From the NCBI RefSeq assembly GCF_014191425.1, contig NZ_JACHWP010000001.1, forward strand, positions 496,001 to 560,000: 64,000 nucleotides of DNA, read 5' to 3'. The position numbers were made by a program, and so were the translations under genes. Below the pieces are notes generated by a model. The model ran no database searches, was not told the origin of the DNA, and saw only the letters and a list, made by a program, of their open reading frames with translations. This document shows, piece after piece, positions 1 to 64,000 of this stretch. How positions within the stretch are numbered: the stretch's first letter is position 1; each line of letters starts with the position of its first letter. The DNA is from Helcobacillus massiliensis. Its GTDB lineage: Bacteria > Actinomycetota > Actinomycetes > Actinomycetales > Dermabacteraceae.

Positions 1-108
1 CGCGGTCCGAAGATCCGCATCCTCCGTTACAAGAACAAGACCGGCTACAAGAAGCGCCAGGGCCACCGTCAGGAACTGACCCGGCTCAAGGTCACGAAGA
101 TCGCCTGA
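1..108 (+). CDS. rplU: 50S ribosomal protein L21, C-terminal part
   Basis: The window opens inside this gene; only the last 35 codons are present, ending at TGA 106-108. The basic tail ([20 protein letters not shown], then [15 protein letters not shown]) is the L21 C-terminus, which binds 23S rRNA in the large subunit. The position 36 bp ahead of rpmA, followed by obg, is the normal rplU-rpmA-obg order. Identification rests on that tail and on synteny. Confidence 0.93.
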
Positions 109-144
109 TCGGCGATCCGATAATCGAGAGAAGGTAACTGACTC

Positions 145-399
145 ATGGCATCGAAGAAGGGCGTCAGCTCATCCAAGAACGGCCGCGACTCGAACGCACA
201 GCGCCTCGGCGTGAAGCGCTTCGGCGGCCAGGACGTGCTCGCAGGCGAGATCCTCGTCCGCCAGCGCGGCACCAAGTTCCACCCCGGCAGCGGTGTGGGC
301 AAGGGCAAGGACGACACGCTGTTCGCGCTCACCGCGGGCACCGTCGAGTTCGGCCGTCAGCGCGACCGCAAGGTCGTCAGCGTCGTCGCCTCTGCCTGA
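145..399 (+). CDS. rpmA: 50S ribosomal protein L27
   Basis: The 84-residue protein starts [20 protein letters not shown] and contains the L27 signature [23 protein letters not shown]27 lies near the peptidyl-transferase centre and its N-terminus contacts tRNA. The length is normal for an actinobacterial L27 without the cleaved N-terminal extension of Firmicutes. The ATG follows a purine-rich stretch (gagagaaggt). It is probably co-transcribed with rplU; a strong hairpin follows at 426-462. Confidence 0.97.
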
Positions 400-425
400 T
401 CGGCACACGCGACCGAAAAGCATCC

Positions 426-466
426 GAAGCGAGGAGCGGGTTTCAATCCCGCTCCTCGCTTCTTCT
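426..466 (+). terminator. Rho-independent terminator after rpmA
   Basis: A perfect 15-bp stem (426-440 with 448-462) with loop tttcaat is followed by ttctg. It separates rplU-rpmA from obg, so obg may have its own promoter in the 70 bp that follow, or read-through may supply it. Confidence 0.8.
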
Positions 467-533
467 GTGCGGGCGTCCTCTGAGCGCCCGCCTACACTGA
501 ACGCACACGCAACCAGGCACTTAGGGGAGATCC

Positions 534-2078
534 ATGGCGACCTTCATCGACCGAGCAGTCATCCACGTCACCGGCGGTGACGGCGGTGACGGTGCCGCCT
601 CCATCCGCCGCGAGAAGTTCAAGCCCCTGGGCGGCCCGGACGGTGCCGACGGCGGCAACGGCGGTGACGTGATCCTCGAAGTGGACCGCAACATCACCAC
701 CCTCATGGACTTCCACCACCTGCCGCATCGCCGCGCTGAATCGGGCGGCTTCGGCAAGGGCGACAACCGCGAGGGCAGGAACGGTGAGGACCTGGTGCTG
801 CGCATCCCCGACGGCACCGTGCTGAAGACCCGCGACGGCGAGCTCATCGCCGACCTCGTCGGCGTGGGCACCCGCTTCGTCGCGGCCCGCGGCGGCAAGG
901 GCGGTCTCGGCAACACCTCGCTCGCGTCGGCGAAGCGCAAGGCCCCCGGGTTCGCACTGCTGGGCGAGCCCGGTGAGGAGCGCACGCTTGTGCTCGAGCT
1001 GAAGTCCATCGCGGACGTCGCCCTCGTCGGGTACCCGTCGGCCGGGAAGTCCTCGCTGATCGCTGCGATGAGCTCCGCCCGTCCGAAGATCGCGGACTAC
1101 CCGTTCACCACGCTGCAGCCGAATCTCGGTGTGGTGCAGGAGCAGCAGTTCCGCTTCACGATGGCGGATGTCCCGGGCCTGATCCCCGGCGCGTCCGAGG
1201 GCAAGGGCCTGGGCCTGGCGTTCCTGCGGCACATCGAGCGCTGCCACGTGCTGGTGCATGTGCTGGATGCGGCGTCGATGGAGTCGGACCGCAATCCTGT
1301 TGATGACTTCCGAACCATCGAGAACGAACTGCGGCAGTACGCCGCCTCCCTGGACAAGGAGAGCGCTGTTGAGGGGATGCCGCCGCTGATGGAGCGCCCC
1401 GGTGTCATCGTCCTCAACAAGACGGACCTGCCGGACGGCGTGGACATGTCCGAGATGGTGATGGGCGAGCTGGAGAAGACGGGGATGCCGATCTTCCAGG
1501 TGTCCGCCGTGTCCCACAAGGGCCTGAGGGAACTGGCACTGGCGCTCGGTTCTATGGTGGAGAAGGCCCGTGCGGCCGTCCCGGAACCCGAGGACGAGGA
1601 GCGTGAGGTCGTCACGCTGAAGCCGCGGATGCGAGGACGCAAGGAGAAGGACTTCACGATCGAGAAGGAGCAGTACGCTGGGCACTACGCCTTCCGGATC
1701 GTGGGCGACAAGCCCGAGCGGTGGGTGCGCCAGACCCAGTTCTCCAACGACGAAGCCGTCGGCTTCCTCGCCGATCGCCTCAACAACCTCGGTGTCGAGG
1801 ACGAACTGTTCAAGGTGGGGGCGAAGGCCGGCGACACGGTCGTCATCGGCCCCGGCGAGGACGCGATCGTGTTCGACTGGGAGCCGACGATGCTGGGCGG
1901 AGCCGAGCACCTCGGTGCCCGCGGAACCGACCTGCGCTTCGAGGAGTCCAGCCGTCCTACCCGTGCCGAGAAGCGCGAGGTGAAGCGGGTGCGGACTCAG
2001 GAGCGCCTGGGGCGCATTGCAGCGATGGACGAGGAGCGACGCTCCGGCAAATGGGCGGACCCGTCGAAGGACGACTGA
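534..2078 (+). CDS. obg: GTPase Obg/CgtA
   Basis: This 514-residue protein has the three Obg parts. A glycine-rich OBG fold covers about residues 1-160 (many GGDGG/GGNGG runs). A G domain carries P-loop GYPSAGKSS, switch [18 protein letters not shown] and the base-specificity motif NKTD. An OCT domain lies near 350-430, followed by a charged tail. Obg is an essential GTPase in large-subunit ribosome assembly and stress response. ATG 534 is preceded by aggggaga. The position after rpmA is canonical. It ends one base before the convergent ribokinase stop. Confidence 0.97.
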
Positions 2079-2993
2079 TCAGGCGGGCAGATCGTCACCG
2101 GCCGACGGGTACGACGTCTGCGCTCCGCGTCCTGTGACCGCGTAGGCGCCGACCCGAGCCGCGAAGCGAGCAGCGTCCACGAGTGGATCCCCGTCGGCCA
2201 GCTTCAGCGCGAGTGCGCCGATGAACGCGTCGCCTGCGCCGGTGGTGTCGACCGCGGTGACCGTGACGGCGGGGATGCTGACGCTGTCGCTGCCGTGCTC
2301 CATCACGACGGCGCCGTCCGCCCCGAGCGTCAGCACGATCGACCGGACGCCCGCGGTGAGCAGCGCGGTGCACGCGGCGGTGGCGCCGGATGAGGCGATG
2401 CCGAACTGGTCCGCCACGAGCTGCGCCTCATGTTCGTTGACCACCAGCGGATCCGCGGCGAGGACCACGGAGCGCTCCAGGTTCAGCACCGGTGCCGGGT
2501 TGAGCAGGAAGCGCGCATCCGTCGGTACGAGGCCGGGGATCGCCTCAATGCCATCGCGTGGGATCTCGCCCTGGCTGATCACCACGGCGGCGCCCTCGAC
2601 AGCGGCGCGGGCGGCGGTGACCCGGGCCGCGTCCATCGCGCCGTTCGCCCCGGGAACCACGATGATCGTGTTCTCTCCGGCGGCGTCCACCGTGATGATC
2701 GCCAGCCCTGTTGGGCCGGGCACCTCATCCACCGCCGTCAGGTCGACCCCGGCGGCGCGCAGCTCCAACAGGGCAGGTTCGCTGTTTGCGTCGGTGCCGA
2801 CGGCTCCCACCATCCGCACGGTGCCGCCGAGCTTCGCCGCGGCGACTGCCTGGTTCGCACCCTTGCCGCCCGGCGTGATCTCGCCGCCGGTCCCGTGGAG
2901 GGTCTCACCGGGGGAGGGGTGGCGCTGCACCACAGCGGACAGATCGGCGTTGATCGAACCGACGACGGTGACGACGGGGGAGCGGGTGGTCAC
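2079..2993 (-). CDS. rbsK: Ribokinase (PfkB family sugar kinase)
   Basis: The protein has PfkB-family motifs: N-terminal VVTVVGSINADLS, the GGKGANQAVAAAKLGG substrate/ATP region, and the C-terminal DTTGAGDAFIGALA with the catalytic aspartate. These match ribokinase, which phosphorylates ribose at O5. I chose GTG 2993 because ggagg lies 7 nt upstream and homology begins there; an ATG at 3035 would add 14 unlikely residues. Length is about 304 aa. The 3' ends of this gene and obg abut. No ribose transporter is next to it, so the exact sugar is inferred from family similarity. Confidence 0.9.
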   Translation of the reverse strand: MTTRSPVVTVVGSINADLSAVVQRHPSPGETLHGTGGEITPGGKGANQAVAAAKLGGTVRMVGAVGTDANSEPALLELRAAGVDLTAVDEVPGPTGLAIITVDAAGENTIIVVPGANGAMDAARVTAARAAVEGAAVVISQGEIPRDGIEAIPGLVPTDARFLLNPAPVLNLERSVVLAADPLVVNEHEAQLVADQFGIASSGATAACTALLTAGVRSIVLTLGADGAVVMEHGSDSVSIPAVTVTAVDTTGAGDAFIGALALKLADGDPLVDAARFAARVGAYAVTGRGAQTSYPSAGDDLPA

Positions 2994-3166
2994 GGTGGGC
3001 CTCCAGGCCGGCAGAAGGGGCGGGTCGGATTCCATCGTACGGGGCGGCGCATCGGCGTGACGTTGGACACCTCCTGATCTTTCTCTGGATGCAGGCTGGG
3101 CGCTGACTTACTCTTCGGTGAGGATGCCGCGAGCAGAGGCGGCTCAGGATCAGATGGGGGACCGCG

Positions 3167-4444
3167 ATGGTGCAGGACCGAACACACGACGGGCAGAGCT
3201 GGGAGCTGCCGGAGCCCGCTGCCGCAGGAGCATGTGCCGGCAGGCCAGCTGCCTCAGCATCGCCCCGCCCACGCCGGCGGCGCACAGTGCTCGTGCTGAC
3301 TCTCCTCGGGGCACTGCTGTTCGGCATGGGGGTCGCCGGCGCGCTCGAACTCACCCGCGGCGGCTCAGACCGCACCGGCACTGTCATCAGTGTGATCGAC
3401 GGGGACACCGTGATCATGTCCATTGCGGGGGAGGAGACGACTGTCCGCCTCCTCAACGTCGACACTCCGGAGACCAAGGATCCGAACAAGCCGGTCCAAT
3501 GCATGGGCCCGGAGGCTGCTGAATGGCTGGCGCAGCGTCTGCCCGCCGGAACCGAGGTCGAGCTCGAGTACGACGAAGAGCGCACCGACCGCTACGGGCG
3601 CACCCTCGCGGCCGTGTCCGTGGGCGGCTCCCTCATCAATCGCGAGATCGCCGAACAGGGTCTTGGCGTCGCGGTCAGCTATGAGCCGAACACCCAGTTC
3701 TTCAGCACGGTCCGTGCCGGCCAGAAGGAAGCGGAGGAGGGCAAGCGCGGTCTGTTCGATCCCATGGTCGAGTGCTCGCTGCCGGTTCAGGTGCAGGCGG
3801 CGCAGGCGTCGCTCTCTCAGATCCCGCCCGCTGCACCGACTGCTGCTTCGCCCGCCGCCGCTCCGGCCGGAGCCGACGACATCCTCAGCTCCGCCGAGAC
3901 GCTGGTCAGCGCCGTGGCGCCCGGCGGCAACCTGGTCGCCCTCGGTCTCGGCATCTACGCCGCTGACTCGCTGAGCGGCTACCGCGACGCACAGCACGCA
4001 CTGATCAGCGACGAGCACCAGAAGGCCACCGGCCGTCTTCGCGCCGTGAGGGCGGATTTCGACAAACGTGAGCAGGTGCGCCGCGCTGAGCAGGCTCGCT
4101 CTTCTGAGGCGCGAACTGTCGATGAGAAGTCCGCCGCGCAGAGCGCTCCGAAGAGGCCCGCGGTTCAGACGCCTCGACCGGCGAAGGAGGAGCCGACCCG
4201 ACCGAAGGAGTCGAAGCCGTCGGCCCCTGCGCAGCAGCAGCCGAAGCGAGAGGCGCCGTCGACCGAGAAGCCGAGACGTTCACCGAAGCAGGAGAAGCCG
4301 AAGCCGAAGCAGAACAAGCCGACGAAGTCCGGGAAGTCCTCGTGCGTGCCCTACGGGCCTGAGATCCCCTACGGTGCCGACGGCGGTTACACCGGCAAGC
4401 GCTACGGGATGCCGGGCGGCAAGACCTTCCGGAAGTGCCGCTGA
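3167..4444 (+). CDS. Membrane-anchored staphylococcal-nuclease-like nuclease
   Basis: This 425-aa protein has a cytoplasmic leader of about 38 residues ending in RPRRRR, one membrane segment (41-60), and an SNase fold at about 70-205. All Staphylococcus nuclease catalytic residues are visible by motif alignment: D80 (IDGDTV), R94, D99 and E102 (VRLLNVDTPE), and R145 (DRYGRT). It should be a surface-facing Ca-dependent nuclease. After residue 210 comes an Ala/Pro-rich stretch, a helical region (260-320), a Lys/Pro-rich linker, and a compact C-terminus bounded by two cysteines. The next gene is a degenerate paralogue. Confidence 0.88.
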   Translation: MVQDRTHDGQSWELPEPAAAGACAGRPAASASPRPRRRRTVLVLTLLGALLFGMGVAGALELTRGGSDRTGTVISVIDGDTVIMSIAGEETTVRLLNVDTPETKDPNKPVQCMGPEAAEWLAQRLPAGTEVELEYDEERTDRYGRTLAAVSVGGSLINREIAEQGLGVAVSYEPNTQFFSTVRAGQKEAEEGKRGLFDPMVECSLPVQVQAAQASLSQIPPAAPTAASPAAAPAGADDILSSAETLVSAVAPGGNLVALGLGIYAADSLSGYRDAQHALISDEHQKATGRLRAVRADFDKREQVRRAEQARSSEARTVDEKSAAQSAPKRPAVQTPRPAKEEPTRPKESKPSAPAQQQPKREAPSTEKPRRSPKQEKPKPKQNKPTKSGKSSCVPYGPEIPYGADGGYTGKRYGMPGGKTFRKCR

Positions 4445-4529
4445 CCAGCGCGGCGCGGCCCGCGGGTCTCTAGACTGATCCCCAGTCCTCCGAGGCCCCT
4501 GCCTGAGCTCCCGGCGAAAGGATCCCACT

Positions 4530-5447
4530 GTGGAACAGTCTGCACGCACACGGCTGACATCGCTGCTGTACGCCGTCCTGCTCATGGCGGGCACAGCGAT
4601 GCTGGTGCTCGGCGGGCTGTGGGTCTACAACTCCTATGTCCGATCCGACACCCAGAGGGCCACGGTGGTGGGGGTGCAGGACGGGGACACGGTCATCGTC
4701 GATATCGACGGCAAGGGCACAGCAGTGGATCTGATCAATGTGAACGCGCCCGATATCGCGACCGGTGACCAGCCCCAGCAGTGCCTGGCGAACGAATCCG
4801 CCCAATACCTGGCGAAGCGTCTGCCGAGCGGCACCGAGGTGGATCTCGTGTTCGATCACGAGCGCAAGAACTCCGCCGGTCACCTGCAGGCGCTGGTCCA
4901 GGTCGATGACGTCTCCATCAATCAGGACATCGCCAAGGAGGGCCTCGCCACCGCGGCCGGGGTGAAGGAGAACAAGCGGTTCTACCAGAAGGTCCTCGAC
5001 GGACAGAACAGCGCTATGAAGAACAAGCGCGGCCTGTTCGACCCAACGGTGCCGTGCTCGCTGGAAGCACAGGCGGCGGAGCAGAAGAAGCAGATCGACG
5101 CTGTGCAGCAGCCGGGCCCGGGGGTGGATGTGCCGACGGCTCTGGAGGACGCCGCTGCGAAGCGGAAGTCCGCAGCGGCGTTCACAGAGCAGCTGTCCGG
5201 GCAGGGCCTGCAGGACCTGGGGCTGCACGCCCTCAGCTCCACCTCCACCCACGACTATGTGAAGGCGCAGCGCGATGCGCTGAAGTCCTCCCTGCGCAGC
5301 GCAGATGTGAAGATCGACCGCCTGAAGGAGGCGAAGGAGACGGAGGAGAAGCGCCGCGCCGCGGACAAGGAGAACGAGAAGCGCCGCTCCGAATGGGAGA
5401 AGGCGGATCAGGCCTCGGACGGCGGGGGAGCGGACGATCAGCCCTGA
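4530..5447 (+). CDS. SNase-fold membrane protein with lost catalytic residues
   Basis: This 305-aa protein starts at GTG 4530. A membrane helix (about 11-33) is followed by an SNase-like domain (about 42-165) colinear with the upstream protein (DGDTVIVDI, INVNAPD, NKRGLFDP). The active-site arginines and acids have changed: the R35 equivalent is D67, D40 is N72, E43 is D75 and the R87 equivalent is H118; only D53 remains. Hydrolysis is therefore unlikely, and a binding or regulatory role is inferred. The C-terminus is a charged, probably coiled-coil tail. It lies 85 bp after the active paralogue, suggesting tandem duplication and divergence. Confidence 0.85.
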   Translation: MEQSARTRLTSLLYAVLLMAGTAMLVLGGLWVYNSYVRSDTQRATVVGVQDGDTVIVDIDGKGTAVDLINVNAPDIATGDQPQQCLANESAQYLAKRLPSGTEVDLVFDHERKNSAGHLQALVQVDDVSINQDIAKEGLATAAGVKENKRFYQKVLDGQNSAMKNKRGLFDPTVPCSLEAQAAEQKKQIDAVQQPGPGVDVPTALEDAAAKRKSAAAFTEQLSGQGLQDLGLHALSSTSTHDYVKAQRDALKSSLRSADVKIDRLKEAKETEEKRRAADKENEKRRSEWEKADQASDGGGADDQP

Positions 5448-5548
5448 GCGTGACGACGGCCCCGCTGCGTGGGGCTTTGCCTCCGGATGTGAAACAATGG
5501 ACCGAGCTCTCCTCTGAGCGTTCAGACCCCTCCGTGAAAGGTGATTCG

Positions 5549-5764
5549 ATGCTGGATCAGGTTCTGCTGGCAGCCTCCGAGGCCGAGGCGTCCCATGGCG
5601 GTGTGCACCCCGCTGTCATCGGGATCGGCGCATTCATCATTCTGATGTCCCTGCTGGGCATCACCTACCTGTTCTCCGGCCTGCGCCAGCAGCCGTCGGA
5701 GGGCCGCCGCACCGTCGCAGAGCTGGAGCGCACCCACCGCGAGCACCAGCGCCGTCGCCGCTGA
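5549..5764 (+). CDS. Small single-span membrane protein
   Basis: This 71-residue protein starts at ATG 5549 after aaaggtg. It has a short periplasm-side leader ([10 protein letters not shown]), one hydrophobic helix at about 22-44, then a basic, arginine-ending cytoplasmic tail (EHQRRRR). Similar small proteins commonly precede nadD in actinobacteria, but the function is unknown. It ends 35 bp before nadD and is probably in the same transcript. Confidence 0.75.
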
Positions 5765-5799
5765 CCCCAGGACGGTCCCGCAGGAGCAGTGAACTGACG

Positions 5800-6411
5800 A
5801 TGGAGCGCACGCGCAGACGACTCGGCGTGATGGGCGGAACGTTCGACCCCATTCACCACGGCCACCTTGTGGCCGCTTCGGAAGTGCAGAGCGTGTTCGG
5901 GCTCGACGAGGTCATCTTCGTCCCCACCGGTCGCCCCTGGCAGAAGGAGGACGACCGGATCTCCGATCCGGAGCACCGCTACCTGATGACCGTGGTCGCG
6001 ACCGCCGCGAATCCCGTGTTCACCGTGTCCCGCGTGGACATCGACCGGCCGGGCCGCACCTACACCATCGACACCCTGCGCGACCTGCGCAAGCAGTTCC
6101 CCGATGACGACCTGTTCTTCATCACCGGAGCGGATGCCCTCACCAACATCCTCACGTGGAAGAACTACGACGAGATCTTCGACCTCGCGCATTTCGTCGG
6201 CGTGACGCGCCCCGGACATGATCTGGAGCTCGGTGGACTGCCGGCCGACAAGGTGACCCTCATCGAGGTTCCCGCCATGGCGATCAGCTCCACCGACTGC
6301 CGCACGCGTGTCGCGAGCGGCGAGCCCGTCTGGTACCTCGTACCCGATGGGGTGGTCCAGTACATCAACAAGTACGCCCTCTACACAGAAAGCAGTGGCA
6401 ATGGCTCCTGA
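5800..6411 (+). CDS. nadD: Nicotinate-nucleotide adenylyltransferase
   Basis: The protein has 203 residues. The nucleotidyltransferase signature [12 protein letters not shown] is at the N-terminus and [10 protein letters not shown] near the C-terminus. NadD joins nicotinate mononucleotide with ATP to give deamido-NAD in NAD synthesis. The length fits the family. It overlaps the next gene by 11 bp, and the order nadD-membrane protein-rsfS is typical of actinobacteria. Confidence 0.96.
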
Positions 6412-7576
6412 GAACAGCGTGACCGGCCGCCGCGGCCGCCGAGCCCGCGCGGCCGAGGGAGGCTCCGCACGTCGTCGCGGAGGGACCATCACACTGTCCC
6501 TGTTCGCCTTCCGTCCCGTGATGGAGATTCCGCCCGCGGACTCCCCGAAGCCGGAGCGCGATGGGCTCCTGCCCGCCTCCGCGCTGCGGGTGGAGGAAGC
6601 GGCGCCCGATGTGCAGGAGGACGCGGCCGACGGGTTCGATCCGCACCGTGTCACCGAGACCGTGGACGGCCGCGAGATCACCATCGAGTTCAAGCCGGTC
6701 GTCTTCGACCCCTCGGATGTCCCGGTCGCGGAGAACGGCCCGGCTGATCTGGAGCTCGGTGTGGAGGATCCCGCACTGAACTACGAGGACGCCGAAGAGC
6801 CCACTGACGCCGAGAAGCTCTCCGGCGAGGAGGAGACAGCCGACGAGGTCGACCTCGCCGGCGCGGGAGAGCCCGCCGACGCGGAGGACTCCGCTGATGC
6901 GGACGAGACCGCGGACGTCGAGGAAGCCGATGAGGCTGCCGAGGACGCCCTGGCCTCTGACCCGCTGGTGGTCGATGACGAGCTCCCCGACGAGGCCGGT
7001 GAGGACGCTGACGCCAGCGTCGCCGATGGCACTGTCGCTGACGGCATGGACGCCGACGACGAGTCTGATGGGGACGAGGACGACGTCGTCCCGGCTGATG
7101 CCGACGCCGAGGTGGACGATGCGGACACCGACGTGGACGGCGGTGCAGCGGCTCATGTCGATGCCGATGACCAGCGCTCCATCGGCACCGTGGCCGCCGC
7201 TCTCGGCTCCACGGCGCTTGCTGCCGGCACCGCGACGGCGGAGCTCAGCCGGGACCGCGCCGCCGATGCGGACCGCGACCACGACGGCGTCGAATTCGGT
7301 GAGCTGCCCCCGGAGGACGCGCCGGATCCGCGGCCCGCGCCCCGCTTCGAAGGCACTGTGCTGAACAAGCCCACCCGTTCCACCGCCGGTGTCGGAGCCT
7401 GGATCACCTGGGGCGTCATCGCACTCGTTCTGCTCGCCATTGTGCTGCTGGTCCTGTTCGGCCTGATCGGCCCCGGGATCCTGCAGTCCGGTGCGGCCCC
7501 CGTTGGCCCCACCACCAGCCTGACCGCCACCATCGCTGACCTCTCACCCCCACGCATTGGAGTCTCTTCCCTGTGA
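6401..7576 (+). CDS. Acidic low-complexity membrane protein
   Basis: I place the start at ATG 6401, overlapping the nadD stop; the frame is open further upstream but antisense-like there. The protein has about 391 residues. An arginine-rich N-terminus ([20 protein letters not shown]) is followed by about 200 residues dominated by Asp, Glu, Ala and Val (DADE-type runs). One membrane helix lies near 330-355 ([20 protein letters not shown]), followed by a short tail. No enzyme domain is recognised. The operon position between nadD and rsfS is conserved in actinobacteria. The acidic region is probably disordered and cytoplasmic. Function unknown. Confidence 0.8.
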
Positions 7577-7953
7577 GCATCCCTCAGGAATCCATCGACA
7601 TGGCCCGCGTCGCCGGGCAGGCCGCCACCGATCGACTCGCCGAGAACGTCATCGCCCTCGACGTCTCCGAGCAGCTCGCCATCACCGACATCTTTGTCAT
7701 CGCCTCCGCCGACTCCGAGCGCCAGGTGTCCGCCGTGTGCAACGGGATCGAACAGGACATGCACAAGGCCGGCTACAAGCTCAAGCGCCGCGAAGGCGAG
7801 AGCGACGCCCGTTGGATCCTCATGGACTTCACCGACATCGTGGTGCACGTTCAGCACGCCGAAGACCGCGAGTTCTACGCGCTCGACCGGCTCTGGCGCG
7901 ACGCCCCCGTCATCGACCTCCAGCTCGACGACGGTCGCCCCGCCCACCACTGA
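7573..7953 (+). CDS. rsfS: Ribosomal silencing factor RsfS
   Basis: The protein has 126 residues of the RsfS/YbeB/iojap family, with AENVIALDVSEQLAITDIFV, SDARWILMDFTDIVVHV and the C-terminal YALDRLWRDAP signature. RsfS binds L14 on the large subunit and blocks subunit joining in starved cells. The GTG start at 7573 overlaps the preceding stop (GTGA), implying translational coupling. The next gene overlaps its stop. Confidence 0.96.
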   Translation: MSIPQESIDMARVAGQAATDRLAENVIALDVSEQLAITDIFVIASADSERQVSAVCNGIEQDMHKAGYKLKRREGESDARWILMDFTDIVVHVQHAEDREFYALDRLWRDAPVIDLQLDDGRPAHH

Positions 7954-8636
7954 TGGGCTCCCTCATCCTCGTGCGACACGGGCAGACCGAACACAACGTG
8001 GAGGGCCGCCTGCAGGGCCAGGTCGACATCCCGATGAACGACACCGGCCACGCCCAGGCCCGCTCCGTCGGCGAAGCCCTCGCCGGGCATGCGCGCGTGC
8101 ACCGGATCTGGGCGTCCCCGCTGCTGCGCGCCCACGAGACCGCGCTGGAGATCGGCGACCGCCTCGGCATCGACGTGGAGAACGACCCCCGCCTGCTGGA
8201 GCGCAGCTTCGGACAGTGGGAGGGACTCACCCGCGAGGAGATCTCGCAGCGCTGGCCGGAGAAGTTCCGCGACTGGCGCGGCGGATGTGCGGTCCACGGG
8301 GTCGGAGTCGAGGAGCGTGACACCGTCGCAGAGCGCTTCGTGGCCGCCTGCCGCGACATCATGGCGGACACCCCCGCCCACCAGACCTCCGTGGTCGTCT
8401 CCCACGGCGCCGCGATCACCCTCGGCATCACCGCCATGCTCGGCCTCGAGGCCGACGGGTTCCGCGGCATCGGGGGACTGGCCAACTGCCACCGCACCGA
8501 ACTGACGTACGCCACCGCCGGGCCGCCCACCGGCTGGATGCGGATCGTGGCGCACAACCTGCCGCCGAGCGTGCCCGCAAAGGTCGGTCCCGCCACCACC
8601 GAACGGGCCCGCACGCCCGAAGGCAGCAGGCTCTGA
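7953..8636 (+). CDS. Histidine phosphatase / phosphoglycerate-mutase-like protein
   Basis: The 227-aa protein begins MGSLILVRHGQTEHN, giving the RHG catalytic histidine motif. A conserved glutamate region (ERSFGQWEGLT) and the second histidine (VVVSHGAAI) complete the fold. In this operon position actinobacterial homologues are annotated as phosphoglycerate mutase or glucosyl-3-phosphoglycerate phosphatase; the substrate cannot be fixed from sequence. The ATG overlaps the rsfS stop (TGATG), so the genes are coupled. It is the last core protein gene before tRNA-Ala. Confidence 0.9.
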   Translation: MGSLILVRHGQTEHNVEGRLQGQVDIPMNDTGHAQARSVGEALAGHARVHRIWASPLLRAHETALEIGDRLGIDVENDPRLLERSFGQWEGLTREEISQRWPEKFRDWRGGCAVHGVGVEERDTVAERFVAACRDIMADTPAHQTSVVVSHGAAITLGITAMLGLEADGFRGIGGLANCHRTELTYATAGPPTGWMRIVAHNLPPSVPAKVGPATTERARTPEGSRL

Positions 8637-8743
8637 GGGAGGCGTCACACTCCTGACGACTGGATTTCACCCGGCCACGGAACGTGTGTAATCTAGAGGG
8701 GTCCTCGCGACAGCGGGACAGGAAAAAGAGAATATTTCCTCTC

Positions 8744-8816
8744 GGGGGTATGGCGCAGTTGGTAGCGCGTCTGCATGGCATGCAGAAGGTCAGGGGTTCG
8801 AATCCCCTTACCTCCA
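8744..8816 (+). tRNA. tRNA-Ala (anticodon GGC)
   Basis: This 73-nt tRNA has an acceptor gggggta/tacctcc with discriminator A. The anticodon stem is tctgc/gcaga with loop atggcat, giving GGC. The T arm is agggg-ttcgaat-cccct. No CCA is encoded. The serine-recombinase remnant starts on the other strand right at its 3' end, marking it as an integration target. Confidence 0.95.
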
Positions 8817-8819
8817 CGT

Positions 8820-9361
8820 AAGATGAGAAAATCGAAACTTGCCCCGCCTGATGGCGGGGCAGTTTTGTTTCTGCGGTGACGTGCGCCGGGGCATCGATGC
8901 TGGTGTGGGTGAGGACGCTGGCGGTGGTCTGCTCGGGGGTGTAGGTGGCGTCCTCTTCGTCGTCGATGGTGATGCGGGTGAACAGGGCGCGGTTGAGGAT
9001 GCGTCGTTCAGCTGGTTCGCACTTGTTATAGAGCTCGTCGAGGTCGACCAGGAGTTCGGTGAGCTGGTCCAAGCCTGTTCGGGCCTCGGCGTAGGTGTCG
9101 GTGAGGTTGTCGAGCCGGGTGGTGATCTGGTCGAGGCTGGCACGGATGCGGTCTTGTTCGCTTTTGAGGAGGTCGAGTGGGATCGCGTCGGCGTAGTGAG
9201 CTTGGACGAGTTTGAGGCGTTCGGCTTCGAGCTTGTCGCGCTGGACGGTCAGGAGCTTGCGTTCGTCCTCGCTGGATCCTTCGAGCTGGTCGAACACGTC
9301 GTTGAGGACCTTCCGGACATGCTCAGCCTGGGTCTGGGTCAGGGAGTTGCGCTGGTAGGTG
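8820..9361 (-). pseudogene. Serine recombinase (integrase) C-terminal remnant
   Basis: The minus-strand frame encodes the C-terminal coiled-coil part of a large serine recombinase: SEDERKLLTVQRDKLEAERL, then KLVQAHYADAIPLDLLKSEQ, and a helical segment with CEPAERRILNRALFTRITID. The catalytic and zinc-ribbon regions are missing because the IS at 9362 cuts the gene. Downstream the frame continues with no stop through the antisense of tRNA-Ala (VRGFEPLTFCMPCRRATNCA) to 8428, inside the phosphatase gene. This fits integration at the tRNA, where host DNA now supplies the C-terminal codons. It is non-functional as it stands. Confidence 0.85.
8841..8869 (+). terminator. Terminator after tRNA-Ala
   Basis: A perfect 8-bp stem (gccccgcc, loop tgat, ggcggggc) is followed by agttttgttt. 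It lies 24 bp past the tRNA and, on the other strand, inside the recombinase reading frame, so it may belong to the integrated DNA. Confidence 0.75.
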
Positions 9362-9419
9362 TGACGCGCGTCAGACTTAGTGGCAGGGCCGTTATGTAGG
9401 TCCTGAAGGAGAGTCAGAC

Positions 9420-9737
9420 ATGGGTAGACCACCCTCGATTCCGGCGGAGAAGAAGACCCGGATAGTGCTGAGCGTGCTGGCCGGCGAGATGTCCATCGCC
9501 GAAGCGGCACGCAAGGAGAAAGTCAGTGAGCAGTCCATCGGACGGTGGAAGGCCGAGTTCCTGGAAGCCGGCAAGACCGCCCTGGTGGCCGGCAGGTCCG
9601 GACCATCCTCCCGAGAGGAACAGTTGGAGGCCGAGGTCGCCGAGCTGACCCAGGCCTTGGGCGAGGCACACCTGGAAGCCAGGGTGTGGAAGAAGTCCGC
9701 GGAGGGCCGGCTGGGCCCTTCGAGGACCTCGAGGTGA
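9420..9737 (+). CDS. IS3-type transposase OrfA
   Basis: This 105-aa protein has an N-terminal helix-turn-helix (AEKKTRIVLSVLAGEMSIAE, EKVSEQSIGRWKAEFL) and a leucine-zipper-like helix (REEQLEAEVAELTQALGEAH), as in OrfA of IS3-like elements. OrfA binds the terminal repeats. A good ribosome site (aaggagag) precedes ATG 9420. The 3' end overlaps orfB by 4 bp (GTGA at 9734-9737), so either coupling or frameshifting could make the OrfAB transposase; I see no A-rich slippery site. Confidence 0.88.
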   Translation: MGRPPSIPAEKKTRIVLSVLAGEMSIAEAARKEKVSEQSIGRWKAEFLEAGKTALVAGRSGPSSREEQLEAEVAELTQALGEAHLEARVWKKSAEGRLGPSRTSR

Positions 9738-10684
9738 TCCGCGTGGAAGCGGGCATGTCGACCGCGAGGTTCTGCCAGCTCTTCGACATGCCCGAGCGGA
9801 CCTGGCGCCGCTGGCAGGCCAAGGCCCGCACCGGGACGGCGGTGAAGGGACCGTGGCCGCAACCGGGACGGCAGGCCGCCAGGGAACTGGTGGTCAAGCA
9901 CGCGCTGGCCCATCCGGCGTGGGGGCATCGGAAGATCTGGGCAATGGTCCGCCACGACGGGCATGTGGTTTCCGAGGCGACCGTGCTGCGGATCCTGCGC
10001 GACGAGGGGCTGATTCTGCCCGCGCAGTACCAACGGGAGCGACGGAAGCTGGCCGAGCGGCGCAAGGCCGCGTTCGCCACCGAGCCCTCCGGCCCGAACC
10101 AAGTCTGGCAGCTGGACTTCAGCGAGTTCGAGACCACCACCGGAGGGACCTGGCGGCTGGCCGGGTGCCGGGACTACTGGTCCAAGTACGAGCACCCCTT
10201 CCACGTTTCGCCCACCGGGAACCAGCACGACGCGATCGACGCGATCGAGTTGGCCCTGGCCGACTACGAGGCCATGTTCGGTCACCCGCTGGTCGAGGCC
10301 TGCCCGGTCGATCCCGAGACCGGTGAGCTGTTGCCCGTGGTGACCATCGTGACGGACAACGGCGGGCCGTTCCGGTCCTTCCGCTTCGAGTCCTTCATCG
10401 CCGCCCACCCCGAGCTACACCACGTGCGCACCCGAGTGAAGACCCCGGGGCAGAACGGGTCCCGTGAACGCGGCTTCGGCACGCTGAAGTACGAACAGCT
10501 CTACCTGGACGAGATTGACGACGCGATCGTGCTCGCCGAGCGGGCCGAGGACTACCGGATCGAGTACAACGAGCTCCGGCCCCACGAGGCCATCTCATGG
10601 AACCGGCCCAAGGAGGTGCACCTGGGCCTGGCCGACCCCACCACCCCGACATTCAAAACCAAGGAAATCCTGCCAACTACTTGA
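9734..10684 (+). CDS. IS3-type transposase OrfB (DDE, rve domain)
   Basis: About 316 residues from GTG 9734. An N-terminal HTH-like region (HPAWGHRKIWAMVRHDGHVV, VLRILRDEGL) precedes a retroviral-integrase-type core. The DDE triad is visible: D in VWQLDFSEFE, D in TIVTDNGGPF, and E in GSRERGFGTLKYEQL. The C-terminus YNELRPHEAISWNRP is typical of the family. It is full length with no internal stop, so the element may still be active. Confidence 0.9.
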   Translation: MIRVEAGMSTARFCQLFDMPERTWRRWQAKARTGTAVKGPWPQPGRQAARELVVKHALAHPAWGHRKIWAMVRHDGHVVSEATVLRILRDEGLILPAQYQRERRKLAERRKAAFATEPSGPNQVWQLDFSEFETTTGGTWRLAGCRDYWSKYEHPFHVSPTGNQHDAIDAIELALADYEAMFGHPLVEACPVDPETGELLPVVTIVTDNGGPFRSFRFESFIAAHPELHHVRTRVKTPGQNGSRERGFGTLKYEQLYLDEIDDAIVLAERAEDYRIEYNELRPHEAISWNRPKEVHLGLADPTTPTFKTKEILPTT

Positions 10685-10693
10685 CGCGGGACA

Positions 10694-10772
10694 ATCACGC
10701 AGCGACCACGGCCGGGACAGGTCATGCTCCATCGCGTTCATCGCCACGATGACCTCTTCTCGTAAAGCGGGT
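10694..10772 (-). pseudogene. AraC-family regulator fragment cut by the IS
   Basis: On the minus strand this short stretch reads LREEVIVAMNAMEHDLSRPW then SLRD, resembling the start of an AraC DNA-binding domain (compare SVVMQTDLAHPWSLAKLAE in the AraC gene at 14549). Similarity stops exactly at the right end of the IS. The rest of the domain is not on the other side of the IS, so it was lost. This is a short match and the call is tentative. Confidence 0.5.
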
Positions 10773-10849
10773 CCAGCGGAGATCCGCTGGCTCTCCCTGG
10801 AGCGGCCTTGAGGGAACGGCCGCGGTGCCTGAGCCAAGATCCGGCTCGC

Positions 10850-12268
10850 TCAATGCCCGTTCCCGGCGACCGCTGAGGCGCGGGAAGGGAGAAGCCAAGC
10901 GATGCTGATGAGTCCGAGTACCGCAGCGGTGACCCCCATCAGCAGAATGGTTCGGTAGCTTGACTCAGTGCCGAGGGGAGTGAGGGCCACAGAAGCGTAG
11001 GCGCTTCCGAGGATGGTGACTGACAGCAAGCTGCCGAATTCGTAGGCGACCTCTTCGACTCCGGATGCCATACCGGCACGTTCCGGGGAAACGTTGGTGA
11101 TGATGGTGGAAGAAGCCACCGTGATCAGGACACCGATGCCAGCCCCAGCTGCGACAAGGGCGATTGCGAATACCCCGAGGCTCACCGGGAGGACGAGTAC
11201 CCCGGTCGCGTAGCCAACGGCAGCAAGACCTGCCCCGCCAAGCAACATCGGGCGTGGGCCGATGCGGGAGAGCAGCGAACCACTCAGCAGCGATGTGACT
11301 GTCGCTCCGACAGCGATACACCCCACCAAGAGCCCACTGTGTAGCGGTGAGTATCCCTCGGCCGTTTGGAAGTGCTGAGAGGTCACGGCTCCGACCCCGG
11401 CGAAAACGAAGGTGCTCAGCCCGGCCGCCACCACTCCCGCGGACACGCCGCGGTTACTGAAGATGCGGAAGTCCAGGAGCGGTGTCTTCAGCCGTGCTTG
11501 TCGCCGGGCGAACAGAGTAAAGCTCACCGCGGAGACCAGAATCGCGCCAACAAGCAGGACCGCGGACGCATCCGGCAGCGTGACCTCCTTGATCGCAGCA
11601 ACCATCCCGGTCAGACCAGCGAGCGCGAGCAGCGACGAGAGCAAGTCCCAGGGCACCGCCCCCAACTCCTGAGCCTTTGGCGCATAGAGCCCCGTCAGCA
11701 CAAAGGTGGCGATCACGATGGGCACATTGATCAGAAACACAGAGCCCCACCAGAACCACTCCAAGAGCAGTCCGCCCACAAGCGGCCCGAACGCGATCCC
11801 GCCGATCGACACACTTGACCACACGGCGATAGCGAAGTTCCGTTCCTTCTCATCACCAAACGTGACTCTGATGATCGCCAGAGTTGCGGGAAGCATGAGC
11901 GCCGCTCCCACTGCCAAAAGCCCTCGCGCGAAGATCAACACACCGGGGCTCGGTGAGAAGGCCGCAACCAGCGACGCCACTCCAAACAAGACGATTCCAT
12001 ACTGGAAAACTCGCTTATGGCCATACCGATCGCCGAGAGTCCCGGTTCCCAAGAGCAGCCCAGTCATCACCAACGGGTACGTGTTGATGATCCAGAGCGA
12101 CTCACTCGTGGACGCACCCAGATCCACAGTCAACGGTGGGACTGCGATGTACAGGATCGAAGTGTCGAGCGTTGCCAGCAGCAGCCCAAGTGAGACCGCT
12201 GTCAGCACCAGCCAGCGCCCGTCGGGCCGAACCGCAGCATCTGCCGCGGCGGTGTTTCGTGAGGTCAT
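10850..12268 (-). CDS. MFS drug efflux transporter, DHA2 (14-TMS) type
   Basis: About 472 residues from ATG 12268; an ATG at 12331 would add 21 residues. There are many hydrophobic helices. The MFS loop motif GDRYGHKR is present between helices 2 and 3, and the N-terminal LLATLDTSILYIAVPPL matches DHA2 proton-drug antiporters such as QacA/SmvA. It probably exports a cationic or lipophilic toxic compound. It lies downstream of the GNAT gene on the same strand, with a divergent TetR gene beyond, so it is likely TetR-controlled. Confidence 0.88.
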   Translation of the reverse strand: MTSRNTAAADAAVRPDGRWLVLTAVSLGLLLATLDTSILYIAVPPLTVDLGASTSESLWIINTYPLVMTGLLLGTGTLGDRYGHKRVFQYGIVLFGVASLVAAFSPSPGVLIFARGLLAVGAALMLPATLAIIRVTFGDEKERNFAIAVWSSVSIGGIAFGPLVGGLLLEWFWWGSVFLINVPIVIATFVLTGLYAPKAQELGAVPWDLLSSLLALAGLTGMVAAIKEVTLPDASAVLLVGAILVSAVSFTLFARRQARLKTPLLDFRIFSNRGVSAGVVAAGLSTFVFAGVGAVTSQHFQTAEGYSPLHSGLLVGCIAVGATVTSLLSGSLLSRIGPRPMLLGGAGLAAVGYATGVLVLPVSLGVFAIALVAAGAGIGVLITVASSTIITNVSPERAGMASGVEEVAYEFGSLLSVTILGSAYASVALTPLGTESSYRTILLMGVTAAVLGLISIAWLLPSRASAVAGNGH

Positions 12269-12376
12269 CCGATCGTGGGTCCCTTTTCCGCGTGCAGGAA
12301 GACGGCATGTCATGACTGCCGAGACGGCCAAGAAGCAGCCCCCGCCGCAGCATCGTTCTGCGTAGCGCTTATCTCG

Positions 12377-13480
12377 TTACGTGGGTCGATTCACGTCGAG
12401 GACCGGCGGACGAGGGTCGTCCAGGAGAGAGGCAAAGATGAGCGTGTCGGTCCATTCGCCCTTGTTCCACCAGTCCTGACGCAGGTGGGCCTCCTGCCGC
12501 ATGCCCACGGCAGAGGCGAGCCTCGCTGAGGGCCTATTGCGGGCATCCATCTGAGCGACCACGCGGTGCAGTCGGTGGTGCTCGAAAGCAATGCGAAGGA
12601 CCTCGGCGACCGCCTCGCGCGCGAAACCATGGCCGCCATGGGCTGGATGGAGTACCCAGCCGATTTCCGCGACGCGGCGCTCCTTGTCGGTCAGCCACAG
12701 CAGGACGTCCCCGATCGGGACGCCGCCATGCTCGATGACCAGCGCAAGCGCGCTAGTCTCGCCATCGAGGCCGGTCTTGCTCAGGCGCTCGGCGAGCTTG
12801 TCGCGGGTGACTTCCGCGGTCCACGGCTCATCCAACAGGTAGCGGGCAACGTCAGGTCGCGAGTACAGCTCGTGAAGCCATTCGGCATCGCCTGTCTCAT
12901 GCAGACGGAGCCGAAGCCGCTCCGTCGCCAACGGCCACTGGGCGCTGAGCACGAGATCGCGCCGGTAATGAAACAACTCCTGGTGCTGTCCTGCGGGCGT
13001 GGTCCCGACGCGCCGCTCGACCTCACGGAACCCTGCGTTCGTCAAGCACCGCTGAGAGGCTTCGTTCTCCGGAAGTGTGCGTGCCGTCAAGGTTCGCAGT
13101 CCACTGCTGTGTGCGAAGCGCGATGCCAACTCCAGGCCCCGACGAGCGTGCCCTGCTCCCCGCGCATCCGGATGAATCCAGAACCCGACCTCGGCAGCCT
13201 CAGAGCTGACGTCGAAGAGCACCAAGGAACCCACAAACCGGTCCGTCTCGGCGTCGGCAAGTGCAAGGACTGCCAAGGTACCCGACGACAGACCTGCCGC
13301 GACCTCTTCACGGATCATCCGTCGCACAGACTCGGGGGTGTAGTCGGGCTCAGGAAGGTGGCCGAAGCGCCGCACAGCCTCATCCTTGGTGCCGGCCGCA
13401 TACGCGTCTGCGTCCAGCTCAGAGAGGGGGCGTAGGCGAGTGTCCTCAAAGGTGATCGGAAGGGTGGTGGCATCCAACAT
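12377..13480 (-). CDS. Tandem GNAT (RimJ/RimL-like) acetyltransferase
   Basis: This 367-aa protein contains two GNAT domains in one chain (about 8-175 and 183-355). Each has an acetyl-CoA loop-like segment, HPDARGAGHARRGLELA in the first and HPAHGGHGFAREAVAEVL in the second. Each also has a RimJ/RimL-like N/Q-rich ending (ENEASQRCLTNAGF; RNRPSARLASAVGM). The substrate is unknown; a resistance-related acetyltransferase is possible given the neighbouring efflux pump. It is divergent from the TetR gene with a 59-bp gap, and the MFS gene follows on the same strand. Confidence 0.85.
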   Translation of the reverse strand: MLDATTLPITFEDTRLRPLSELDADAYAAGTKDEAVRRFGHLPEPDYTPESVRRMIREEVAAGLSSGTLAVLALADAETDRFVGSLVLFDVSSEAAEVGFWIHPDARGAGHARRGLELASRFAHSSGLRTLTARTLPENEASQRCLTNAGFREVERRVGTTPAGQHQELFHYRRDLVLSAQWPLATERLRLRLHETGDAEWLHELYSRPDVARYLLDEPWTAEVTRDKLAERLSKTGLDGETSALALVIEHGGVPIGDVLLWLTDKERRVAEIGWVLHPAHGGHGFAREAVAEVLRIAFEHHRLHRVVAQMDARNRPSARLASAVGMRQEAHLRQDWWNKGEWTDTLIFASLLDDPRPPVLDVNRPT

Positions 13481-13488
13481 GCGCTAAA

Positions 13489-13531
13489 CCTAACATAGAA
13501 TGGATAGCTAACTGAAGCGTGTTTGGTTAGG
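13489..13531. promoter_or_regulatory. Candidate TetR operator
   Basis: The 59-bp divergent gap holds cctaac (13489-13494), an internal gctaac (13508-13513) and the inverted copy gttagg (13526-13531). Such repeated or inverted ctaac half-sites between a TetR gene and its divergent partner are the usual operator position. Inference from position and symmetry only. Confidence 0.45.
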
Positions 13532-13539
13532 CTGGTGGG

Positions 13540-14136
13540 GTGAGCTACTGGGAACACCGCAAACCTGTGCAACGCCTCCGCGCAGTGGACATCGTGGAGG
13601 TTGCGAGGGCATCGGTGAGGCTGCTGGACGAAGGTGGGTTGAGGGCCCTCACCCTGAGATCTGTGGCGCAACAGGTGGGTGTCGCTCCAGCCAGCCTGTA
13701 CTCCCGCGTGGAATCAGTCGACGATCTGTTCGACCTCGCCCTCGACACAGCGCTTGCAGACGATCCCGTGATGTCCGAGTCGATCCGCAACGCCGACCTG
13801 CCCGCCCTGATGCATGCCTTCTTCGCGCACCTCACGACCCACCGGTGGGCCGGTCAGGTCATTGGCATGCGCGCACCCCGGGGCCCGGCGTACCTGGCCC
13901 TTTCCGAGCGGATGTGCGTCCTGCTCGAACAAACGGGTACCCCGGATCCGCTGGGAACGGCCTACCGATTGTCCAACCTGGTGATCGGCGCCTCCCTGAC
14001 CGCCCCCATGGCATCTGACGAGAAGCGTGTCGCCATCGACCCTGACCAAGCCCCTACCTATGCGCGACTCCACGCGACGCACCACATCAGCCCGCAGGAG
14101 ATCCTCTCCGACGGCATCACGGCACTCTTGTCGTGA
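13540..14136 (+). CDS. TetR-family transcriptional regulator
   Basis: This 198-aa protein starts at GTG 13540. The N-terminal HTH reads GGLRALTLRSVAQQVGVAPA followed by SLYSRVESVDDLFDLALD, the TetR pattern. The C-terminal ligand domain resembles the tetracycline-repressor class. It is divergent from the GNAT-MFS pair and probably represses it and itself, with relief by the pump's substrate. Confidence 0.9.
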   Translation: MSYWEHRKPVQRLRAVDIVEVARASVRLLDEGGLRALTLRSVAQQVGVAPASLYSRVESVDDLFDLALDTALADDPVMSESIRNADLPALMHAFFAHLTTHRWAGQVIGMRAPRGPAYLALSERMCVLLEQTGTPDPLGTAYRLSNLVIGASLTAPMASDEKRVAIDPDQAPTYARLHATHHISPQEILSDGITALLS

Positions 14137-14212
14137 GGGGGCTTTTGATTCGGGGCTGCCGTGCGTTGCTGATGGCCACGGACTGGTCTCCGTGAGAGTG
14201 CGCCCACAATCG

Positions 14213-14450
14213 CAGTGCGCCGATATTCGGACGGGCTGATCCCGACGACGTCGGTGAACTGCCGTGCGGCATGCCCACGGCTGCGCCACCCGACTTTTGT
14301 CATGGCGACGCGGATTGGAAGATCAGTCTCGACCAGGAGCTCGGTTAGCCCGTGGGCCCGAACATGGGCCAGGTACCGCATGAGCGGCATGTGGAACCGC
14401 TGTGTGAACGCACGCTCCTACAGTCGTAGCCGCCGCGTGACACCGCGCCC
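14213..14450 (-). pseudogene. AraC-family DNA-binding domain remnant
   Basis: The minus strand encodes ERAFTQRFHMPLMRYLAHVR, then VETDLPIRVAMTKVGWRSRG, HAARQFTDVVGISPSEYRRT, the C-terminal half of an AraC HTH domain. An in-frame TAG lies just upstream of ERAF, and no N-terminal part is attached. It is the tail of a decayed gene. Confidence 0.7.
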
Positions 14451-14548
14451 GTCACAGGCAGCCCTGCTGCTTCGCAACCCGTGAGTCCAACACATCTTTC
14501 TCCTCACAGCCATGAACCGCCGACATGAACGCAGTGGCCAGCATTGCG

Positions 14549-15426
14549 CTAACAGACATGACCGCACCACGGGCACGTCCGCACGCCTCGATCGCGGTAC
14601 GCAGCCCGATACTCGGTCGGTGACCTCCCGGTGAGCTTGCGGAACTGCTTCGCTGCGTGAGCCTGGTTTCTCCAGCCGACCTCGGCTGCTGCCTGTCGGA
14701 TGGTTGCGTCGGTGGCGCTGATGGTTCGAGCCATCGCTCTCACCCGTTGAAGCGTCAGCCACGCGATCGGCGGCATCCCGAAGATCTCGACGAACAACTG
14801 TCGCAGACGCGAGGGTGACAGATGCGCGATCTCAGCCAACTTCGCCAGTGACCACGGATGTGCCAAATCTGTCTGCATCACCACTGACAAGTGAGTGAGT
14901 ACCGCACGGGAACCAGCCTCCTCGTCGACGGAAGGGCGCGACTGCGGGCGTCGACCATGCTCCGGGCTGGGTGTCATGGGGCGAAGGGGCTCAGGTGTTG
15001 ACGAAGACTAGGCCGAGCAAACCATTGAGCCTTCCCTGCTCGGCATGTGCACCAGACCCGCCCGATCCCGGCCCAGATGCAGCACCTGCGCCGGCTCGGA
15101 GTACACCTTCTCGGCAAAGCTTTGGGCGTCTAATCGGTCGTGCAAGATCGTGGAGTATTGCCAGAAGAACTGATCCAACGCGAGGTCGGTGTCGACGTAG
15201 ATCGTTGTGAAGGTCAGTAGCCCTTCGGTTCGATTCCGCACAGCACGTGGGGTCCGAGCAGGATCGCATCGCCGAAGCTAACCGGCTGCTCGCCGAACTC
15301 GGAGAACACGATCGACGTGCCATCGCGCACCACGACAAGCCGCACGCAGTCATAGGTAGCCGGCCCGATGGGGCGATGAACGGTGCGGGTGCGGGCTGAC
15401 AAGGGCGGGGAGAGTCGTGCGGCCAC
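14549..15426 (-). pseudogene. AraC-family regulator broken by frameshifts
   Basis: Three pieces in successive frames reconstruct one cupin-AraC regulator. 15214-15426 gives the N-terminal cupin (VRLVVVRDGTSIVFSEFGEQ ... GIEPKGY, then stop). 15008 to about 15241 continues it (LTFTTIYVDTDLALDQFFWQ ... AEKVYSEPAQVLHLGRDRAG). 14549-14977 holds the DNA-binding domain (LAHPWSLAKLAEIAHLSPSR ... HAAKQFRKLTGRSPTEYR). A one-base shift near 15221-15228 separates the first two. The last piece has its own ATG at 14977 and could be made as a 142-aa DNA-binding protein. The full regulator is not made. Confidence 0.75.
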
Positions 15427-15509
15427 TCATTGCTGCTGTCTGAACCAGTGCTCTGCTTCGGCAGCGGCCATCGGTGCGGACGCCAGCCAGACCACGCGGA
15501 TGTGCTGGG

Positions 15510-16958
15510 TCATGCTGCTCTCGCGGGAGCGTTGCGCATGGCGCGTGTGCTCAGGAGCCAGGTGAGGACGGCGAACGCGGAGGCGATCAGCGCTGCGGCA
15601 AGGAATCGTTGCGGGGTGTCGGCGGAGAGCGGCCATGCTGTGGGTCCGAGGATCCAGAGCCAGGTGTCGGCGAGGATGTCGCCGCCGAGGGTGACGCCGA
15701 CGATGATCAGGATCACCGCAGCGCCGAGCGCCCACCCAGCGCCGAAGCGGACGGTGATCCAGAGCGCCCCGAGGGTGCCGGCGATGCCGAGGATCAGCCA
15801 GAGCGCCCCGGATTGGGTGATGGCGAGCAGGGACGCGGCGTCGCCGTGGCCTCGTCGTAGGGCGTTGGCGAGAGCGGTGACGGTCACCGCCACGGACACG
15901 AAGCTGACCCAGAGCAGCAGCCAGGCTTGCACAGCGGTGGGAACTGTGGCCTTGCGGAGGATGAGCACCCGCCATCCCGGAAGGACAGCCTGCCAGGTGA
16001 GGACGGCGATGACGCAGGCGCCGAGGGGCAGCATTGCGTAGGTGTGCAGCCCGAGCAGGTACGAGTTCGGGTAGATCGCGGCGGTGGCGACGGCGAGCAG
16101 GATCGCGGCAGCGCACAGCGGCATGACGGCGCGAGAGCGCATCATGGCACGGATCGCTCCGACGGCGCTTTCTCGGGTGCTGCGGCGTCCGACCGGTCGG
16201 CTGTCCGTGCCTCGTTCCACCCGAAGCGTGCCCGGCAGCCGCACCCGCAGAACCAGTACGAGCACGGTCAGGAGGACGCTGAGCGTGAGCGCGAGGGCGG
16301 GTGATTCGGTGGCGAGCGGGTCGCTGGCTGCGAGGGGTTCGGCGTTCTGGTGTGCTCCGAGTATCGGGAGCATCGCTCGGACGGCCCAGGTCGGGGGGAT
16401 CGCGAACCAGGCGGTCGTCTCGGCGGCGAGAGCGCCGATGACCTGCCAGACCCAGGCGGCGAGGAACACGGGGATCGTGCCCCACCGTTCGGTGAGCACG
16501 AACGCGAGCGCGAGGAGGCCGAGTGTCGCGACCCAGCAGGCGAGACCGGCCCACAGGAGGCGCGGGATGTCGGTCGGGGCTCCAGCGGCGAGGGAGAGCG
16601 GGATGACGAGCCAGAACGCGAGCGCGTGGAACAGGGCGGAGAGGCCGGCCAGGACGATGAATCGCGCGACGAGGATGGTGCGCGGGTTGGTAGCTCTCCA
16701 GAGGGTGCCGCCGTCTCGGGCGGTGGTCTCGCGGGCGGTGGTGAGGCCGGCGAGGAGCGTCATGAGTGGTGCGGCCATGCCGGTGACGTAGAGGGTCTGC
16801 CACAGCAGTGCCGCGCGTTCCTGGTTCTCGGGCGTGATGAGGATGCCGGCAGTGCTGATGCCGGCGAGGATGATCCCGACCCAGGGAAGCGCGGCCGCCG
16901 CTGACCCTCTCGCGCGGACTGCTTCTGCCCGGATCGCAGGGGTGAGCGCGCCCATCAT
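15510..16958 (-). CDS. ABC transporter permease (large, about 12 TM)
   Basis: This 482-aa protein is almost wholly hydrophobic helices, with a hydrophilic break near the middle (RVERGTDSRPVGRRSTRESA) that divides it into two permease-like halves. It resembles ABC-2-type permeases that pair with BcrA-like ATPases. Its start overlaps the stop of the upstream ATPase gene by 4 bp (ATGA), so they form one transporter. It is the last gene of the ECF-sigma operon. The substrate is unknown; lipid, peptide antibiotic or stress efflux is plausible. Confidence 0.82.
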   Translation of the reverse strand: MMGALTPAIRAEAVRARGSAAAALPWVGIILAGISTAGILITPENQERAALLWQTLYVTGMAAPLMTLLAGLTTARETTARDGGTLWRATNPRTILVARFIVLAGLSALFHALAFWLVIPLSLAAGAPTDIPRLLWAGLACWVATLGLLALAFVLTERWGTIPVFLAAWVWQVIGALAAETTAWFAIPPTWAVRAMLPILGAHQNAEPLAASDPLATESPALALTLSVLLTVLVLVLRVRLPGTLRVERGTDSRPVGRRSTRESAVGAIRAMMRSRAVMPLCAAAILLAVATAAIYPNSYLLGLHTYAMLPLGACVIAVLTWQAVLPGWRVLILRKATVPTAVQAWLLLWVSFVSVAVTVTALANALRRGHGDAASLLAITQSGALWLILGIAGTLGALWITVRFGAGWALGAAVILIIVGVTLGGDILADTWLWILGPTAWPLSADTPQRFLAAALIASAFAVLTWLLSTRAMRNAPARAA

Positions 16959-17719
16959 GCCGCCTCCTGCTGTGTGGCGCTGAGCATGGTCAGTTTGAGG
17001 AACTCTTCCTCCAACCGTCCTGGGGCAGCGAAGTCTGCGAGGGGTCCTTCGTAGCGGCAGACGCCGTCGGCGAGGACAGAGATGTCATCGGCGAGCTGCA
17101 CGATCTCGCCGAGCTGATGGGAGCTGACCAGGACCGTCCGGCCCGCGGCGGCGTAGTCGCGGAGCAGTTGGCGCAGCTCGGCGATGCCCTGCGGGTCCAG
17201 GCCGTTCTGAGGCTCATCGAGGATCAGCACGTCCGGCTCGGTGAGGATGGCGATGCCGAGTGCGAGCCGGGCTTTCATGCCCATCGAGAAGTGGCGGGCG
17301 CGCTTGCGGCCCGTGCTGGCGAGTCCGACGATGTCGAGCACTTCCTCGATCCGTGCCCGTCCGACCCCAGTGAGCCGGGCGTGCACGAGGAGGTTGTCGA
17401 ACGCGCTCAGGTGCGTGTAGATCGCGGGGCCGTCGATGCTCGCGCCGATGCGTTCCAGTGCGGCCCGGTTCTTGGTACCGGACGCCGGGGGCTGGCCGAG
17501 GACATCGATCGTTCCCGAGTCGGGCTGCATGAGTCCGAGCAGTAGTCGGAACGTGGTGGACTTGCCGGCTCCGTTGCGGCCGAGCAGCGCATGGACGCGC
17601 CCGGCCTGGACGTGGAGGTCGAGGCCGTCGAGCACGACCGTGTCGCCGCGCTGCAGGCGCACGTCGGTGCAGCGGATCGCCGGCTGCGGCGCCGGGGCGG
17701 GTGCGGGTTGGGCTGTCAT
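16955..17719 (-). CDS. ABC transporter ATP-binding protein (BcrA-like)
   Basis: About 254 aa from ATG 17719, chosen for its ribosome site aaaggag. Walker A is GRNGAGKST, the signature is FSMGMKAR (the degenerate form usual in antibiotic-efflux ATPases), Walker B is VLILDEPQNGLDPQG, and a switch histidine follows in VSSHQLGE. It energises the 482-aa permease. It lies 25 bp after the lipoprotein gene in the ECF operon. Confidence 0.92.
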   Translation of the reverse strand: MTAQPAPAPAPQPAIRCTDVRLQRGDTVVLDGLDLHVQAGRVHALLGRNGAGKSTTFRLLLGLMQPDSGTIDVLGQPPASGTKNRAALERIGASIDGPAIYTHLSAFDNLLVHARLTGVGRARIEEVLDIVGLASTGRKRARHFSMGMKARLALGIAILTEPDVLILDEPQNGLDPQGIAELRQLLRDYAAAGRTVLVSSHQLGEIVQLADDISVLADGVCRYEGPLADFAAPGRLEEEFLKLTMLSATQQEAA

Positions 17720-17744
17720 ACAGCGGCTCCTTTCTGATGCCGTG

Positions 17745-18125
17745 TCAGGCGTCGCAGACGGTGAACGCGAAGGTGCGCAGCGTGCCGATCGAGCCGTCGG
17801 AGATGTCGCCGATCGGTGGCAGGTCGGCGTTCTCATCCACCGAGTTGAGGGCGTATTCGGTGCCGTCGGGGGCGGTGAATCGCAGCACGGGATCGCCCTT
17901 GCCGTTCTTCTCGCAGCTGACGGTGCCGTGGTCCACGTCGAGGTTCCACGAGTGGCCGAAGTCGTCGGCCGTGACGTCCTGCGGGTTGCTGGTCGCAGTG
18001 CGGGTAGGGCCGTCTTCGGGGAAATCCTCGGGGTTCATCATCCCGTTGCATCCGGCCAGACCGAGCGTCAGCAGCGCAGCGCCGACGGCGGCGGACATGC
18101 GGATGGTCGTGCGGTGGATGTTCAT
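17745..18125 (-). CDS. Secreted lipoprotein, DUF2511-like
   Basis: This 126-aa protein has a signal peptide ending in lipobox LAGC (Cys26). A small domain follows with DDFGHSWNLDVDHGTVSCEK and VLRFTAPDGTEYALN, resembling DUF2511/YebY-type proteins. Two further cysteines (Cys96-region and the C-terminal VCDA) could form a disulfide. It should be anchored on the outer face of the membrane. It lies between the two ABC modules and overlaps the upstream ATPase stop by 4 bp, so it may be a substrate-binding or sensor part of these transporters. Confidence 0.78.
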   Translation of the reverse strand: MNIHRTTIRMSAAVGAALLTLGLAGCNGMMNPEDFPEDGPTRTATSNPQDVTADDFGHSWNLDVDHGTVSCEKNGKGDPVLRFTAPDGTEYALNSVDENADLPPIGDISDGSIGTLRTFAFTVCDA

Positions 18126-18994
18126 GCGTGCTCCTTCGGGATCGTGAGGGCCATGTAGCCGTCTTCGAGGTTCGGATCGACCGGCGTCGCGTCCGCAGGC
18201 GGGGTGTCGGTAACGATCCGGTACCGCGTGCCGACCCCGGTCGTGGTGGCGTTGACGACCGTGACATGCTCCGGCGGAGGCGCGCTGCGGGAGGCGGTGA
18301 GCCAGGTGCGGCCGCGGGCGGCGTCGATCAGCCCGTCGGTGGGTCCGTCGTAGCGCAGATGCCCCTCCCGGAGGACGAAGACGTACGGGCAGGTCTGCGC
18401 CACGTCATCGAGGATGTGCGTGGACAAGATCACCGTGCGGTTCTGCCCGAGGCTCGCCAGCAGGGTGCGGAACCGCATCCGCTCCTCGGGGTCCAAGCCC
18501 GCGGTGGGCTCGTCGACGACGAGCAGTTCCGGGTCGCCCATGAGTGCTTGCGCGATGCCGACCCGCCGGCGCATACCGCCGGAGAACCCGCCGACCTTGC
18601 GATCTTTCGCCTCGTTCAGGCCGACCTGGGAGATCAGCTCACGAGCTTGCCGTCTGCGGTCGGTCGCGCTGTCGATGCCTTTGAGCACGCCGACGTAGTC
18701 GAGGAACTCGAGCGGGGTGAGGTTCGGGTACGGCTCGACATCCTGCGGCAGATAGCCGAGCGTCTTCTTCACTGCCCGGCGCGTCGCGGCTCCTGAGAGG
18801 TCGTGACCGTCGATGAGCACCCGGCCCCTCGTGGGCTGGATGATCCCGCACAGGATGCGCATGAGCGTGGTCTTCCCGGCGCCGTTGGAGCCGAGCAGCC
18901 CGATCATGCCCTGCGGCAGGTCGAGGGTGACGTCATCGAGCGCGGCGGGCTTCTTGCGGAAGTCCTTGCCCAGGTGATCGATGGAGATGAACAT
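18122..18994 (-). CDS. ABC transporter ATP-binding protein
   Basis: About 290 aa from ATG 18994, with ribosome site aaagga. Walker A is GSNGAGKTT, the signature FSGGMRRR, Walker B LLVVDEPTAGLDPEE, with the switch histidine in ILSTHILDD. The family is the multidrug/antibiotic export ATPases. An extra C-terminal domain of about 70 residues (from VVNATTTGVGTRYRI) is present. It pairs with the two permeases just upstream in the operon. Confidence 0.92.
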   Translation of the reverse strand: MFISIDHLGKDFRKKPAALDDVTLDLPQGMIGLLGSNGAGKTTLMRILCGIIQPTRGRVLIDGHDLSGAATRRAVKKTLGYLPQDVEPYPNLTPLEFLDYVGVLKGIDSATDRRRQARELISQVGLNEAKDRKVGGFSGGMRRRVGIAQALMGDPELLVVDEPTAGLDPEERMRFRTLLASLGQNRTVILSTHILDDVAQTCPYVFVLREGHLRYDGPTDGLIDAARGRTWLTASRSAPPPEHVTVVNATTTGVGTRYRIVTDTPPADATPVDPNLEDGYMALTIPKEHA

Positions 18995-19005
18995 GCGGTT
19001 TCCTT

Positions 19006-19770
19006 TCAACGCTTGGCCATGCGCCCGGCCAACGCGGACCCGGCGGAGAGCAGAAGGACGATGATGACGAACTGGACGAGCAGCGAGACGGTCGCCGTCC
19101 ACGCGGTGCCGTCGAACGCGAGCAGCCCTCCGGGTGGGTGGATCGAATCGGCACCGAAGTAGCCGGCCGCGATCGCGTCGCCGATCACGGTGAAGACCGT
19201 GCCGTTCGGGGTGGGCAGCGGGAGGAGCGAGGACGAGAAGATCAGGAAGAACCAGACCAGCACGCCCGCGATACGGCCGAGCGCGCGCGGCAGGATTGCG
19301 CCGAGCAGCGCCGACAATGACATGGCGATCAGCACGCCGGGGGCGATGATCGTCGCAGTCACCGCCACCGCCACTGGGATCGACCATGGATGCCCGCTGA
19401 GCGTCTGCACGACGCCCATAACCAGGAGCACTGCCAGTGCGGGAACGACGACGACGCCGAAGGTGCCGAAGATCCTCGCTGTGCGCAGGGCGAGGGGGCG
19501 TACCGGGGTTGAGGCTTCGAGTTCGTTGATCCCTAGCCGTGAGGGGGCGGTGAAGAAGTCGGCAAACGCGGCGGCGTAGGCGACGCCGGTGAACATCACG
19601 ATCAGCTGTGCGGAGAACGCGAGGTCCTCGATGCCGCCGGTGCCGGGCCGGGCCGGAGAGATGACGGCGAGCAGGGTGGCGAACGCGGTCAGCGGGATCG
19701 CGGTGAACCACAGCGCTTTCTGCCGCTGGGCGACTTTCGAGTGCGTGCGAGCGAGGGCGAGAACCGTCAT
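19006..19770 (-). CDS. ABC transporter permease
   Basis: About 254 aa starting at ATG 19770, which overlaps the upstream permease stop (ATGA). It has six or so hydrophobic helices and the short cytoplasmic motif GINELEASTPVRPLALRTAR, like the coupling region of ABC-2 permeases. With the 208-aa protein upstream and the ATPase downstream it makes a complete exporter. Substrate unknown. Confidence 0.82.
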   Translation of the reverse strand: MTVLALARTHSKVAQRQKALWFTAIPLTAFATLLAVISPARPGTGGIEDLAFSAQLIVMFTGVAYAAAFADFFTAPSRLGINELEASTPVRPLALRTARIFGTFGVVVVPALAVLLVMGVVQTLSGHPWSIPVAVAVTATIIAPGVLIAMSLSALLGAILPRALGRIAGVLVWFFLIFSSSLLPLPTPNGTVFTVIGDAIAAGYFGADSIHPPGGLLAFDGTAWTATVSLLVQFVIIVLLLSAGSALAGRMAKR

Positions 19771-20393
19771 GCCGCGACCACCTTTGCGATGTTGCGTTCC
19801 GCCTTCGCGAGCCGGTGCCAGACGGCGACGAGGAGTCCGGCCGAGATGATGAGCGGGACACCCCGCTGCAGGTGAAGCGGCAAGACATAGGGGTCCCAGA
19901 GCATCGCGAGGAACATCCATGCCGCCACGACCGCGATGGTGGTGGTCGATGCCGTGCCCGCGAACGCTGCGGCCACCATTGCGACGACGATCATGATCAC
20001 GACCGCGCCGGCAGGCGACGCTACCGACGTCCAGCCTTCGTCGCGAGGCCAGACCCGCAGCGCGTGCAGCGGGAAGAACATCAGCACCGCACCAGCCAGC
20101 CCGGACAGCGCCACCAGCCCGGCACGCAGGAACTGCACGCGCCGGAAGCCGGTCGGCGTGGACTCGTGCAGCTCGATCAACGGGTCACCCGTGAGGGCGA
20201 CCGCCGCACAGACGCCAGTGGCGATCACGAACACCTGCGCGAGCCAGTTCACCAGAGTCATCGCCTGCGAGAGCGGCCAGGCGTCGGCGACAAACCAGCC
20301 GGCGAGGGCGACCACGGCCCCAGCGAGGACCGGCCCGACGAGCACCATCAGGCCGACGCGTCGGCCCTGTGCACGGATCGCTGCTCTCGTCAC
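19767..20393 (-). CDS. ABC-type membrane permease subunit
   Basis: This 208-aa protein begins at GTG 20393 (ribosome site aggagcaggaa). It has about six helices and an ELHESTPTGFRRVQFLRAG loop that parallels the ELEASTPVRPLALRTAR loop in the next protein, suggesting the two are paralogous half-permeases forming a heterodimer. It is the first gene after an ECF-type promoter motif at 20432-20460. Confidence 0.78.
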   Translation of the reverse strand: MTRAAIRAQGRRVGLMVLVGPVLAGAVVALAGWFVADAWPLSQAMTLVNWLAQVFVIATGVCAAVALTGDPLIELHESTPTGFRRVQFLRAGLVALSGLAGAVLMFFPLHALRVWPRDEGWTSVASPAGAVVIMIVVAMVAAAFAGTASTTTIAVVAAWMFLAMLWDPYVLPLHLQRGVPLIISAGLLVAVWHRLAKAERNIAKVVAA

Positions 20394-20431
20394 TTCCTGC
20401 TCCTGAACTCTTGAGAATCTGCATCTACAAG

Positions 20432-20460
20432 GTCAGTAGCGGGGTCAGGCGGATCGGTTC
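20432..20460 (-). promoter_or_regulatory. Candidate ECF-type promoter of the ABC operon
   Basis: On the minus strand GAACCG (20455-20460) is followed after exactly 15 nt by CTACTGAC (20432-20439), 38 nt ahead of GTG 20393. The same two boxes with the same spacing lie before the sigma gene at 21863-21891. GAAC-type -35 boxes are typical of ECF sigma factors. The -35 overlaps the stop of the upstream membrane-protein gene. Confidence 0.7.
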
Positions 20461-21253
20461 ACGCGGATTGCAGTCCGCTGATCGCGGCCCGCCGCGCCGT
20501 CGTGACGGCCGCGACCAGCAGGGCCGCGCCTGCTCCCAGCAGACCGAGCGGGGTCAGCGCGTTCCACAGCACCCCGGACAGGCCGAAGAAGAACATCGCC
20601 TCGGACACCGGGGCGGCCATCGGGATGAGCACCAGCCCGGCGGCGATGCCGGCCCAGGGTGCGACCCAGATCGAGGCGAACGTCGCGGCTCCCGCGACCA
20701 GCGCGACCGGGATCAGCCAGCTCGCGACGACCTCCGGCAGGCCGCTCGTGTACCCCCAGGTTGATACCAGGCCGGACGCCGCAAGCCCGGTGAGCGCGTC
20801 GACGACCAGCACGAGAGCGATCCGCGCGAGCACGACCACCTGCGGGCCGAGCGGTGTCGTCAGGGCGATCGCGTCGGGCTTCGCGGACGACAGCGCCATC
20901 GTCACTGTGACAGCGATCCCGGCGAGCATCACCGAGGCGAACCCGGTGTCGCCGGCCGATCCTCCCTGTGTCACCCCGAAGAACCGGGCCGCGAAGATCG
21001 CCATCGTCACAGTCACCAGGGCGACCGGGAAGATCAGCCACGGCACCACCCGAACCTGCGCCCACGCCAGAACCGCCGCCAACCTCGCACTCCGCCTCGC
21101 GGACCACCGGGGACCATTCATCGGAGACGGCGCGCTCGCGATCCGACGCCGGATCAGATCGAACGCGGGCGCCTCGCCCTGTTCGCTCTCCCAGCGGCGC
21201 AGCACCTCACGGAAGGCGTCATCGCCGCCGGGGTCAGACCTGTGCTCAGTCAC
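20459..21253 (-). CDS. Membrane protein, candidate anti-sigma factor
   Basis: This 264-aa protein has a cytoplasmic N-terminus of about 70 residues (FREVLRRWESEQGEAPAFDL...) and about six membrane helices. Its start overlaps the sigma gene by 8 bp, the usual place for a cognate anti-sigma factor. No HxxxCxxC zinc anti-sigma motif is present, so it would be a non-classical anti-sigma or sensor. The role is inferred from position only. Confidence 0.7.
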   Translation of the reverse strand: MTEHRSDPGGDDAFREVLRRWESEQGEAPAFDLIRRRIASAPSPMNGPRWSARRSARLAAVLAWAQVRVVPWLIFPVALVTVTMAIFAARFFGVTQGGSAGDTGFASVMLAGIAVTVTMALSSAKPDAIALTTPLGPQVVVLARIALVLVVDALTGLAASGLVSTWGYTSGLPEVVASWLIPVALVAGAATFASIWVAPWAGIAAGLVLIPMAAPVSEAMFFFGLSGVLWNALTPLGLLGAGAALLVAAVTTARRAAISGLQSA

Positions 21254-21830
21254 CGTTCCTCCTCAACTCCTCGCGCAGCAGGCGCCGGGCGCGAGACACC
21301 CGGCTCTTCACCGTTCCTCGCGGGACGCCCACCAGCTCCGCGATGTCCTCGTACGGCAGCTCGTGCACCCAGGCCAGCCGAACGACCTCGCTCAGATCGG
21401 CGGGAAGCGCTCTCAACGCCGTCAGGAGTGCTTGGGTCTCGTCGGCGGATGCCACCAGGTCGGCAGGATCACCGTCGTCCGCGGGGATCGCGTACTCAGA
21501 TTCATCGAGCGGCACCTGCTCCAGACGCTTGCGCCGGGTGTGCGCGTAGATCTGCCGCTTCGCGATCCCCAACAGCCAGGTCAGCACGCGACTGTCGCGG
21601 CGGAACGCGCGCGCCGATCGCCAGCAGCCCAGCCACACGTCAGCACTGACCTCTTCCGCGACTCCGCGGTCCGGCGTCCGAGCCGAAACGAAGCCGAACA
21701 CCACGGACGAGTAGCGCGCGTGGAGCTCAGCGAGGGCACGCTCATCGGCGGCACCGATCCGGAGGAGTAACGCCTCATCCGTCTCGACCGCTGAACCTGA
21801 CCACGCCACTCTGTACTCTTCGCCTCTCAC
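21246..21830 (-). CDS. ECF RNA polymerase sigma factor
   Basis: About 194 aa. Region 2 is LAELHARYSSVVFGFVSART with VAEEVSADVWLGCWRSARAF. Region 4 is LPADLSEVVRLAWVHELPYE with DIAELVGVPRGTVKSRVSRA. No extra regulatory domains are present. GTG 21830 with gagg 4 nt upstream is used here; a GTG seven codons later is possible. It probably recognises the GAACCG-N15-CTACTGAC motif found upstream of itself and of the ABC operon, giving positive autoregulation. Confidence 0.92.
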   Translation of the reverse strand: MRGEEYRVAWSGSAVETDEALLLRIGAADERALAELHARYSSVVFGFVSARTPDRGVAEEVSADVWLGCWRSARAFRRDSRVLTWLLGIAKRQIYAHTRRKRLEQVPLDESEYAIPADDGDPADLVASADETQALLTALRALPADLSEVVRLAWVHELPYEDIAELVGVPRGTVKSRVSRARRLLREELRRNGD

Positions 21831-21862
21831 GACCTCGCACTGCCCATCGCAGCTCTCACCAA

Positions 21863-21891
21863 GTCAGTAGCACCCACGAGCCAACCGGTTC
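21863..21891 (-). promoter_or_regulatory. Candidate autoregulated ECF promoter
   Basis: On the minus strand GAACCG (21886-21891), a 15-nt spacer and CTACTGAC (21863-21870) lie 33 nt before the sigma start. It is identical in both boxes and in spacing to the motif at 20432-20460, while the spacers and flanks differ. Confidence 0.72.
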
Positions 21892-22172
21892 ACGAGCACT
21901 GACCGACCAGAGACGAACGACGACTCGCCTCCAACGTAAGCCGCCCATTCGCGGTGTCGCGTCGCACTCAAGTACCGTCAGCATCATCCGTGAGCATGAT
22001 CGTGCGACCGGGGAGCAAAGGCCTTGGGAGCACACTCACCGGGCACACGACCGAAGCCGACCGCCATGCCTCGGACGCCGCTTTACGGGTGAAGTGTCTG
22101 GGCGTGACCAAGGGCAGTCATCTGATGGCTTCTCTCGTGTGATGCGACAACGAATACCGAGGGGAACGGCTG
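21892..22172. other. Intergenic gap between sigma promoter and recombinase remnant
   Basis: Together with the promoter this leaves about 340 bp without a convincing gene. A 62-codon frame on the plus strand (21954-22142) has no recognisable motif or ribosome site, and I do not call it. Nothing repetitive is seen. Confidence 0.5.
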
Positions 22173-23042
22173 TCATCGCGTCTTCGCCCACACCGTGCAC
22201 CGGTGCACCCCGAACTGACGAGCCACCGCGTTCACGCTGATCCCTTGCGCCCGGGCTGTTCGCATAGCGTCCACTTCCTCGTCCGTGAGTCGTGTTCGAG
22301 GTCGTTTCTTTGGTTCCGCTGACGTGCCGATCAGCGGGTCGTCCGGCTCTCCGGCAAGGTCGCCATCCCCACGGGTGCCTTGATTCCATGCGGAAACCAG
22401 CCGCTCGACCCTTGGTCGCCTGTTCCCGCAACGCTCCATTGCGTCCACCAAATCAGACGTACTAGAACACCTGACATCGGAAGATGTGGGTGCGAGGGTG
22501 GCGAACGGCTCGTTGAGCTGGATCGCCGCTTTTTCGTCTTCGGTGATGAGGATGCGTTGGTAGAAGGCTTGGTTGGCGAGCCGTTTCCCGTGGTCATCTG
22601 TGCGGGCATGCATCTGGGCGCAGTCGACCAGCAGCCGCAGTGCGGTGGCGAGGTGTCGGCGGGGGCCTTCGTGGTCGTGCCGCTCGGCTTCCAGGCGTTT
22701 GGTGATGTCAGCCAGAGCGATCCTGATCCGGTCCTGGTGGCGTTTCAGCGTCGGTAGGTCGATGGCGTCGGCGAAGTGGGCTTCGAGGAGCTTGTCCGCC
22801 TCGGCTTCCAATCGTTGCTTGGCGCCGGTGAGATCGTCGAGGGCTTGGGACCGCTCGGCAAGACGCTCATCGAAGGCAGCCTCGACCCGCTGTGCGAGCA
22901 GCCGTTAGGTCTGCTCGGTGATGGCGATCTGTTGGTAGCAGTCGGTGACGAGTTGTTCGGCGATGCCGACGGGCACGGCCTTCCTCGTGCACGTGGTGCG
23001 TTTGGTGGCTCTACCGGTGCAGATGTAGTAGGCGTAGCGGAT
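22173..23042 (-). pseudogene. Second serine recombinase C-terminal remnant
   Basis: From the IS at 23043 the minus strand reads YAYYICTGRATKRTTCTRKA (recombinase zinc ribbon), then VPVGIAEQLVTDCYQQIAIT. An in-frame TAA follows at 22905-22907. Beyond it the coiled-coil part continues in the same frame (LEAEADKLLEAHFADAIDLP). It ends with a helix-turn-helix (DAMRTARAQGISVNAVARQF). The catalytic serine domain is absent: the IS cuts the gene and the DNA beyond the IS does not resume it. It is a different gene from the tRNA-Ala-linked remnant. Confidence 0.8.
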
Positions 23043-23049
23043 TGAACCG

Positions 23050-23480
23050 CCCCGGCATGTCCGGAGACTTGGTTTGGTGGCTCAGGCGGTGAGTCTGGGT
23101 CGATGGTAGTGCAGGTCCCGTCCGAAGGCATGGGCTTGAACCTGCGCCGACGCGTCGCCCCTTGCCAGCCCTGGGCGCGGTAGAGCCGCTCGATCGTGCA
23201 ACGAGCCACGTCATGGCCCTGCGAGCGCAGGAAGATCCACATCTTGCGCGCACCGAAGCGAGTCAGGAACCGGTTGGCTTCGCGCAGCTGGCGCATCAGC
23301 TCGACCAGCTGCTGGTCACGCAGCGTCCGTGCCGAGGCGCGGCGTTGGCGGGCCTCGTAGTAGGTGCTCGGAGCGATCTGGCAGCCATGCTCACGCAAGA
23401 CCTTGCAGATCGGCTCGACCCCGAACCGGTCACGATGGGCGTCGACGAAATCGACTAGTACCTGCCGGGGCGGTCGAGCT
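23050..23480 (-). pseudogene. IS3-family OrfB, N-terminal part only
   Basis: The frame overlapping the end of OrfA reads VDFVDAHRDRFGVEPICKVL, REHGCQIAPSTYYEARQRRA and TRFGARKMWIFLRSQGHDVA, then IERLYRAQGWQGATRRRRFK: the OrfB N-terminal HTH region. The sequence then jumps almost at once to the right terminal repeat, so the integrase core with the DDE triad is deleted (roughly 500 bp). Confidence 0.8.
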
Positions 23481-23778
23481 CCGCCGCAAAGAAAGCCGAG
23501 GCCGCCTTCAAGATCTCGTTCGCGCGGCGCAGCTCGGCGTTCTCCCGCTTCAGCCGCTTCAACTCGGCAGACTCCTGACTTGTCACCCCAGGGCGGACGC
23601 CCTGGTCGATCTCGGCCTGCCGTAGCCACTTGCGCAGCGTCTCGGGCGAGGTGATCCCCAACTTGGCGGCCACCGACTTGATCGCGGCGAACTCGGTCTC
23701 GTGCTCCTCGCGGGACTCCATCACCAGCCGGACAGCCCGCTGGCGCAACTCGGGCGGGTACTTCGAAGGACGTGCCAT
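23455..23778 (-). CDS. IS3-family transposase OrfA
   Basis: This 107-aa OrfA is intact: an HTH (AVRLVMESREEHETEFAAIK, AAKLGITSPETLRKWLRQAE) and a leucine-zipper helix (ELKRLKRENAELRRANEILK, AASAFFAAELDRP). It binds the element ends. An A-rich start region with aaagga upstream serves ATG 23778. Without a complete OrfB it cannot transpose the element alone. Confidence 0.9.
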   Translation of the reverse strand: MARPSKYPPELRQRAVRLVMESREEHETEFAAIKSVAAKLGITSPETLRKWLRQAEIDQGVRPGVTSQESAELKRLKRENAELRRANEILKAASAFFAAELDRPGRY

Positions 23779-23937
23779 GAGAGTGATCCTTTCAACGAAT
23801 TCACTCTCCGGACACGTCGGGGCGGTTCATAGTCGTGTCCTGATCTGTGACTGTGCGGCTCCCCTGACGCCGTTGCTTGCAGGAGCGGTGGCCACGGCTC
23901 ATTTGACGCGCGCGGGCTGTGCCCATCATCGCTCGAC

Positions 23938-24684
23938 TCAGCGGAGCTTGACTGTACGGATCGTTGTGCCGGTGAGCGCGACGATGATCAGTGCGACGCC
24001 GAGCGCCGTGCCGATGAGCGGCAGCGCGTCCTGGGCCGTGAGCCCCCCAGAGCCTGCGAGAGCGGACGACCCGAGGTTCAGAGCGCGGGTGTTGATGGCT
24101 TGTGGCCAGATGAAGCTCAGCGGTCGGAGGGCTTCGCTGGTGACGGTGGCGACGCCGACGACACAGCCGAGGAGGCAGATCGCGACGGGTGCGGCGAACG
24201 ATTTGAGCAGCATCGACAGCAGCGATTGGATGGCGATCAAGGGCAGGGCCGCGAGGACGGAGATCGCGCCGATGAGGGCGAACTGCCACGGGATCGCTCC
24301 CTCTAGCCCGAGTACGAGCGTGCCCGAGATCAGGGTGCCTGCGACGAGGACGAGCTGCATGAACGCGACGGGGATCATGATGACCAGGACCTTGGCGACG
24401 ACCAGCTTGACGGGCTTGCGGGTGGTGGTCAGGAGGAGGTTCCAGTTGGTGCCGCGGTGTTCCACCCGCCAGGCGGTGGACGCGATCAAGCCGATCCCGA
24501 TGGAGAAGAACAGTAGTCCGTAGAAGAGGGTGACCTGCGAGGTGAAGGATGCCCATCCGGCGTCGAGGGTGTCGGGGTTGTTGGCGAGGTTGATCGTCCC
24601 GGTGGTGACGGCCAGCAGCGGGAGGATGAGCGCGATGATCCAGGTGGCGGAGCGCTTGAGTTTGAGGATTTCTGCGCGGAGCAC
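23938..24684 (-). CDS. Lantibiotic-immunity-type ABC permease
   Basis: This 248-aa protein has six helices and the N-terminal MLRAEILKLKRSATWIIALI pattern of LanG/MutG-type permeases. The cytoplasmic loop WRVEHRGTNWNLLLTTTRKP is typical of ABC-2 immunity permeases. It is the third gene of an ATPase-permease-permease operon, 4 bp after the second. The product should expel a peptide antibiotic from the membrane. Confidence 0.85.
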   Translation of the reverse strand: MLRAEILKLKRSATWIIALILPLLAVTTGTINLANNPDTLDAGWASFTSQVTLFYGLLFFSIGIGLIASTAWRVEHRGTNWNLLLTTTRKPVKLVVAKVLVIMIPVAFMQLVLVAGTLISGTLVLGLEGAIPWQFALIGAISVLAALPLIAIQSLLSMLLKSFAAPVAICLLGCVVGVATVTSEALRPLSFIWPQAINTRALNLGSSALAGSGGLTAQDALPLIGTALGVALIIVALTGTTIRTVKLR

Positions 24685-24688
24685 GGGG

Positions 24689-25441
24689 TTACCTTTCGAT
24701 CCGGTCGAGACGTCGGGTGGCGACGGCGAAGACGATGCCGACGAGGATGAGGAAGCCGGCGATCCATCCGAACGGCGGCGTGAGATACACGAGGCGGTCT
24801 CCCTGTTGCCCGATTGGGGAGATCATGGCGTAGTACCCCCAGGGGATGAGCCGGGCGATGGCGGTCGAGGTGAGGAGTGTGAAGACGCCGAGGAACGCGC
24901 CGAGCATGCCGACGCCGACGGAGACGAGCTGGTTCTCCACGATGGCGGCGAGCCAGATGTGCAGCGCGAGGAACGCGACATCGATGAGGAACAGCAGCCC
25001 CGTGTACAGAACCCACGGCCCCGGATCGAGGGGCACGCGGATACCGGCGAACAGGCCGATACCGATCACGAGCAGGGTCTGCACGATCACGGCGGGCAGC
25101 AGGACCGCGCTGAGCGCGACGAGTTTCGCCCGGCACAGCACGCCGGGTGAGTAGCCAGCGGTGGAGGCGAGGGTCCAGCCGATGCCAGAGTGTTCGATGT
25201 CGGTCTGTCGGCTGGCGAGCACGGCGGCGAGGATCGGGGAGGTCATCGCGGCCATGAGGGTGTAGGTCACCATCAGGCCCGCCCAGGGCAACGCGTCCGG
25301 GTCGTTGAACGATTCCTGCGTGCTGCCCGCGAAGAGGGAGAAGCTGGACAAGCCCGCGACGGCGAGGACCAGGATCGCGGTGATGAGGAACGTGCGCAAG
25401 CGGCGCATCTTGCGGAACTCGAGCCGGATCGCGCGCCTCAC
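24689..25441 (-). CDS. Lantibiotic-immunity-type ABC permease
   Basis: This 250-aa paralogue of the downstream permease starts MRRAIRLEFRKMRRLRTFLI and has a matching loop (SRQTDIEHSGIGWTLASTAG). Its start overlaps the ATPase stop by 4 bp. LanE/MutE-like by position. It probably forms a heterodimer with the product of 23938-24684. Confidence 0.85.
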   Translation of the reverse strand: MRRAIRLEFRKMRRLRTFLITAILVLAVAGLSSFSLFAGSTQESFNDPDALPWAGLMVTYTLMAAMTSPILAAVLASRQTDIEHSGIGWTLASTAGYSPGVLCRAKLVALSAVLLPAVIVQTLLVIGIGLFAGIRVPLDPGPWVLYTGLLFLIDVAFLALHIWLAAIVENQLVSVGVGMLGAFLGVFTLLTSTAIARLIPWGYYAMISPIGQQGDRLVYLTPPFGWIAGFLILVGIVFAVATRRLDRIER

Positions 25442-26337
25442 AGCAGACCACCCCTGCCGGTGAGGTCCATGAACACGTCTTCGAGGCTGTGCGCGACACG
25501 ACGCACCTCGTAGATCGGGACACCTGCGACGGCGAGCTGATAGACGACCTTCGCCGTCTGGTCCTTGTCGATCCCGCTCATCCGGATGCCCTCAGGAACC
25601 CGGGTCGCCGTCAGTCCTTGTGCGAGGGCGGCCTGCGGGTCGGAGGTCTCGATGATCAGATCGGGCACGGACTGTTCGAAGAGCTGGTCGCGGCTGCCCT
25701 GGAAGATCATCTTCCCGCTGGAGAGGATGCCCAGGACGCTGGCCATCTTGTCGATCTCGTCGAGCAGGTGGCTGGATACCATCACGGTGATCCCTTGACT
25801 GGCCAGGTCCACGAGCAGCATGCGGACCTCTTCGATTCCGGCCGGGTCGAGTCCGTTGGTTGGCTCGTCGAGGATGAGCAGCGCCGGGTTGCGTGCGAGG
25901 GCCATTGCGATGCCGAGCCGCTGCTTCATGCCGAGGGAATAGTTGCGAACGAGCTTGTTCTCTTGCCCGGTCAGTCTGACGGTCGCCAGTGCGTGGTCGA
26001 TCTGCGCGGTCGAAAGGTCGAGCATGTCCTGGACGATCCGCATGTTCTCCCGGCCGGTGAGGTGCCCGTACCCGGGAGGAGCCTCGATCATCGACCCGAT
26101 CGACGGCAGCAGCTTGGTGCGCGATGCGCGCGTGAGCGGTTCGCCGAGGACTTCGATGTCGCCGCTGGTCGGCTGGGTCAGGCCCAGGATCATCTTCATC
26201 GTGGTCGACTTGCCCGACCCGTTCGGCCCGAGGAACCCGTACACGTGACCCTGTGGGACGTCGAGGTTCAGGGCGTCAACGGCGGTGTGGGTCTTGAACT
26301 GTTTGGTCAGTTCGTGGGTGGTGATGACGCTGGTCAT
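25438..26337 (-). CDS. Lantibiotic-immunity-type ABC ATPase
   Basis: About 299 aa from ATG 26337, with gagg six bases upstream; a longer frame to 26430 lacks support. Walker A is GPNGSGKST, the signature YSLGMKQR (as in BcrA/LanF ATPases), Walker B LLILDEPTNGLDPAG, and the switch His lies in VSSHLLDE. It couples ATP hydrolysis to removal of a membrane-active peptide. It is divergent, across 141 bp, from a sensor kinase likely to control it. Confidence 0.92.
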   Translation of the reverse strand: MTSVITTHELTKQFKTHTAVDALNLDVPQGHVYGFLGPNGSGKSTTMKMILGLTQPTSGDIEVLGEPLTRASRTKLLPSIGSMIEAPPGYGHLTGRENMRIVQDMLDLSTAQIDHALATVRLTGQENKLVRNYSLGMKQRLGIAMALARNPALLILDEPTNGLDPAGIEEVRMLLVDLASQGITVMVSSHLLDEIDKMASVLGILSSGKMIFQGSRDQLFEQSVPDLIIETSDPQAALAQGLTATRVPEGIRMSGIDKDQTAKVVYQLAVAGVPIYEVRRVAHSLEDVFMDLTGRGGLL

Positions 26338-26478
26338 GGATGCCTCGTTTCGGTCGGGTTCGTCACCCCATCCACAATTCCCGGAATAGTCGCGTGGCAG
26401 ATCGTGCTGCGGCACGAACTCGGTCTTCATGCCGTGGTATGAGTCGTTTCGGATGCCCGCGCCATAGGCTGGGTAGGC

Positions 26479-27693
26479 ATGGAACCGTTCACCAGCCCTG
26501 CGACCCGTGACCGGCTCCGCGCTGTCTGGCAGGGACAGCCCTGGGCGGCTGACCTCCTACTTGGGGCGCTAGGCGGATTCCTTGGCGCGATTGGCCGGCC
26601 AACCTTGTCGTTCGTGACATACGAGCAGACGGCCTACAGCATCATCGTATTCGGCTGCTCGGTCGCTCTGATCTTTCGGCGCATGCGCCCACGCCTCAGC
26701 CTCGCCGTCATCGGCGTACTGCTCGTCCTGCACCTCGTCACGGTGCAGGAACTGACGCTGTTCGCCGGCGCGGTCTGCCTCATCGCGGCATACACCACAC
26801 AGACGCAGCTGTTCGCGCCGTGGCGGTGGGGGTATGTCGCCGTCATCTACGTTGGTGCAGCTGCGGCAGTGCTCACCTCATCGACCCCCGCCGCGGACAC
26901 CGAGTGGAAGGTCAGGCTCGTGATTGCGGCAGCCGCAGCAGCGCTGGTCACCGTCGCCGTCCTGGCCGGCACCGTCCGGAGGACCCGGAAGGCGCGCTAC
27001 GAGGACGCGCTCGAACGTGCCGCTGTTCTGGAAGCCCGGCAAGCGGTGGAGCGACGGCTTGCCGCTGTCGAGGAACGCACACGCATCGCCCGCGAGATGC
27101 ACGACGTGCTCGGCCACTCCTTGAACACGATTGCGGTGCAGGCAGAAGGTGCCCGGTGCGTGATCAACACCGATCCCGACCGCGCCGATCAGGCGCTTGC
27201 CGTTATCGGTCGCTTGAGCCGGACCGCCGTCGATGACGTTCGCGACCTCATCAATGTCCTCGGCACCGATCACGACACTGAGGCTCTGACACGCCCTACC
27301 CCAAGCCTGCGCGAGATCGGCGCGCTCATCAGCGAGTTGCAGCACACAAGAGCACCGATCCGGCTTCACGTGGATGGAGACTTGGGGGCCGTCCCGGACC
27401 AGGTCGGACTCGCCGGCTACCGGATCGTGCAGGAGAGCATCACGAATGTCCTGAAGCACGCCTATGGCGCAGCAGCAAGTGTCCGCATCGTCGTCCACGA
27501 CCGTGCAGTTGATCTGACCATTCATAACACTTCGACAGGCCAATCGCAGACCACGCGGCGCGATGGTTCTCACCAAGGGATCATCGGCATGCAGGAACGC
27601 GCACGCGCACTTGACGGCACCTTCACCGCAGGCCCCGACCCGAACACCGGTGGATGGTGCGTCTCCGCGAGCCTGCCATGGAGGCAGCCATGA
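26479..27693 (+). CDS. NarL-type sensor histidine kinase
   Basis: This 404-aa protein has about five N-terminal membrane helices (to about 165), then a HisKA_3 dimerisation helix with phosphorylated His208 (ARIAREMHDVLGHSL pattern), and a C-terminal HATPase with VLKHAYGAA and GIIGMQERA. Such kinases with little extracellular sequence often sense antibiotics through their partner ABC transporter. Its stop overlaps the response regulator start (ATGA), and it is divergent from the immunity-type ABC operon. Confidence 0.92.
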   Translation: MEPFTSPATRDRLRAVWQGQPWAADLLLGALGGFLGAIGRPTLSFVTYEQTAYSIIVFGCSVALIFRRMRPRLSLAVIGVLLVLHLVTVQELTLFAGAVCLIAAYTTQTQLFAPWRWGYVAVIYVGAAAAVLTSSTPAADTEWKVRLVIAAAAAALVTVAVLAGTVRRTRKARYEDALERAAVLEARQAVERRLAAVEERTRIAREMHDVLGHSLNTIAVQAEGARCVINTDPDRADQALAVIGRLSRTAVDDVRDLINVLGTDHDTEALTRPTPSLREIGALISELQHTRAPIRLHVDGDLGAVPDQVGLAGYRIVQESITNVLKHAYGAAASVRIVVHDRAVDLTIHNTSTGQSQTTRRDGSHQGIIGMQERARALDGTFTAGPDPNTGGWCVSASLPWRQP

Positions 27694-28358
27694 TCACCGT
27701 CGGACTCGCAGACGACGAACCACTGTTCACCGCGGGGCTGGCGATGATCCTCGACGCCCAGCCCGACATGAGCGTTCTCTGGCAGGCCATCGACGGAGCC
27801 GACGCCATCCGTCAACACAACCACGAAGCGCCGGACATCCTGCTGCTCGACATCCAGATGCCCACCCTCGACGGTCTCGCCACCACTCAGCACCTCATCA
27901 CTGCCGGAACACAGAGCAAGATCATCATCCTCACCACCTTCGACACCGACGAGTACGTGCTCACCGCGATCGAGTCCGGCGCGTCAGGATTCCTCGTCAA
28001 GAACACCGCTCCCAACGATGTCGTCACAGCCATCCGCACTGTTCACGACGGCGATGCCGTCATCTCGCCCGGCCCCACTAGGAGGCTCTTCACCACGTTC
28101 CGGAAACGCCCAGGAGGTCCCGCCGCGTGCCCTTCACCCACCGACAGTCGACTCGCAGACGAACTCACACCCCGAGAACGCGACATCCTCGCCCTCATCG
28201 CGCGGGGCCGCACCAATCAAGAAATCTGCGACGAACTCTGGCTCACCATGCCCACCATCAAGACCCACATCGGCAACCTCCGCGCTAAGACCCAAGCCCG
28301 CGACCGCGTGCAGCTCGTGCTCTTCGCCCTGCGGGTCGGCATCGCCGAGCTCACGTAA
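27690..28358 (+). CDS. LuxR/NarL-family response regulator
   Basis: About 222 aa from ATG 27690. The receiver domain has acidic residues ADDE and phosphorylatable Asp54 (LLLDIQMP), with the conserved Thr and Lys (TTFDTDEYV; GFLVKNTAP). A LuxR HTH follows (LTPRERDILALIARGRTNQE, TIKTHIGNLRAKTQARDRVQ). It is partner of the upstream kinase and likely activates the divergent ABC operon. Confidence 0.93.
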   Translation: MITVGLADDEPLFTAGLAMILDAQPDMSVLWQAIDGADAIRQHNHEAPDILLLDIQMPTLDGLATTQHLITAGTQSKIIILTTFDTDEYVLTAIESGASGFLVKNTAPNDVVTAIRTVHDGDAVISPGPTRRLFTTFRKRPGGPAACPSPTDSRLADELTPRERDILALIARGRTNQEICDELWLTMPTIKTHIGNLRAKTQARDRVQLVLFALRVGIAELT

Positions 28359-28480
28359 CAACGACAACTGCAGAGAACAGCACCCGTTCGGTCACCTCTG
28401 AGCACCCGGGCTTTCAGCCTCCTATAGCCACCATCTGGAGCTGCCACGCCTCTTGCAGATCGAGGTTCGGTGGCTGCCAG

Positions 28481-28505
28481 CTCACCTGTGTGACAAGCAG
28501 GTGAG
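28481..28505. repeat. Inverted repeat before the relaxase gene
   Basis: ctcacctg (28481-28488) and caggtgag (28498-28505) form a perfect 8-bp inverted repeat with a 9-nt spacer, ending 11 bp before the relaxase GTG at 28517. Candidates are an operator for the relaxase, a structure at its ribosome site, or part of an oriT. Not distinguishable from sequence alone. Confidence 0.5.
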
Positions 28506-28516
28506 GGGTGGTTTGG

Positions 28517-31500
28517 GTGACGGTGTCGATGCGGGTGATGTCGGCTGGTGACGGCTACAAGTACCTGCTGCGCACCGTGGCGGCTGGCGATGGTGACCGG
28601 TCGCTGTCGACGCCGCTGACCCGCTACTACGCCGAGGCTGGCACCCCACCTGGACGCTGGCTCGGTTCCGGTGTCACTGCTTTGGGTAATGGTGAACTCA
28701 CCCCTGGCGCCCAGGTGTCGGAAGCGCAGCTTCAGCTGCTGGTCGGTATGGGGCGGGATCCGATTACTGGTGTGCCGTTGGGGCGGGCGTATCCGGTGTA
28801 CAGCTCGACGGCGGAGCGGGTCGCGGACCGTGTCGCGCAGCTGGACCCTGCCCTGGGGGCGGTGGAGCGGGGGCGGGTCGTTGCGCAGATTGAGGCGGAG
28901 GAGGCTGCGCGGGGGTCGCGGCGTGCGGTGGCGGGGTTTGACTTCACGTTCAGTGTGCCGAAGTCGGCATCGGTGTTGTGGGCGGTTGCGGACGCGGGGA
29001 CGCAGGCGTTGATTGCGCAAGCCCATCATGAGGCGGTTGCGGCGGTGGTTGCGTTCATGGAGCGCGAGGTTGCAGCCACCCGCACGGGTGCAACTGCTGG
29101 GGATGGCGCGGTTGCACAGGTCGACGTCACGGGTTTGATCGCAACGGCGTTTGATCACTTCGATTCCCGCGCTGGGGATCCGCACTTGCATACGCATGTG
29201 GTGATCAGCAACAAGGTCCGCACGGTGTTGGATGGGAAGTGGCGGAGTCTGGATGGGCGTCCGATGCATGCCGCGGTGGTCGCGTTGTCGGAGCTGCACG
29301 AGGCCGTGTTCGCCGATCACATGACCCGCACCTTCGGCGTGAGCTGGGAGGTGCGGGAGATGGGCCGTGACCGGAACCCGTCCTGGGCGATCACCAACGT
29401 CCCCGAACAACTGGTGGCGGAGTTCTCGACCCGCTCCCGGCACATCAACGAGGCGACCGACGCGCTGATTGCTGCCTACGTGACTCAGCATGGCAAGCGC
29501 CCGTCGTCGGCGACCATCGTGAAACTGCGCGCCCAGGCCACGCTCGCGACGCGTCCGGAGAAGCAGGTCCGATCCTTGGCGGAGCTAACAGCCGAGTGGC
29601 GCACCCGCGCCAGCAGAGTCCTCGGCAGTGATGCGACGGTGTGGGCGCGCGCCGTCACGGGTGGGGAGCGGCAGTTGCTGTTGCGGGCTGATGATGTGCC
29701 GTTGGATCTGATCGAGCAGGTGGGGCGGTCGGTGGTGGAGGTGGTCGGTGAGAAGCGTTCGACGTGGCGGCGCTGGAACCTGATGGCCGAAGCCGCCCGC
29801 CAAACGATGGGGTGGCGATTCGCCACCGTCGAGGACCGCGAAGCCATCACCGCCATGGTCGCCGACGCCGCCGAACAAGCGTCCCTGCGGCTGACTCCAC
29901 CCGAGCTGGCGACCAGTCCGGCGGAGTTTCGCCGCCTGGACGGCACCAGTGTGTTTCGGCCGAAGCACTCGACCGTGTTCTCCTCCGACACCCTCCTGGC
30001 CGCAGAAGACCGCCTCCTGCAACGGGCCCGCGCCACCACCGGGCCGAGTATCGACCTGACCACCGTCGAAACGATCACGAGCAAGCCTGACGCCGAGGGG
30101 CGGATGCTCGGTCCCGACCAGGCAGCTGCTTTGGCGTCGGTTGCCGTCTCGGGCCGGGTGGTGGATGTGTTGGTGGGGCCGGCGGGGGCGGGGAAGACGA
30201 CCGCGATGAACGCACTCCGCCGGGCGTGGGAAACCTCGCATGGTGCCGGGTCGGTGGTGGGGTTGGCTCCGTCGGCGGTGGCGGCGCAGGTGCTGGCCGA
30301 CGATCTGGGCATTCAGACGGAGAACACGGCGAAGTGGTGGACCACCTACCAACACACCGGCGCGACCTTCAAGGCCGGGCAGCTGGTCATCATCGACGAA
30401 TCCTCCCTCGCCGGCACCCTCTCCTTGGATCGGATCACGCAGGCAGCTGAGGAGGCGGGGGCGAAGGTGCTGCTGGTCGGTGACTACGCCCAGCTCCAGT
30501 CCGTCGATGCCGGGGGTGCGTTCAGCCTGTTGATCCACGACCGCGACGATGCCCCCGAGCTGGTCGATGTCCACCGCTTCACCCACGTCTGGGAGAAGAG
30601 CGCATCCCTGGAGCTGCGGCACGGCCGCGCCCCGGTCATCGACACCTACCTGGCACATGATCGCATCCACGATGGTGACGGCGAGGCCATGACCGATGCC
30701 GCCTACACCGCCTGGCGCCACGACCGCCAGCAGGGGTTGGCGTCGGTGCTGATCGCCGAAACCCGCGAGAACGTCACCGCCCTCAACGTCCGTGCTCGCG
30801 CTGACCTCATCCTGGACGGCACGCTCAAGTCCGGCCCCGAAATCACCCTGTCCGACGGATCGGCAGCAGGTGTGGGTGACACGATCATCACCCGCCGCAA
30901 TGACCGGCGGCTGCGGAACCGGCACGGCTGGGTCCGCAACGGCCAAACCTGGACCATCACCGCCGTACGTGACGACGGGTCGGTTACGATTCGCCCACCC
31001 GGGGCCCGGTTCGGAAACAGCATCGTCCTGCCCGCCGCCTATGTGGCTGAGCATGTCGACCTCGGCTACGCCGTCACCGCCCACCGTGCCCAAGGCATCA
31101 CCACCGACACCGCCCACGTCCTCGTCGAACCCACCACCACCAGGGAGAACCTGTATGTCGCGATGACGCGCGGACGGGAATCGAACCAGGCCTACGTCAT
31201 CCTCGACCGTCCCGACGATCACGCCACCGCGCACCCGGGCGACAATCCCGACGCCACCGCCCGCACGGTCCTCTACGGCGTGCTCCAACACAGCGGTGCT
31301 GAACTGTCGGCGCACGAGACCATCACCGCCGAACAGGACCAGTGGGGCTCGATCGCCCAACTTGCCGCCGAATACGAAACCATCGCCGCCGCAGCCCAAC
31401 ACGACCGCTGGGCTGCTCTCATCACCACCAGCGGCCTCACTACCGACCAGGCGCAAGCCGTGATCGACTCCGATGCTTTCGGCGCTCTGACCGCGGAACT

Positions 31501-32059
31501 GCGCCGGGCCGAAGCCAACCACCACAATGTCGGCACCCTCCTGCCACGACTCATCAAGGCTCGTGGGTTCGCTGACGCCGACGACATCGCCTCCGTCATC
31601 CACCACCGCGTCGCCAACGCCACCGCACGCCCCGCCGGCTCCGGCCGCACCCGCCAGGTACCGCGTCTCATCGCCGGCCTGATCCCTGAAGCTGGCGGCC
31701 CCATGAATCCCGACATGCAACGGGCCCTGGCCGAGCGCCGCCACCTCATCGAAACCCGCGCAGAAGCCATCCTCGACACCGCCCTCCACACCCACGAGCC
31801 ATGGGCCACGGAACTCGGTCCGATACCCGCCAGTGGGCGGGAGCGGCAGCAGTGGCGACGCCGCGCTGTGGTCGTCGCCGCCTACCGAGACCGCTACCAG
31901 ATCACCGACACCACCCCGCTCGGCGCCCAACCGGAAGGCACGGCGCAGAAGATTGACCGCGCCCGAGCCGACACAGCACTACGGACACTGACCCGCCCAA
32001 CCATCCACGACGAGCGCCGGCGCCCCGCCAACCAGGCGAGGCGGCGCCTCGACCTGTAA
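28517..32059 (+). CDS. traA: MobF-type conjugative relaxase/helicase (TraA-like)
   Basis: About 1180 aa. I start at GTG 28517 so the protein begins MTVSMRVMSAGDGYKYLLRT, typical of actinobacterial TraA; the frame is open nine bases earlier. The TrwC relaxase domain has a tyrosine pair (RYYAEAG) and the metal-binding histidines in DPHLHTHVV near residue 220. The RecD-like helicase has Walker A GPAGAGKTT near 555, Walker B LVIIDESS and motif VTAHRAQGITTD. It nicks oriT and unwinds DNA for transfer. No mating-pair genes are in the window, so the element looks partial or mobilisable. Confidence 0.92.
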   Translation: MTVSMRVMSAGDGYKYLLRTVAAGDGDRSLSTPLTRYYAEAGTPPGRWLGSGVTALGNGELTPGAQVSEAQLQLLVGMGRDPITGVPLGRAYPVYSSTAERVADRVAQLDPALGAVERGRVVAQIEAEEAARGSRRAVAGFDFTFSVPKSASVLWAVADAGTQALIAQAHHEAVAAVVAFMEREVAATRTGATAGDGAVAQVDVTGLIATAFDHFDSRAGDPHLHTHVVISNKVRTVLDGKWRSLDGRPMHAAVVALSELHEAVFADHMTRTFGVSWEVREMGRDRNPSWAITNVPEQLVAEFSTRSRHINEATDALIAAYVTQHGKRPSSATIVKLRAQATLATRPEKQVRSLAELTAEWRTRASRVLGSDATVWARAVTGGERQLLLRADDVPLDLIEQVGRSVVEVVGEKRSTWRRWNLMAEAARQTMGWRFATVEDREAITAMVADAAEQASLRLTPPELATSPAEFRRLDGTSVFRPKHSTVFSSDTLLAAEDRLLQRARATTGPSIDLTTVETITSKPDAEGRMLGPDQAAALASVAVSGRVVDVLVGPAGAGKTTAMNALRRAWETSHGAGSVVGLAPSAVAAQVLADDLGIQTENTAKWWTTYQHTGATFKAGQLVIIDESSLAGTLSLDRITQAAEEAGAKVLLVGDYAQLQSVDAGGAFSLLIHDRDDAPELVDVHRFTHVWEKSASLELRHGRAPVIDTYLAHDRIHDGDGEAMTDAAYTAWRHDRQQGLASVLIAETRENVTALNVRARADLILDGTLKSGPEITLSDGSAAGVGDTIITRRNDRRLRNRHGWVRNGQTWTITAVRDDGSVTIRPPGARFGNSIVLPAAYVAEHVDLGYAVTAHRAQGITTDTAHVLVEPTTTRENLYVAMTRGRESNQAYVILDRPDDHATAHPGDNPDATARTVLYGVLQHSGAELSAHETITAEQDQWGSIAQLAAEYETIAAAAQHDRWAALITTSGLTTDQAQAVIDSDAFGALTAELRRAEANHHNVGTLLPRLIKARGFADADDIASVIHHRVANATARPAGSGRTRQVPRLIAGLIPEAGGPMNPDMQRALAERRHLIETRAEAILDTALHTHEPWATELGPIPASGRERQQWRRRAVVVAAYRDRYQITDTTPLGAQPEGTAQKIDRARADTALRTLTRPTIHDERRRPANQARRRLDL

Positions 32060-32080
32060 TCGCGGGGCGCAAAGAAAGGA

Positions 32081-32115
32081 GTCTCGCACCGTCCAACGGG
32101 ATGATGCGAGACCCT
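32081..32115. terminator. Hairpin between traA and the DprA gene
   Basis: gtctcgca (32081-32088) pairs with tgcgagac (32105-32112), followed by cctctc. It lies between two convergent genes and could end both. Confidence 0.5.
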
Positions 32116-32132
32116 CTCAAGCTGCCGACCGG

Positions 32133-33128
32133 CTACAGCGATCGCTCCGGCGGACCAGCCGCCGGCGACGCGCGCCGTGTGAACTCGGCTGACAGCTCCG
32201 GACGCTGGGTGGCGCGGTTGGCGGTGAGTTCTTCGACGTCGGCAGCGGAGGTGACCAAGTGTGCGTGGCCGGTGCGGAGTAGCTCGTGCGGACCATGACT
32301 GGTAGCGCTGGTGACTGGCCCTGGCACTGCACCGACTTGGCGTCCGAGTTGGTGGGCTTCGACTGCTACCCGTAGCGCCCCCGATCGTGCGCCGGCTTCC
32401 ACGACCACCGTCGCGGCTGACATGGCCCCCAGCAGTCGGGAGCGGGCCAGGAATCGGTGCCGCGTCGGCGCCGCTCCGGGAGGAAGCTCGCTGACCAGCG
32501 CACCCACATCACCCACCCGGTCCAGCAAGTCACGATTCCCGCTCGGGTAGGGGCGGTCCACACCACCTGCGAGCACCGCGATTGTGTCCCCACCGGCCGC
32601 CAACACCGCGCGGTGCACGGCAGCTTCGGCACCATAGGCGCCACCAGCCACCAGAACACGCTCACGGTTCGCGAGGTCACCTGCCAGTTCGCCCGCGACA
32701 TGCTCCCCATACGCGGAGGCCGCCCGAGAACCCGTGACCGTCACCAAGCCGTTCAGCGGTCGAGCCAGGAACGACGCTGCGCCGCGCACGAACAGAACAT
32801 ACGGGGCACGCTCGCCCAGCTCATCCAGCGCTCGGGGCCAGTGCGCATCACCCGGGATCAGCGTGGCGATCCCGCTCGCCTCAACCATGCGCAGCCGCTG
32901 GTCAACCTCATCCAGCCTGCCCGGTGAGGTGAGGCGGTCACGCCACACCTGACCATCGATCCGACCCAGACCAGGCACGGTCGTGTCGGTGTCGAGCAGC
33001 CCGAGCGTCTCAACGGCACCCACGCGGCGCATCAGCCCACCGGTGACGGGATCATCAGGCTCCGCCAGCATGGCCAGCACCACTCGGGCACGACGTTCAT
33101 CAACACCAAGACCAGCAACACCAGACAT
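32133..33128 (-). CDS. DprA/Smf-like DNA-processing protein
   Basis: This 331-aa protein has the DprA Rossmann-like fold motifs: VTVTGSRAASAYGEHVAGEL, LVAGGAYGAEAAVHRAVLAA, GGVDRPYPSGNRDL, LVSELPPGAAPTRHRFLARS and VVVEAGARSGALRVAVEA. DprA binds single-stranded DNA and loads RecA. The usual SGxAxGID motif is altered (AGGAYGAEA). Its place between a relaxase and a conjugative-element membrane protein suggests an element-encoded copy that handles incoming single strands rather than the chromosomal dprA. Confidence 0.85.
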   Translation of the reverse strand: MSGVAGLGVDERRARVVLAMLAEPDDPVTGGLMRRVGAVETLGLLDTDTTVPGLGRIDGQVWRDRLTSPGRLDEVDQRLRMVEASGIATLIPGDAHWPRALDELGERAPYVLFVRGAASFLARPLNGLVTVTGSRAASAYGEHVAGELAGDLANRERVLVAGGAYGAEAAVHRAVLAAGGDTIAVLAGGVDRPYPSGNRDLLDRVGDVGALVSELPPGAAPTRHRFLARSRLLGAMSAATVVVEAGARSGALRVAVEAHQLGRQVGAVPGPVTSATSHGPHELLRTGHAHLVTSAADVEELTANRATQRPELSAEFTRRASPAAGPPERSL

Positions 33129-33197
33129 GACGCACCCTCCTCGAACAGACTCCGCCGAGTAGGTGCGCCAACACAGCCCGCGAGCCTCGCGCGGCTG

Positions 33198-33548
33198 TCA
33201 GGCCGTGGGCACCGGCGAACGTGACAGCAGGCGCCGGTCGCGACGCTCAGTAGTGCGGGCACGCACCAACAGCACCACGCTCACCGGCCCCATGACCAGG
33301 AACTTGAACGCGTTCCAGATGCACAGCAGCACCAGCAGGTGGAACCAACCAGGCGCACCGCGGCCGATGAGAATCGTCAGGATGTTCGCGCCCGCGAGAT
33401 ACGGGATGGCCAGCAACATCGCCGGCACGCCCCACTTCAGCCCCCGCCGCGTGCGGAGCCTGTCCAAGACGATGTTGGTCGGCATGTAGCGGTGCAGGAA
33501 GTCCCGCGTGTGGATGCTGGCGATCCAGATCAGGCTAAACATGAGCAC
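33198..33548 (-). CDS. Small membrane protein of conjugative elements
   Basis: About 116 aa (ATG 33542 is an equally good start). It has two or three hydrophobic segments and the sequence IHTRDFLHRYMPTNIVLDRL, RTRRGLKWGVPAMLLAIPYL. Proteins like this recur next to TraA relaxases on actinobacterial mobile elements and are often mislabelled sulfate permease in databases. It is too small for a transporter; its function is unknown. It lies 69 bp downstream of the DprA gene's start side on the same strand. Confidence 0.75.
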   Translation of the reverse strand: MLMFSLIWIASIHTRDFLHRYMPTNIVLDRLRTRRGLKWGVPAMLLAIPYLAGANILTILIGRGAPGWFHLLVLLCIWNAFKFLVMGPVSVVLLVRARTTERRDRRLLSRSPVPTA

Positions 33549-33656
33549 AGTCCTCTCCTCGTCACCGGCGACAAGGAAACAAGAGGACCACTCCGACCGA
33601 AGCCATCAGGTCAACCACCGCATCCAACGGTGGGCCACGCAGGTAGAGGCCGCCTA

Positions 33657-33675
33657 CAGGCAACCATACTGCCTG
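33657..33675. promoter_or_regulatory. Inverted repeat upstream of the AAA/protease pair
   Basis: caggca (33657-33662), 7-nt spacer, tgcctg (33670-33675) lies about 135 bp before the AAA gene in a 260-bp gap. A candidate operator by symmetry only; nothing else is recognised in the gap. Confidence 0.3.
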
Positions 33676-33809
33676 GCAGTCGCGAGGGAAGTGAACCCGC
33701 CGCTGTCGCGCGGGGACCGGGGTGTCCACGGCGGCGAGGCTCTCTCGGTTCCCGGTGCTCGCCGCTAAGATGGAGCAAGGGTAACGGCCAGCGGTTCAAG
33801 GAGGCAGAG

Positions 33810-34766
33810 ATGGCGCGTGCTGACCTGCTACTTGACCTCGTCGAAGCGGAGAGACGTGGTGACCGAGACCGATTTCGCGTTCTCGTCGAAGCTGTAATCG
33901 CTGAGGAGCGAGCCAACCAGCACCACCTTGTCGCTGACCGCTTGTCCGAGCTGATTACCACTACTGGGCAGAGCGCTCCGCGTGACGACCATGCGGCAGC
34001 TATGCGCGACCTGATCCAGGAGATCGTTCCTCAACGCCGCTTGGAAGAGCTAGAGCTTGCACCGGTCCCTCGTCGGGTCGTCGCTGAGTTGATTGAAGAG
34101 CAAAAGCGTTCCGAGCTGCTCCGCAGCTACGGAATCGAGCCCCGCAACCGACTCCTGTTGTCTGGTCCGCCGGGTAACGGCAAGACCAGCGTCGCCGAGG
34201 CGATCGCCTCAGAACTGATGCTGCCCTTCTACGTCATCCGTTATGAAGGAGTGGTCTCAAGCTTCTTGGGCGAAACCGCTGCACGGCTCGACAATGCCTT
34301 CGAGTTCGCACGGACGCGCCGTTGCGTCCTGTTTTTCGACGAACTTGACACCATCGCTAAAGAGCGATCGGACGAGCACGAGACAGGAGAGATCAAGCGC
34401 GTGGTCTCGACACTGCTGCTCCAGATCGACCGGCTGCCTCCGCATGTCCTTCTAGTCGGGGCGACAAACCACAGCGAGCTTCTCGACCGGGCAGCATGGC
34501 GACGCTTCCAGATCCGCGCCGAACTCGAACCACCCAGCCGTGCTCAAGCGACGCGCTTTCTCGAACGCCTCGCCGCCCGGCTAGGCGGTGATCTCGGATT
34601 TGCCCCGCGCACTCTGGCGGACAAACTTGCGGGAGCTAGCTTCTCCGAACTGGAAGAGTTCGCTCTCGACGTGCGTCGCAGAGCAGTCCTCGAACTCCCC
34701 GACAGCAACCTCCGGAAGATCGTCCAAGAACGTCTGGAGCACAGACGAGATCAGGCAACGGGATGA
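33810..34766 (+). CDS. ietA: AAA ATPase, IetA-like
   Basis: 318 aa from ATG 33810 with an excellent ribosome site (aaggaggcagag). A helical N-terminus (1-90) precedes one AAA module: Walker A GPPGNGKTS (119-127), Walker B LFFDELD (174-180), sensor 1 GATN (217-220), arginine-finger region RAAWRRF (227-233) and a C-terminal lid. The closest described architecture is IetA of the IetAS pair (AAA ATPase plus subtilisin-like protease), reported as a plasmid stability/incompatibility module and later as anti-phage. Its stop overlaps the protease start (ATGA). Codon use is less GC-rich than the core genes. Confidence 0.82.
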   Translation: MARADLLLDLVEAERRGDRDRFRVLVEAVIAEERANQHHLVADRLSELITTTGQSAPRDDHAAAMRDLIQEIVPQRRLEELELAPVPRRVVAELIEEQKRSELLRSYGIEPRNRLLLSGPPGNGKTSVAEAIASELMLPFYVIRYEGVVSSFLGETAARLDNAFEFARTRRCVLFFDELDTIAKERSDEHETGEIKRVVSTLLLQIDRLPPHVLLVGATNHSELLDRAAWRRFQIRAELEPPSRAQATRFLERLAARLGGDLGFAPRTLADKLAGASFSELEEFALDVRRRAVLELPDSNLRKIVQERLEHRRDQATG

Positions 34767-37381
34767 CGGCCGAGCCTCGGCCCCTCCTGGCATTCGGGGC
34801 ACCGAAGGTTGCAGGCCGACCAAAACAAAAGGCACGCGATCTGCCACGCTTGTCCAAACCAACCAGCGGCAGGCAGGGCGCACGCCTGACACCGCAATTT
34901 GGTGAACTGCGCTCGGCGTTCGATGCCGAGCGCGCACGTCTCTCGCCTGACGCGCGGGATGAGGTGGATCCGGCCTTGGTAGTGGTCTTTGACCTCGCCG
35001 GCAGCGTCACGGATTTCCGCAACGCGATCGACAAAGTCGACGGGCTGGAGTTCTTGTCTGAATTGATCGGGGAGCAATCTGACCCTGACGACGATTTCCA
35101 CATGGTGGAGTCCAAGAGCGGCCGTACGGACAAGCCCGTTCAGCACTCCCTGTACCTGATGCTGTCGAACGCAAAAGCGATTGATCAACTCCTCAGCTTG
35201 TTCAAGACTTGGCAAACAGACCCGACAATAAAGTTTGCTCGTGGCCTCGGCAGGTTCAAGACAGCGTTCGAACAGCTCACCTCAATCAGACGCTGGGGGC
35301 CAGAGGATCGCATCCGAGAGACCGGCCTTCGCGAACAGTGGCAAGAGACGCTCGACCTCGTCGACCAATCCGTGAGCACTGTGATGGTTGAAATCGAGCT
35401 GTGGTACCGCTCCGATGCTAGACAGCGCGCCACCGCGCAAGCGCACGTCGAGCAAGTCATCGCCGACAGTGGCGGGCGTGTGCTCGATCGCTCTCAGATC
35501 GGGGAGATCAGCTACCACGCCCTGCTTGCCGAACTGCCGATTCAACAGGTTCATTCCCTGACCACTGAGGGTGCCGAGTCGATCCAACTACTGGCCACAG
35601 ACGAAGTCATGTTTGTCAGCCCGTTCACCCCTATGCACGTTGCACCGCCGACCACGGAAACGAGTATTCAGTTCGACCTGGAACCCCGAAGAGGTGCCCC
35701 TTCTGAGTTGCCTAGGGTCGCCTTGCTGGATGGGTTGCCGTTCACTAACCATGACGCCCTCGCAGGTCGACTGGTAGTCGATGATCCTGATGGTCTTGGC
35801 GAGGACTACCCGCTGGCCTCTCGTTACCACGGCACGGCGATGGCGTCCTTGATCATTCATGGAGACCTTGCCACCCGCAGTGAACCGATCGACCGGCCCC
35901 TTTATGTGCGTCCAATCATGCAACCCCACGAGTTCATGTCAGGACACGAACAGACCCTGCCAGACAGGCTGTTCCCTGACCTGCTACACCGCGCGGTCAA
36001 GCGAATCGTTGAAGGTGATGCCGGCCACGACCCTGTCGCACCCAGCGTGCGCGTCATCAACCTCTCGATCGGGTCCCAAGCACGAGCGCTCGTGAGAAGG
36101 ATGAGCCCTGTTGGCCGGCTACTCGACTGGCTAGCTCACTCCTACAACCTGCTGTTCATCGTCAGCGCTGGCAATCACCTCGGCCCAATCACAATTCCCG
36201 TTACCGTGGCCAGCGACCCCGAATCCGCTCGATCCGCTGCAATCCGAACCCTCCACGACAGTGCGCTGTTGCGCGGCATCCTCCCTCCAGGAGATGCTCT
36301 CAACGCACTCACCATCGGAGCGACCCACACCGACGGACTCGGCGATATCGACGTACCAGACACCGCCTGGGACATTACGCACCCGAACGGACCTGCCCAC
36401 TACGGCGCGACGGGACCCGGCGTCGATCGATCAGTCAAGCCCGACCTGCATCACACCGGTGGCAGAGCGCTCTACACCCGCCCTGTCATTCCAGCCGATC
36501 GCCTAGAAACCGTTGCCGTGGAACTGGCCCAGACCGCAACTACCGGTCCGGGGCTCCAGGTGGCTGCACCTGGGCGAGCAGGCGCAACCAACCACACCGT
36601 CTTCAGCGTCGGCACGAGCAACGCAACGGCACTGGTGACGCGCGAGGCCAGCCGACTCTTCGATGTCCTTGAAGCTGGCTCCGACGATTCAGAAGACGCG
36701 CCGCTGCCAGATCCTCAATATCATCCCCTACTAGTGAGAGCCCTCCTTGCCCATGCGACAAGCTGGGGCGATTGGGAACCGCAACTGCGCCGCGAACTCA
36801 AGCTGAGCAAGCAGGAAGCTCGTCGACACCTGACCGCGCTTCTGGGCTACGGGCGCCTCGACACAGATCGACTCGGCGCTGGGGCCACAAACAGAGCAGT
36901 CCTAGTCAGCGGAGGGCTGATAGCCGGCGACCAACGTCACACCTATGAGTTGCCACTCCCGCCTTCGCTTCGTGCACGCGCAGAATGGCATCGCCTCACC
37001 ATCACCCTGGCGTACATGGCCCCCACTGTCAGTCGGCTCAACCGCTACCGAAGTGCGAAGGTGTACTTCGCCACTCCAGACAAGCAACTCGCAGGCGGAG
37101 AACGCATTGATGCGGAGCACAACTCGGTCAGGCGAGGGAGCCTCCAACACGAGATCGTCCAAGGCAGCCGCGCCATGGTGTTCGGCGACGATGACACGTT
37201 CCCGATCCACGTTGAATGCATGGACGACGCCCAACACCTTGGTGCTGGTAAGACGGTGCGATACGCACTCGTGGTCTCCATCGAGACAGCAGAGCAGACC
37301 TCGACCACGATCCACGACGAAGTACGGGCAAGACTGCGGCAGCAAGCCCGCGATCGCGCGCGCGGCCGGGTACAGAGCTGA
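34763..37381 (+). CDS. ietS: Subtilisin-like serine protease (S8), IetS-like
   Basis: This 872-aa protein has a long N-terminal domain (1-315) with helical and beta segments. An S8 peptidase domain follows with the full catalytic set: D323 (VALLDG), H356 (YHGTAMASLI), oxyanion N471 (VSAGNH), S619 (VGTSNATA). The usual VINLSIG strand (431-437) is present. About 170 residues of beta-rich C-terminus end the chain. No signal peptide is seen, so it acts in the cytoplasm, unlike most subtilases. It is translationally coupled to the AAA ATPase. In IetAS the protease is the toxic effector and the ATPase the controller; that role is inferred here. Confidence 0.85.
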   Translation: MTAEPRPLLAFGAPKVAGRPKQKARDLPRLSKPTSGRQGARLTPQFGELRSAFDAERARLSPDARDEVDPALVVVFDLAGSVTDFRNAIDKVDGLEFLSELIGEQSDPDDDFHMVESKSGRTDKPVQHSLYLMLSNAKAIDQLLSLFKTWQTDPTIKFARGLGRFKTAFEQLTSIRRWGPEDRIRETGLREQWQETLDLVDQSVSTVMVEIELWYRSDARQRATAQAHVEQVIADSGGRVLDRSQIGEISYHALLAELPIQQVHSLTTEGAESIQLLATDEVMFVSPFTPMHVAPPTTETSIQFDLEPRRGAPSELPRVALLDGLPFTNHDALAGRLVVDDPDGLGEDYPLASRYHGTAMASLIIHGDLATRSEPIDRPLYVRPIMQPHEFMSGHEQTLPDRLFPDLLHRAVKRIVEGDAGHDPVAPSVRVINLSIGSQARALVRRMSPVGRLLDWLAHSYNLLFIVSAGNHLGPITIPVTVASDPESARSAAIRTLHDSALLRGILPPGDALNALTIGATHTDGLGDIDVPDTAWDITHPNGPAHYGATGPGVDRSVKPDLHHTGGRALYTRPVIPADRLETVAVELAQTATTGPGLQVAAPGRAGATNHTVFSVGTSNATALVTREASRLFDVLEAGSDDSEDAPLPDPQYHPLLVRALLAHATSWGDWEPQLRRELKLSKQEARRHLTALLGYGRLDTDRLGAGATNRAVLVSGGLIAGDQRHTYELPLPPSLRARAEWHRLTITLAYMAPTVSRLNRYRSAKVYFATPDKQLAGGERIDAEHNSVRRGSLQHEIVQGSRAMVFGDDDTFPIHVECMDDAQHLGAGKTVRYALVVSIETAEQTSTTIHDEVRARLRQQARDRARGRVQS

Positions 37382-37482
37382 TATGAACGGCGAAGGACTG
37401 CATACTCGGACCCAGCTCCTGTTGGAAACATCAGCGTTGGCCATGATGTCTTGAGCTCTTGCCGAAACCGTGGGGGCTCCAT

Positions 37483-37863
37483 TCAGACACGACCGTGCGT
37501 GTCGCGCATCATGACACCGGCGGCGATCAAGTGTTTGCGGACTGTCCCCGCGGTGTAGCCGAACTTGTTGCCCACACGCTCCAGTGAAGCCCCCTGCTCA
37601 TACATGGACCGCATCAGCCGAATCTCGCTGATCGACGGGGAGTGGTTGCGGAGGACGACACCGCCTTCTCGCAGGAGGCGAGAGAGTCGCTCGTGTCCGA
37701 GGCCAACTTGCCGGGCCACAGCCTTCAGGGACCCGCCGGCAACGTAAGCGGCTTCCGCTCGCTGGAGGAGGTCTGCGGACGCTCGCGGCGCCTGCTGCGG
37801 TTGGTGCCTCCGGCGGTGCGTCTTGTGCTTTCTCGCGCGGATGGACTGGTGTGCTCGCAACAT
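37483..37863 (-). CDS. Helix-turn-helix protein of integrative elements
   Basis: About 126 aa from ATG 37863; the frame is open up to 38028 and the start is uncertain. Two HTH segments are visible: AAYVAGGSLKAVARQVGLGH with ERLSRLLREGGVVLR, and MRSMYEQGASLERVGNKFGY with TAGTVRKHLIAAGVMMRDTH. Proteins with this repeat and an MRDT(H/Q)GR ending commonly sit beside serine integrases at actinobacterial island ends. It converges on the protease gene. It could be a directionality or copy-control factor, but no function is proven. Confidence 0.7.
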   Translation of the reverse strand: MLRAHQSIRARKHKTHRRRHQPQQAPRASADLLQRAEAAYVAGGSLKAVARQVGLGHERLSRLLREGGVVLRNHSPSISEIRLMRSMYEQGASLERVGNKFGYTAGTVRKHLIAAGVMMRDTHGRV

Positions 37864-38028
37864 CTGAATCACCGGCGGGGCAAGTTTCGACAAGCCTCCC
37901 GCTAGGTCCACTCGAGAAACCGTGAGACAGTGACTCGTTGAAGCCCATCGGCCAAGCCGGTGGGCTTCGCTGTTGTCCGAGGTCGCCGAACAAACCCCAT
38001 CCCTACCCGGACCGCCCGCGGGAACCAC

Positions 38029-38319
38029 TGAGCGGACTCCTTAAAAGTGCGGTCAAGCGCAGGCGAGGGAATGGGAACGATACCCCCGTGTTTGTGACAT
38101 GAGTCAACGGTTCGGGCGGTCTTGAGCAAAGCCGTCGGTCAAGCATTGCCAACCGCCTAGGAGATGGCCCCGACCCTCCGTAGGTTGGTAGCACAGGCAA
38201 CGCCGGAGACCAGCCCGCAGAGGGTGGAGATCTCGGCTGTCATGACCCAGAACAGACTCGGGCTCCTCCAGGACCCACCCGCATTCAGCAACACGTAACC
38301 AGAACAGGAACGGCACCCC
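38029..38319 (+). other. Leader/intergenic region before the first NlpC/P60 gene
   Basis: About 290 bp without a gene. It probably contains the right border of the accessory region and the promoter of the NlpC/P60 gene. I looked for the c-di-AMP (ydaO) riboswitch often found before actinobacterial cell-wall hydrolases and could not recognise it. Confidence 0.4.
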
Positions 38320-39150
38320 ATGGCTCGTCACAACACCCACCGCGCAACCGGCGCAGCAGAAATCCGCTTCCCCCTCGGCACCGCCGGCAAGGCAGCAACC
38401 GGCATCGCCCTCGCAGGCGCAGGCGTCTTCGGCGTCCTCTCCGGTGCACAGGCAGCCACCGCCGCTCCCGCCCCGGCCCCCGCCGCACACAAGGCCACCA
38501 CTGCCGCTCCGCAGACCGCTCAGGCCCCCGTTGAGCGCGCCACCGCCCCCACCCTCACCTTCACCTCCAAGCTGCGCTACGGCTCCACCGGCGGCAACGT
38601 CTCCGAGCTGCAGTCCGCCCTCAACGCCAAGGGCGCCAGCCTCGCGGTCGACGGCAAGTTCGGCCCCCGCACCCTCGCAGCCGTCAAGGACTTCCAGGCC
38701 TCCTCCGGCATCGCCGTCGACGGCGTCGTCGGCCCGGAGACCCGTGGCGCCATGAACGGCGGCTCCGGATCCATCCCCGGCGGCACCGGCAAGTCCGCCC
38801 CGGTTCAGAACTCCAACTCCTCCAGCTCCGTGCTCGCCGCCGCACGCTCGCAGATCGGCACCGGCTACGTGTGGGGCGCCAGCAACCCGGGCTCCGGCTT
38901 CGACTGCTCCGGCCTGACCTCCTACGCCTACAAGGCCGCCGGCATCGATGTGCCGCGCACCTCCAGCCAGCAGGTCGCCGCTGCCCGCCAGATCCCGCAG
39001 TCCCAGGCACAGCCCGGTGACCTCGTGGCATGGCCCGGCCACGTCGGCATCTACGCCGGCAACGGCAAGGTCGTGGACGCCGGCCGCACCCCGCAGGCCG
39101 TCACTGAGCGCAGCATCTGGGGCAACCCGACCTTCCACACCTTCCGCTGA
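38320..39150 (+). CDS. Secreted NlpC/P60 peptidoglycan hydrolase with PG-binding domain
   Basis: The 276-aa protein has a conserved N-region (MARHNTHRATGAAEIR) then a signal peptide with likely cleavage after AQA (residue 45). An Ala/Pro linker precedes one PG_binding_1 domain (86-145, LRYGSTGGNVSELQSALNAK). A C-terminal NlpC/P60 domain has catalytic C196 (FDCSGLT) and H241 (PGHVGIY). It cleaves peptide stems of peptidoglycan, usually D-Glu/diamino acid bonds, outside the cell. First of three paralogues in tandem, each with its own terminator and long leader. Confidence 0.93.
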   Translation: MARHNTHRATGAAEIRFPLGTAGKAATGIALAGAGVFGVLSGAQAATAAPAPAPAAHKATTAAPQTAQAPVERATAPTLTFTSKLRYGSTGGNVSELQSALNAKGASLAVDGKFGPRTLAAVKDFQASSGIAVDGVVGPETRGAMNGGSGSIPGGTGKSAPVQNSNSSSSVLAAARSQIGTGYVWGASNPGSGFDCSGLTSYAYKAAGIDVPRTSSQQVAAARQIPQSQAQPGDLVAWPGHVGIYAGNGKVVDAGRTPQAVTERSIWGNPTFHTFR

Positions 39151-39197
39151 TGCGGCGAGCCCCGGCGTGAGCCGGTGCGCCCCTTCAGAGACCGCAC

Positions 39198-39227
39198 AAG
39201 CGCCGTTCCCTTCGGGGAGCGGCGCTT
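39198..39227 (+). terminator. Terminator after NlpC/P60 gene 1
   Basis: A 13-bp stem (39198-39210 with 39215-39227) closes on a ttcg tetraloop, with one G-T pair. It isolates the first paralogue. Confidence 0.8.
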
Positions 39228-39740
39228 CGTCGTACCCCGCGCAGTGCCACGCGGAACTGGTTGAGGCGCGCCGCCCCGTGGCAACGGTGCGCCACGGAAT
39301 CCGCGCGGAAGCAAAGGATCTTGAACAGGCAGCGGCGCCGCCGCGCGGTGCAGAACACCTGGTCACACGCCCACGAGGCAGGATCCGCCGTGAGGCGGCG
39401 CCGCCGGCGGGGAGGCCGACGGGGGACATCGTCACGAGAGTTCAAACGAAGCGGCGCGAAGCAATTGAATCGTCAACACAAGATTGCAGCGAGATCACAG
39501 CGGCAGGCGTTCTGTGACCTGGTGCATCGAGCCACCGCCCTCTTCGTAAAAGTCCGTGACCGACCCCTTCAACACGCACGGGAGGACGGCCGACCCGGAC
39601 ATAGCGTGGTTCCCACGAGGCCACAGGGCAGCAGCGGGTTCGGGTCAGCGAACAGCAGCCCACCGCCTCGATCGACTTCCTCCCGCACGGGAGACGCCGC
39701 ACGGCGCATCACCAGAGAACACACGCAAAGGAAGAGAAGC
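39228..39740 (+). other. Long leader before NlpC/P60 gene 2
   Basis: About 510 bp without a convincing gene. Frames that cross it have no recognisable product. It presumably carries the promoter and a long 5' untranslated leader, possibly with regulatory RNA structure; I can name no known riboswitch. Confidence 0.4.
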
Positions 39741-40655
39741 ATGGCTACCAACAACCTCCACCGCACCGCCGGCGCAGCAGAGATCCGTCTCCCCATCGCC
39801 GGGGCCTGCAAGGTCCTGACCGGCATGGCACTGGCAGGCGCCAGCGTCTTCGGCGCCACCGCAGCAGCAGGCGCCGCCGAAGCACCGGGTGCAGGCGAAG
39901 TGGACCCCGAGCAGGTCAACCGCACCCCGGCAGCGGCGGCACCCAGCCAGGAGAAGAAGACTGAGACCGCACCGGCCGCCGATGAGGCCGCGGACATCAC
40001 CCTCGACGGCACCGCCATCCTCACGTGGGGCTCCGCCGGCAACAACGTCTCCACCCTCCAGACCGCTCTGAACGCACAGGGCGCCGACATCAAGGTGGAC
40101 GGCGTATTCGGTCCCGCCACCGACCAGGCCGTGCGCGACTTCCAGGCCGAGAACGACCTGAACCGGGTCGACGGCCGCGTCGGTCCCGAGACCCGCGATG
40201 CCCTCAACGGCACCGAGGACGCATCCGGTGCCGAGGGCGCATCCGCTCCGGCCGGCGGCACCGCCGCACCGGTCGCCAACAAGCAGTCCGATGCCGAGGG
40301 CTCCACCTCCTCCGCTTCCGGCGACGGCCAGGCCGTCCTCGAGGCCGCCCGCTCCCAGATCGGCGCCACCTACGTGTGGGGCGCCAGCAACCCGGGCTCC
40401 AGCTTTGACTGCTCCGGCCTGACCTCGTTCGCCTACGACGCCGCCGGCATCGATGTGCCGCGCGCCTCCAGCCAGCAGGTCGCCGCTGCCCGCCAGATCC
40501 CGCAGTCCCAGGCACAGCCCGGTGACCTCGTGGCATGGCCCGGTCACGTCGGCATCTACGCCGGCAACGGCAAGGTCGTGGACGCCGGCCGCACCCCGCA
40601 GGCCGTCACTGAGCGCAGCATCTGGGGCAACCCGACCTTCCACACCTTCCGCTGA
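39741..40655 (+). CDS. Secreted NlpC/P60 peptidoglycan hydrolase with PG-binding domain
   Basis: About 304 aa from ATG 39741 (ribosome site aaaggaag). It shares the N-region MATNNLHRTAGAAEIR and a signal peptide (through about GAAEA), then an acidic linker. One PG_binding_1 domain (TWGSAGNNVSTLQTALNAQG) and an NlpC/P60 domain follow, with catalytic C224 and H269. The last 215 nt are nearly identical to those of gene 1 (two differences seen), pointing to recent gene conversion. A hydrolase of cross-link or stem peptides, as gene 1. Confidence 0.93.
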   Translation: MATNNLHRTAGAAEIRLPIAGACKVLTGMALAGASVFGATAAAGAAEAPGAGEVDPEQVNRTPAAAAPSQEKKTETAPAADEAADITLDGTAILTWGSAGNNVSTLQTALNAQGADIKVDGVFGPATDQAVRDFQAENDLNRVDGRVGPETRDALNGTEDASGAEGASAPAGGTAAPVANKQSDAEGSTSSASGDGQAVLEAARSQIGATYVWGASNPGSSFDCSGLTSFAYDAAGIDVPRASSQQVAAARQIPQSQAQPGDLVAWPGHVGIYAGNGKVVDAGRTPQAVTERSIWGNPTFHTFR

Positions 40656-40702
40656 TCGAGCGGGACATGAGACTCGCTGCCTGATCGGGCAGTGATGACA
40701 GG

Positions 40703-40738
40703 AGAGCGCCGCATCCCATCCGTGGGAGCGGCGCTCTT
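40703..40738 (+). terminator. Terminator after NlpC/P60 gene 2
   Basis: agagcgccgc pairs with gcggcgctct, extended by tccca/tggga across a one-base bulge. It is followed by tctc. Confidence 0.75.
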
Positions 40739-41194
40739 CTCATGCTGATCCGCCTCGGGGATCGGCTCAGCCTCGAGTAAAGGTTCAGACTTTTTTCGCC
40801 CTCCCTCCCTGAAACGGGGCACAAGAGCACCAAGAAGTCCCCTGTAATGGTCGAATATCCACCGCTAGAGCAAAGAGAAAGCAAAGACACGGTCTGCATC
40901 GCGTGCAGATTTGGGTTCTCTTGGCCCAATGTCTGAGGCGTTTCGTGAGCCGGTCCGCCGTTAGGTCAAGGCGAGGGTCAAATCTTCTGCACAGCCGGTT
41001 CAACACACGGGGAGGGGTCCCCAGGCGGCCCTACAGTTGAGAGCGAAGGGCCCCACCTCGGGTTTCATCTGAGCGCGGGCCATATTCCACACGGAGCAGC
41101 TTCCTTCCCCGCCCGTTCACGGGCGCCGCTCTGTCGCTTCCCGTGCGTCCCCAGGGACGCCTCGATCCTCGACCCGTGAAGGAAACCGCTGCTC
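40739..41194 (+). other. Lower-GC leader before NlpC/P60 gene 3
   Basis: About 455 bp with no gene. Parts are clearly less GC-rich than the surroundings (for example gttcagacttttttcg near 40781 and a stretch at 40850-40930). A small hairpin tctgca-tcgcg-tgcaga is near 40891. It is probably a promoter and regulatory leader; no known RNA family recognised. Confidence 0.4.
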
Positions 41195-42244
41195 GTGGCA
41201 CGCCAGAACACTCATCGCGCCCCCGGTCCCGCTGAGATCCGCATCGACATGACATCCACCCTCACCAAGACCGGAGGCGTCGTCCTCGCCGGTGCGGGTG
41301 CCATGAGCGTCATGACCGGTGCCAACGCCGTCAATGCTCCCGCCGCCCCCGTGCACACGGCACCGGCTGCGCCGAGCCTGAACGCCACCGTCATCAGCTC
41401 CACCGCGAAGATCCGCCCGGGCCACCGCGGTTCTGCGGTCCGCGAACTTCAGGCGGCGCTCAACGCCCGCGGTGCCAGCATCGCAGTGGACGGCGTCTAC
41501 GGCGCCGCCACCCGCAACGCCCTCACCGCCTTCCAGTCCGCCAACGGTCTGGTTCCGGATGGCGTCGTCGGCCCCGCCACCCGCGGTGCTCTGCGCTCCA
41601 CCGGCGGCCAGAGCGCATCCGCTCCGGCGACCGCGATCAGCTCCACCGCGAAGATCCGCCCGGGCCATCGCGGTTCTGCGGTCCGCGAACTTCAGGCGGC
41701 GCTCAACGCCCGCGGTGCCAGCATCGCAGTGGACGGCGTCTACGGCGCCGCCACCCGCAACGCCCTCACTGCCTTCCAGTCCGCCGCCGGCCTGGTTCCG
41801 GACGGCATCGTCGGCCCCGCCACCCGCAGCGCGCTCAACGGCGGCGGCGTCTCCATCCCGGCGGGCAACGGGACCTCGAAGCCCGGAGCGGCACCCTCCA
41901 ACGGCAGCTTCAACGCTGACGCAATCATCTCCGCTGCCCGCGCGCAGACCGGCGTCTCCTACAAGTGGGGCGCCTCCAAGCCGGGCATCGGCTTCGACTG
42001 CTCCGGCCTCACCCAGCACGCCTACAGGGCAGCGGGCATCAAGCTGCCCCGCACCTCCGGTTCCCAGGCCGCTGCCGGCCGTCAGATCCCGCGGTCCCAG
42101 GCGCAGCCCGGTGACCTCGTGGCATGGCCGGGCCACGTGGGCATCTACCTCGGCAATGGCCGTGTGATCGATGCCGGCCGCACCCCGCAGGCCGTCACTG
42201 AGCGCAACATCTGGGGCAACCCGACCTTCCACACCTTCCGCTGA
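41195..42244 (+). CDS. Secreted NlpC/P60 hydrolase with two PG-binding repeats
   Basis: 349 aa from GTG 41195. The N-region MARQNTHRAPGPAEIR and a signal segment precede two PG_binding_1 modules that are almost identical at DNA level (41393-41584 and 41636-41827, offset 243 bp). The NlpC/P60 domain has catalytic C269 and H314. The ending NPTFHTFR is shared by all three paralogues. Two binding modules may strengthen wall anchoring. Third in the cluster; its terminator also serves the opposing DUF2891 gene. Confidence 0.93.
   Translation: MARQNTHRAPGPAEIRIDMTSTLTKTGGVVLAGAGAMSVMTGANAVNAPAAPVHTAPAAPSLNATVISSTAKIRPGHRGSAVRELQAALNARGASIAVDGVYGAATRNALTAFQSANGLVPDGVVGPATRGALRSTGGQSASAPATAISSTAKIRPGHRGSAVRELQAALNARGASIAVDGVYGAATRNALTAFQSAAGLVPDGIVGPATRSALNGGGVSIPAGNGTSKPGAAPSNGSFNADAIISAARAQTGVSYKWGASKPGIGFDCSGLTQHAYRAAGIKLPRTSGSQAAAGRQIPRSQAQPGDLVAWPGHVGIYLGNGRVIDAGRTPQAVTERNIWGNPTFHTFR
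41393..41827 (+). repeat. Tandem 192-bp direct repeat (PG-binding module)
   Basis: Two in-frame copies, 41393-41584 and 41636-41827, are near-identical, beginning atcagctccaccgcgaagat. They encode the two peptidoglycan-binding modules of the third hydrolase. The high DNA identity indicates a recent internal duplication that could expand or contract. Confidence 0.9.
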
Positions 42245-42259
42245 TCCTTCAGCACTGAT

Positions 42260-42296
42260 AGGCGCCGCCTCCTCGGACTCCGGGGAGGCGGCGCCT
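42260..42296. terminator. Bidirectional terminator
   Basis: aggcgccgcctcc (42260-42272) pairs with ggaggcggcgcct (42284-42296). It lies between the third hydrolase (+) and the end of the DUF2891 gene (-). Confidence 0.75.
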
Positions 42297-42299
42297 GGT

Positions 42300-43319
42300 C
42301 TATGCGACTTCGTGCGATGCTTCCCACGCGAAGGTGGCGAGCCAGTGGCTGGCCATGTACTCATCCGAGACAGCAGCGGCGGTGCCCGGCGCCATGAGGG
42401 AGGGGGCCGCCGCGCGCAGCGCAGCCGAGAGGTCGGACCGGGCACCGATCCGGTCGAGTGCGCGCGCCAGGCGCAGCCCGGAAGCGGCAGCGGTCAGGCC
42501 GAGGCCGTCGAGGTGGGACTGGTGGCCGTCGGTGGGGTCCAGCACCGGCACGGGCCGCAGGATCTCGGAGTCTTCGCCCAGGTCGGTGAGGAACGCCGGC
42601 AGCCAGGCAGCGAGCTCATCCGGATCGAGGGCGAGCAGCATGAGGTCGGCTTCGCAGAGGCCAGGGGAGAGGAAGTCGTGGCCGGAGCGCTCCTGGTGGA
42701 ACGCCCACGCCCGGTCCCTGGTGAAGAAGCGTCGGGCGCTCTCGCGGATGGCGTCGGCAGCGTCGGTGCGGCCGCGGCGCTCAGCGACCATCAGCAGCCG
42801 GCGCAGCGCGAACGCCGTGTTGGTGTGCAGTCCGTGCCGCACCGGCAGGTCGGTGCGGGACAGCCAGGTGATCGTGAGGTCGAGGACGGTGTCGGCGAGC
42901 GGCGCCGCCCCGGGCGCGCGGTCCTGCAGTTCGGGCGTGGTGGCGGTGGCGAGGGAGTCGGCGAGCATCGCAGCCCACGCCCAGCCGTAGGGCCGCTCCC
43001 ATGTGGGGTGGGCCCGCAGGTAGTCGACTTCGGTCTGGATGTTCTCGGCGCTGAGGTGCTGCTGGAGGAGGTCCAGGGCGCGCTGCCGCCATGCGGGGGC
43101 GGGGGAGGGGCCGACGGGCTCCTCGATGAGCTGGGTGAGCAGCCAGTGCATGTGGACGCTGGAGTGCCAGTCGAAGGAGTTGCCGAATGCGGGGTGCAGC
43201 GCTGCCGGGGTGTGCATGTCGGCGGGGTCGGCCTGCACATGGTGCGCGGCGTACGGGTAGTGGCGGGTGATGTTGTCCAGGGCGACGGCGGCGAAGGCGT
43301 CGATCAGATCGGTGTCCAT
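42300..43319 (-). CDS. DUF2891 family protein
   Basis: About 339 aa from ATG 43319. The sequence (HPAFGNSFDWHSSVHMHWLL, TWERPYGWAWAAMLADSL, GHDFLSPGLCEADLMLLALD, DGHQSHLDGLGLTAAASGLR) matches the DUF2891 pattern of conserved His, Trp and Asp residues in an all-alpha, (alpha/alpha)-barrel-like chain. A glycosidase-like fold is possible, but no activity is established. No signal peptide is seen, so it is cytoplasmic. Confidence 0.85.
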   Translation of the reverse strand: MDTDLIDAFAAVALDNITRHYPYAAHHVQADPADMHTPAALHPAFGNSFDWHSSVHMHWLLTQLIEEPVGPSPAPAWRQRALDLLQQHLSAENIQTEVDYLRAHPTWERPYGWAWAAMLADSLATATTPELQDRAPGAAPLADTVLDLTITWLSRTDLPVRHGLHTNTAFALRRLLMVAERRGRTDAADAIRESARRFFTRDRAWAFHQERSGHDFLSPGLCEADLMLLALDPDELAAWLPAFLTDLGEDSEILRPVPVLDPTDGHQSHLDGLGLTAAASGLRLARALDRIGARSDLSAALRAAAPSLMAPGTAAAVSDEYMASHWLATFAWEASHEVA

Positions 43320-43467
43320 AGAGACCTTAGGGTACGGGACAGCACAGAATCGCACAGCCGGCCGCATTGGGCCGGCATTTTCGCGGGAACCGCCCAGTGC
43401 AGCGCCTTCACCGCGCCTACTGTGGAGATGGAACCCCATTCGCTGTGACTGACTTCTGGAGGACCCC

Positions 43468-44241
43468 ATGTCTGATCTTCTCGCCGGCCGCTGCGCCCTC
43501 GTCACCGGCGGCACCCTCGGCATCGGCTTCGGTATCGCCCAGACCCTGCGCGCTCACGGCGCCCGCGTCATGGTCACCGGCCTCACCGATAAGGAATGCG
43601 GCCCCGTCCGGGACGCCGGTTTCGACGCCATCGCCGTGGACGTCCGCGACCCGGACGCCTGCGCCGCCGCCATCGAACAGGCCGTGTCCACGCTCGGCTC
43701 CCTCGATGTGCTCTGCTCCAACGCCGGCATCTACCCGCAGGTCCGCATCGAAGACGCCACCGCCGAAGACTTCGACACCATCTTCGGCGTCAACGTCCGC
43801 GGCACCGTGAACATCGTGAAGGCCGCGCTGCCGACGCTGCGCGACTCGGGCCGTGGCCGCATCGTGGTCACGAGCTCCATCACCGGCAACCACACCGGCT
43901 ACCCCGCCTGGTCGCTGTACGGCGCCACAAAAGCCGCGCAGATGGGCTTCGTCCGCTCCGCCGCGATCGAGCTCGCACCATCGAAGATCACCGTGAACGC
44001 TGTCCTGCCGGGCAACATCGTCACCCCGGGGCTGAAGGCCCTCGGCGAGGACTACATGGACAAGATGGCGCGCTCCGTCCCCCTGGGCTTCCTCGGTGAA
44101 CCCGAGGACATCGGTGAAGCCGCCGCCTTCCTCGCCTCCGACGGCGCCCGCTACATCACCGGTCAGCAGATCATCGTGGACGGCGGCCAGATCCTGCCGG
44201 AGACCCCCGAGGCGCTGGAGGACATGCGCGCCGCCGGTTGA
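43468..44241 (+). CDS. SDR-family oxidoreductase
   Basis: This 257-aa classical short-chain dehydrogenase has the cofactor motif TGGTLGIG, the NAG motif CSNAGIY, catalytic Ser in VTSSITG and YxxxK in LYGATKAA. The end YITGQQIIVDGGQ is typical of FabG-like members. The substrate is unknown; glucose/3-oxoacyl-type dehydrogenases are similar. ATG 43468 follows ggagga. Convergent with glsA. Confidence 0.9.
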   Translation: MSDLLAGRCALVTGGTLGIGFGIAQTLRAHGARVMVTGLTDKECGPVRDAGFDAIAVDVRDPDACAAAIEQAVSTLGSLDVLCSNAGIYPQVRIEDATAEDFDTIFGVNVRGTVNIVKAALPTLRDSGRGRIVVTSSITGNHTGYPAWSLYGATKAAQMGFVRSAAIELAPSKITVNAVLPGNIVTPGLKALGEDYMDKMARSVPLGFLGEPEDIGEAAAFLASDGARYITGQQIIVDGGQILPETPEALEDMRAAG

Positions 44242-44258
44242 CAGCCGCGCCGAGGTGA

Positions 44259-44278
44259 GGCCCCGCGGTCACGGGGCC
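44259..44278. terminator. Hairpin between SDR gene and glsA
   Basis: ggccccg (44259-44265) pairs with cggggcc (44272-44278) in the convergent gap. No clear T-tract, so moderate support. Confidence 0.4.
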
Positions 44279-44308
44279 GGCCGGGCTGGAGGGCCGGATC
44301 CGTCGGCC

Positions 44309-45274
44309 TCACCGCCGACGGAGGAGGTCCTCCGCCCGCGCCTCCGCATCGACCACGGAGGCGCCGTCCAGCATGTGCAGGGCGAAGTCACGGCTCATGC
44401 GGTCGAAGCAGGCGGTGCCGCGCACGGGGTTGCCGTGCTCGTCCAGCGACGGTGAGAACGTCGCGAACCCCAGCTTCGGCGGCAGCGCCGCGAGGATGCC
44501 GCCGCCCACCCCCGACTTCGCCGGCAGGCCCACATCGGTCATCCAGTCGCCGGCGTCGTCATACATCCCGCAGGTCATCATCACCGACATCGTCAGCTTC
44601 GCTGCGCGCCGGGAGAACACCCGCTCACCCGTCTTCGGGTTCACGCCGCCGCTGGACAGCGTCGCCGCCATCACCGAGAGGTCCTCCGCGGTGACCAGGG
44701 TGGAGCAGCCGCGCACATAGCCCTCCACCACGTCATGCGCGTCCTCGGCCATCTGGCCGGCGGCGCGCAGCATGTGGGCGAGCGCCAGATTGCGGTCAGC
44801 GTCCTCCATCTCCGCTTCGAGGGTGTCGGCATGCACCTCGAGGTCACGGCCCGCGGCTCGGCACATCGCCTCGTGCAGACGCTCCCGCCGCTCACGGGGG
44901 CTGGTGCCGAGCATGGCGTGGATCCGGATCGCGCCGATGTTGATCAGCGGGTTCTTCGGCCGGCCCGTGTCCAGGTTCAGCGACACCGCGTTGAACACCT
45001 CACCGGTGGGCTCCACATCCACTCGGTTCAGCACATGGTCCTCACCCCGATGGTCCAGCGCCGCCGCGTAGCCGAACGCCTTCGAGATCGACTGGATCGC
45101 GAACTCATGCCGCGTGCCGACGCTCATCACCTCACCGTCGCCGAGGCACACAGCGATTGCCAGGTGGTCCGATCGGGCGCCCGTCAGCTTGGACATCGGC
45201 GGGATCTGTCCGCCGCTGACCTCATCGAGAACGGATCCCCGCAGGGCCGCCAGGTAGTCAAGAAGCGCACTCAT
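44309..45274 (-). CDS. glsA: Glutaminase
   Basis: This 321-aa serine-dependent glutaminase has the SxxK motif at S62-I-S-K65 (FAIQSISKAFGYA), VDVEPTGEVFNAVSLNLDTG, NPLINIGAIRIH and LPAKSGVGGGILAALPPKLG. It hydrolyses glutamine to glutamate and ammonia in the cytoplasm and may support acid tolerance or nitrogen supply. Length and motifs are normal. Confidence 0.96.
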   Translation of the reverse strand: MSALLDYLAALRGSVLDEVSGGQIPPMSKLTGARSDHLAIAVCLGDGEVMSVGTRHEFAIQSISKAFGYAAALDHRGEDHVLNRVDVEPTGEVFNAVSLNLDTGRPKNPLINIGAIRIHAMLGTSPRERRERLHEAMCRAAGRDLEVHADTLEAEMEDADRNLALAHMLRAAGQMAEDAHDVVEGYVRGCSTLVTAEDLSVMAATLSSGGVNPKTGERVFSRRAAKLTMSVMMTCGMYDDAGDWMTDVGLPAKSGVGGGILAALPPKLGFATFSPSLDEHGNPVRGTACFDRMSRDFALHMLDGASVVDAEARAEDLLRRR

Positions 45275-45347
45275 GGCTCGACGCTAAGCCACCGGGCCCC
45301 TCCAGGCAAAGCCGCGCACCTGCGTGCGAGCCTGAGGCACGCGCCCC

Positions 45348-46940
45348 TCAGATGCGGACGGGGCGGCTGGGAGCCGACTGATTCCACAGCCGGTCCAGGG
45401 CCGTCACCACGAACGTTCCACGCACCGGCGCGGAGCCCGTCAGGGTGAGGGTCTGGCGGCCCCCGCGGTCGTCGGCGCGGACCGTGGCGAGGAGGTTGCG
45501 CCCGTCGCCCAGAGCGGCTCCGTCGGCCTGCCCGGCCGGCAGGCGCCAGATCGCGAAGCTGGTGGCGCCCTTCGCACTCGCGCGGTTCCAGGACAGCACC
45601 GCGGCATCGCCCTTCGCGGACACCTGCACACCCACCGGGGCAGACGGGGTCGTGCCCTTCAGGTGCGGCATCTCAGGAACCAGTGCCGGAGTCGAATAGT
45701 GCTGCTTCACCATCGCGGTGACGGCACCGGCGGTGTCGGAGCGCAGATCCTTCGCGCTGAAGAACGCATCGCCGTCCACCGACGGGTAGGAGCGGTTGAA
45801 CGTGAGGTGCTCGGTCAGCTCAGCCGCACCGAACTCACCGGAGGTGGACTTGTACACGGCCTGACCGATGAACAGGGACACGTTCGTGTCCTTCACCTGC
45901 TCGCACCACCAGGAGGTCAGCTCCGCGTAGTCCGCCGCTGGGTGGCCGATCTCCCAGTAGATCTGCGGACAGATGTAGTCCACCAGGCCCTTCTTCACCC
46001 AGTCGAGGGTGTCGGCGTACACGGTCTCGTAGGACCCCGAGCCGGACGTGGCGGAGCCGCGCGGATCCGAGGACTGGTTGCGCCAGATGCCGAACGGGCT
46101 CACCCCGAACTTCACCCACGGCTTCTCCGTCTTGATCCGCGTCCCCATCTCTTCGATCAGCAGGGTGATGTTCTGCCGGCGCCAGTCCTCCACGCTCTGG
46201 CCCGCGCCGTACTTCGCAAACGCGTCAGCGTCCGGCAGCTCCTCCCCGTCCACGGGATAGGGGTAGAAGTAGTCGTCGAAGTGGACGGCGTCGATGTCGT
46301 ACCGAGTGACGGCGTCCATCATCGCGTCCTGCACGAACGACCGCACCGCCGGCAGACCCGGGTTGTAGTACAGCTTCTTCCCGTACGCGAACACCCAGTC
46401 CGGGTGCACCCGAGCCGGGTGGTCCGCGACCAGAGCCGACGGGTCGTCATGCTGCGCCACCCGGAACGGATTGAACCAGGCATGGAACTCCAGGTTGCGG
46501 GCGTGCGCGGCCTTCACCTGGAATGCCAGCGGGTCATACCCCGGGTCCTTCCCCTGCTCGCCGGTCAGCCAGTGGGAGAACGGCTCCAGATCGGACGGCC
46601 AGAACGCGTCGGCCGTGGGCCGCACCTGCGAGATCACCGCATTCAGCCGCAGCTCCTGGGCCAGGTCCAGCCACGCCAGGAACTCCTTCTTCTGCTCCTC
46701 AGCGGACAGCCCCGGCTTCGAGGGGTAGTCGATGTTCTCCACCGCCGCGATCCACATTGCGCGCAGCTGCCGCACCGGGCGGGTCCTGTCAGCACCCGCC
46801 TCACTGATCGTCTCCGCCGACGGGTCGTGCGCCGCCGACGCCGCCGGCGCCCCCACGACCCCGACGGTGAACGCCGCTGAGGAGACCACCGCCCCGGACG
46901 TCAGACGCAGCAGATCGCGGCGGTTCAGCGGTTCAGCCAT
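45348..46940 (-). CDS. Exported GHL10-type glycosyl hydrolase
   Basis: About 530 aa from ATG 46940 (gaggag upstream). It has a twin-arginine signal (MAEPLNRRDLLRLTSGAVV) with cleavage near ASA. A GHL10/DUF187 barrel starts at RQLRAMWIAAVENIDYPSKP, with DIDAVHFDDYFYPYP (likely catalytic acids) and CPQIYWEIGHPAADYAELTS. A fibronectin-like domain (about 440-530) is C-terminal. Family members such as YngK are thought to act on cell-wall or extracellular glycans. Tat export implies cytoplasmic folding. Confidence 0.88.
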   Translation of the reverse strand: MAEPLNRRDLLRLTSGAVVSSAAFTVGVVGAPAASAAHDPSAETISEAGADRTRPVRQLRAMWIAAVENIDYPSKPGLSAEEQKKEFLAWLDLAQELRLNAVISQVRPTADAFWPSDLEPFSHWLTGEQGKDPGYDPLAFQVKAAHARNLEFHAWFNPFRVAQHDDPSALVADHPARVHPDWVFAYGKKLYYNPGLPAVRSFVQDAMMDAVTRYDIDAVHFDDYFYPYPVDGEELPDADAFAKYGAGQSVEDWRRQNITLLIEEMGTRIKTEKPWVKFGVSPFGIWRNQSSDPRGSATSGSGSYETVYADTLDWVKKGLVDYICPQIYWEIGHPAADYAELTSWWCEQVKDTNVSLFIGQAVYKSTSGEFGAAELTEHLTFNRSYPSVDGDAFFSAKDLRSDTAGAVTAMVKQHYSTPALVPEMPHLKGTTPSAPVGVQVSAKGDAAVLSWNRASAKGATSFAIWRLPAGQADGAALGDGRNLLATVRADDRGGRQTLTLTGSAPVRGTFVVTALDRLWNQSAPSRPVRI

Positions 46941-47031
46941 GAGGGTGGTCTCCTCGCACAGGTGACAGGACACCCTTGACCGTTTCATGATTCTCTTGGA
47001 ATTTCCATGAACAAACCGGAAGGACACTGCC

Positions 47032-47820
47032 ATGTGCCGTCTGCTCGCCGTCTCCACCCGCGACGACCGCCCCCTCGCGGAGGCCTACAGCGAGCAGTTC
47101 GAAGCGTTCACCTCCCAGTCCTGCCTGCACACGGACGGCTGGGGCCTCGCCTGGTATGAGAACGGTCACCTGAGCACCGGCCGCGACATCGACGAAGCGC
47201 ACGCCTCCGGCCTGTACCGCGACCTCACCACCCACCGGGCCCGCGGCCCCATTATGCTCGCGCACCTGCGCAAAGCCAGCGAAGGCCTCGCCACCGAGAT
47301 CGCCAACACCCACCCCTTCACCGACGGCGACATCGCCTTCGCCCACAACGGCGAGTTCGACCTGTCCGATGCCCTGCGCCGCGCCGTCCTCGACCGCGGT
47401 GGCCGCACCCCCTTCGGCACCACCGACACCGAACTGTTCTTCTCCCTCCTCACCCGCTGCGCCGCCGACGCCGACCTCACCGACGCCTCCCCGCTCGCCG
47501 ACTGGGCGCGGGCCGTGCAGCAGGCGGCGCGCGACATCACCGGACTGGTCCTCGCCCACGGCACCCGCCCGCCCGAGTCACTGAACTGCGTGCTCACAAC
47601 CCCGCGCGGCTTCGTGGCGTACACCCAGTGGGACCCGGAGCAGTCGAAGCCGCCGAAGAAGTACGGCGACTACCACCTGGACTTCCGAGCGGAGGCAGAG
47701 CGTGTCGTCGTGGTGTCCAGCGGCGTGGACACCTCCGGGTATGAACGCCTGGAGCAGGGGGAGGCGCTCGCCGTCACCGCGGGCACGCTCACCGCCGAAC
47801 GCATCGCCGCGCTGGGCTGA
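47032..47820 (+). CDS. Class II glutamine amidotransferase
   Basis: This 262-aa protein begins MCRLLAVSTRDD, so Cys2 becomes the N-terminal nucleophile after Met removal. Other glutaminase motifs are HTDGWGLAWYENG, LAHLRKAS, NTHPF and FAHNGEFD. No synthase domain follows, so the acceptor is unknown; members are often close to YafJ/EgtC-like amidohydrolases. It stands alone and is divergent from the GHL10 gene. Confidence 0.9.
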   Translation: MCRLLAVSTRDDRPLAEAYSEQFEAFTSQSCLHTDGWGLAWYENGHLSTGRDIDEAHASGLYRDLTTHRARGPIMLAHLRKASEGLATEIANTHPFTDGDIAFAHNGEFDLSDALRRAVLDRGGRTPFGTTDTELFFSLLTRCAADADLTDASPLADWARAVQQAARDITGLVLAHGTRPPESLNCVLTTPRGFVAYTQWDPEQSKPPKKYGDYHLDFRAEAERVVVVSSGVDTSGYERLEQGEALAVTAGTLTAERIAALG

Positions 47821-47969
47821 CGCCGCGCTCAGCCCTTCCCGGTCGGCATGTGGGGATTCCCGCGGTCGACCTGTGCCGACGGGTGCCGACGGGTGCCGCC
47901 AAGGTTGCGCGGAGGCCTGGCGATTAGCCTCACGGCACAGCCCTCGACACCCGTTCTTCAGGAGGCGCC

Positions 47970-48872
47970 ATGTCCGAGAAGCTCGACCAGCTCACCTTCC
48001 ACGACCCCGTCACCCGCTTCGAGTCCATCGAACCGCCGATCCAGCACCAGGAGGAGCCCGGCCTGGACCGCGATCTGAAGCCGCACCCTGACCGCGGTGA
48101 GGAGTCCTACCGCGGCACCGGCCGTCTGCAGGGCCGCCGCGCTCTCATCACCGGTGCCGACTCCGGCATCGGCGCCGCCGTCGCCATCGCCTTCGCCCGC
48201 GAGGGTGCGGACGTGGCCCTCAACTACCTGCCGCAGGAACAGGCCGACGCAGAGGTCATCAAGGACCTCATCGAGAAGGAGGGCCGCACCGCGGTCCTGC
48301 TTCCCGGTGACCTCGCCGACCATGATGTGAGCCGCTCACTGCCGGACAAGGCGGTCGAAGGTCTCGGCGGTCTCGACATCCTCGTCAACAACGCCGGCAA
48401 GCAGATCAGCGTGGACGAACTGGAGAAGCTCGAGGATCAGCAGGTCGAGGAGACGTTCGACGTCAACATCCTCGCGATGTTCCGCATCACCCGTGCCGCG
48501 CTGAAGCACCTGCCGGCAGGCTCCACCATCATCAACTCCACCTCGGTGCAGGCTTACAAGCCGTCCGCGCACCTGCTGGACTACGCCTCCACCAAGGCCG
48601 CGATCAACGCGTTCACCAAGGGGCTCGCCGAGCAGCTCGCACCCAAGGGGATCCGCGTCAACGCGGTGGCGCCCGGTCCGGTCTGGACAGTGCTGCAGGT
48701 GACCGATGGGCAGCCGAAGGAGAAGCTGCCGAAGTTCGGCAAGGACACCCACCTGGGCCGCGCCGGCCAGCCGGTGGAACTCGCACCGGCCTACGTGTTC
48801 CTCGCCTCGGCGGAGTCCAGCTTCGTGGTGGGGGAGACCCTCAACGTGAACGGCGGCCAGCCGACCCCCTGA
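47970..48872 (+). CDS. SDR-family oxidoreductase (stress-protein type)
   Basis: This 300-aa protein has an N-terminal extension of about 50 residues (PPIQHQEEPGLDRDLKPHPD) typical of YdaD/YhdF-like general-stress SDRs. It has cofactor motif TGADSGIG, NNAG, catalytic Ser in INSTSVQ and YxxxK in DYASTKAA. It probably uses NADP and an unknown substrate. Its 3' end overlaps the convergent GDPD gene by 32 bp. Confidence 0.9.
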   Translation: MSEKLDQLTFHDPVTRFESIEPPIQHQEEPGLDRDLKPHPDRGEESYRGTGRLQGRRALITGADSGIGAAVAIAFAREGADVALNYLPQEQADAEVIKDLIEKEGRTAVLLPGDLADHDVSRSLPDKAVEGLGGLDILVNNAGKQISVDELEKLEDQQVEETFDVNILAMFRITRAALKHLPAGSTIINSTSVQAYKPSAHLLDYASTKAAINAFTKGLAEQLAPKGIRVNAVAPGPVWTVLQVTDGQPKEKLPKFGKDTHLGRAGQPVELAPAYVFLASAESSFVVGETLNVNGGQPTP

Positions 48873-49611
48873 TCAGCAGGTGGGCGACATCGGTGCAGAT
48901 GCCGGTGGCGCCCCAGTTCAGCAGCTGATTCGCGCGCGCCGGGTCGTTGACGGTCCACACGTTGACGTCGAATCCGGCGGCGCGCATCGTCTCCACCTCG
49001 GCGCGGGTCAGTCCTCGATCCTGCGGATGCACGATTCCCGCACCGGCCATCTCGATCACGGTCCGCCAGTCCTCCCGCAGCGACTCCCGCGTGAACAGGC
49101 ACGCGAGTTCGATGCTCGCCCCCGTCGGCGCGCCCTGCAGCTGGTCGGCGGCGCGGCGGATCAGCAGGTGGTTGAACGAGGACAGGATGATGCGCCGGTC
49201 CGGATCCAACCGGTCCAGCGCCTTGAGGACCGTGTCCACGAGGGCGCGTCCAGCCGCGGCACCGCCGACGGGTGACTTCAGCTCGATGTTCGCATTGAGC
49301 TCCAGGGCGTTCAGCAGATCGATCAGCTGATCGAGCGTGGGAATCCGCTCACCGGCGAACGCGGGGGAGAACCAGGAGCCGGCGTCGATATGCTCGAGAT
49401 CGCTGCGAGTGAGGTCCGCGATCGTTCCGGAGCGGTCCGTGGTGCGGTCCAGCTGGGTGTCGTGGAGGAGCACCGCTGTGCCGTCGCCCAGCAGATCAAC
49501 GTCGCATTCCAGCCACTGCACTCCGTGCTCCGCCATCATTCGGAATGCCGCCAGCGTGTTCTCCGGGGCGAGACGGCTCATGCCCCGGTGGGCGATGATG
49601 CGTCCCGTCAC
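48841..49611 (-). CDS. ugpQ: Glycerophosphodiester phosphodiesterase
   Basis: About 256 aa from GTG 49611, supported by gagggg 7 nt upstream. GDPD motifs: IIAHRGMSRLAPENT (catalytic His and Glu region), WLECDVDLLGDGTAVLLHD, NANIELK and the late VNVWTVND. It hydrolyses glycerophosphodiesters to glycerol-3-phosphate and an alcohol. No signal peptide, so cytoplasmic. The start overlaps the CcdA-like gene stop (GTGA). Confidence 0.93.
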   Translation of the reverse strand: MTGRIIAHRGMSRLAPENTLAAFRMMAEHGVQWLECDVDLLGDGTAVLLHDTQLDRTTDRSGTIADLTRSDLEHIDAGSWFSPAFAGERIPTLDQLIDLLNALELNANIELKSPVGGAAAGRALVDTVLKALDRLDPDRRIILSSFNHLLIRRAADQLQGAPTGASIELACLFTRESLREDWRTVIEMAGAGIVHPQDRGLTRAEVETMRAAGFDVNVWTVNDPARANQLLNWGATGICTDVAHLLIRGSAGRRSR

Positions 49612-50465
49612 CGTTGACCCCCTCGACCAGCGCCGCGGCGGTGAGCGTTCCATGCGACCACAGCGGCGAGGACGGCTGCGGCGACCGCGATGGTCACCCA
49701 GTTCGGAACCGCCCGGGAGAAGGACATGACGTTCGCCTCCAGCTGCGCCTGGTCGCGTGCGCCGAGGACACCGCCGAGGTTCGCCGTGCCCTGCGTCAGC
49801 AGCATCAGCACGCCGATGCCGATCGTGAGCACACCGGCGATGATCGCCGTCCACGTGGTTCGGATCGGGCCGAGCACCACTTCCCGCGGCCGCACCAGCG
49901 ACCGCACCCACGGCAGGCGCGTCCACACCAGTGCCAAGATCAGCAACGGCGCCGTCATCCCGGCCGCGAACACGAGCAGGATGAGGCCGCCGTACAGGGC
50001 GTTGGAGCTGAACGCGGCGAACGCGAGGACCGCGCCGAGCATCGGGCCGGCGCACACACCGGCCACGCCGTACACGGTGCCGAGCGCGTAGGTGGACAGT
50101 GCCGAGATGCTCGAGCTGCCGCCCGGGGCGCCGGGCGCTCCCACCGACGGGGCGGAGCTGAGGCGGGACAGACCCGGAATCGGAATGTTCAGCAGCAGCA
50201 GAGCACCGAGCACGATCACAAGGATCGAGACGACGGTGACCAGCGTTGACCGGTGCTGGTTCACCAACGCGCCGAGGGAGCCGGCGAGGATGCCCAGCGG
50301 GACGAGGGTGGTGATGAGTCCGAGGTAGAACACGCCGGTGCGCGTCAGCACGGTGGTGCGGTCGGCGAACGCGTAGGAGAAGAACGCCGGCAGCAGCATG
50401 ACGGAGCAGGGGCTCAGCAGTGTGAGTGCCCCACCGAGGAAGGCGCCGAGGAAACCGAGGTCCAT
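49608..50465 (-). CDS. CcdA/DsbD-like transmembrane thiol reductant carrier
   Basis: This 285-aa, six-helix protein has the two conserved cysteine sites LSPCSVMLLPAFF and GVCAGPMLG of CcdA-type proteins, which pass electrons from cytoplasmic thioredoxin to the outside. An alanine/glycine loop separates the halves. It lies 4 bp after the DsbA-like gene, which is the probable partner. Possible roles are cytochrome c assembly or thiol repair of exported proteins. Confidence 0.88.
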   Translation of the reverse strand: MDLGFLGAFLGGALTLLSPCSVMLLPAFFSYAFADRTTVLTRTGVFYLGLITTLVPLGILAGSLGALVNQHRSTLVTVVSILVIVLGALLLLNIPIPGLSRLSSAPSVGAPGAPGGSSSISALSTYALGTVYGVAGVCAGPMLGAVLAFAAFSSNALYGGLILLVFAAGMTAPLLILALVWTRLPWVRSLVRPREVVLGPIRTTWTAIIAGVLTIGIGVLMLLTQGTANLGGVLGARDQAQLEANVMSFSRAVPNWVTIAVAAAVLAAVVAWNAHRRGAGRGGQR

Positions 50466-50469
50466 GGTG

Positions 50470-51348
50470 TCACTCCGCGGGCTTCTCGCCGGCGTCCTCG
50501 AGGGCTTTGTCGATGAACTCCTCGAAGTTCTCGATCGGCTGCGCGCCGGCCATGCCCTGCATGCCGATGCCGAAGAACGGAACGCTCGTCACCCCGGCCA
50601 TCTGAGCCTGCTGCGTCGAGGCGCGGACCTCCTCAGCGAGCGCCGGGTCCTTCATGTCCTTCTTGAAGCGGTCGATGTCCTCCACGCCGACCTCCCGGGC
50701 GAAGTCGACCAGCTCGTCATCCGGCAGCTCCGGGTGGCCGCGTGCGGGGGCGGCGGCGTAGACTGCGGTGATGTACTCCACGTACTTGCCCTGGCGGCCG
50801 GCGGCTCGAGCTGCCATGGCGGCGCGCTCAGACTCGGGACCGAAGAAGGAGACGTCATGGAACTCGATGCGCAGCTGACCGGAGTCCACGTACTTCTTCT
50901 GGATCTCCGGGAGGGTGTCGCGGTCGAACTGGGCGCAGAACGGGCAGCGCATGTCGGTGAACTCGATCATCGTGACCGGCGCGTCCACATCACCGATCGC
51001 CATGGGGTCGTCCGGGTCGTTGCGCTCCAGGCCGGGGCCGTCATCACCCGCAGCGGGGGAGGCCGACGGGGCCTGCTGTTCACCGCCGCCGTCGGATGCG
51101 GCCTGGGCGGTCGCCGTCGGCGCGGGGTTCGCCGACGCGGAAGCAGCAGTGGGCGATTCGGACGAGCGGTTCTTCGTCAACTGCGCGACGAGCACGAGCG
51201 CGGCGAACACGGCAGCGGCGATGCCGACGACGATCAGGATGCGCCCGCGCCCTCGACCGCGGCTCTGCGACGGGGCGTCGGCGCCGTCGGGCGCAGTGCT
51301 GGGGAGCGGTTCAGGCTGGGGTGAGGAGGGGTTCGTTGACGTAGACAC
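50470..51348 (-). CDS. DsbA-family membrane-anchored thiol oxidoreductase
   Basis: This 292-aa protein has a proline-rich leader, one membrane helix (37-56) and a low-complexity linker. A thioredoxin-fold DsbA domain starts near 115, with active site C135-P-F-C138 and the cis-Pro loop VTSVPFFGI. It should work on the outer face, oxidising or isomerising disulfides. Operon with the CcdA-like gene and ugpQ. Confidence 0.92.
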   Translation of the reverse strand: MSTSTNPSSPQPEPLPSTAPDGADAPSQSRGRGRGRILIVVGIAAAVFAALVLVAQLTKNRSSESPTAASASANPAPTATAQAASDGGGEQQAPSASPAAGDDGPGLERNDPDDPMAIGDVDAPVTMIEFTDMRCPFCAQFDRDTLPEIQKKYVDSGQLRIEFHDVSFFGPESERAAMAARAAGRQGKYVEYITAVYAAAPARGHPELPDDELVDFAREVGVEDIDRFKKDMKDPALAEEVRASTQQAQMAGVTSVPFFGIGMQGMAGAQPIENFEEFIDKALEDAGEKPAE

Positions 51349-51512
51349 GCCGACAGGCTAGCGGTTTCCAGCGGGCGGGACGAGGCGTTCGAGGCCCGTG
51401 CCACCGATGCATCAGCGGGAAAGGCTGGGAGTGCGTGGAGAGTCGCCGCCTATAGTTGCATCGTTATCGAAACGAGACTGGCGCGCCTTGCGTCGATTCG
51501 GAAGGAGACCCC

Positions 51513-51818
51513 ATGAACAACGATTTCGCCAACAAGGCAGAGAGTGCCGCGGACAAGTTCGCAGACAAGACGAAGAACAAGTCCGACGAGTTCTCCGGCA
51601 AGGCCAAGGAAGCACTCGGCGGCCTCACCGGCGATGATCAGCTCAAGGGCGAGGGCAAGGCCGAGGCCCTCATGGCGAAGGGCAAGGACGCCCTCGATTC
51701 CGTCAAGAACTCCATCCAGGACGGCTCCGCCCAGGAGGTCGTCAAGGAGAAGTTCGAGCAGGTCAAGGGTGCTGTCGCCGAGGGCGTGGACAAGTTCCAG
51801 AACCGCAAGTCCAACTGA
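51513..51818 (+). CDS. CsbD-family stress protein
   Basis: 101 aa from ATG 51513 (ribosome site gaaggaga). It is highly charged and helical, with the CsbD-like segments KADEFSGKAKEALGGLTGDD-type (here KSDEFSGKAKEALGGLTGDD) and KGEGKAEALMAKGKDALDSV. Members are induced in the general stress response; the molecular role is unknown. A 20-bp terminator hairpin follows. Confidence 0.87.
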   Translation: MNNDFANKAESAADKFADKTKNKSDEFSGKAKEALGGLTGDDQLKGEGKAEALMAKGKDALDSVKNSIQDGSAQEVVKEKFEQVKGAVAEGVDKFQNRKSN

Positions 51819-51828
51819 CACCAGCGGA

Positions 51829-51872
51829 CACACAGCAGGGCCCCACCCGAACGGGTGGGGCCCTGCTGTGTG
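51829..51872 (+). terminator. Terminator after csbD-like gene
   Basis: A perfect 20-bp stem (51829-51848 with 51853-51872) around loop gaac. It may stop both this gene and the opposing DUF2200 gene, which ends at 51892. Confidence 0.85.
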
Positions 51873-51891
51873 AGAACGGCGCCGCAGCGGG

Positions 51892-52254
51892 TCAGGAGCG
51901 CAGGATGTTCTCCATCTTCTTGCCGCGCGCCACTTCGTCCACGAGCTTGTCCATCCAGCGGATCTTCTGCATGAGCGGATCCTCGATGTCCTCCACCCGC
52001 ACCCCGCAGAGCACGCCGGTGATCAGGTCCGTGTTCGGGTGCATCTGCGGAGCATCCGCGAAGAACTCCCGCAGCGTGGCGGGAGAGGCCGCCTGCTCGC
52101 GCAGCTGCTCGGTGCTGTAGCCGGTCAGCCAGGTCAGCACGTGGTCGAGCTCCTCGCGGGTGTGGCCTTTGCGCTCCACCTTGGTCTGGTACAGGCCGTC
52201 GATATCGCCGTATCGCATCTGGAAGACGCGCTCGAGCTTCGGGTCAGTGGTCAT
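51892..52254 (-). CDS. DUF2200 family protein
   Basis: This 120-aa protein has the family pattern RVFQMRYGDIDGLYQTKVER, VLTWLTGYS, DLITGVLCGVRVEDIEDPLM and KIRWMDKLVDEVARGK. A small cytoplasmic protein conserved in many bacteria without known activity. It follows the HAAAP transporter gene by 22 bp on the same strand. Confidence 0.88.
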   Translation of the reverse strand: MTTDPKLERVFQMRYGDIDGLYQTKVERKGHTREELDHVLTWLTGYSTEQLREQAASPATLREFFADAPQMHPNTDLITGVLCGVRVEDIEDPLMQKIRWMDKLVDEVARGKKMENILRS

Positions 52255-52276
52255 GCCCTGAGCCCATCGGAGGCGC

Positions 52277-53551
52277 TCACAGGAAGAACTGCGTGACCAG
52301 GCCGGAGATCGCGATCAGCCCGAACACGACCACGAACGCGTTCACCACCCACTGGCGGCGGAAGGGCTTGAGCGCCGGGATCGTGTAGATGCCCACCACC
52401 GGCAGGATGAAGAGGATCATCGCAATGACCGGGCCGGTGATCTGTTCGATGATGTCGAGGATCTGCGGGTTCGCGACCGCCACCAGCCAGGTGATGACGA
52501 ACAGCAGCACCGCGACGATCTTCTGCACGGTCTTGGCGTTGAAGTCCTCGCGCGGGGTGCGGCGCACCGCACGGATGATGCCGACCGCGCCCTCAGCAGC
52601 GCCGAGGTAGTGGCCGAAGAAGCTGGAGGTGATCGCCGCCATCGCAATGATCGGACCGGCGTAGGCGATGATCGGGTTGTCGAGCGTGTTCGCCATGAAG
52701 GTCAGCACCGTGTCATTGGAGGCGCGGGCCTGCGCCATGCCGTCCGACCCCATCGCCAGGACACAGGACCACACGAACAGCATCGTGAACACCACGAGGA
52801 TGGTCGAGGCCAGACCGAGCGTCTTGGACGCAACCGCGTTCGCATCGTCTCCGTGCTCTTCGCGCATCGCGAGGGAGAACTGAGAGATCGCGGGCGAATG
52901 GTTGAACGCGAACACCACGGTCGGCATTGCGAGCCACACAGCCGTCAGCAGGCCCGTTGCGCTCGGTGCCTGGCTGAAGGCGGAGAAGTCCCACTGGGGG
53001 ATCAGGTAGATCGAGAAGGTGAACAGGGCGAGGATCAGCGGCACCACGATCCACCCGGTGATCATCAGCATCAGCTTCTGCCCGAACAGCATCACCAGCA
53101 TCATCGCGCCCACCAGCACCAGGGCCAGCAGCCAGCGCGGAATTTCCGGGCCGTGCAGCTGCTGCTGGATGAAGCCGTCCACCGTGTTCGTGATGGAGAC
53201 GCCGTAGATCAGCACGATCGGCAGGATCGCCAGGAAGTACAGCACCGTGATGACCATGCCGATGGCATGGCCGTAGTGGTCCTCGGAGGTGGTGGTGATG
53301 TCGGCGTCCTCACGGTCGGAGGAGAGGACGTACCGGGACAGTCCGCGGTGCGCGAGGAACACCAGCGGGCCCACGATGATCGTCAGGATCAGCAGGGGCC
53401 ACACGCCGCCCTCACCGGCGGAGATCGGGAGGAACAGGATGCCGGCGCCCACAGCGGTGCCGAACATGCTGATCGCCCATCGCTTCGAGGCCTTGGGTTC
53501 GCCGTCGGACGCCGTGGTGGTGTTCGACAGATTCTCGGGGGTGGAAGACAT
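52277..53551 (-). CDS. HAAAP-family amino-acid (serine-type) permease
   Basis: This 424-aa, 11-helix transporter has FGTAVGAGILFLPISAGEGG at helix 1, HSPAISQFSLAMREEHGDDA and SSFFGHYLGAAEGAVGIIRA, as in SdaC/TdcC-like proton- or sodium-coupled serine/threonine permeases. ATG 53551. It is about 70% similar by eye to the neighbouring 53715-55022 protein, indicating tandem duplication. Exact amino acid unknown. Confidence 0.88.
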   Translation of the reverse strand: MSSTPENLSNTTTASDGEPKASKRWAISMFGTAVGAGILFLPISAGEGGVWPLLILTIIVGPLVFLAHRGLSRYVLSSDREDADITTTSEDHYGHAIGMVITVLYFLAILPIVLIYGVSITNTVDGFIQQQLHGPEIPRWLLALVLVGAMMLVMLFGQKLMLMITGWIVVPLILALFTFSIYLIPQWDFSAFSQAPSATGLLTAVWLAMPTVVFAFNHSPAISQFSLAMREEHGDDANAVASKTLGLASTILVVFTMLFVWSCVLAMGSDGMAQARASNDTVLTFMANTLDNPIIAYAGPIIAMAAITSSFFGHYLGAAEGAVGIIRAVRRTPREDFNAKTVQKIVAVLLFVITWLVAVANPQILDIIEQITGPVIAMILFILPVVGIYTIPALKPFRRQWVVNAFVVVFGLIAISGLVTQFFL

Positions 53552-53714
53552 CGTTGTCCTAGCAGAGAGACTCCGGGGTGCCCCTCGACCTTACCAATCT
53601 GCACCCGTGGCCCGACTCAGGCGCGCGCGAGTCGGCTCCGCAGAACTGCGAACGCCCCGAACAGCGCCGCTACCTGGGCGGACACTGGTCGGGGCGAGAA
53701 GCCGGAGCTGCGGA

Positions 53715-55022
53715 TCAGGCGCCGGTGAACAGCGTGAACAGGACGCCGGAGATGGCGATCAGTCCGAAGATCAGAACGAACCCGTTGCGCAGGTAGTCGC
53801 GGCGGTACTTCGTCAGGCCCGGGATCGTGTAGATGCCCACGATCGGCAGCACGAAGAGGATCGCCGCCAGCACCGGACCGGACATCGATTCGATCAGGTC
53901 GAGGATCTGCGGGTTCACCACCGCGGTGACGTACACGATTGCGAAGATGATGGCGGCCACCAGGTACTTCACGCCCTTCTCGCCGAGGCGCTCGGTGAAG
54001 CGGGGCGCGGAGTCGCGGATCATCGCGACCACGCCTTCCGCCACGCCGAGGTAATGGCCGAAGAAGCTCGAGGTGATCGCGCAGATCGCGATGATCGGGC
54101 CCATGATGCCGATGATCGCCACGCCGGTGTCGTTGGCGAGGTAGGACAGCACCGTCAGGTTCTGTGCGCGCGCCTCCGCCAGCTTCGAGGGACCCATCGC
54201 CAGCACGCAGGACCACACGAACGCCATCGTGAAGATGACCAGCAGGATGTTCGCGACCCGCAGGGTCCGGGAGGCCTCCTGTTCGGCGCGGTCGCCGTAG
54301 GCGTCCCGCATCGACAGGGAGAACTGGGAGATCGCCGGTGTGTGCGAGAACGCGAACACGAGCACGGGGATCGACAGCCACACCGAGAACACCAGCGAGC
54401 CGACGGTGGGGCGCGCGGAGAACGCCGACAGGTCCCACATCGGGATCAGGTAGAGGGTGAAGAACGCGAGCGCGGCGATCAGCGGCCACACCAGGAACGA
54501 CGTCACCTTCAGCATCAGGTTCAGGCCGAAGAACATCACGGCCATCATCGCACCGATGAGCACCAGGGCCAGCAGCCAGCGCGGGATCTCCGGTCCGTGC
54601 AGCTGGTTCACGAGGAACGAGTCCACGGTCGAGGTGATCGCCACGCCGTACACGAGGACGAACGGCAGGATCGCCAGGAAGTACACGATCGTGATGACCA
54701 TGCCCCAGACCCTGCCGTAGTTCTGCTCCGCCACCATGGTGATGTCCGATCCGGGCACGCGGGAGGACAGCACGAAGCGGCTGAGGGCGCGGTGGGCGAG
54801 GAACGCGAGCGGCCCGATGATGATCGTGATGATCAGCAGCGGCCACACGCCGCCGGCGCCGGCGGAGATGGGCAGCAGGAGGATTCCCGCACCCACGGCG
54901 GTGCCGAAGAGCGAGATCGCCCATGACATGTTGAACCGCTTCGGATGCTCGGGCGGGTTCGCGGGCTCCTCGATGACAGCGGCGGTCGAACCGCCCTGTT
55001 CGGCAGGGGATTGGGCAGACAT
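53715..55022 (-). CDS. HAAAP-family amino-acid (serine-type) permease, paralogue
   Basis: About 435 aa from ATG 55022. It has the same landmarks as the downstream paralogue: FGTAVGAGILLLPISAGAGG, HTPAISQFSLSMRDAYGDRA, SSFFGHYLGVAEGVVAMIRD. The two genes point the same way with a 163-bp gap, so each may have its own promoter. Substrate probably serine or threonine; divergence in the cytoplasmic N-termini suggests separate regulation. Confidence 0.88.
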   Translation of the reverse strand: MSAQSPAEQGGSTAAVIEEPANPPEHPKRFNMSWAISLFGTAVGAGILLLPISAGAGGVWPLLIITIIIGPLAFLAHRALSRFVLSSRVPGSDITMVAEQNYGRVWGMVITIVYFLAILPFVLVYGVAITSTVDSFLVNQLHGPEIPRWLLALVLIGAMMAVMFFGLNLMLKVTSFLVWPLIAALAFFTLYLIPMWDLSAFSARPTVGSLVFSVWLSIPVLVFAFSHTPAISQFSLSMRDAYGDRAEQEASRTLRVANILLVIFTMAFVWSCVLAMGPSKLAEARAQNLTVLSYLANDTGVAIIGIMGPIIAICAITSSFFGHYLGVAEGVVAMIRDSAPRFTERLGEKGVKYLVAAIIFAIVYVTAVVNPQILDLIESMSGPVLAAILFVLPIVGIYTIPGLTKYRRDYLRNGFVLIFGLIAISGVLFTLFTGA

Positions 55023-55213
55023 AGTTGTCGGATTCCTTCGCAGGTGGACGGTCAGGGTCACGCGCCGTCAGGGCACGGCGGCGCCCGCGGCGGTCATGAG
55101 GGATTGGTCCACCGTAGCCCGGTGCCGACGCGAGGTCGATTTAAGTGGCGCAGGCTACACCAGGGTGAATGCGGTGTCAGGAGAACGCCGGTGTTCGTCT
55201 CTCAGCTGCAGGC

Positions 55214-57040
55214 TCAGCGCACGATGGTGCGGCGATTCGCATCGACGCGCCGGGTCCAGCCGCGCCCGTCCAGATGCTCCAGCAGCGGGATCAGCACTCG
55301 GCGGGTCGTGCCCAGCGCACGCCGAGCCTCCGACGCCGTGAACGGCTGATCCAGCTGCGCCAGCTCCCGCATCGCCAGTGCCGGCGCGGTGGGCAGCAGC
55401 ACGATGCCGTCGGCGATGCGCAGCAGACGGCCCTGCTTCTGAGCCGCCGCGAGCTCCTTCGGGCCAAGCCGCAGGTCATCCAGATCGAACGCCTCCGGGG
55501 CCGCGAACGGCTCCTTCTGAAGACGCCGCTCCAGCTCCGCGACCGACGCCTCCGCCGCCCCCAAAGTGGGCGCTGCACCCGGGAGGGTGAAGCGTCCGCC
55601 GACTGCCTCGACACCGGCGGTGCGCACCACCAGGGGCAGCAGGGAAGGGTCCGGAAGCTGCAGGGCGGTGAGGGCGGCGCCGCGGGGGAGCCCGCCGCCG
55701 AGCGGGTCGCGCTTCAGCTCCTCGCCGATCGCGGTGCGCAGCTCGGCCGCCCAGCGGTCGAGGCGGTCGCGGGCGATGAGGAAGTCCCCGTTGGGGATCA
55801 GGCCGAGGTCGCTCAGGGACGGGGCCGACGGGTCCGCGCCCGGCACCTCGAGTCCGAACCGCTCGAGCTGTTCGGTGCGCATCGCACCCCGCCGCTCCAC
55901 CTCCACCAGGGCACTGCCCCTCTCGGGCAGGGCCGCGAGCTCCGCGGCGCGGCGCCGTCCCGCGCCGCGGCGGTCCAGTTCCGGTGGGTCCACATCCATG
56001 ACGCGGACACCGCCGAGGACGGCGCGCTGCCCACTACCGCGCAGCACCATGCGATCGCCGATGACCAGCGGCAGCACCCGCGGCATGGTGATCCGCGCAT
56101 GCTGCGCATCGAACGGCCGGATGTGCGCCTGCAGGGCGGCCGAGCCGATGTGGACGGTGACATCGCCCGGCAGCTCGGTGAGGTCGCCGGCGGTGGTGGA
56201 GCGGACATCCACCGTGTCGGTGAGATGGAAGGCGCCGGGAGTGATGAGGACATCGCCGCGGTGGATCGCATCGGTGCTGACGCCCCGCAGGTTCACCGCT
56301 GCCCGGTTCACCGGTTCCAGGCGCTCCACGGACCGTTCCCGCGACTGGAGGCCCCGGACGTCCGCACTCAGCGTCCCCGCGCGGGTGATGATCTCAGCGC
56401 GCATCCCGGTGCGGAGGGTGCCGGCGCCGAGGGTGCCGGTGATGACGGTGCCGGCGCCGGAGATCGCGAACGACCGATCGATCCACAGCCGGGTCCGGTG
56501 GCCGGCGGCTCCGGCAGCCGGCGAGGCGGTGATGGATTCGCGCAGGACACGATGCATCTGGGTGCGCAGGACCTGGATGCCGTCGCCGGTGCGGGCGGAC
56601 ACGGCCACGGCGGGCGCACCCTCCAGCCCGGTGCCGCGCAGCTGCGCACGCGTCTGCTCGATGACTGCGTCCACCATCTCCGGCGCTCTGTCGGTCTTGG
56701 TGATGACGATGATGCCGCGGTCGATGCCGAGAGCCGCTGCGGCGTCGCGGTGGTCCGCGGACTGCTGCTGGAAGCCCTCGTCGGCAGCGACCACGAACAG
56801 GACGATCGGGGCGGGGCCGAGCCCGGCCAGCATGTTGCCGAGGAACCGCTCATGGCCGGGCACATCCACGAAGCTGACGGTGTCACCGTCGAGCTCGGTC
56901 CACGCGAACCCGAGGTCGATGGTCAGGCCGCGCTCCTTCTCCTCCGCCCACCGGTCCGTGTCGATGCCGGTCAGGGCGCCGATGAGAGTCGTCTTGCCGT
57001 GGTCGACATGTCCGGCGGTGGCGACGACGAAACAGCTCAC
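55214..57040 (-). CDS. selB: Selenocysteine-specific elongation factor
   Basis: The 608-aa SelB has an EF-Tu-like G domain (TAGHVDHGKTTLIGALTGID, DVPGHERFLGNMLAG, TKTD) and beta-barrel domains (to about 340). C-terminal winged helices end TRRVLIPLLEHLDGRGWTRR. It brings Sec-tRNA to in-frame UGA codons by binding a SECIS hairpin. GTG 57040 overlaps the selA stop (GTGA), so selA and selB are coupled. Confidence 0.96.
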   Translation of the reverse strand: MSCFVVATAGHVDHGKTTLIGALTGIDTDRWAEEKERGLTIDLGFAWTELDGDTVSFVDVPGHERFLGNMLAGLGPAPIVLFVVAADEGFQQQSADHRDAAAALGIDRGIIVITKTDRAPEMVDAVIEQTRAQLRGTGLEGAPAVAVSARTGDGIQVLRTQMHRVLRESITASPAAGAAGHRTRLWIDRSFAISGAGTVITGTLGAGTLRTGMRAEIITRAGTLSADVRGLQSRERSVERLEPVNRAAVNLRGVSTDAIHRGDVLITPGAFHLTDTVDVRSTTAGDLTELPGDVTVHIGSAALQAHIRPFDAQHARITMPRVLPLVIGDRMVLRGSGQRAVLGGVRVMDVDPPELDRRGAGRRRAAELAALPERGSALVEVERRGAMRTEQLERFGLEVPGADPSAPSLSDLGLIPNGDFLIARDRLDRWAAELRTAIGEELKRDPLGGGLPRGAALTALQLPDPSLLPLVVRTAGVEAVGGRFTLPGAAPTLGAAEASVAELERRLQKEPFAAPEAFDLDDLRLGPKELAAAQKQGRLLRIADGIVLLPTAPALAMRELAQLDQPFTASEARRALGTTRRVLIPLLEHLDGRGWTRRVDANRRTIVR

Positions 57041-58386
57041 GAACCCTCCTCCTCAGTGCTCTCAGCAGCGGCAGCCGCCGCGATGATCTGCTCAGCGAGG
57101 ACCTGGTCCTGATCCTCGGGGATGCAGCGCAGATCGATCAGGCAGGCCCCGTCGGCCACCCTCCCCACGACCGGCATCTCACCGGAGCGCAGCGGGTCCG
57201 CCAGGCGGGTCGGCAGGCGCAGCGCCCAGCCGGGCAGGGGAACGCCCGTGCCTCCACCGCCGCCCACGCGGCCCTCATGCTCCACCACGCCGGCGTTCGG
57301 CGCGGCGCCGTGGACAGCGTCGGCGAGGGCCTCCGTGCGGCGGCGCAGCTCAGCCGGATCGGCGTGCAGCGCGGCCAGCACCGGGGGAGTGGGGCCGAGC
57401 AGCGTCGCCTCCAGCGCCGCGAGGGTCAGTTTGTCCACGCGCACCGCGCGCGCGAGCGGGTGCCGCGCGAGCCGTGCCACCATTGCGGCGGTTCCGGCGA
57501 GGACACCGGCCTGGGGGCCGCCCATCAGCTTGTCGCCCGAGGCGATGACGGCGTCCGCCCCGGCCCGTAGCGCCTCCCCGATGCTCGGCTCCTGCGGCAG
57601 CGCCGCATCCGGTTCGAACTGACCCGAGCCGACGTCGACGATCAGCGGGACACCTCGTTCGTGCGCGAGCGCAGCCACGTCGTTCAGCGGCGGAACTCCG
57701 GTGAAGCCCTCGAGGCGGAAGTTCGACGGGTGCACCACGAGGATCGCCCCCGTGTCCTGTCCGATCGCGTCCGCGTAGTCCTCCAGGCGGGTGCGGTTCG
57801 TGGTGCCGACCTCCCGCAGCCGCGCCCCCGTGGACTCCATCAGGTCCGAGAGTCGGAAACCCGCCCCGATCTCCACGAACTGGCCGCGGGAGATGATGAC
57901 GTCCCGATCGAACGCGAGCGCTGTGGTGGCGAGGACGAGCGCTGCAGCGCCGTTGTTCACCACGAACGCGTCCTCAGCGTCCGGCATCCGCTGCAGCAGG
58001 GCGGCGCGCGCCTGCGTGCCGCGGCGTGACCTCTTCCCCGTGCCGAGGTCCATCTCCACGTCCGTGTACCCGGCGGCGTCGGCGATCGCGGCGCGCGCGG
58101 CCGCGGAGAGGGGTGCTCGGCCGAGGTTGGTGTGGATGATCACGCCGGTGGCGTTGAGAACGGGGCGCAGGGCCGACGGGGTCCGGCCCGTCACCAGGCG
58201 CACCACCTCAGCCTGCACATCCTCCGGGGTGATCGCGCCGGCTCGGGCGCGGTCCTGCACACCGCGGATGATGCCGGTGACGACCGGCCGGCTCAGCGAC
58301 GCGGACGCGGCAGCGACCTCCGGCAGGGTCAGGAGGTCATCCGTGCGGGGGATCCGTCGGCGCGGATCGGAGGGGGCAGTGGGCAC
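57037..58386 (-). CDS. selA: L-seryl-tRNA(Sec) selenium transferase
   Basis: About 449 aa from GTG 58386, with aaagg nearby; the longer open frame runs into the tRNA-Sec gene and is unlikely. SelA landmarks: VINATGVIIHTNLGRAPL-type (here LNATGVIIHTNLGRAPLS), EVGTTNRTRLEDY, LIVDVGSGQFEP and the PLP-lysine region IASGDKLMGGPQAG. It converts Ser-tRNA(Sec) to Sec-tRNA(Sec) with selenophosphate. Order tRNA-Sec, selA, selB on one strand. Confidence 0.96.
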   Translation of the reverse strand: MPTAPSDPRRRIPRTDDLLTLPEVAAASASLSRPVVTGIIRGVQDRARAGAITPEDVQAEVVRLVTGRTPSALRPVLNATGVIIHTNLGRAPLSAAARAAIADAAGYTDVEMDLGTGKRSRRGTQARAALLQRMPDAEDAFVVNNGAAALVLATTALAFDRDVIISRGQFVEIGAGFRLSDLMESTGARLREVGTTNRTRLEDYADAIGQDTGAILVVHPSNFRLEGFTGVPPLNDVAALAHERGVPLIVDVGSGQFEPDAALPQEPSIGEALRAGADAVIASGDKLMGGPQAGVLAGTAAMVARLARHPLARAVRVDKLTLAALEATLLGPTPPVLAALHADPAELRRRTEALADAVHGAAPNAGVVEHEGRVGGGGGTGVPLPGWALRLPTRLADPLRSGEMPVVGRVADGACLIDLRCIPEDQDQVLAEQIIAAAAAAESTEEEGS

Positions 58387-58490
58387 GGCGCGGCCTTTCT
58401 GCTCGGGACAGCGGCGAGCCCCCGAACCCGCCCGAGGCGACCGGTGGCGGTCGCCGGTGCGGGGCGCGGCTCGAGGGCTGCGAGAAGAGT

Positions 58491-58585
58491 TGGCGGAGAC
58501 GGACAGGAATCGAACCTGCCAAACCGAGATGCTCGGTTTCAACAGTTTTGAAGACTGCGGAGCCCACCAGGACCCAGACGCCTCC
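58491..58585 (-). tRNA. selC: tRNA-Sec (anticodon TCA)
   Basis: On the minus strand: acceptor starting ggaggcg pairs with ...gtctcc, discriminator G and encoded CCA. The anticodon loop cttcaaa gives UCA. A long variable arm (aaaccgag-cat-ctcggttt) and T arm gcagg-ttcgatt-cctgt follow. 92 nt plus CCA, the unusually long size expected for tRNA-Sec. It lies 104 nt before selA. Confidence 0.95.
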
Positions 58586-58657
58586 GCCGCCAACGCTACC
58601 AGAACAGAACCCCAGGTCCGGGGCCTGGGTCCCGAGCCTCCTCGGTACAGTGGGAGC

Positions 58658-59695
58658 ATGAGCACTCCCAACTTCGCCGGTATCACCCTTCCCTCGGATG
58701 GCCAGCGCCGCCTCACCCAGTTCGCCCACGGCGGCGGCTGCGCCTCGAAGATCCCCGCCGCGGAACTCGAGCAGGCGGTCTCCCCGCTCGCCGGTCAGGA
58801 CTTCGACAGTGTGATCGTTGGTCTCGACGACGGCGATGACGCCGCCGTGGTCCGCATCCAGGACGGCCTGGCGGTCATCTCCACCGCGGACTTCTTCGCA
58901 CCCGTCGTCGACGACCCCTACGACTGGGGCCGCATCGCCGCCGCGAACGCCCTCTCCGACGTCTACGCCATGGGCGGCACGCCCGTCGTCGCCATCAACC
59001 TCGTGGGCTGGCCCCGCGCCGACCTGCCGATGGAGATGCTCAGCGAGGTGCTGCGCGGCGGCCGCGACATCGCGAACGAAGCCGGCTGCCCCGTCATCGG
59101 CGGCCACAGCGTGGACGACCCGGAGCCGAAGTACGGCATGGCCGTCACCGGAACCGCCGACCCGTCCCGCCTCATGCGCAACGACGCCGCCGAGGCGGGG
59201 CTCCCGCTCACCCTCACGAAACCGCTCGGCGTCGGCTTCCTCAACAACCGCCACAAGACCACCGGCGACGTGTTCGCAGCAGCGATCGACTCCATGACCA
59301 CTCTCAACCGCGACGCCGCCCGCGCCGCGATCGACGCCGGGGCAGTCGCCGCGACGGACGTCACCGGCTTCGGGCTTCTCGGTCACCTGTTCAAGATGTG
59401 CCGCGCTTCCGGTGTCAGCGCCGTGGTCGACTCCGCCGCCGTGCCGCTGCTCGACGGTGCCGCCGACGCGCTGGCCGACGGGTTCGTCTCCGGCGGCACG
59501 CGCCGCAACCTCGACTGGGTCGCCCCGCACCTGCGCACGCACGATTCCGTCGGTGAGGACGCGCTGCTCACTCTCGCCGACGCGCAGACCTCCGGAGGGC
59601 TCCTCGTGGTCGGCGAGGTGCCCGGCTACCCGGTGATCGGTGAGATCACCCCGGCTGGCTCCGACGCGCCGGCGGGCACCGTCACCATCCGGTGA
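58658..59695 (+). CDS. selD: Selenide, water dikinase
   Basis: 345 aa from ATG 58658. The active-site loop HGGGCASKIP keeps the equivalents of E. coli Cys17 and Lys20, while Cys19 is replaced by Ser. GLDDGDDAAV and ATDVTGFGLLGHL are conserved ATP-site motifs. It makes selenophosphate from selenide and ATP, the selenium donor for SelA. It is not itself a selenoprotein here. Divergent from tRNA-Sec/selA/selB. Confidence 0.95.
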   Translation: MSTPNFAGITLPSDGQRRLTQFAHGGGCASKIPAAELEQAVSPLAGQDFDSVIVGLDDGDDAAVVRIQDGLAVISTADFFAPVVDDPYDWGRIAAANALSDVYAMGGTPVVAINLVGWPRADLPMEMLSEVLRGGRDIANEAGCPVIGGHSVDDPEPKYGMAVTGTADPSRLMRNDAAEAGLPLTLTKPLGVGFLNNRHKTTGDVFAAAIDSMTTLNRDAARAAIDAGAVAATDVTGFGLLGHLFKMCRASGVSAVVDSAAVPLLDGAADALADGFVSGGTRRNLDWVAPHLRTHDSVGEDALLTLADAQTSGGLLVVGEVPGYPVIGEITPAGSDAPAGTVTIR

Positions 59696-59727
59696 CATCC
59701 GGGGACCTGTTGCGCCCTTCCCTAATG

Positions 59728-59771
59728 TGAAGCGCCGGCCGCCCCCACGGATCGGGACGGCCGGCGCTTCA
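59728..59771. terminator. Bidirectional terminator between selD and the fdh operon
   Basis: tgaagcgccggccg (59728-59741) pairs with cggccggcgcttca (59758-59771). It sits between two convergent transcription units. Confidence 0.8.
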
Positions 59772-59784
59772 GCTGTCGCGGAGG

Positions 59785-60900
59785 TCAGCCCGCGGTGGTG
59801 ATGGAGTCGTCGACGATGCCGGCAGCGCGGCGCTCCTCAAGACGGTCACGCTGCGGACCCACCACGTACTTCGGATCCGTGGTGGACAGGTGGCCGGCCT
59901 CCACCACGCCGAAGCGGGTGAGAGCGGAGCCCGCCATCAGGGCGGCACCGGACGCGGCGGCGAGGATGCGGGACCGCTTGCCGAACAGCAGCGTGCCCAC
60001 GCCACCGGCGATCGTGAGGGCGTGCGCGAGCTTCAGCTTGCGGCCCGGCTCCTCGATCTCCAGCGGCTCCCGCTCCAGCGGGTGCATGTCCTTCTTCATC
60101 AGGTCCATGGCGATGAGCTCACCGGCGGCACCGGTGATCGCCAGCAGGCGCGCCGGCTTCGTCTGCTCGGAGCCCGTCGTGATCATCGCCAGGCCGCTGG
60201 CGGCGGCCGTTGCGGAGGACACGAACAGGTACGGCAGGCCGCGACGGGCACCCGCCCACGTCGGTGTCGAGGTCATCGACAGCAGTGCGGCCGTGTATGC
60301 CGCCAGCGGTGCGCCGAGGAAGCCCATCGCCACACCGGAGGTGTCGGCGGCGGTGCGCAGCATCGGGCGCAGCGGCCCCAGCGGCAGCACCTCACCGAGG
60401 ACGTCGTCCGCCTCGGAGACGGCGGCGATGCCGGTCACAGTGCCGTATGCCGACAGGATCCACGTGCCCCACGACATCGGCGATGTCGGCTTCACCGTGC
60501 GCATCATGTTGAGGAAGCGCTCGGGGCGGCCGAGGTCGGCGATCAGGCACACCGTGCCGGCGCCGACGGCGCCGAGGGCAGCGAAGCGGGCGTTGCGGCG
60601 CAGGTCGTCCAGATCGAACATCTGCGCACCGAACGCCAGCAGGCCCGAACCGCCTGCGACACCGCCGAGGAACAGGTACGCGCTGATCTCGTCGCCCCAC
60701 GGGGCGGCCTTCACGATCGGCCGACCGTAGTATGAGGTGAACTCGACGTCGTCGACCATGCTCATCTCGCGCCCGCCGTCGTCACCGCCGCGGCGGCGAC
60801 GACGCAGCATGTCACCGGCGGCGCCGCTCAGGCGGTCGCGGCGGCGCTTCCGGCGCGGCTGCTCCGGCGGACGGTATGCATCGAAATCGGAATTCGTCAC
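59785..60900 (-). CDS. nrfD: NrfD-type membrane subunit of formate dehydrogenase
   Basis: This 371-aa protein has an arginine-rich N-terminus and about eight or nine helices. The NrfD/PsrC-like features are WGDEISAYLFLGGVAGGSGL, IADLGRPERFLNMMRTVKPT SP-type loop and MSWGTWILSAYGTV. It would anchor the dehydrogenase and pass electrons to menaquinone. Its start overlaps the Fe-S subunit stop (ATGA). Confidence 0.9.
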   Translation of the reverse strand: MTNSDFDAYRPPEQPRRKRRRDRLSGAAGDMLRRRRRGGDDGGREMSMVDDVEFTSYYGRPIVKAAPWGDEISAYLFLGGVAGGSGLLAFGAQMFDLDDLRRNARFAALGAVGAGTVCLIADLGRPERFLNMMRTVKPTSPMSWGTWILSAYGTVTGIAAVSEADDVLGEVLPLGPLRPMLRTAADTSGVAMGFLGAPLAAYTAALLSMTSTPTWAGARRGLPYLFVSSATAAASGLAMITTGSEQTKPARLLAITGAAGELIAMDLMKKDMHPLEREPLEIEEPGRKLKLAHALTIAGGVGTLLFGKRSRILAAASGAALMAGSALTRFGVVEAGHLSTTDPKYVVGPQRDRLEERRAAGIVDDSITTAG

Positions 60901-61928
60901 TTCCTGCCTCCCAGGAACGCCAGGGCCGCCACGGCGACCATGCCGGCCGAAGCAGCGGCGTAGCTCGCCATGATCTGACCAAGGTGCTTCGTCGGAACGA
61001 CCGGGTCCGGCGGAAGGCCGTACGTCTCCGGTTCGTCCAGCAGCAGGAACACCGCGCCGGTGCCGCCCACGCCGTCCTTCGGGTTCGCGCCGTACAGACG
61101 CGCCTCAGTCATGCCCTTCGCATGCAGTTCGGCCACGCGCTGACGCGCCTTGTCCACCATGTCGGTGTGGTCACCGAACTTGATGGACGTGGTCGGGCAG
61201 GTCTGCGCGCACGCAGGGGTCTGCCCGTCCAGCAGACGGTCGTAGCACAGGGTGCACTTGTTGGCGGTGCCCATGTTCTTGACGTCGTCGTGGTCCCCGG
61301 GCTCGGACTTCGGCGAAATGGTGCCGTCGTCACGGCGCTGGATCACGCCGAACGGGCAGCCTGCCACACAGGTGCCGCAGCCGTTGCAGATGTCGTTCTG
61401 CACCACCACGGTGCCGAACTCCGTGCGGAACAGCGCACCCGTCGGGCACACGTCCAGGCAGCCGGCGTTCGTGCAGTGCTTGCAGACATCCGAGCTCATC
61501 AGCCAGCGGAAGTCAGGCGTATCCGGGGGAGTGGTGTCCACATTCCCACCGGCGATCGCCGCATCCGCCCTCTGCTCGGGAGTCATCGCGGTCTTCGGGC
61601 CGATCGACGGCATGCCGAGCGACACCAGGCGCCTGCCCGACTCCCGGGCCTTCGCCACCTCGTCCTCGCCCTGTTCGATGAAGGCGACGTGGCGCCAGGT
61701 GTTGGCACCGAGTTCACCGGTGTTGTCGTGCGACTGCGAGAGGTATTCGTAGTCGCCGTCCTGCGGGTTCTGGTTCCACTCCTTGCACGCCACCTCGCAC
61801 GCCTTGCAGCCGATGCAGATGGACGTGTCGGTGAAGAACGCCTTGCGATCCTTGGCGTCGTGAAGGGACCAGCGAGCGTTCTCGATCGGGTCCTCAGCTC
61901 CGTAGAGCTTGGGCATGAGAGCGGTCAT
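60897..61928 (-). CDS. fdhB: Formate dehydrogenase Fe-S (beta) subunit
   Basis: This 343-aa ferredoxin-like protein has four [4Fe-4S] cysteine clusters: CIGCKACEVACKEWNQ, CKHCTNAGCLDVCPTGALF, CNGCGTCVAGCPFGVI, and CTLCYDRLLDGQTPACAQTC. A C-terminal hydrophobic segment (about 317-338) probably anchors it to the membrane, as in FdnH. It moves electrons from the molybdopterin subunit to NrfD. Start overlaps fdhA stop (ATGA). Confidence 0.93.
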   Translation of the reverse strand: MTALMPKLYGAEDPIENARWSLHDAKDRKAFFTDTSICIGCKACEVACKEWNQNPQDGDYEYLSQSHDNTGELGANTWRHVAFIEQGEDEVAKARESGRRLVSLGMPSIGPKTAMTPEQRADAAIAGGNVDTTPPDTPDFRWLMSSDVCKHCTNAGCLDVCPTGALFRTEFGTVVVQNDICNGCGTCVAGCPFGVIQRRDDGTISPKSEPGDHDDVKNMGTANKCTLCYDRLLDGQTPACAQTCPTTSIKFGDHTDMVDKARQRVAELHAKGMTEARLYGANPKDGVGGTGAVFLLLDEPETYGLPPDPVVPTKHLGQIMASYAAASAGMVAVAALAFLGGRK

Positions 61929-64000
61929 CGGTCCTTCCTCTTCTCGGTGTCGCCGGACGTCGAGCCGGAGCTGCTGGCGGTGGGGCCCTCGCTGCCCTTC
62001 GGAGCCGCGTTCGTCTCCTTGGTGTGCTTCGAGGACTTCGACTCATCGGAGTCACCGCCGGTGGAGCCGGAGGACTCCGTCATCGCGCCCGAGCCCTTCT
62101 CACTGTCGTCCCCGCCGGACTTCCTGCCCGCGGAGATCGTCGCGCGGCCCCGGTTGGAGCCGTCGACCACGGTCTGCTCCGCCTGCAGCGGGTTCTCCGG
62201 CTGCACGAAGGAGCGGTCCAGCTGCACCATGCCGGTGTCGACAGTGATGCCGGCGTCCGCCCGGTACTTGTCGATCAGATCCAGCAGATCCTCACCGCGC
62301 GGGCGTCGACCCGGGCGGATGGCTGCCGCGTTGTGCTTGGAGTCCTGGATCTGGACGTTGTCGTCCAGGGTCAGGCCCAGCAGATCGTTCGCGCTGTCAC
62401 CGGAGACCACGGCCTCGTCGCCCTGCGCCCAGTGGTACGGGATGCCGATCTGGTGGATCGTGCGTCCCAGCACCTGCAGCGGCTTCACACGGCGGGTCAC
62501 CATGACGCGCGCTTCGATCGCCGAGCGCGGCGAGATGATCGTGGCCCATTCGCCGTTGACCAGGCCGGCCTCTTCGGCGAGCTCGGGGGAGACCTCGCAG
62601 AACAGCTCCGGCTGCAGCTCCGACAGGTACGGCAGGAAGCGGCTCATACCGCCGGCCGTGTGGTGCTCCGTCAGCCGGTACGTGGTGAACACGTACGGGT
62701 AGACGTCGTTGCCCGCCTCGCGCACGTGCGGGGCGTACAGGTTGTCCTCGCGGGAGAACAGCACTCGGGTCGGGCTGGACTGGATCGGGTAGAGCGGGTT
62801 GCCCACATGGGACTCCGGCGGCTCGTAGTGGGTCGGCATCGGGCCGTCCACCATGCCCTTCGGAGCGAACAGCCAGCCCTTGCCGTCGGCCTGCATGATG
62901 AACGGGTCGTTGCCGCTGAGGCCCTTCACACCCGTCTCACCCGGCTCGGCTCGGTGGCTCGGTGCGAGCGTGGGTGGGAAGTCGGGAACGTCGTACCCGG
63001 TCCACTTGCCCTGCTCCTCGTCCCACCAGACGAGCTTCTTGCGCTCCGACCACGGACGGCCCTCCGGGTCCGCCGAGGCGCGGTTGTAGAGGATGCGGCG
63101 GTTGGCAGGCCATGCCCAGCCCCACTCGAGGGCCATCTCGTCCTGCTCCTGGCCCGGCTTGCGGCGACGCGCCTGGTTGACGCCGTCGGCCATCACGCCG
63201 GCGTAGATCCAGCAGCCGCCGGCGGTGGAGCCGTCGGCCTGCATCTCGCCGAAGGCGTTCAGGTTCTGGCCCTTCTTCTCACCCGACAGGTGATAGCCGT
63301 TGATCTCCCGCAGGACGTCCTCGGCATCGGGCTCACCGTGCTCATCCACGCTGTAGTCCCAGGTGAGGTCCTGGATCGGCTTGTCACGCGGATCGGTGGA
63401 GTCCTTCAGGCGCTCCTTGATCATCAGGCCCAGCTTGTGGAAGAACTCCAGCTCACTGGTGCAGTCGCCCGGCGGGGTGACGGCCTGGTCGCGCCACTGC
63501 ACCATGCGCTGCGTCTGCGTGAACGAGCCCGCCTTCTCCGTGTGGTTCGCGGCCGGCATGAAGAAGACCTCGGTGTCGATCTCCTCGGTCTTCAGCTCAC
63601 CGGTGGCGATCTCCTGCGAGTCCTTCCAGAAGGTCGCGGTCTCGATCATGGAGAAGTCGCGCACCACGAGCCACTTGAGGTGGCTGAGCGCCATGCGCTG
63701 CATGCGACCGTTGGCGGAGCCCACGGCCGGGTTCTGGCCGAGGATGAAGTAGCCGTCGACCTTGTCCTCGAGCATCGCCATGGTGGTCTGGTACGTGCCA
63801 TGTGCGCCGGAGAGCTTGGGCAGGTAGTCGAACGCCCAGTTGTTCTCCTTCGTTGCGGCATCGCCCCACCACGCCTTCATGAGGTTGATGAGGTAGGTCT
63901 CGCCGTTGGCCCAGAAGCCCTTCTGGTCCTTGTTGCCCACAGCCTTCACGTACTCCTCGTACGTGTCGTGCTTGCCTGCGGTCGGCATCGCGATGTAGCC
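61925..64000 (-). CDS. fdhA: Formate dehydrogenase catalytic subunit, C-terminal part
   Basis: The gene enters from the window end: the frame is open from 64000 (GYIAMPTAGKHDTYEEYVKA) and the N-terminus, with the twin-arginine signal, Fe-S site and probable Sec codon, is outside. The visible 691 residues cover molybdopterin-oxidoreductase domains (GYFILGQNPAVGSANGRMQR, KWLVVRDFSMIETATFWKDS) and the dinucleotide-binding end (LFCEVSPELAEEAGLVNGEW, IHQIGIPYHWAQGDEAV). An added Ser/Asp/Lys-rich tail of about 60 residues is unusual. The adjacent sel genes support a Sec enzyme. Confidence 0.93.
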   Translation of the reverse strand, partial: GYIAMPTAGKHDTYEEYVKAVGNKDQKGFWANGETYLINLMKAWWGDAATKENNWAFDYLPKLSGAHGTYQTTMAMLEDKVDGYFILGQNPAVGSANGRMQRMALSHLKWLVVRDFSMIETATFWKDSQEIATGELKTEEIDTEVFFMPAANHTEKAGSFTQTQRMVQWRDQAVTPPGDCTSELEFFHKLGLMIKERLKDSTDPRDKPIQDLTWDYSVDEHGEPDAEDVLREINGYHLSGEKKGQNLNAFGEMQADGSTAGGCWIYAGVMADGVNQARRRKPGQEQDEMALEWGWAWPANRRILYNRASADPEGRPWSERKKLVWWDEEQGKWTGYDVPDFPPTLAPSHRAEPGETGVKGLSGNDPFIMQADGKGWLFAPKGMVDGPMPTHYEPPESHVGNPLYPIQSSPTRVLFSREDNLYAPHVREAGNDVYPYVFTTYRLTEHHTAGGMSRFLPYLSELQPELFCEVSPELAEEAGLVNGEWATIISPRSAIEARVMVTRRVKPLQVLGRTIHQIGIPYHWAQGDEAVVSGDSANDLLGLTLDDNVQIQDSKHNAAAIRPGRRPRGEDLLDLIDKYRADAGITVDTGMVQLDRSFVQPENPLQAEQTVVDGSNRGRATISAGRKSGGDDSEKGSGAMTESSGSTGGDSDESKSSKHTKETNAAPKGSEGPTASSSGSTSGDTEKRKDR

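Follow-up and report, generated by a model that had tools for sequence, protein, structure and literature searches.

Twin MibX-type promoter motifs at an ECF sigma locus of Helcobacillus massiliensis: a probable stand-alone, lantibiotic-inducible immunity module

What does an ECF sigma factor control when the same bipartite motif precedes both its own gene and a nearby transporter operon? The question arises from the window analysed here, a stretch of 64,000 nucleotides of the Helcobacillus massiliensis genome, in which a sequence-only reading had picked out two identical copies of GAACCG-N15-CTACTGAC and predicted that the sigma factor drives both its own gene and an ABC/lipoprotein operon. 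A pattern search placed exact copies at 20432-20460 and 21863-21891, both on the minus strand, just where that reading had seen them, and the genome-wide scan that it had called for returned these two alone, both at the sigma locus, in the whole 2,616,799-base genome. The reversed control gave 0 copies in the same genome, and the chance expectation from base composition is 0.016 copies per genome (window G+C, 67%). Allowing one mismatch added only two further genomic places, each within a long open frame. The 15-nt spacers of the two sites have 5 of 15 bases in common; because they differ, a simple duplication of the motif region, already discounted by the sequence-only reading, can be rejected. 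The second motif ends 38 nt before a GTG at 20393, as claimed, and the sigma-side motif ends 32 nt, rather than the claimed 33 nt, ahead of GTG 21830 in the sigma open reading frame.

Two sites with the MibX promoter core

The conserved unit is shorter than the motif first described. Both sites can be re-cut as GAACC-N15-GCTAC, usually with GT ahead of the boxes and an A three bases behind them; the terminal TGAC of the original motif is conserved in part only. At both sites this core is letter for letter the published promoter consensus (PMC4973701) of the ECF sigma factor MibX, which is responsible for autoinduction of the lantibiotic microbisporicin (NAI-107) and of the genes for immunity to it. 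We term the candidate promoter of the sigma gene P1 (21863-21891; core 21867-21891, with GAACC at 21887-21891 and GCTAC at 21867-21871) and that of the putative immunity operon P2 (20432-20460; core 20436-20460, with GAACC at 20456-20460 and GCTAC at 20436-20440). The −35 box of P2 overlaps the stop codon of the putative anti-sigma gene. Applying the published MibX-promoter rule, transcription would be predicted to start near 21857-21859 from P1 and near 20426-20428 from P2. No sigma-70-type promoters were found in 15000-22200, and terminator-like matches in the same interval were at chance level. The 10-base core occurs seven times in the genome, against 20 copies of its reversed control; five of the seven lie within long open frames, and promoter position is seen only for the two at the sigma locus. 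With only two such sites, we reject a genome-wide stress regulon.

A scan of named genomes yielded 14 orthologous loci with sigma identities of 52-100%, distributed over Corynebacterium, Microbacterium, Kocuria, Actinomyces, Brevibacterium, Peptidiphaga, Propionibacterium, Gordonibacter, Bifidobacterium and Actinobaculum. The core lies ahead of the sigma gene in all 14 loci and also ahead of the gene behind the anti-sigma gene in 12, the exceptions being Gordonibacter (L045) and B. ramosum (L051). For a non-redundant set of ten loci we took 200 bases ahead of the sigma gene and 200 ahead of the membrane-protein gene that opens the operon, giving 20 regions. The P1 core was present at 10/10 loci and the P2 core at 9/10, P2 being missing within those 200 bases at the Gordonibacter locus, and the spacing was always 15. 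No permuted box pair out of 4,997 found a match in more than two of these 20 regions, in which spacings of 10-21 other than 15 also gave no match. The promoter comparison across orthologous sigma operons that had been proposed thus finds the boxes recurring at the same two places with the same spacing. Conservation of the core letters follows by construction, because the sites were chosen by their core; independent evidence comes from where the sites lie, from a spacing that does not vary, from the divergence of the spacer sequences and from the additional conserved GT and A that flank the boxes. Within the class, remoter members of this sigma clade (L102, L104-L109, L111-L113) carry the same boxes, separated by N15 or N16, upstream of the sigma gene. 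Two Bifidobacterium loci (L046 and L048) have a third GAACC-N15-GCTAC site, at 8798, before a 339-aa open reading frame (8852-9871 in L046) upstream of the sigma gene, and this frame is likely to be an extra regulon member.

Genes of the sigma locus

All eight genes of the locus lie on the minus strand, tightly packed, and all frames are open in the window. The MibX-like ECF sigma factor (21246-21830; 194 aa) starts at GTG 21830 or, as in the Kocuria orthologue, at GTG 21809. It contains sigma-70 regions 2 (Sigma70_r2, PF04542, residues 37-102) and 4 (Sigma70_r4_2, PF08281, residues 133-185), both above cut-off, as is TIGR02937, and has neither region 1 nor region 3, the arrangement that defines ECF factors. 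It aligns with its orthologues in a 12-member alignment and belongs to a discrete clade. In the sigma tree, the orthologues of the NAI-107-like clusters described below (L043, L049 and L041) group with the window's sigma factor; producers are nested among non-producers, with mixed branch supports.

The next gene (20459-21253) overlaps the sigma gene by 8 bases and encodes a putative anti-sigma factor of 264 aa, with about 55 cytosolic residues followed by six hydrophobic segments (hydropathy, an alignment of 11 sequences and a model with pLDDT 81). It has no Pfam or NCBIfam match, and the best hits of a fold search, the ABC-type membrane subunits NosY and CcmB, were not significant (E about 0.5), so the anti-sigma role rests on MibW-like position and topology.

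The placement of the second site before an ABC operon stood, with the correction that the first gene encodes a membrane protein and the ATPase comes later. This membrane protein (19767-20393; 208 aa, about five hydrophobic segments) is present in all orthologous loci and occupies a MibJ-like position. It is followed by an ABC-type membrane subunit or permease in MibY-like position (19006-19770; 254 aa), assigned by locus comparison and hydropathy, and by an ABC ATPase in MibZ-like position (18122-18994; 290 aa), assigned by family matches and locus comparison, which is the best conserved protein of the module, with 71-90% identity in nearly all close orthologues. A small lipoprotein in MibQ/MlbQ-like position (17745-18125; 126 aa) has a lipobox cysteine that is invariant in an alignment of nine orthologues; its structure model (pLDDT 60) was too poor for use. 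The order sigma, anti-sigma, membrane protein, permease, ATPase, lipoprotein is kept in nearly all orthologous loci, and locus comparison did not detect the lipoprotein at L041 and L045. By order and conservation, the window has a counterpart of the NAI-107 immunity set MlbJ-Y-Z-Q: a single operon behind a MibX-type promoter encodes the membrane protein, the permease, the ATPase and the lipoprotein.

Two further genes complete the operon. The first encodes a second ABC ATPase, which is LanF-like (16955-17719; lantibiotic protection ABC subunit, TIGR03740, E=1.2e-64), and the second a 482-aa permease with about 12 hydrophobic segments (15510-16958), whose first half is LanE/MutE-like (TIGR03732, E=2.7e-15, residues 51-237) and which is possibly a fused LanE-LanG. 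Both fall short of the curated cut-offs for a LanFEG-type immunity transporter (218 bits against 309.75 and 56 bits against 145.2, respectively), and the best immunity-model matches of the pair are lantibiotic protection transporters. The pair is common to the window, Brevibacterium luteolum (L035) and a near-identical Corynebacterium locus. Elsewhere in the window, at 23938-28358, a second ABC transporter (ATPase and two permeases) is divergent from a NarL-type histidine kinase/response regulator pair; no GAACC-N15-GCTAC site was found in that region.

Biosynthetic genes and a near-identical Corynebacterium locus

Two oral bacteria, Peptidiphaga gingivicola (L043) and Actinobaculum sp. oral taxon 183 (L049), have lanA, lanB, lanC and a lanD-like gene immediately ahead of the module, in NAI-107-like clusters at 3403-9718 of L043 and 4145-9685 of L049. 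The LanA cores, ITSVSLCTAFCTSQGGGSFCSFCC in L043 and ITSWSFCTGGCTSRGGGSFCSWCC in L049, resemble NAI-107, and the latter matches PDB 2mh5, the solved lantibiotic 107891 (E=5e-4). These clusters share with the window an orthologous sigma factor (61%), anti-sigma factor (47%), both promoters and a J-Y-Z-Q-like operon; they differ in the lanA, lanB, lanC and lanD genes ahead of the module, which are absent from the window's genome. A third NAI-107-like peptide, together with LanB and LanC, is encoded in Actinomyces ruminis (L041, L119) on the module's contig, about 10-20 kb away. In a distant member of the class (genome G401), the sigma promoter motif stands at 9701 and 12156 of locus L106 beside LanB, LanC and LanD-like genes, in a different gene order.

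Whole-genome searches of the window's genome found no match to LanB (PF04738), LanC (PF05147) or an NAI-107-like LanA, and hence no NAI-107-type biosynthetic cluster, in an assembly of 28 contigs rated 99.9% complete that could in principle miss a small lan cluster; the same searches were positive in the L043, L049 and L041 genomes. A direct search found no Microbispora-type LanA in the family of genome G339 (35 genomes). Of the 14 genomes with an orthologous locus, 11 lack LanB. The Kocuria metagenome-assembled genome that holds the nearest sigma relative (L040) has nothing more than a LanA-like leader whose short core lacks cysteine (8704-8841), 1.2 kb upstream of the sigma gene. This may be a lantibiotic gene in decay or may encode a peptide with a different function; such a leader remnant is what would be expected if modules outlive their clusters. 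Given that LanA, LanB and LanC are not detectable, the module most likely provides inducible resistance to peptides from other bacteria.

The module also appears to move. Window positions 12432-23042 are 97.2% identical over 10.6 kb to a contig labelled Corynebacterium halotolerans 307_CHAL (L038, 8795-19397), with the promoter boxes unchanged, and the obg genes of the two genomes are 73% identical. Given this disparity, the simplest reading is recent horizontal transfer of the stretch, with some residual chance of contamination in one of the two assemblies. An intact 618-aa serine-recombinase-like gene (7802-9658) lies just upstream of the module in L038. In the window, the serine recombinase is truncated to its C-terminal part (22173-22811) beside fragments of an IS3-type transposase, pieces of which lie at 22745-23778, upstream of the sigma gene (orfA 23455-23778 and a broken orfB). 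Plasmid collections held no near match to the island and returned only distant generic sigma factors.

Proposed circuit and related systems

Sequence comparison leads us to read the two sites, with a probability of roughly 0.85, as a pair of promoters served by a single ECF sigma factor of MibX/PspX type, which governs an immunity cassette that stands alone, is induced by lantibiotics and contains a positive autoregulatory loop. We infer that the membrane anti-sigma factor encoded directly behind the sigma gene would keep the sigma factor inactive until an NAI-107-type lipid II-binding lantibiotic, or envelope damage from such a peptide, at the membrane led to its release. The free sigma factor would then bind P1, driving its own gene in a positive loop, and P2, driving a MibJ/Y/Z/Q-like efflux and sequestration system plus the LanF/LanE-like transporter, with resistance as the predicted phenotype. 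The earlier prediction that the sigma factor drives both itself and the ABC/lipoprotein operon gains strong comparative support from the orthologous twin boxes and the match to the MibX consensus; it had captured the motif and the circuit and overlooked the core, the anti-sigma gene between the sites and the probable lantibiotic-immunity nature of the operon.

Could the locus instead encode an ECF regulator that answers to envelope stress in general, paired with an ABC transporter whose substrate is unrelated, the likeness to lantibiotic immunity being generic? Many ECF sigma factors respond to envelope stress, the family matches of the ABC ATPases are broad, and neither TIGR03740 nor TIGR03732 reaches its curated cut-off. 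However, the regulon is local, since only two promoter-position sites exist genome-wide, the orthologous modules sit within NAI-107-like lan clusters and the promoter core is identical to that of MibX; we regard such a regulator as quite improbable. It is also unlikely that the locus is the remnant of a former producer, with its biosynthetic genes lost, its regulator and immunity genes inert and its circuit no longer functional. The Kocuria leader and the nesting of producers among non-producers would fit that history, but the eight frames are open and both promoters intact in the window, and the near-identity to a distant Corynebacterium with unchanged boxes suggests maintenance and transfer as a unit. 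A 14-letter match spotted by eye invites suspicion of cherry-picking, yet it is scarcely credible that non-promoter sequence was repeated by chance or duplicated locally: the spacers agree at only 5 of 15 bases, and this reading is already contradicted by the recurrence of the pair at these two places in loci that have diverged.

Beyond a lantibiotic-induced immunity cassette in this one genome, we lean, with some reserve, towards a mobile eavesdropping cassette, in which an ECF loop taken from NAI-107-type producer clusters would give Actinomycetota that apparently make no such peptide themselves, Bifidobacterium and Gordonibacter among them, an inducible resistance that detects the lantibiotics of neighbours. 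NAI-107 has been in preclinical development, and if orphan sensor and immunity copies circulate in gut, mouth and soil actinobacteria, they would form a ready reservoir of inducible tolerance to its class. With one sigma factor and two promoters, the module would also offer a compact system for testing by what means a lipid II-binding peptide is sensed by an ECF anti-sigma factor, the question that MibW poses. A literature search that covered few subscription journals found no published description of orphan MibX-type modules. The circuit logic, MibX-type feed-forward control, is already known; what is new is its uncoupling from production and its spread among apparent non-producers.

In Microbispora, the MibX consensus precedes mibX, mibJ, mibQ, mibR and mibE, and constitutive mibX activated reporter fusions of these genes and not of mibA (PMC4973701). 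Immunity of the NAI-107 producer involves MlbJYZ efflux and the sequestering lipoprotein MlbQ (PMC6283892), and MibEF also confers immunity in M. corallina (PMC4973701). Judged by promoter, gene order, topology and published descriptions, not by Mib/Mlb protein sequences, the window resembles MibX/MibW of Microbispora corallina in having the same core before the sigma gene and MibJ-type immunity genes, a sigma/anti-sigma gene pair, and immunity genes for an ABC transporter and a lipoprotein placed under that sigma factor (PMC4973701; PMC6283892). It differs in having no lanA/B/C or tailoring genes, in that no MibR-type activator was found in the operon, and in the arrangement of the sigma and immunity genes as one compact block. 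PspX/PspW is another ECF sigma/anti-sigma pair, which places a class I lantibiotic of an actinobacterium under feed-forward control. It has been named in the planosporicin cluster of Planomonospora alba (PMC6001450). The feed-forward control is alike, as far as descriptions allow the two to be likened, and PspX/PspW differs in being producer-linked. Stand-alone lantibiotic resistance is familiar from Firmicutes in the form of NsrFP with NsrRK, BceAB-type modules and immune mimicry. The Nsr system provides inducible lantibiotic defence in non-producers (PMC4773095, PMC4828448). The window's module would likewise be an inducible defence in an apparent non-producer; in Firmicutes, however, such defences are governed by two-component systems, whereas here an ECF sigma/anti-sigma pair would take that part.
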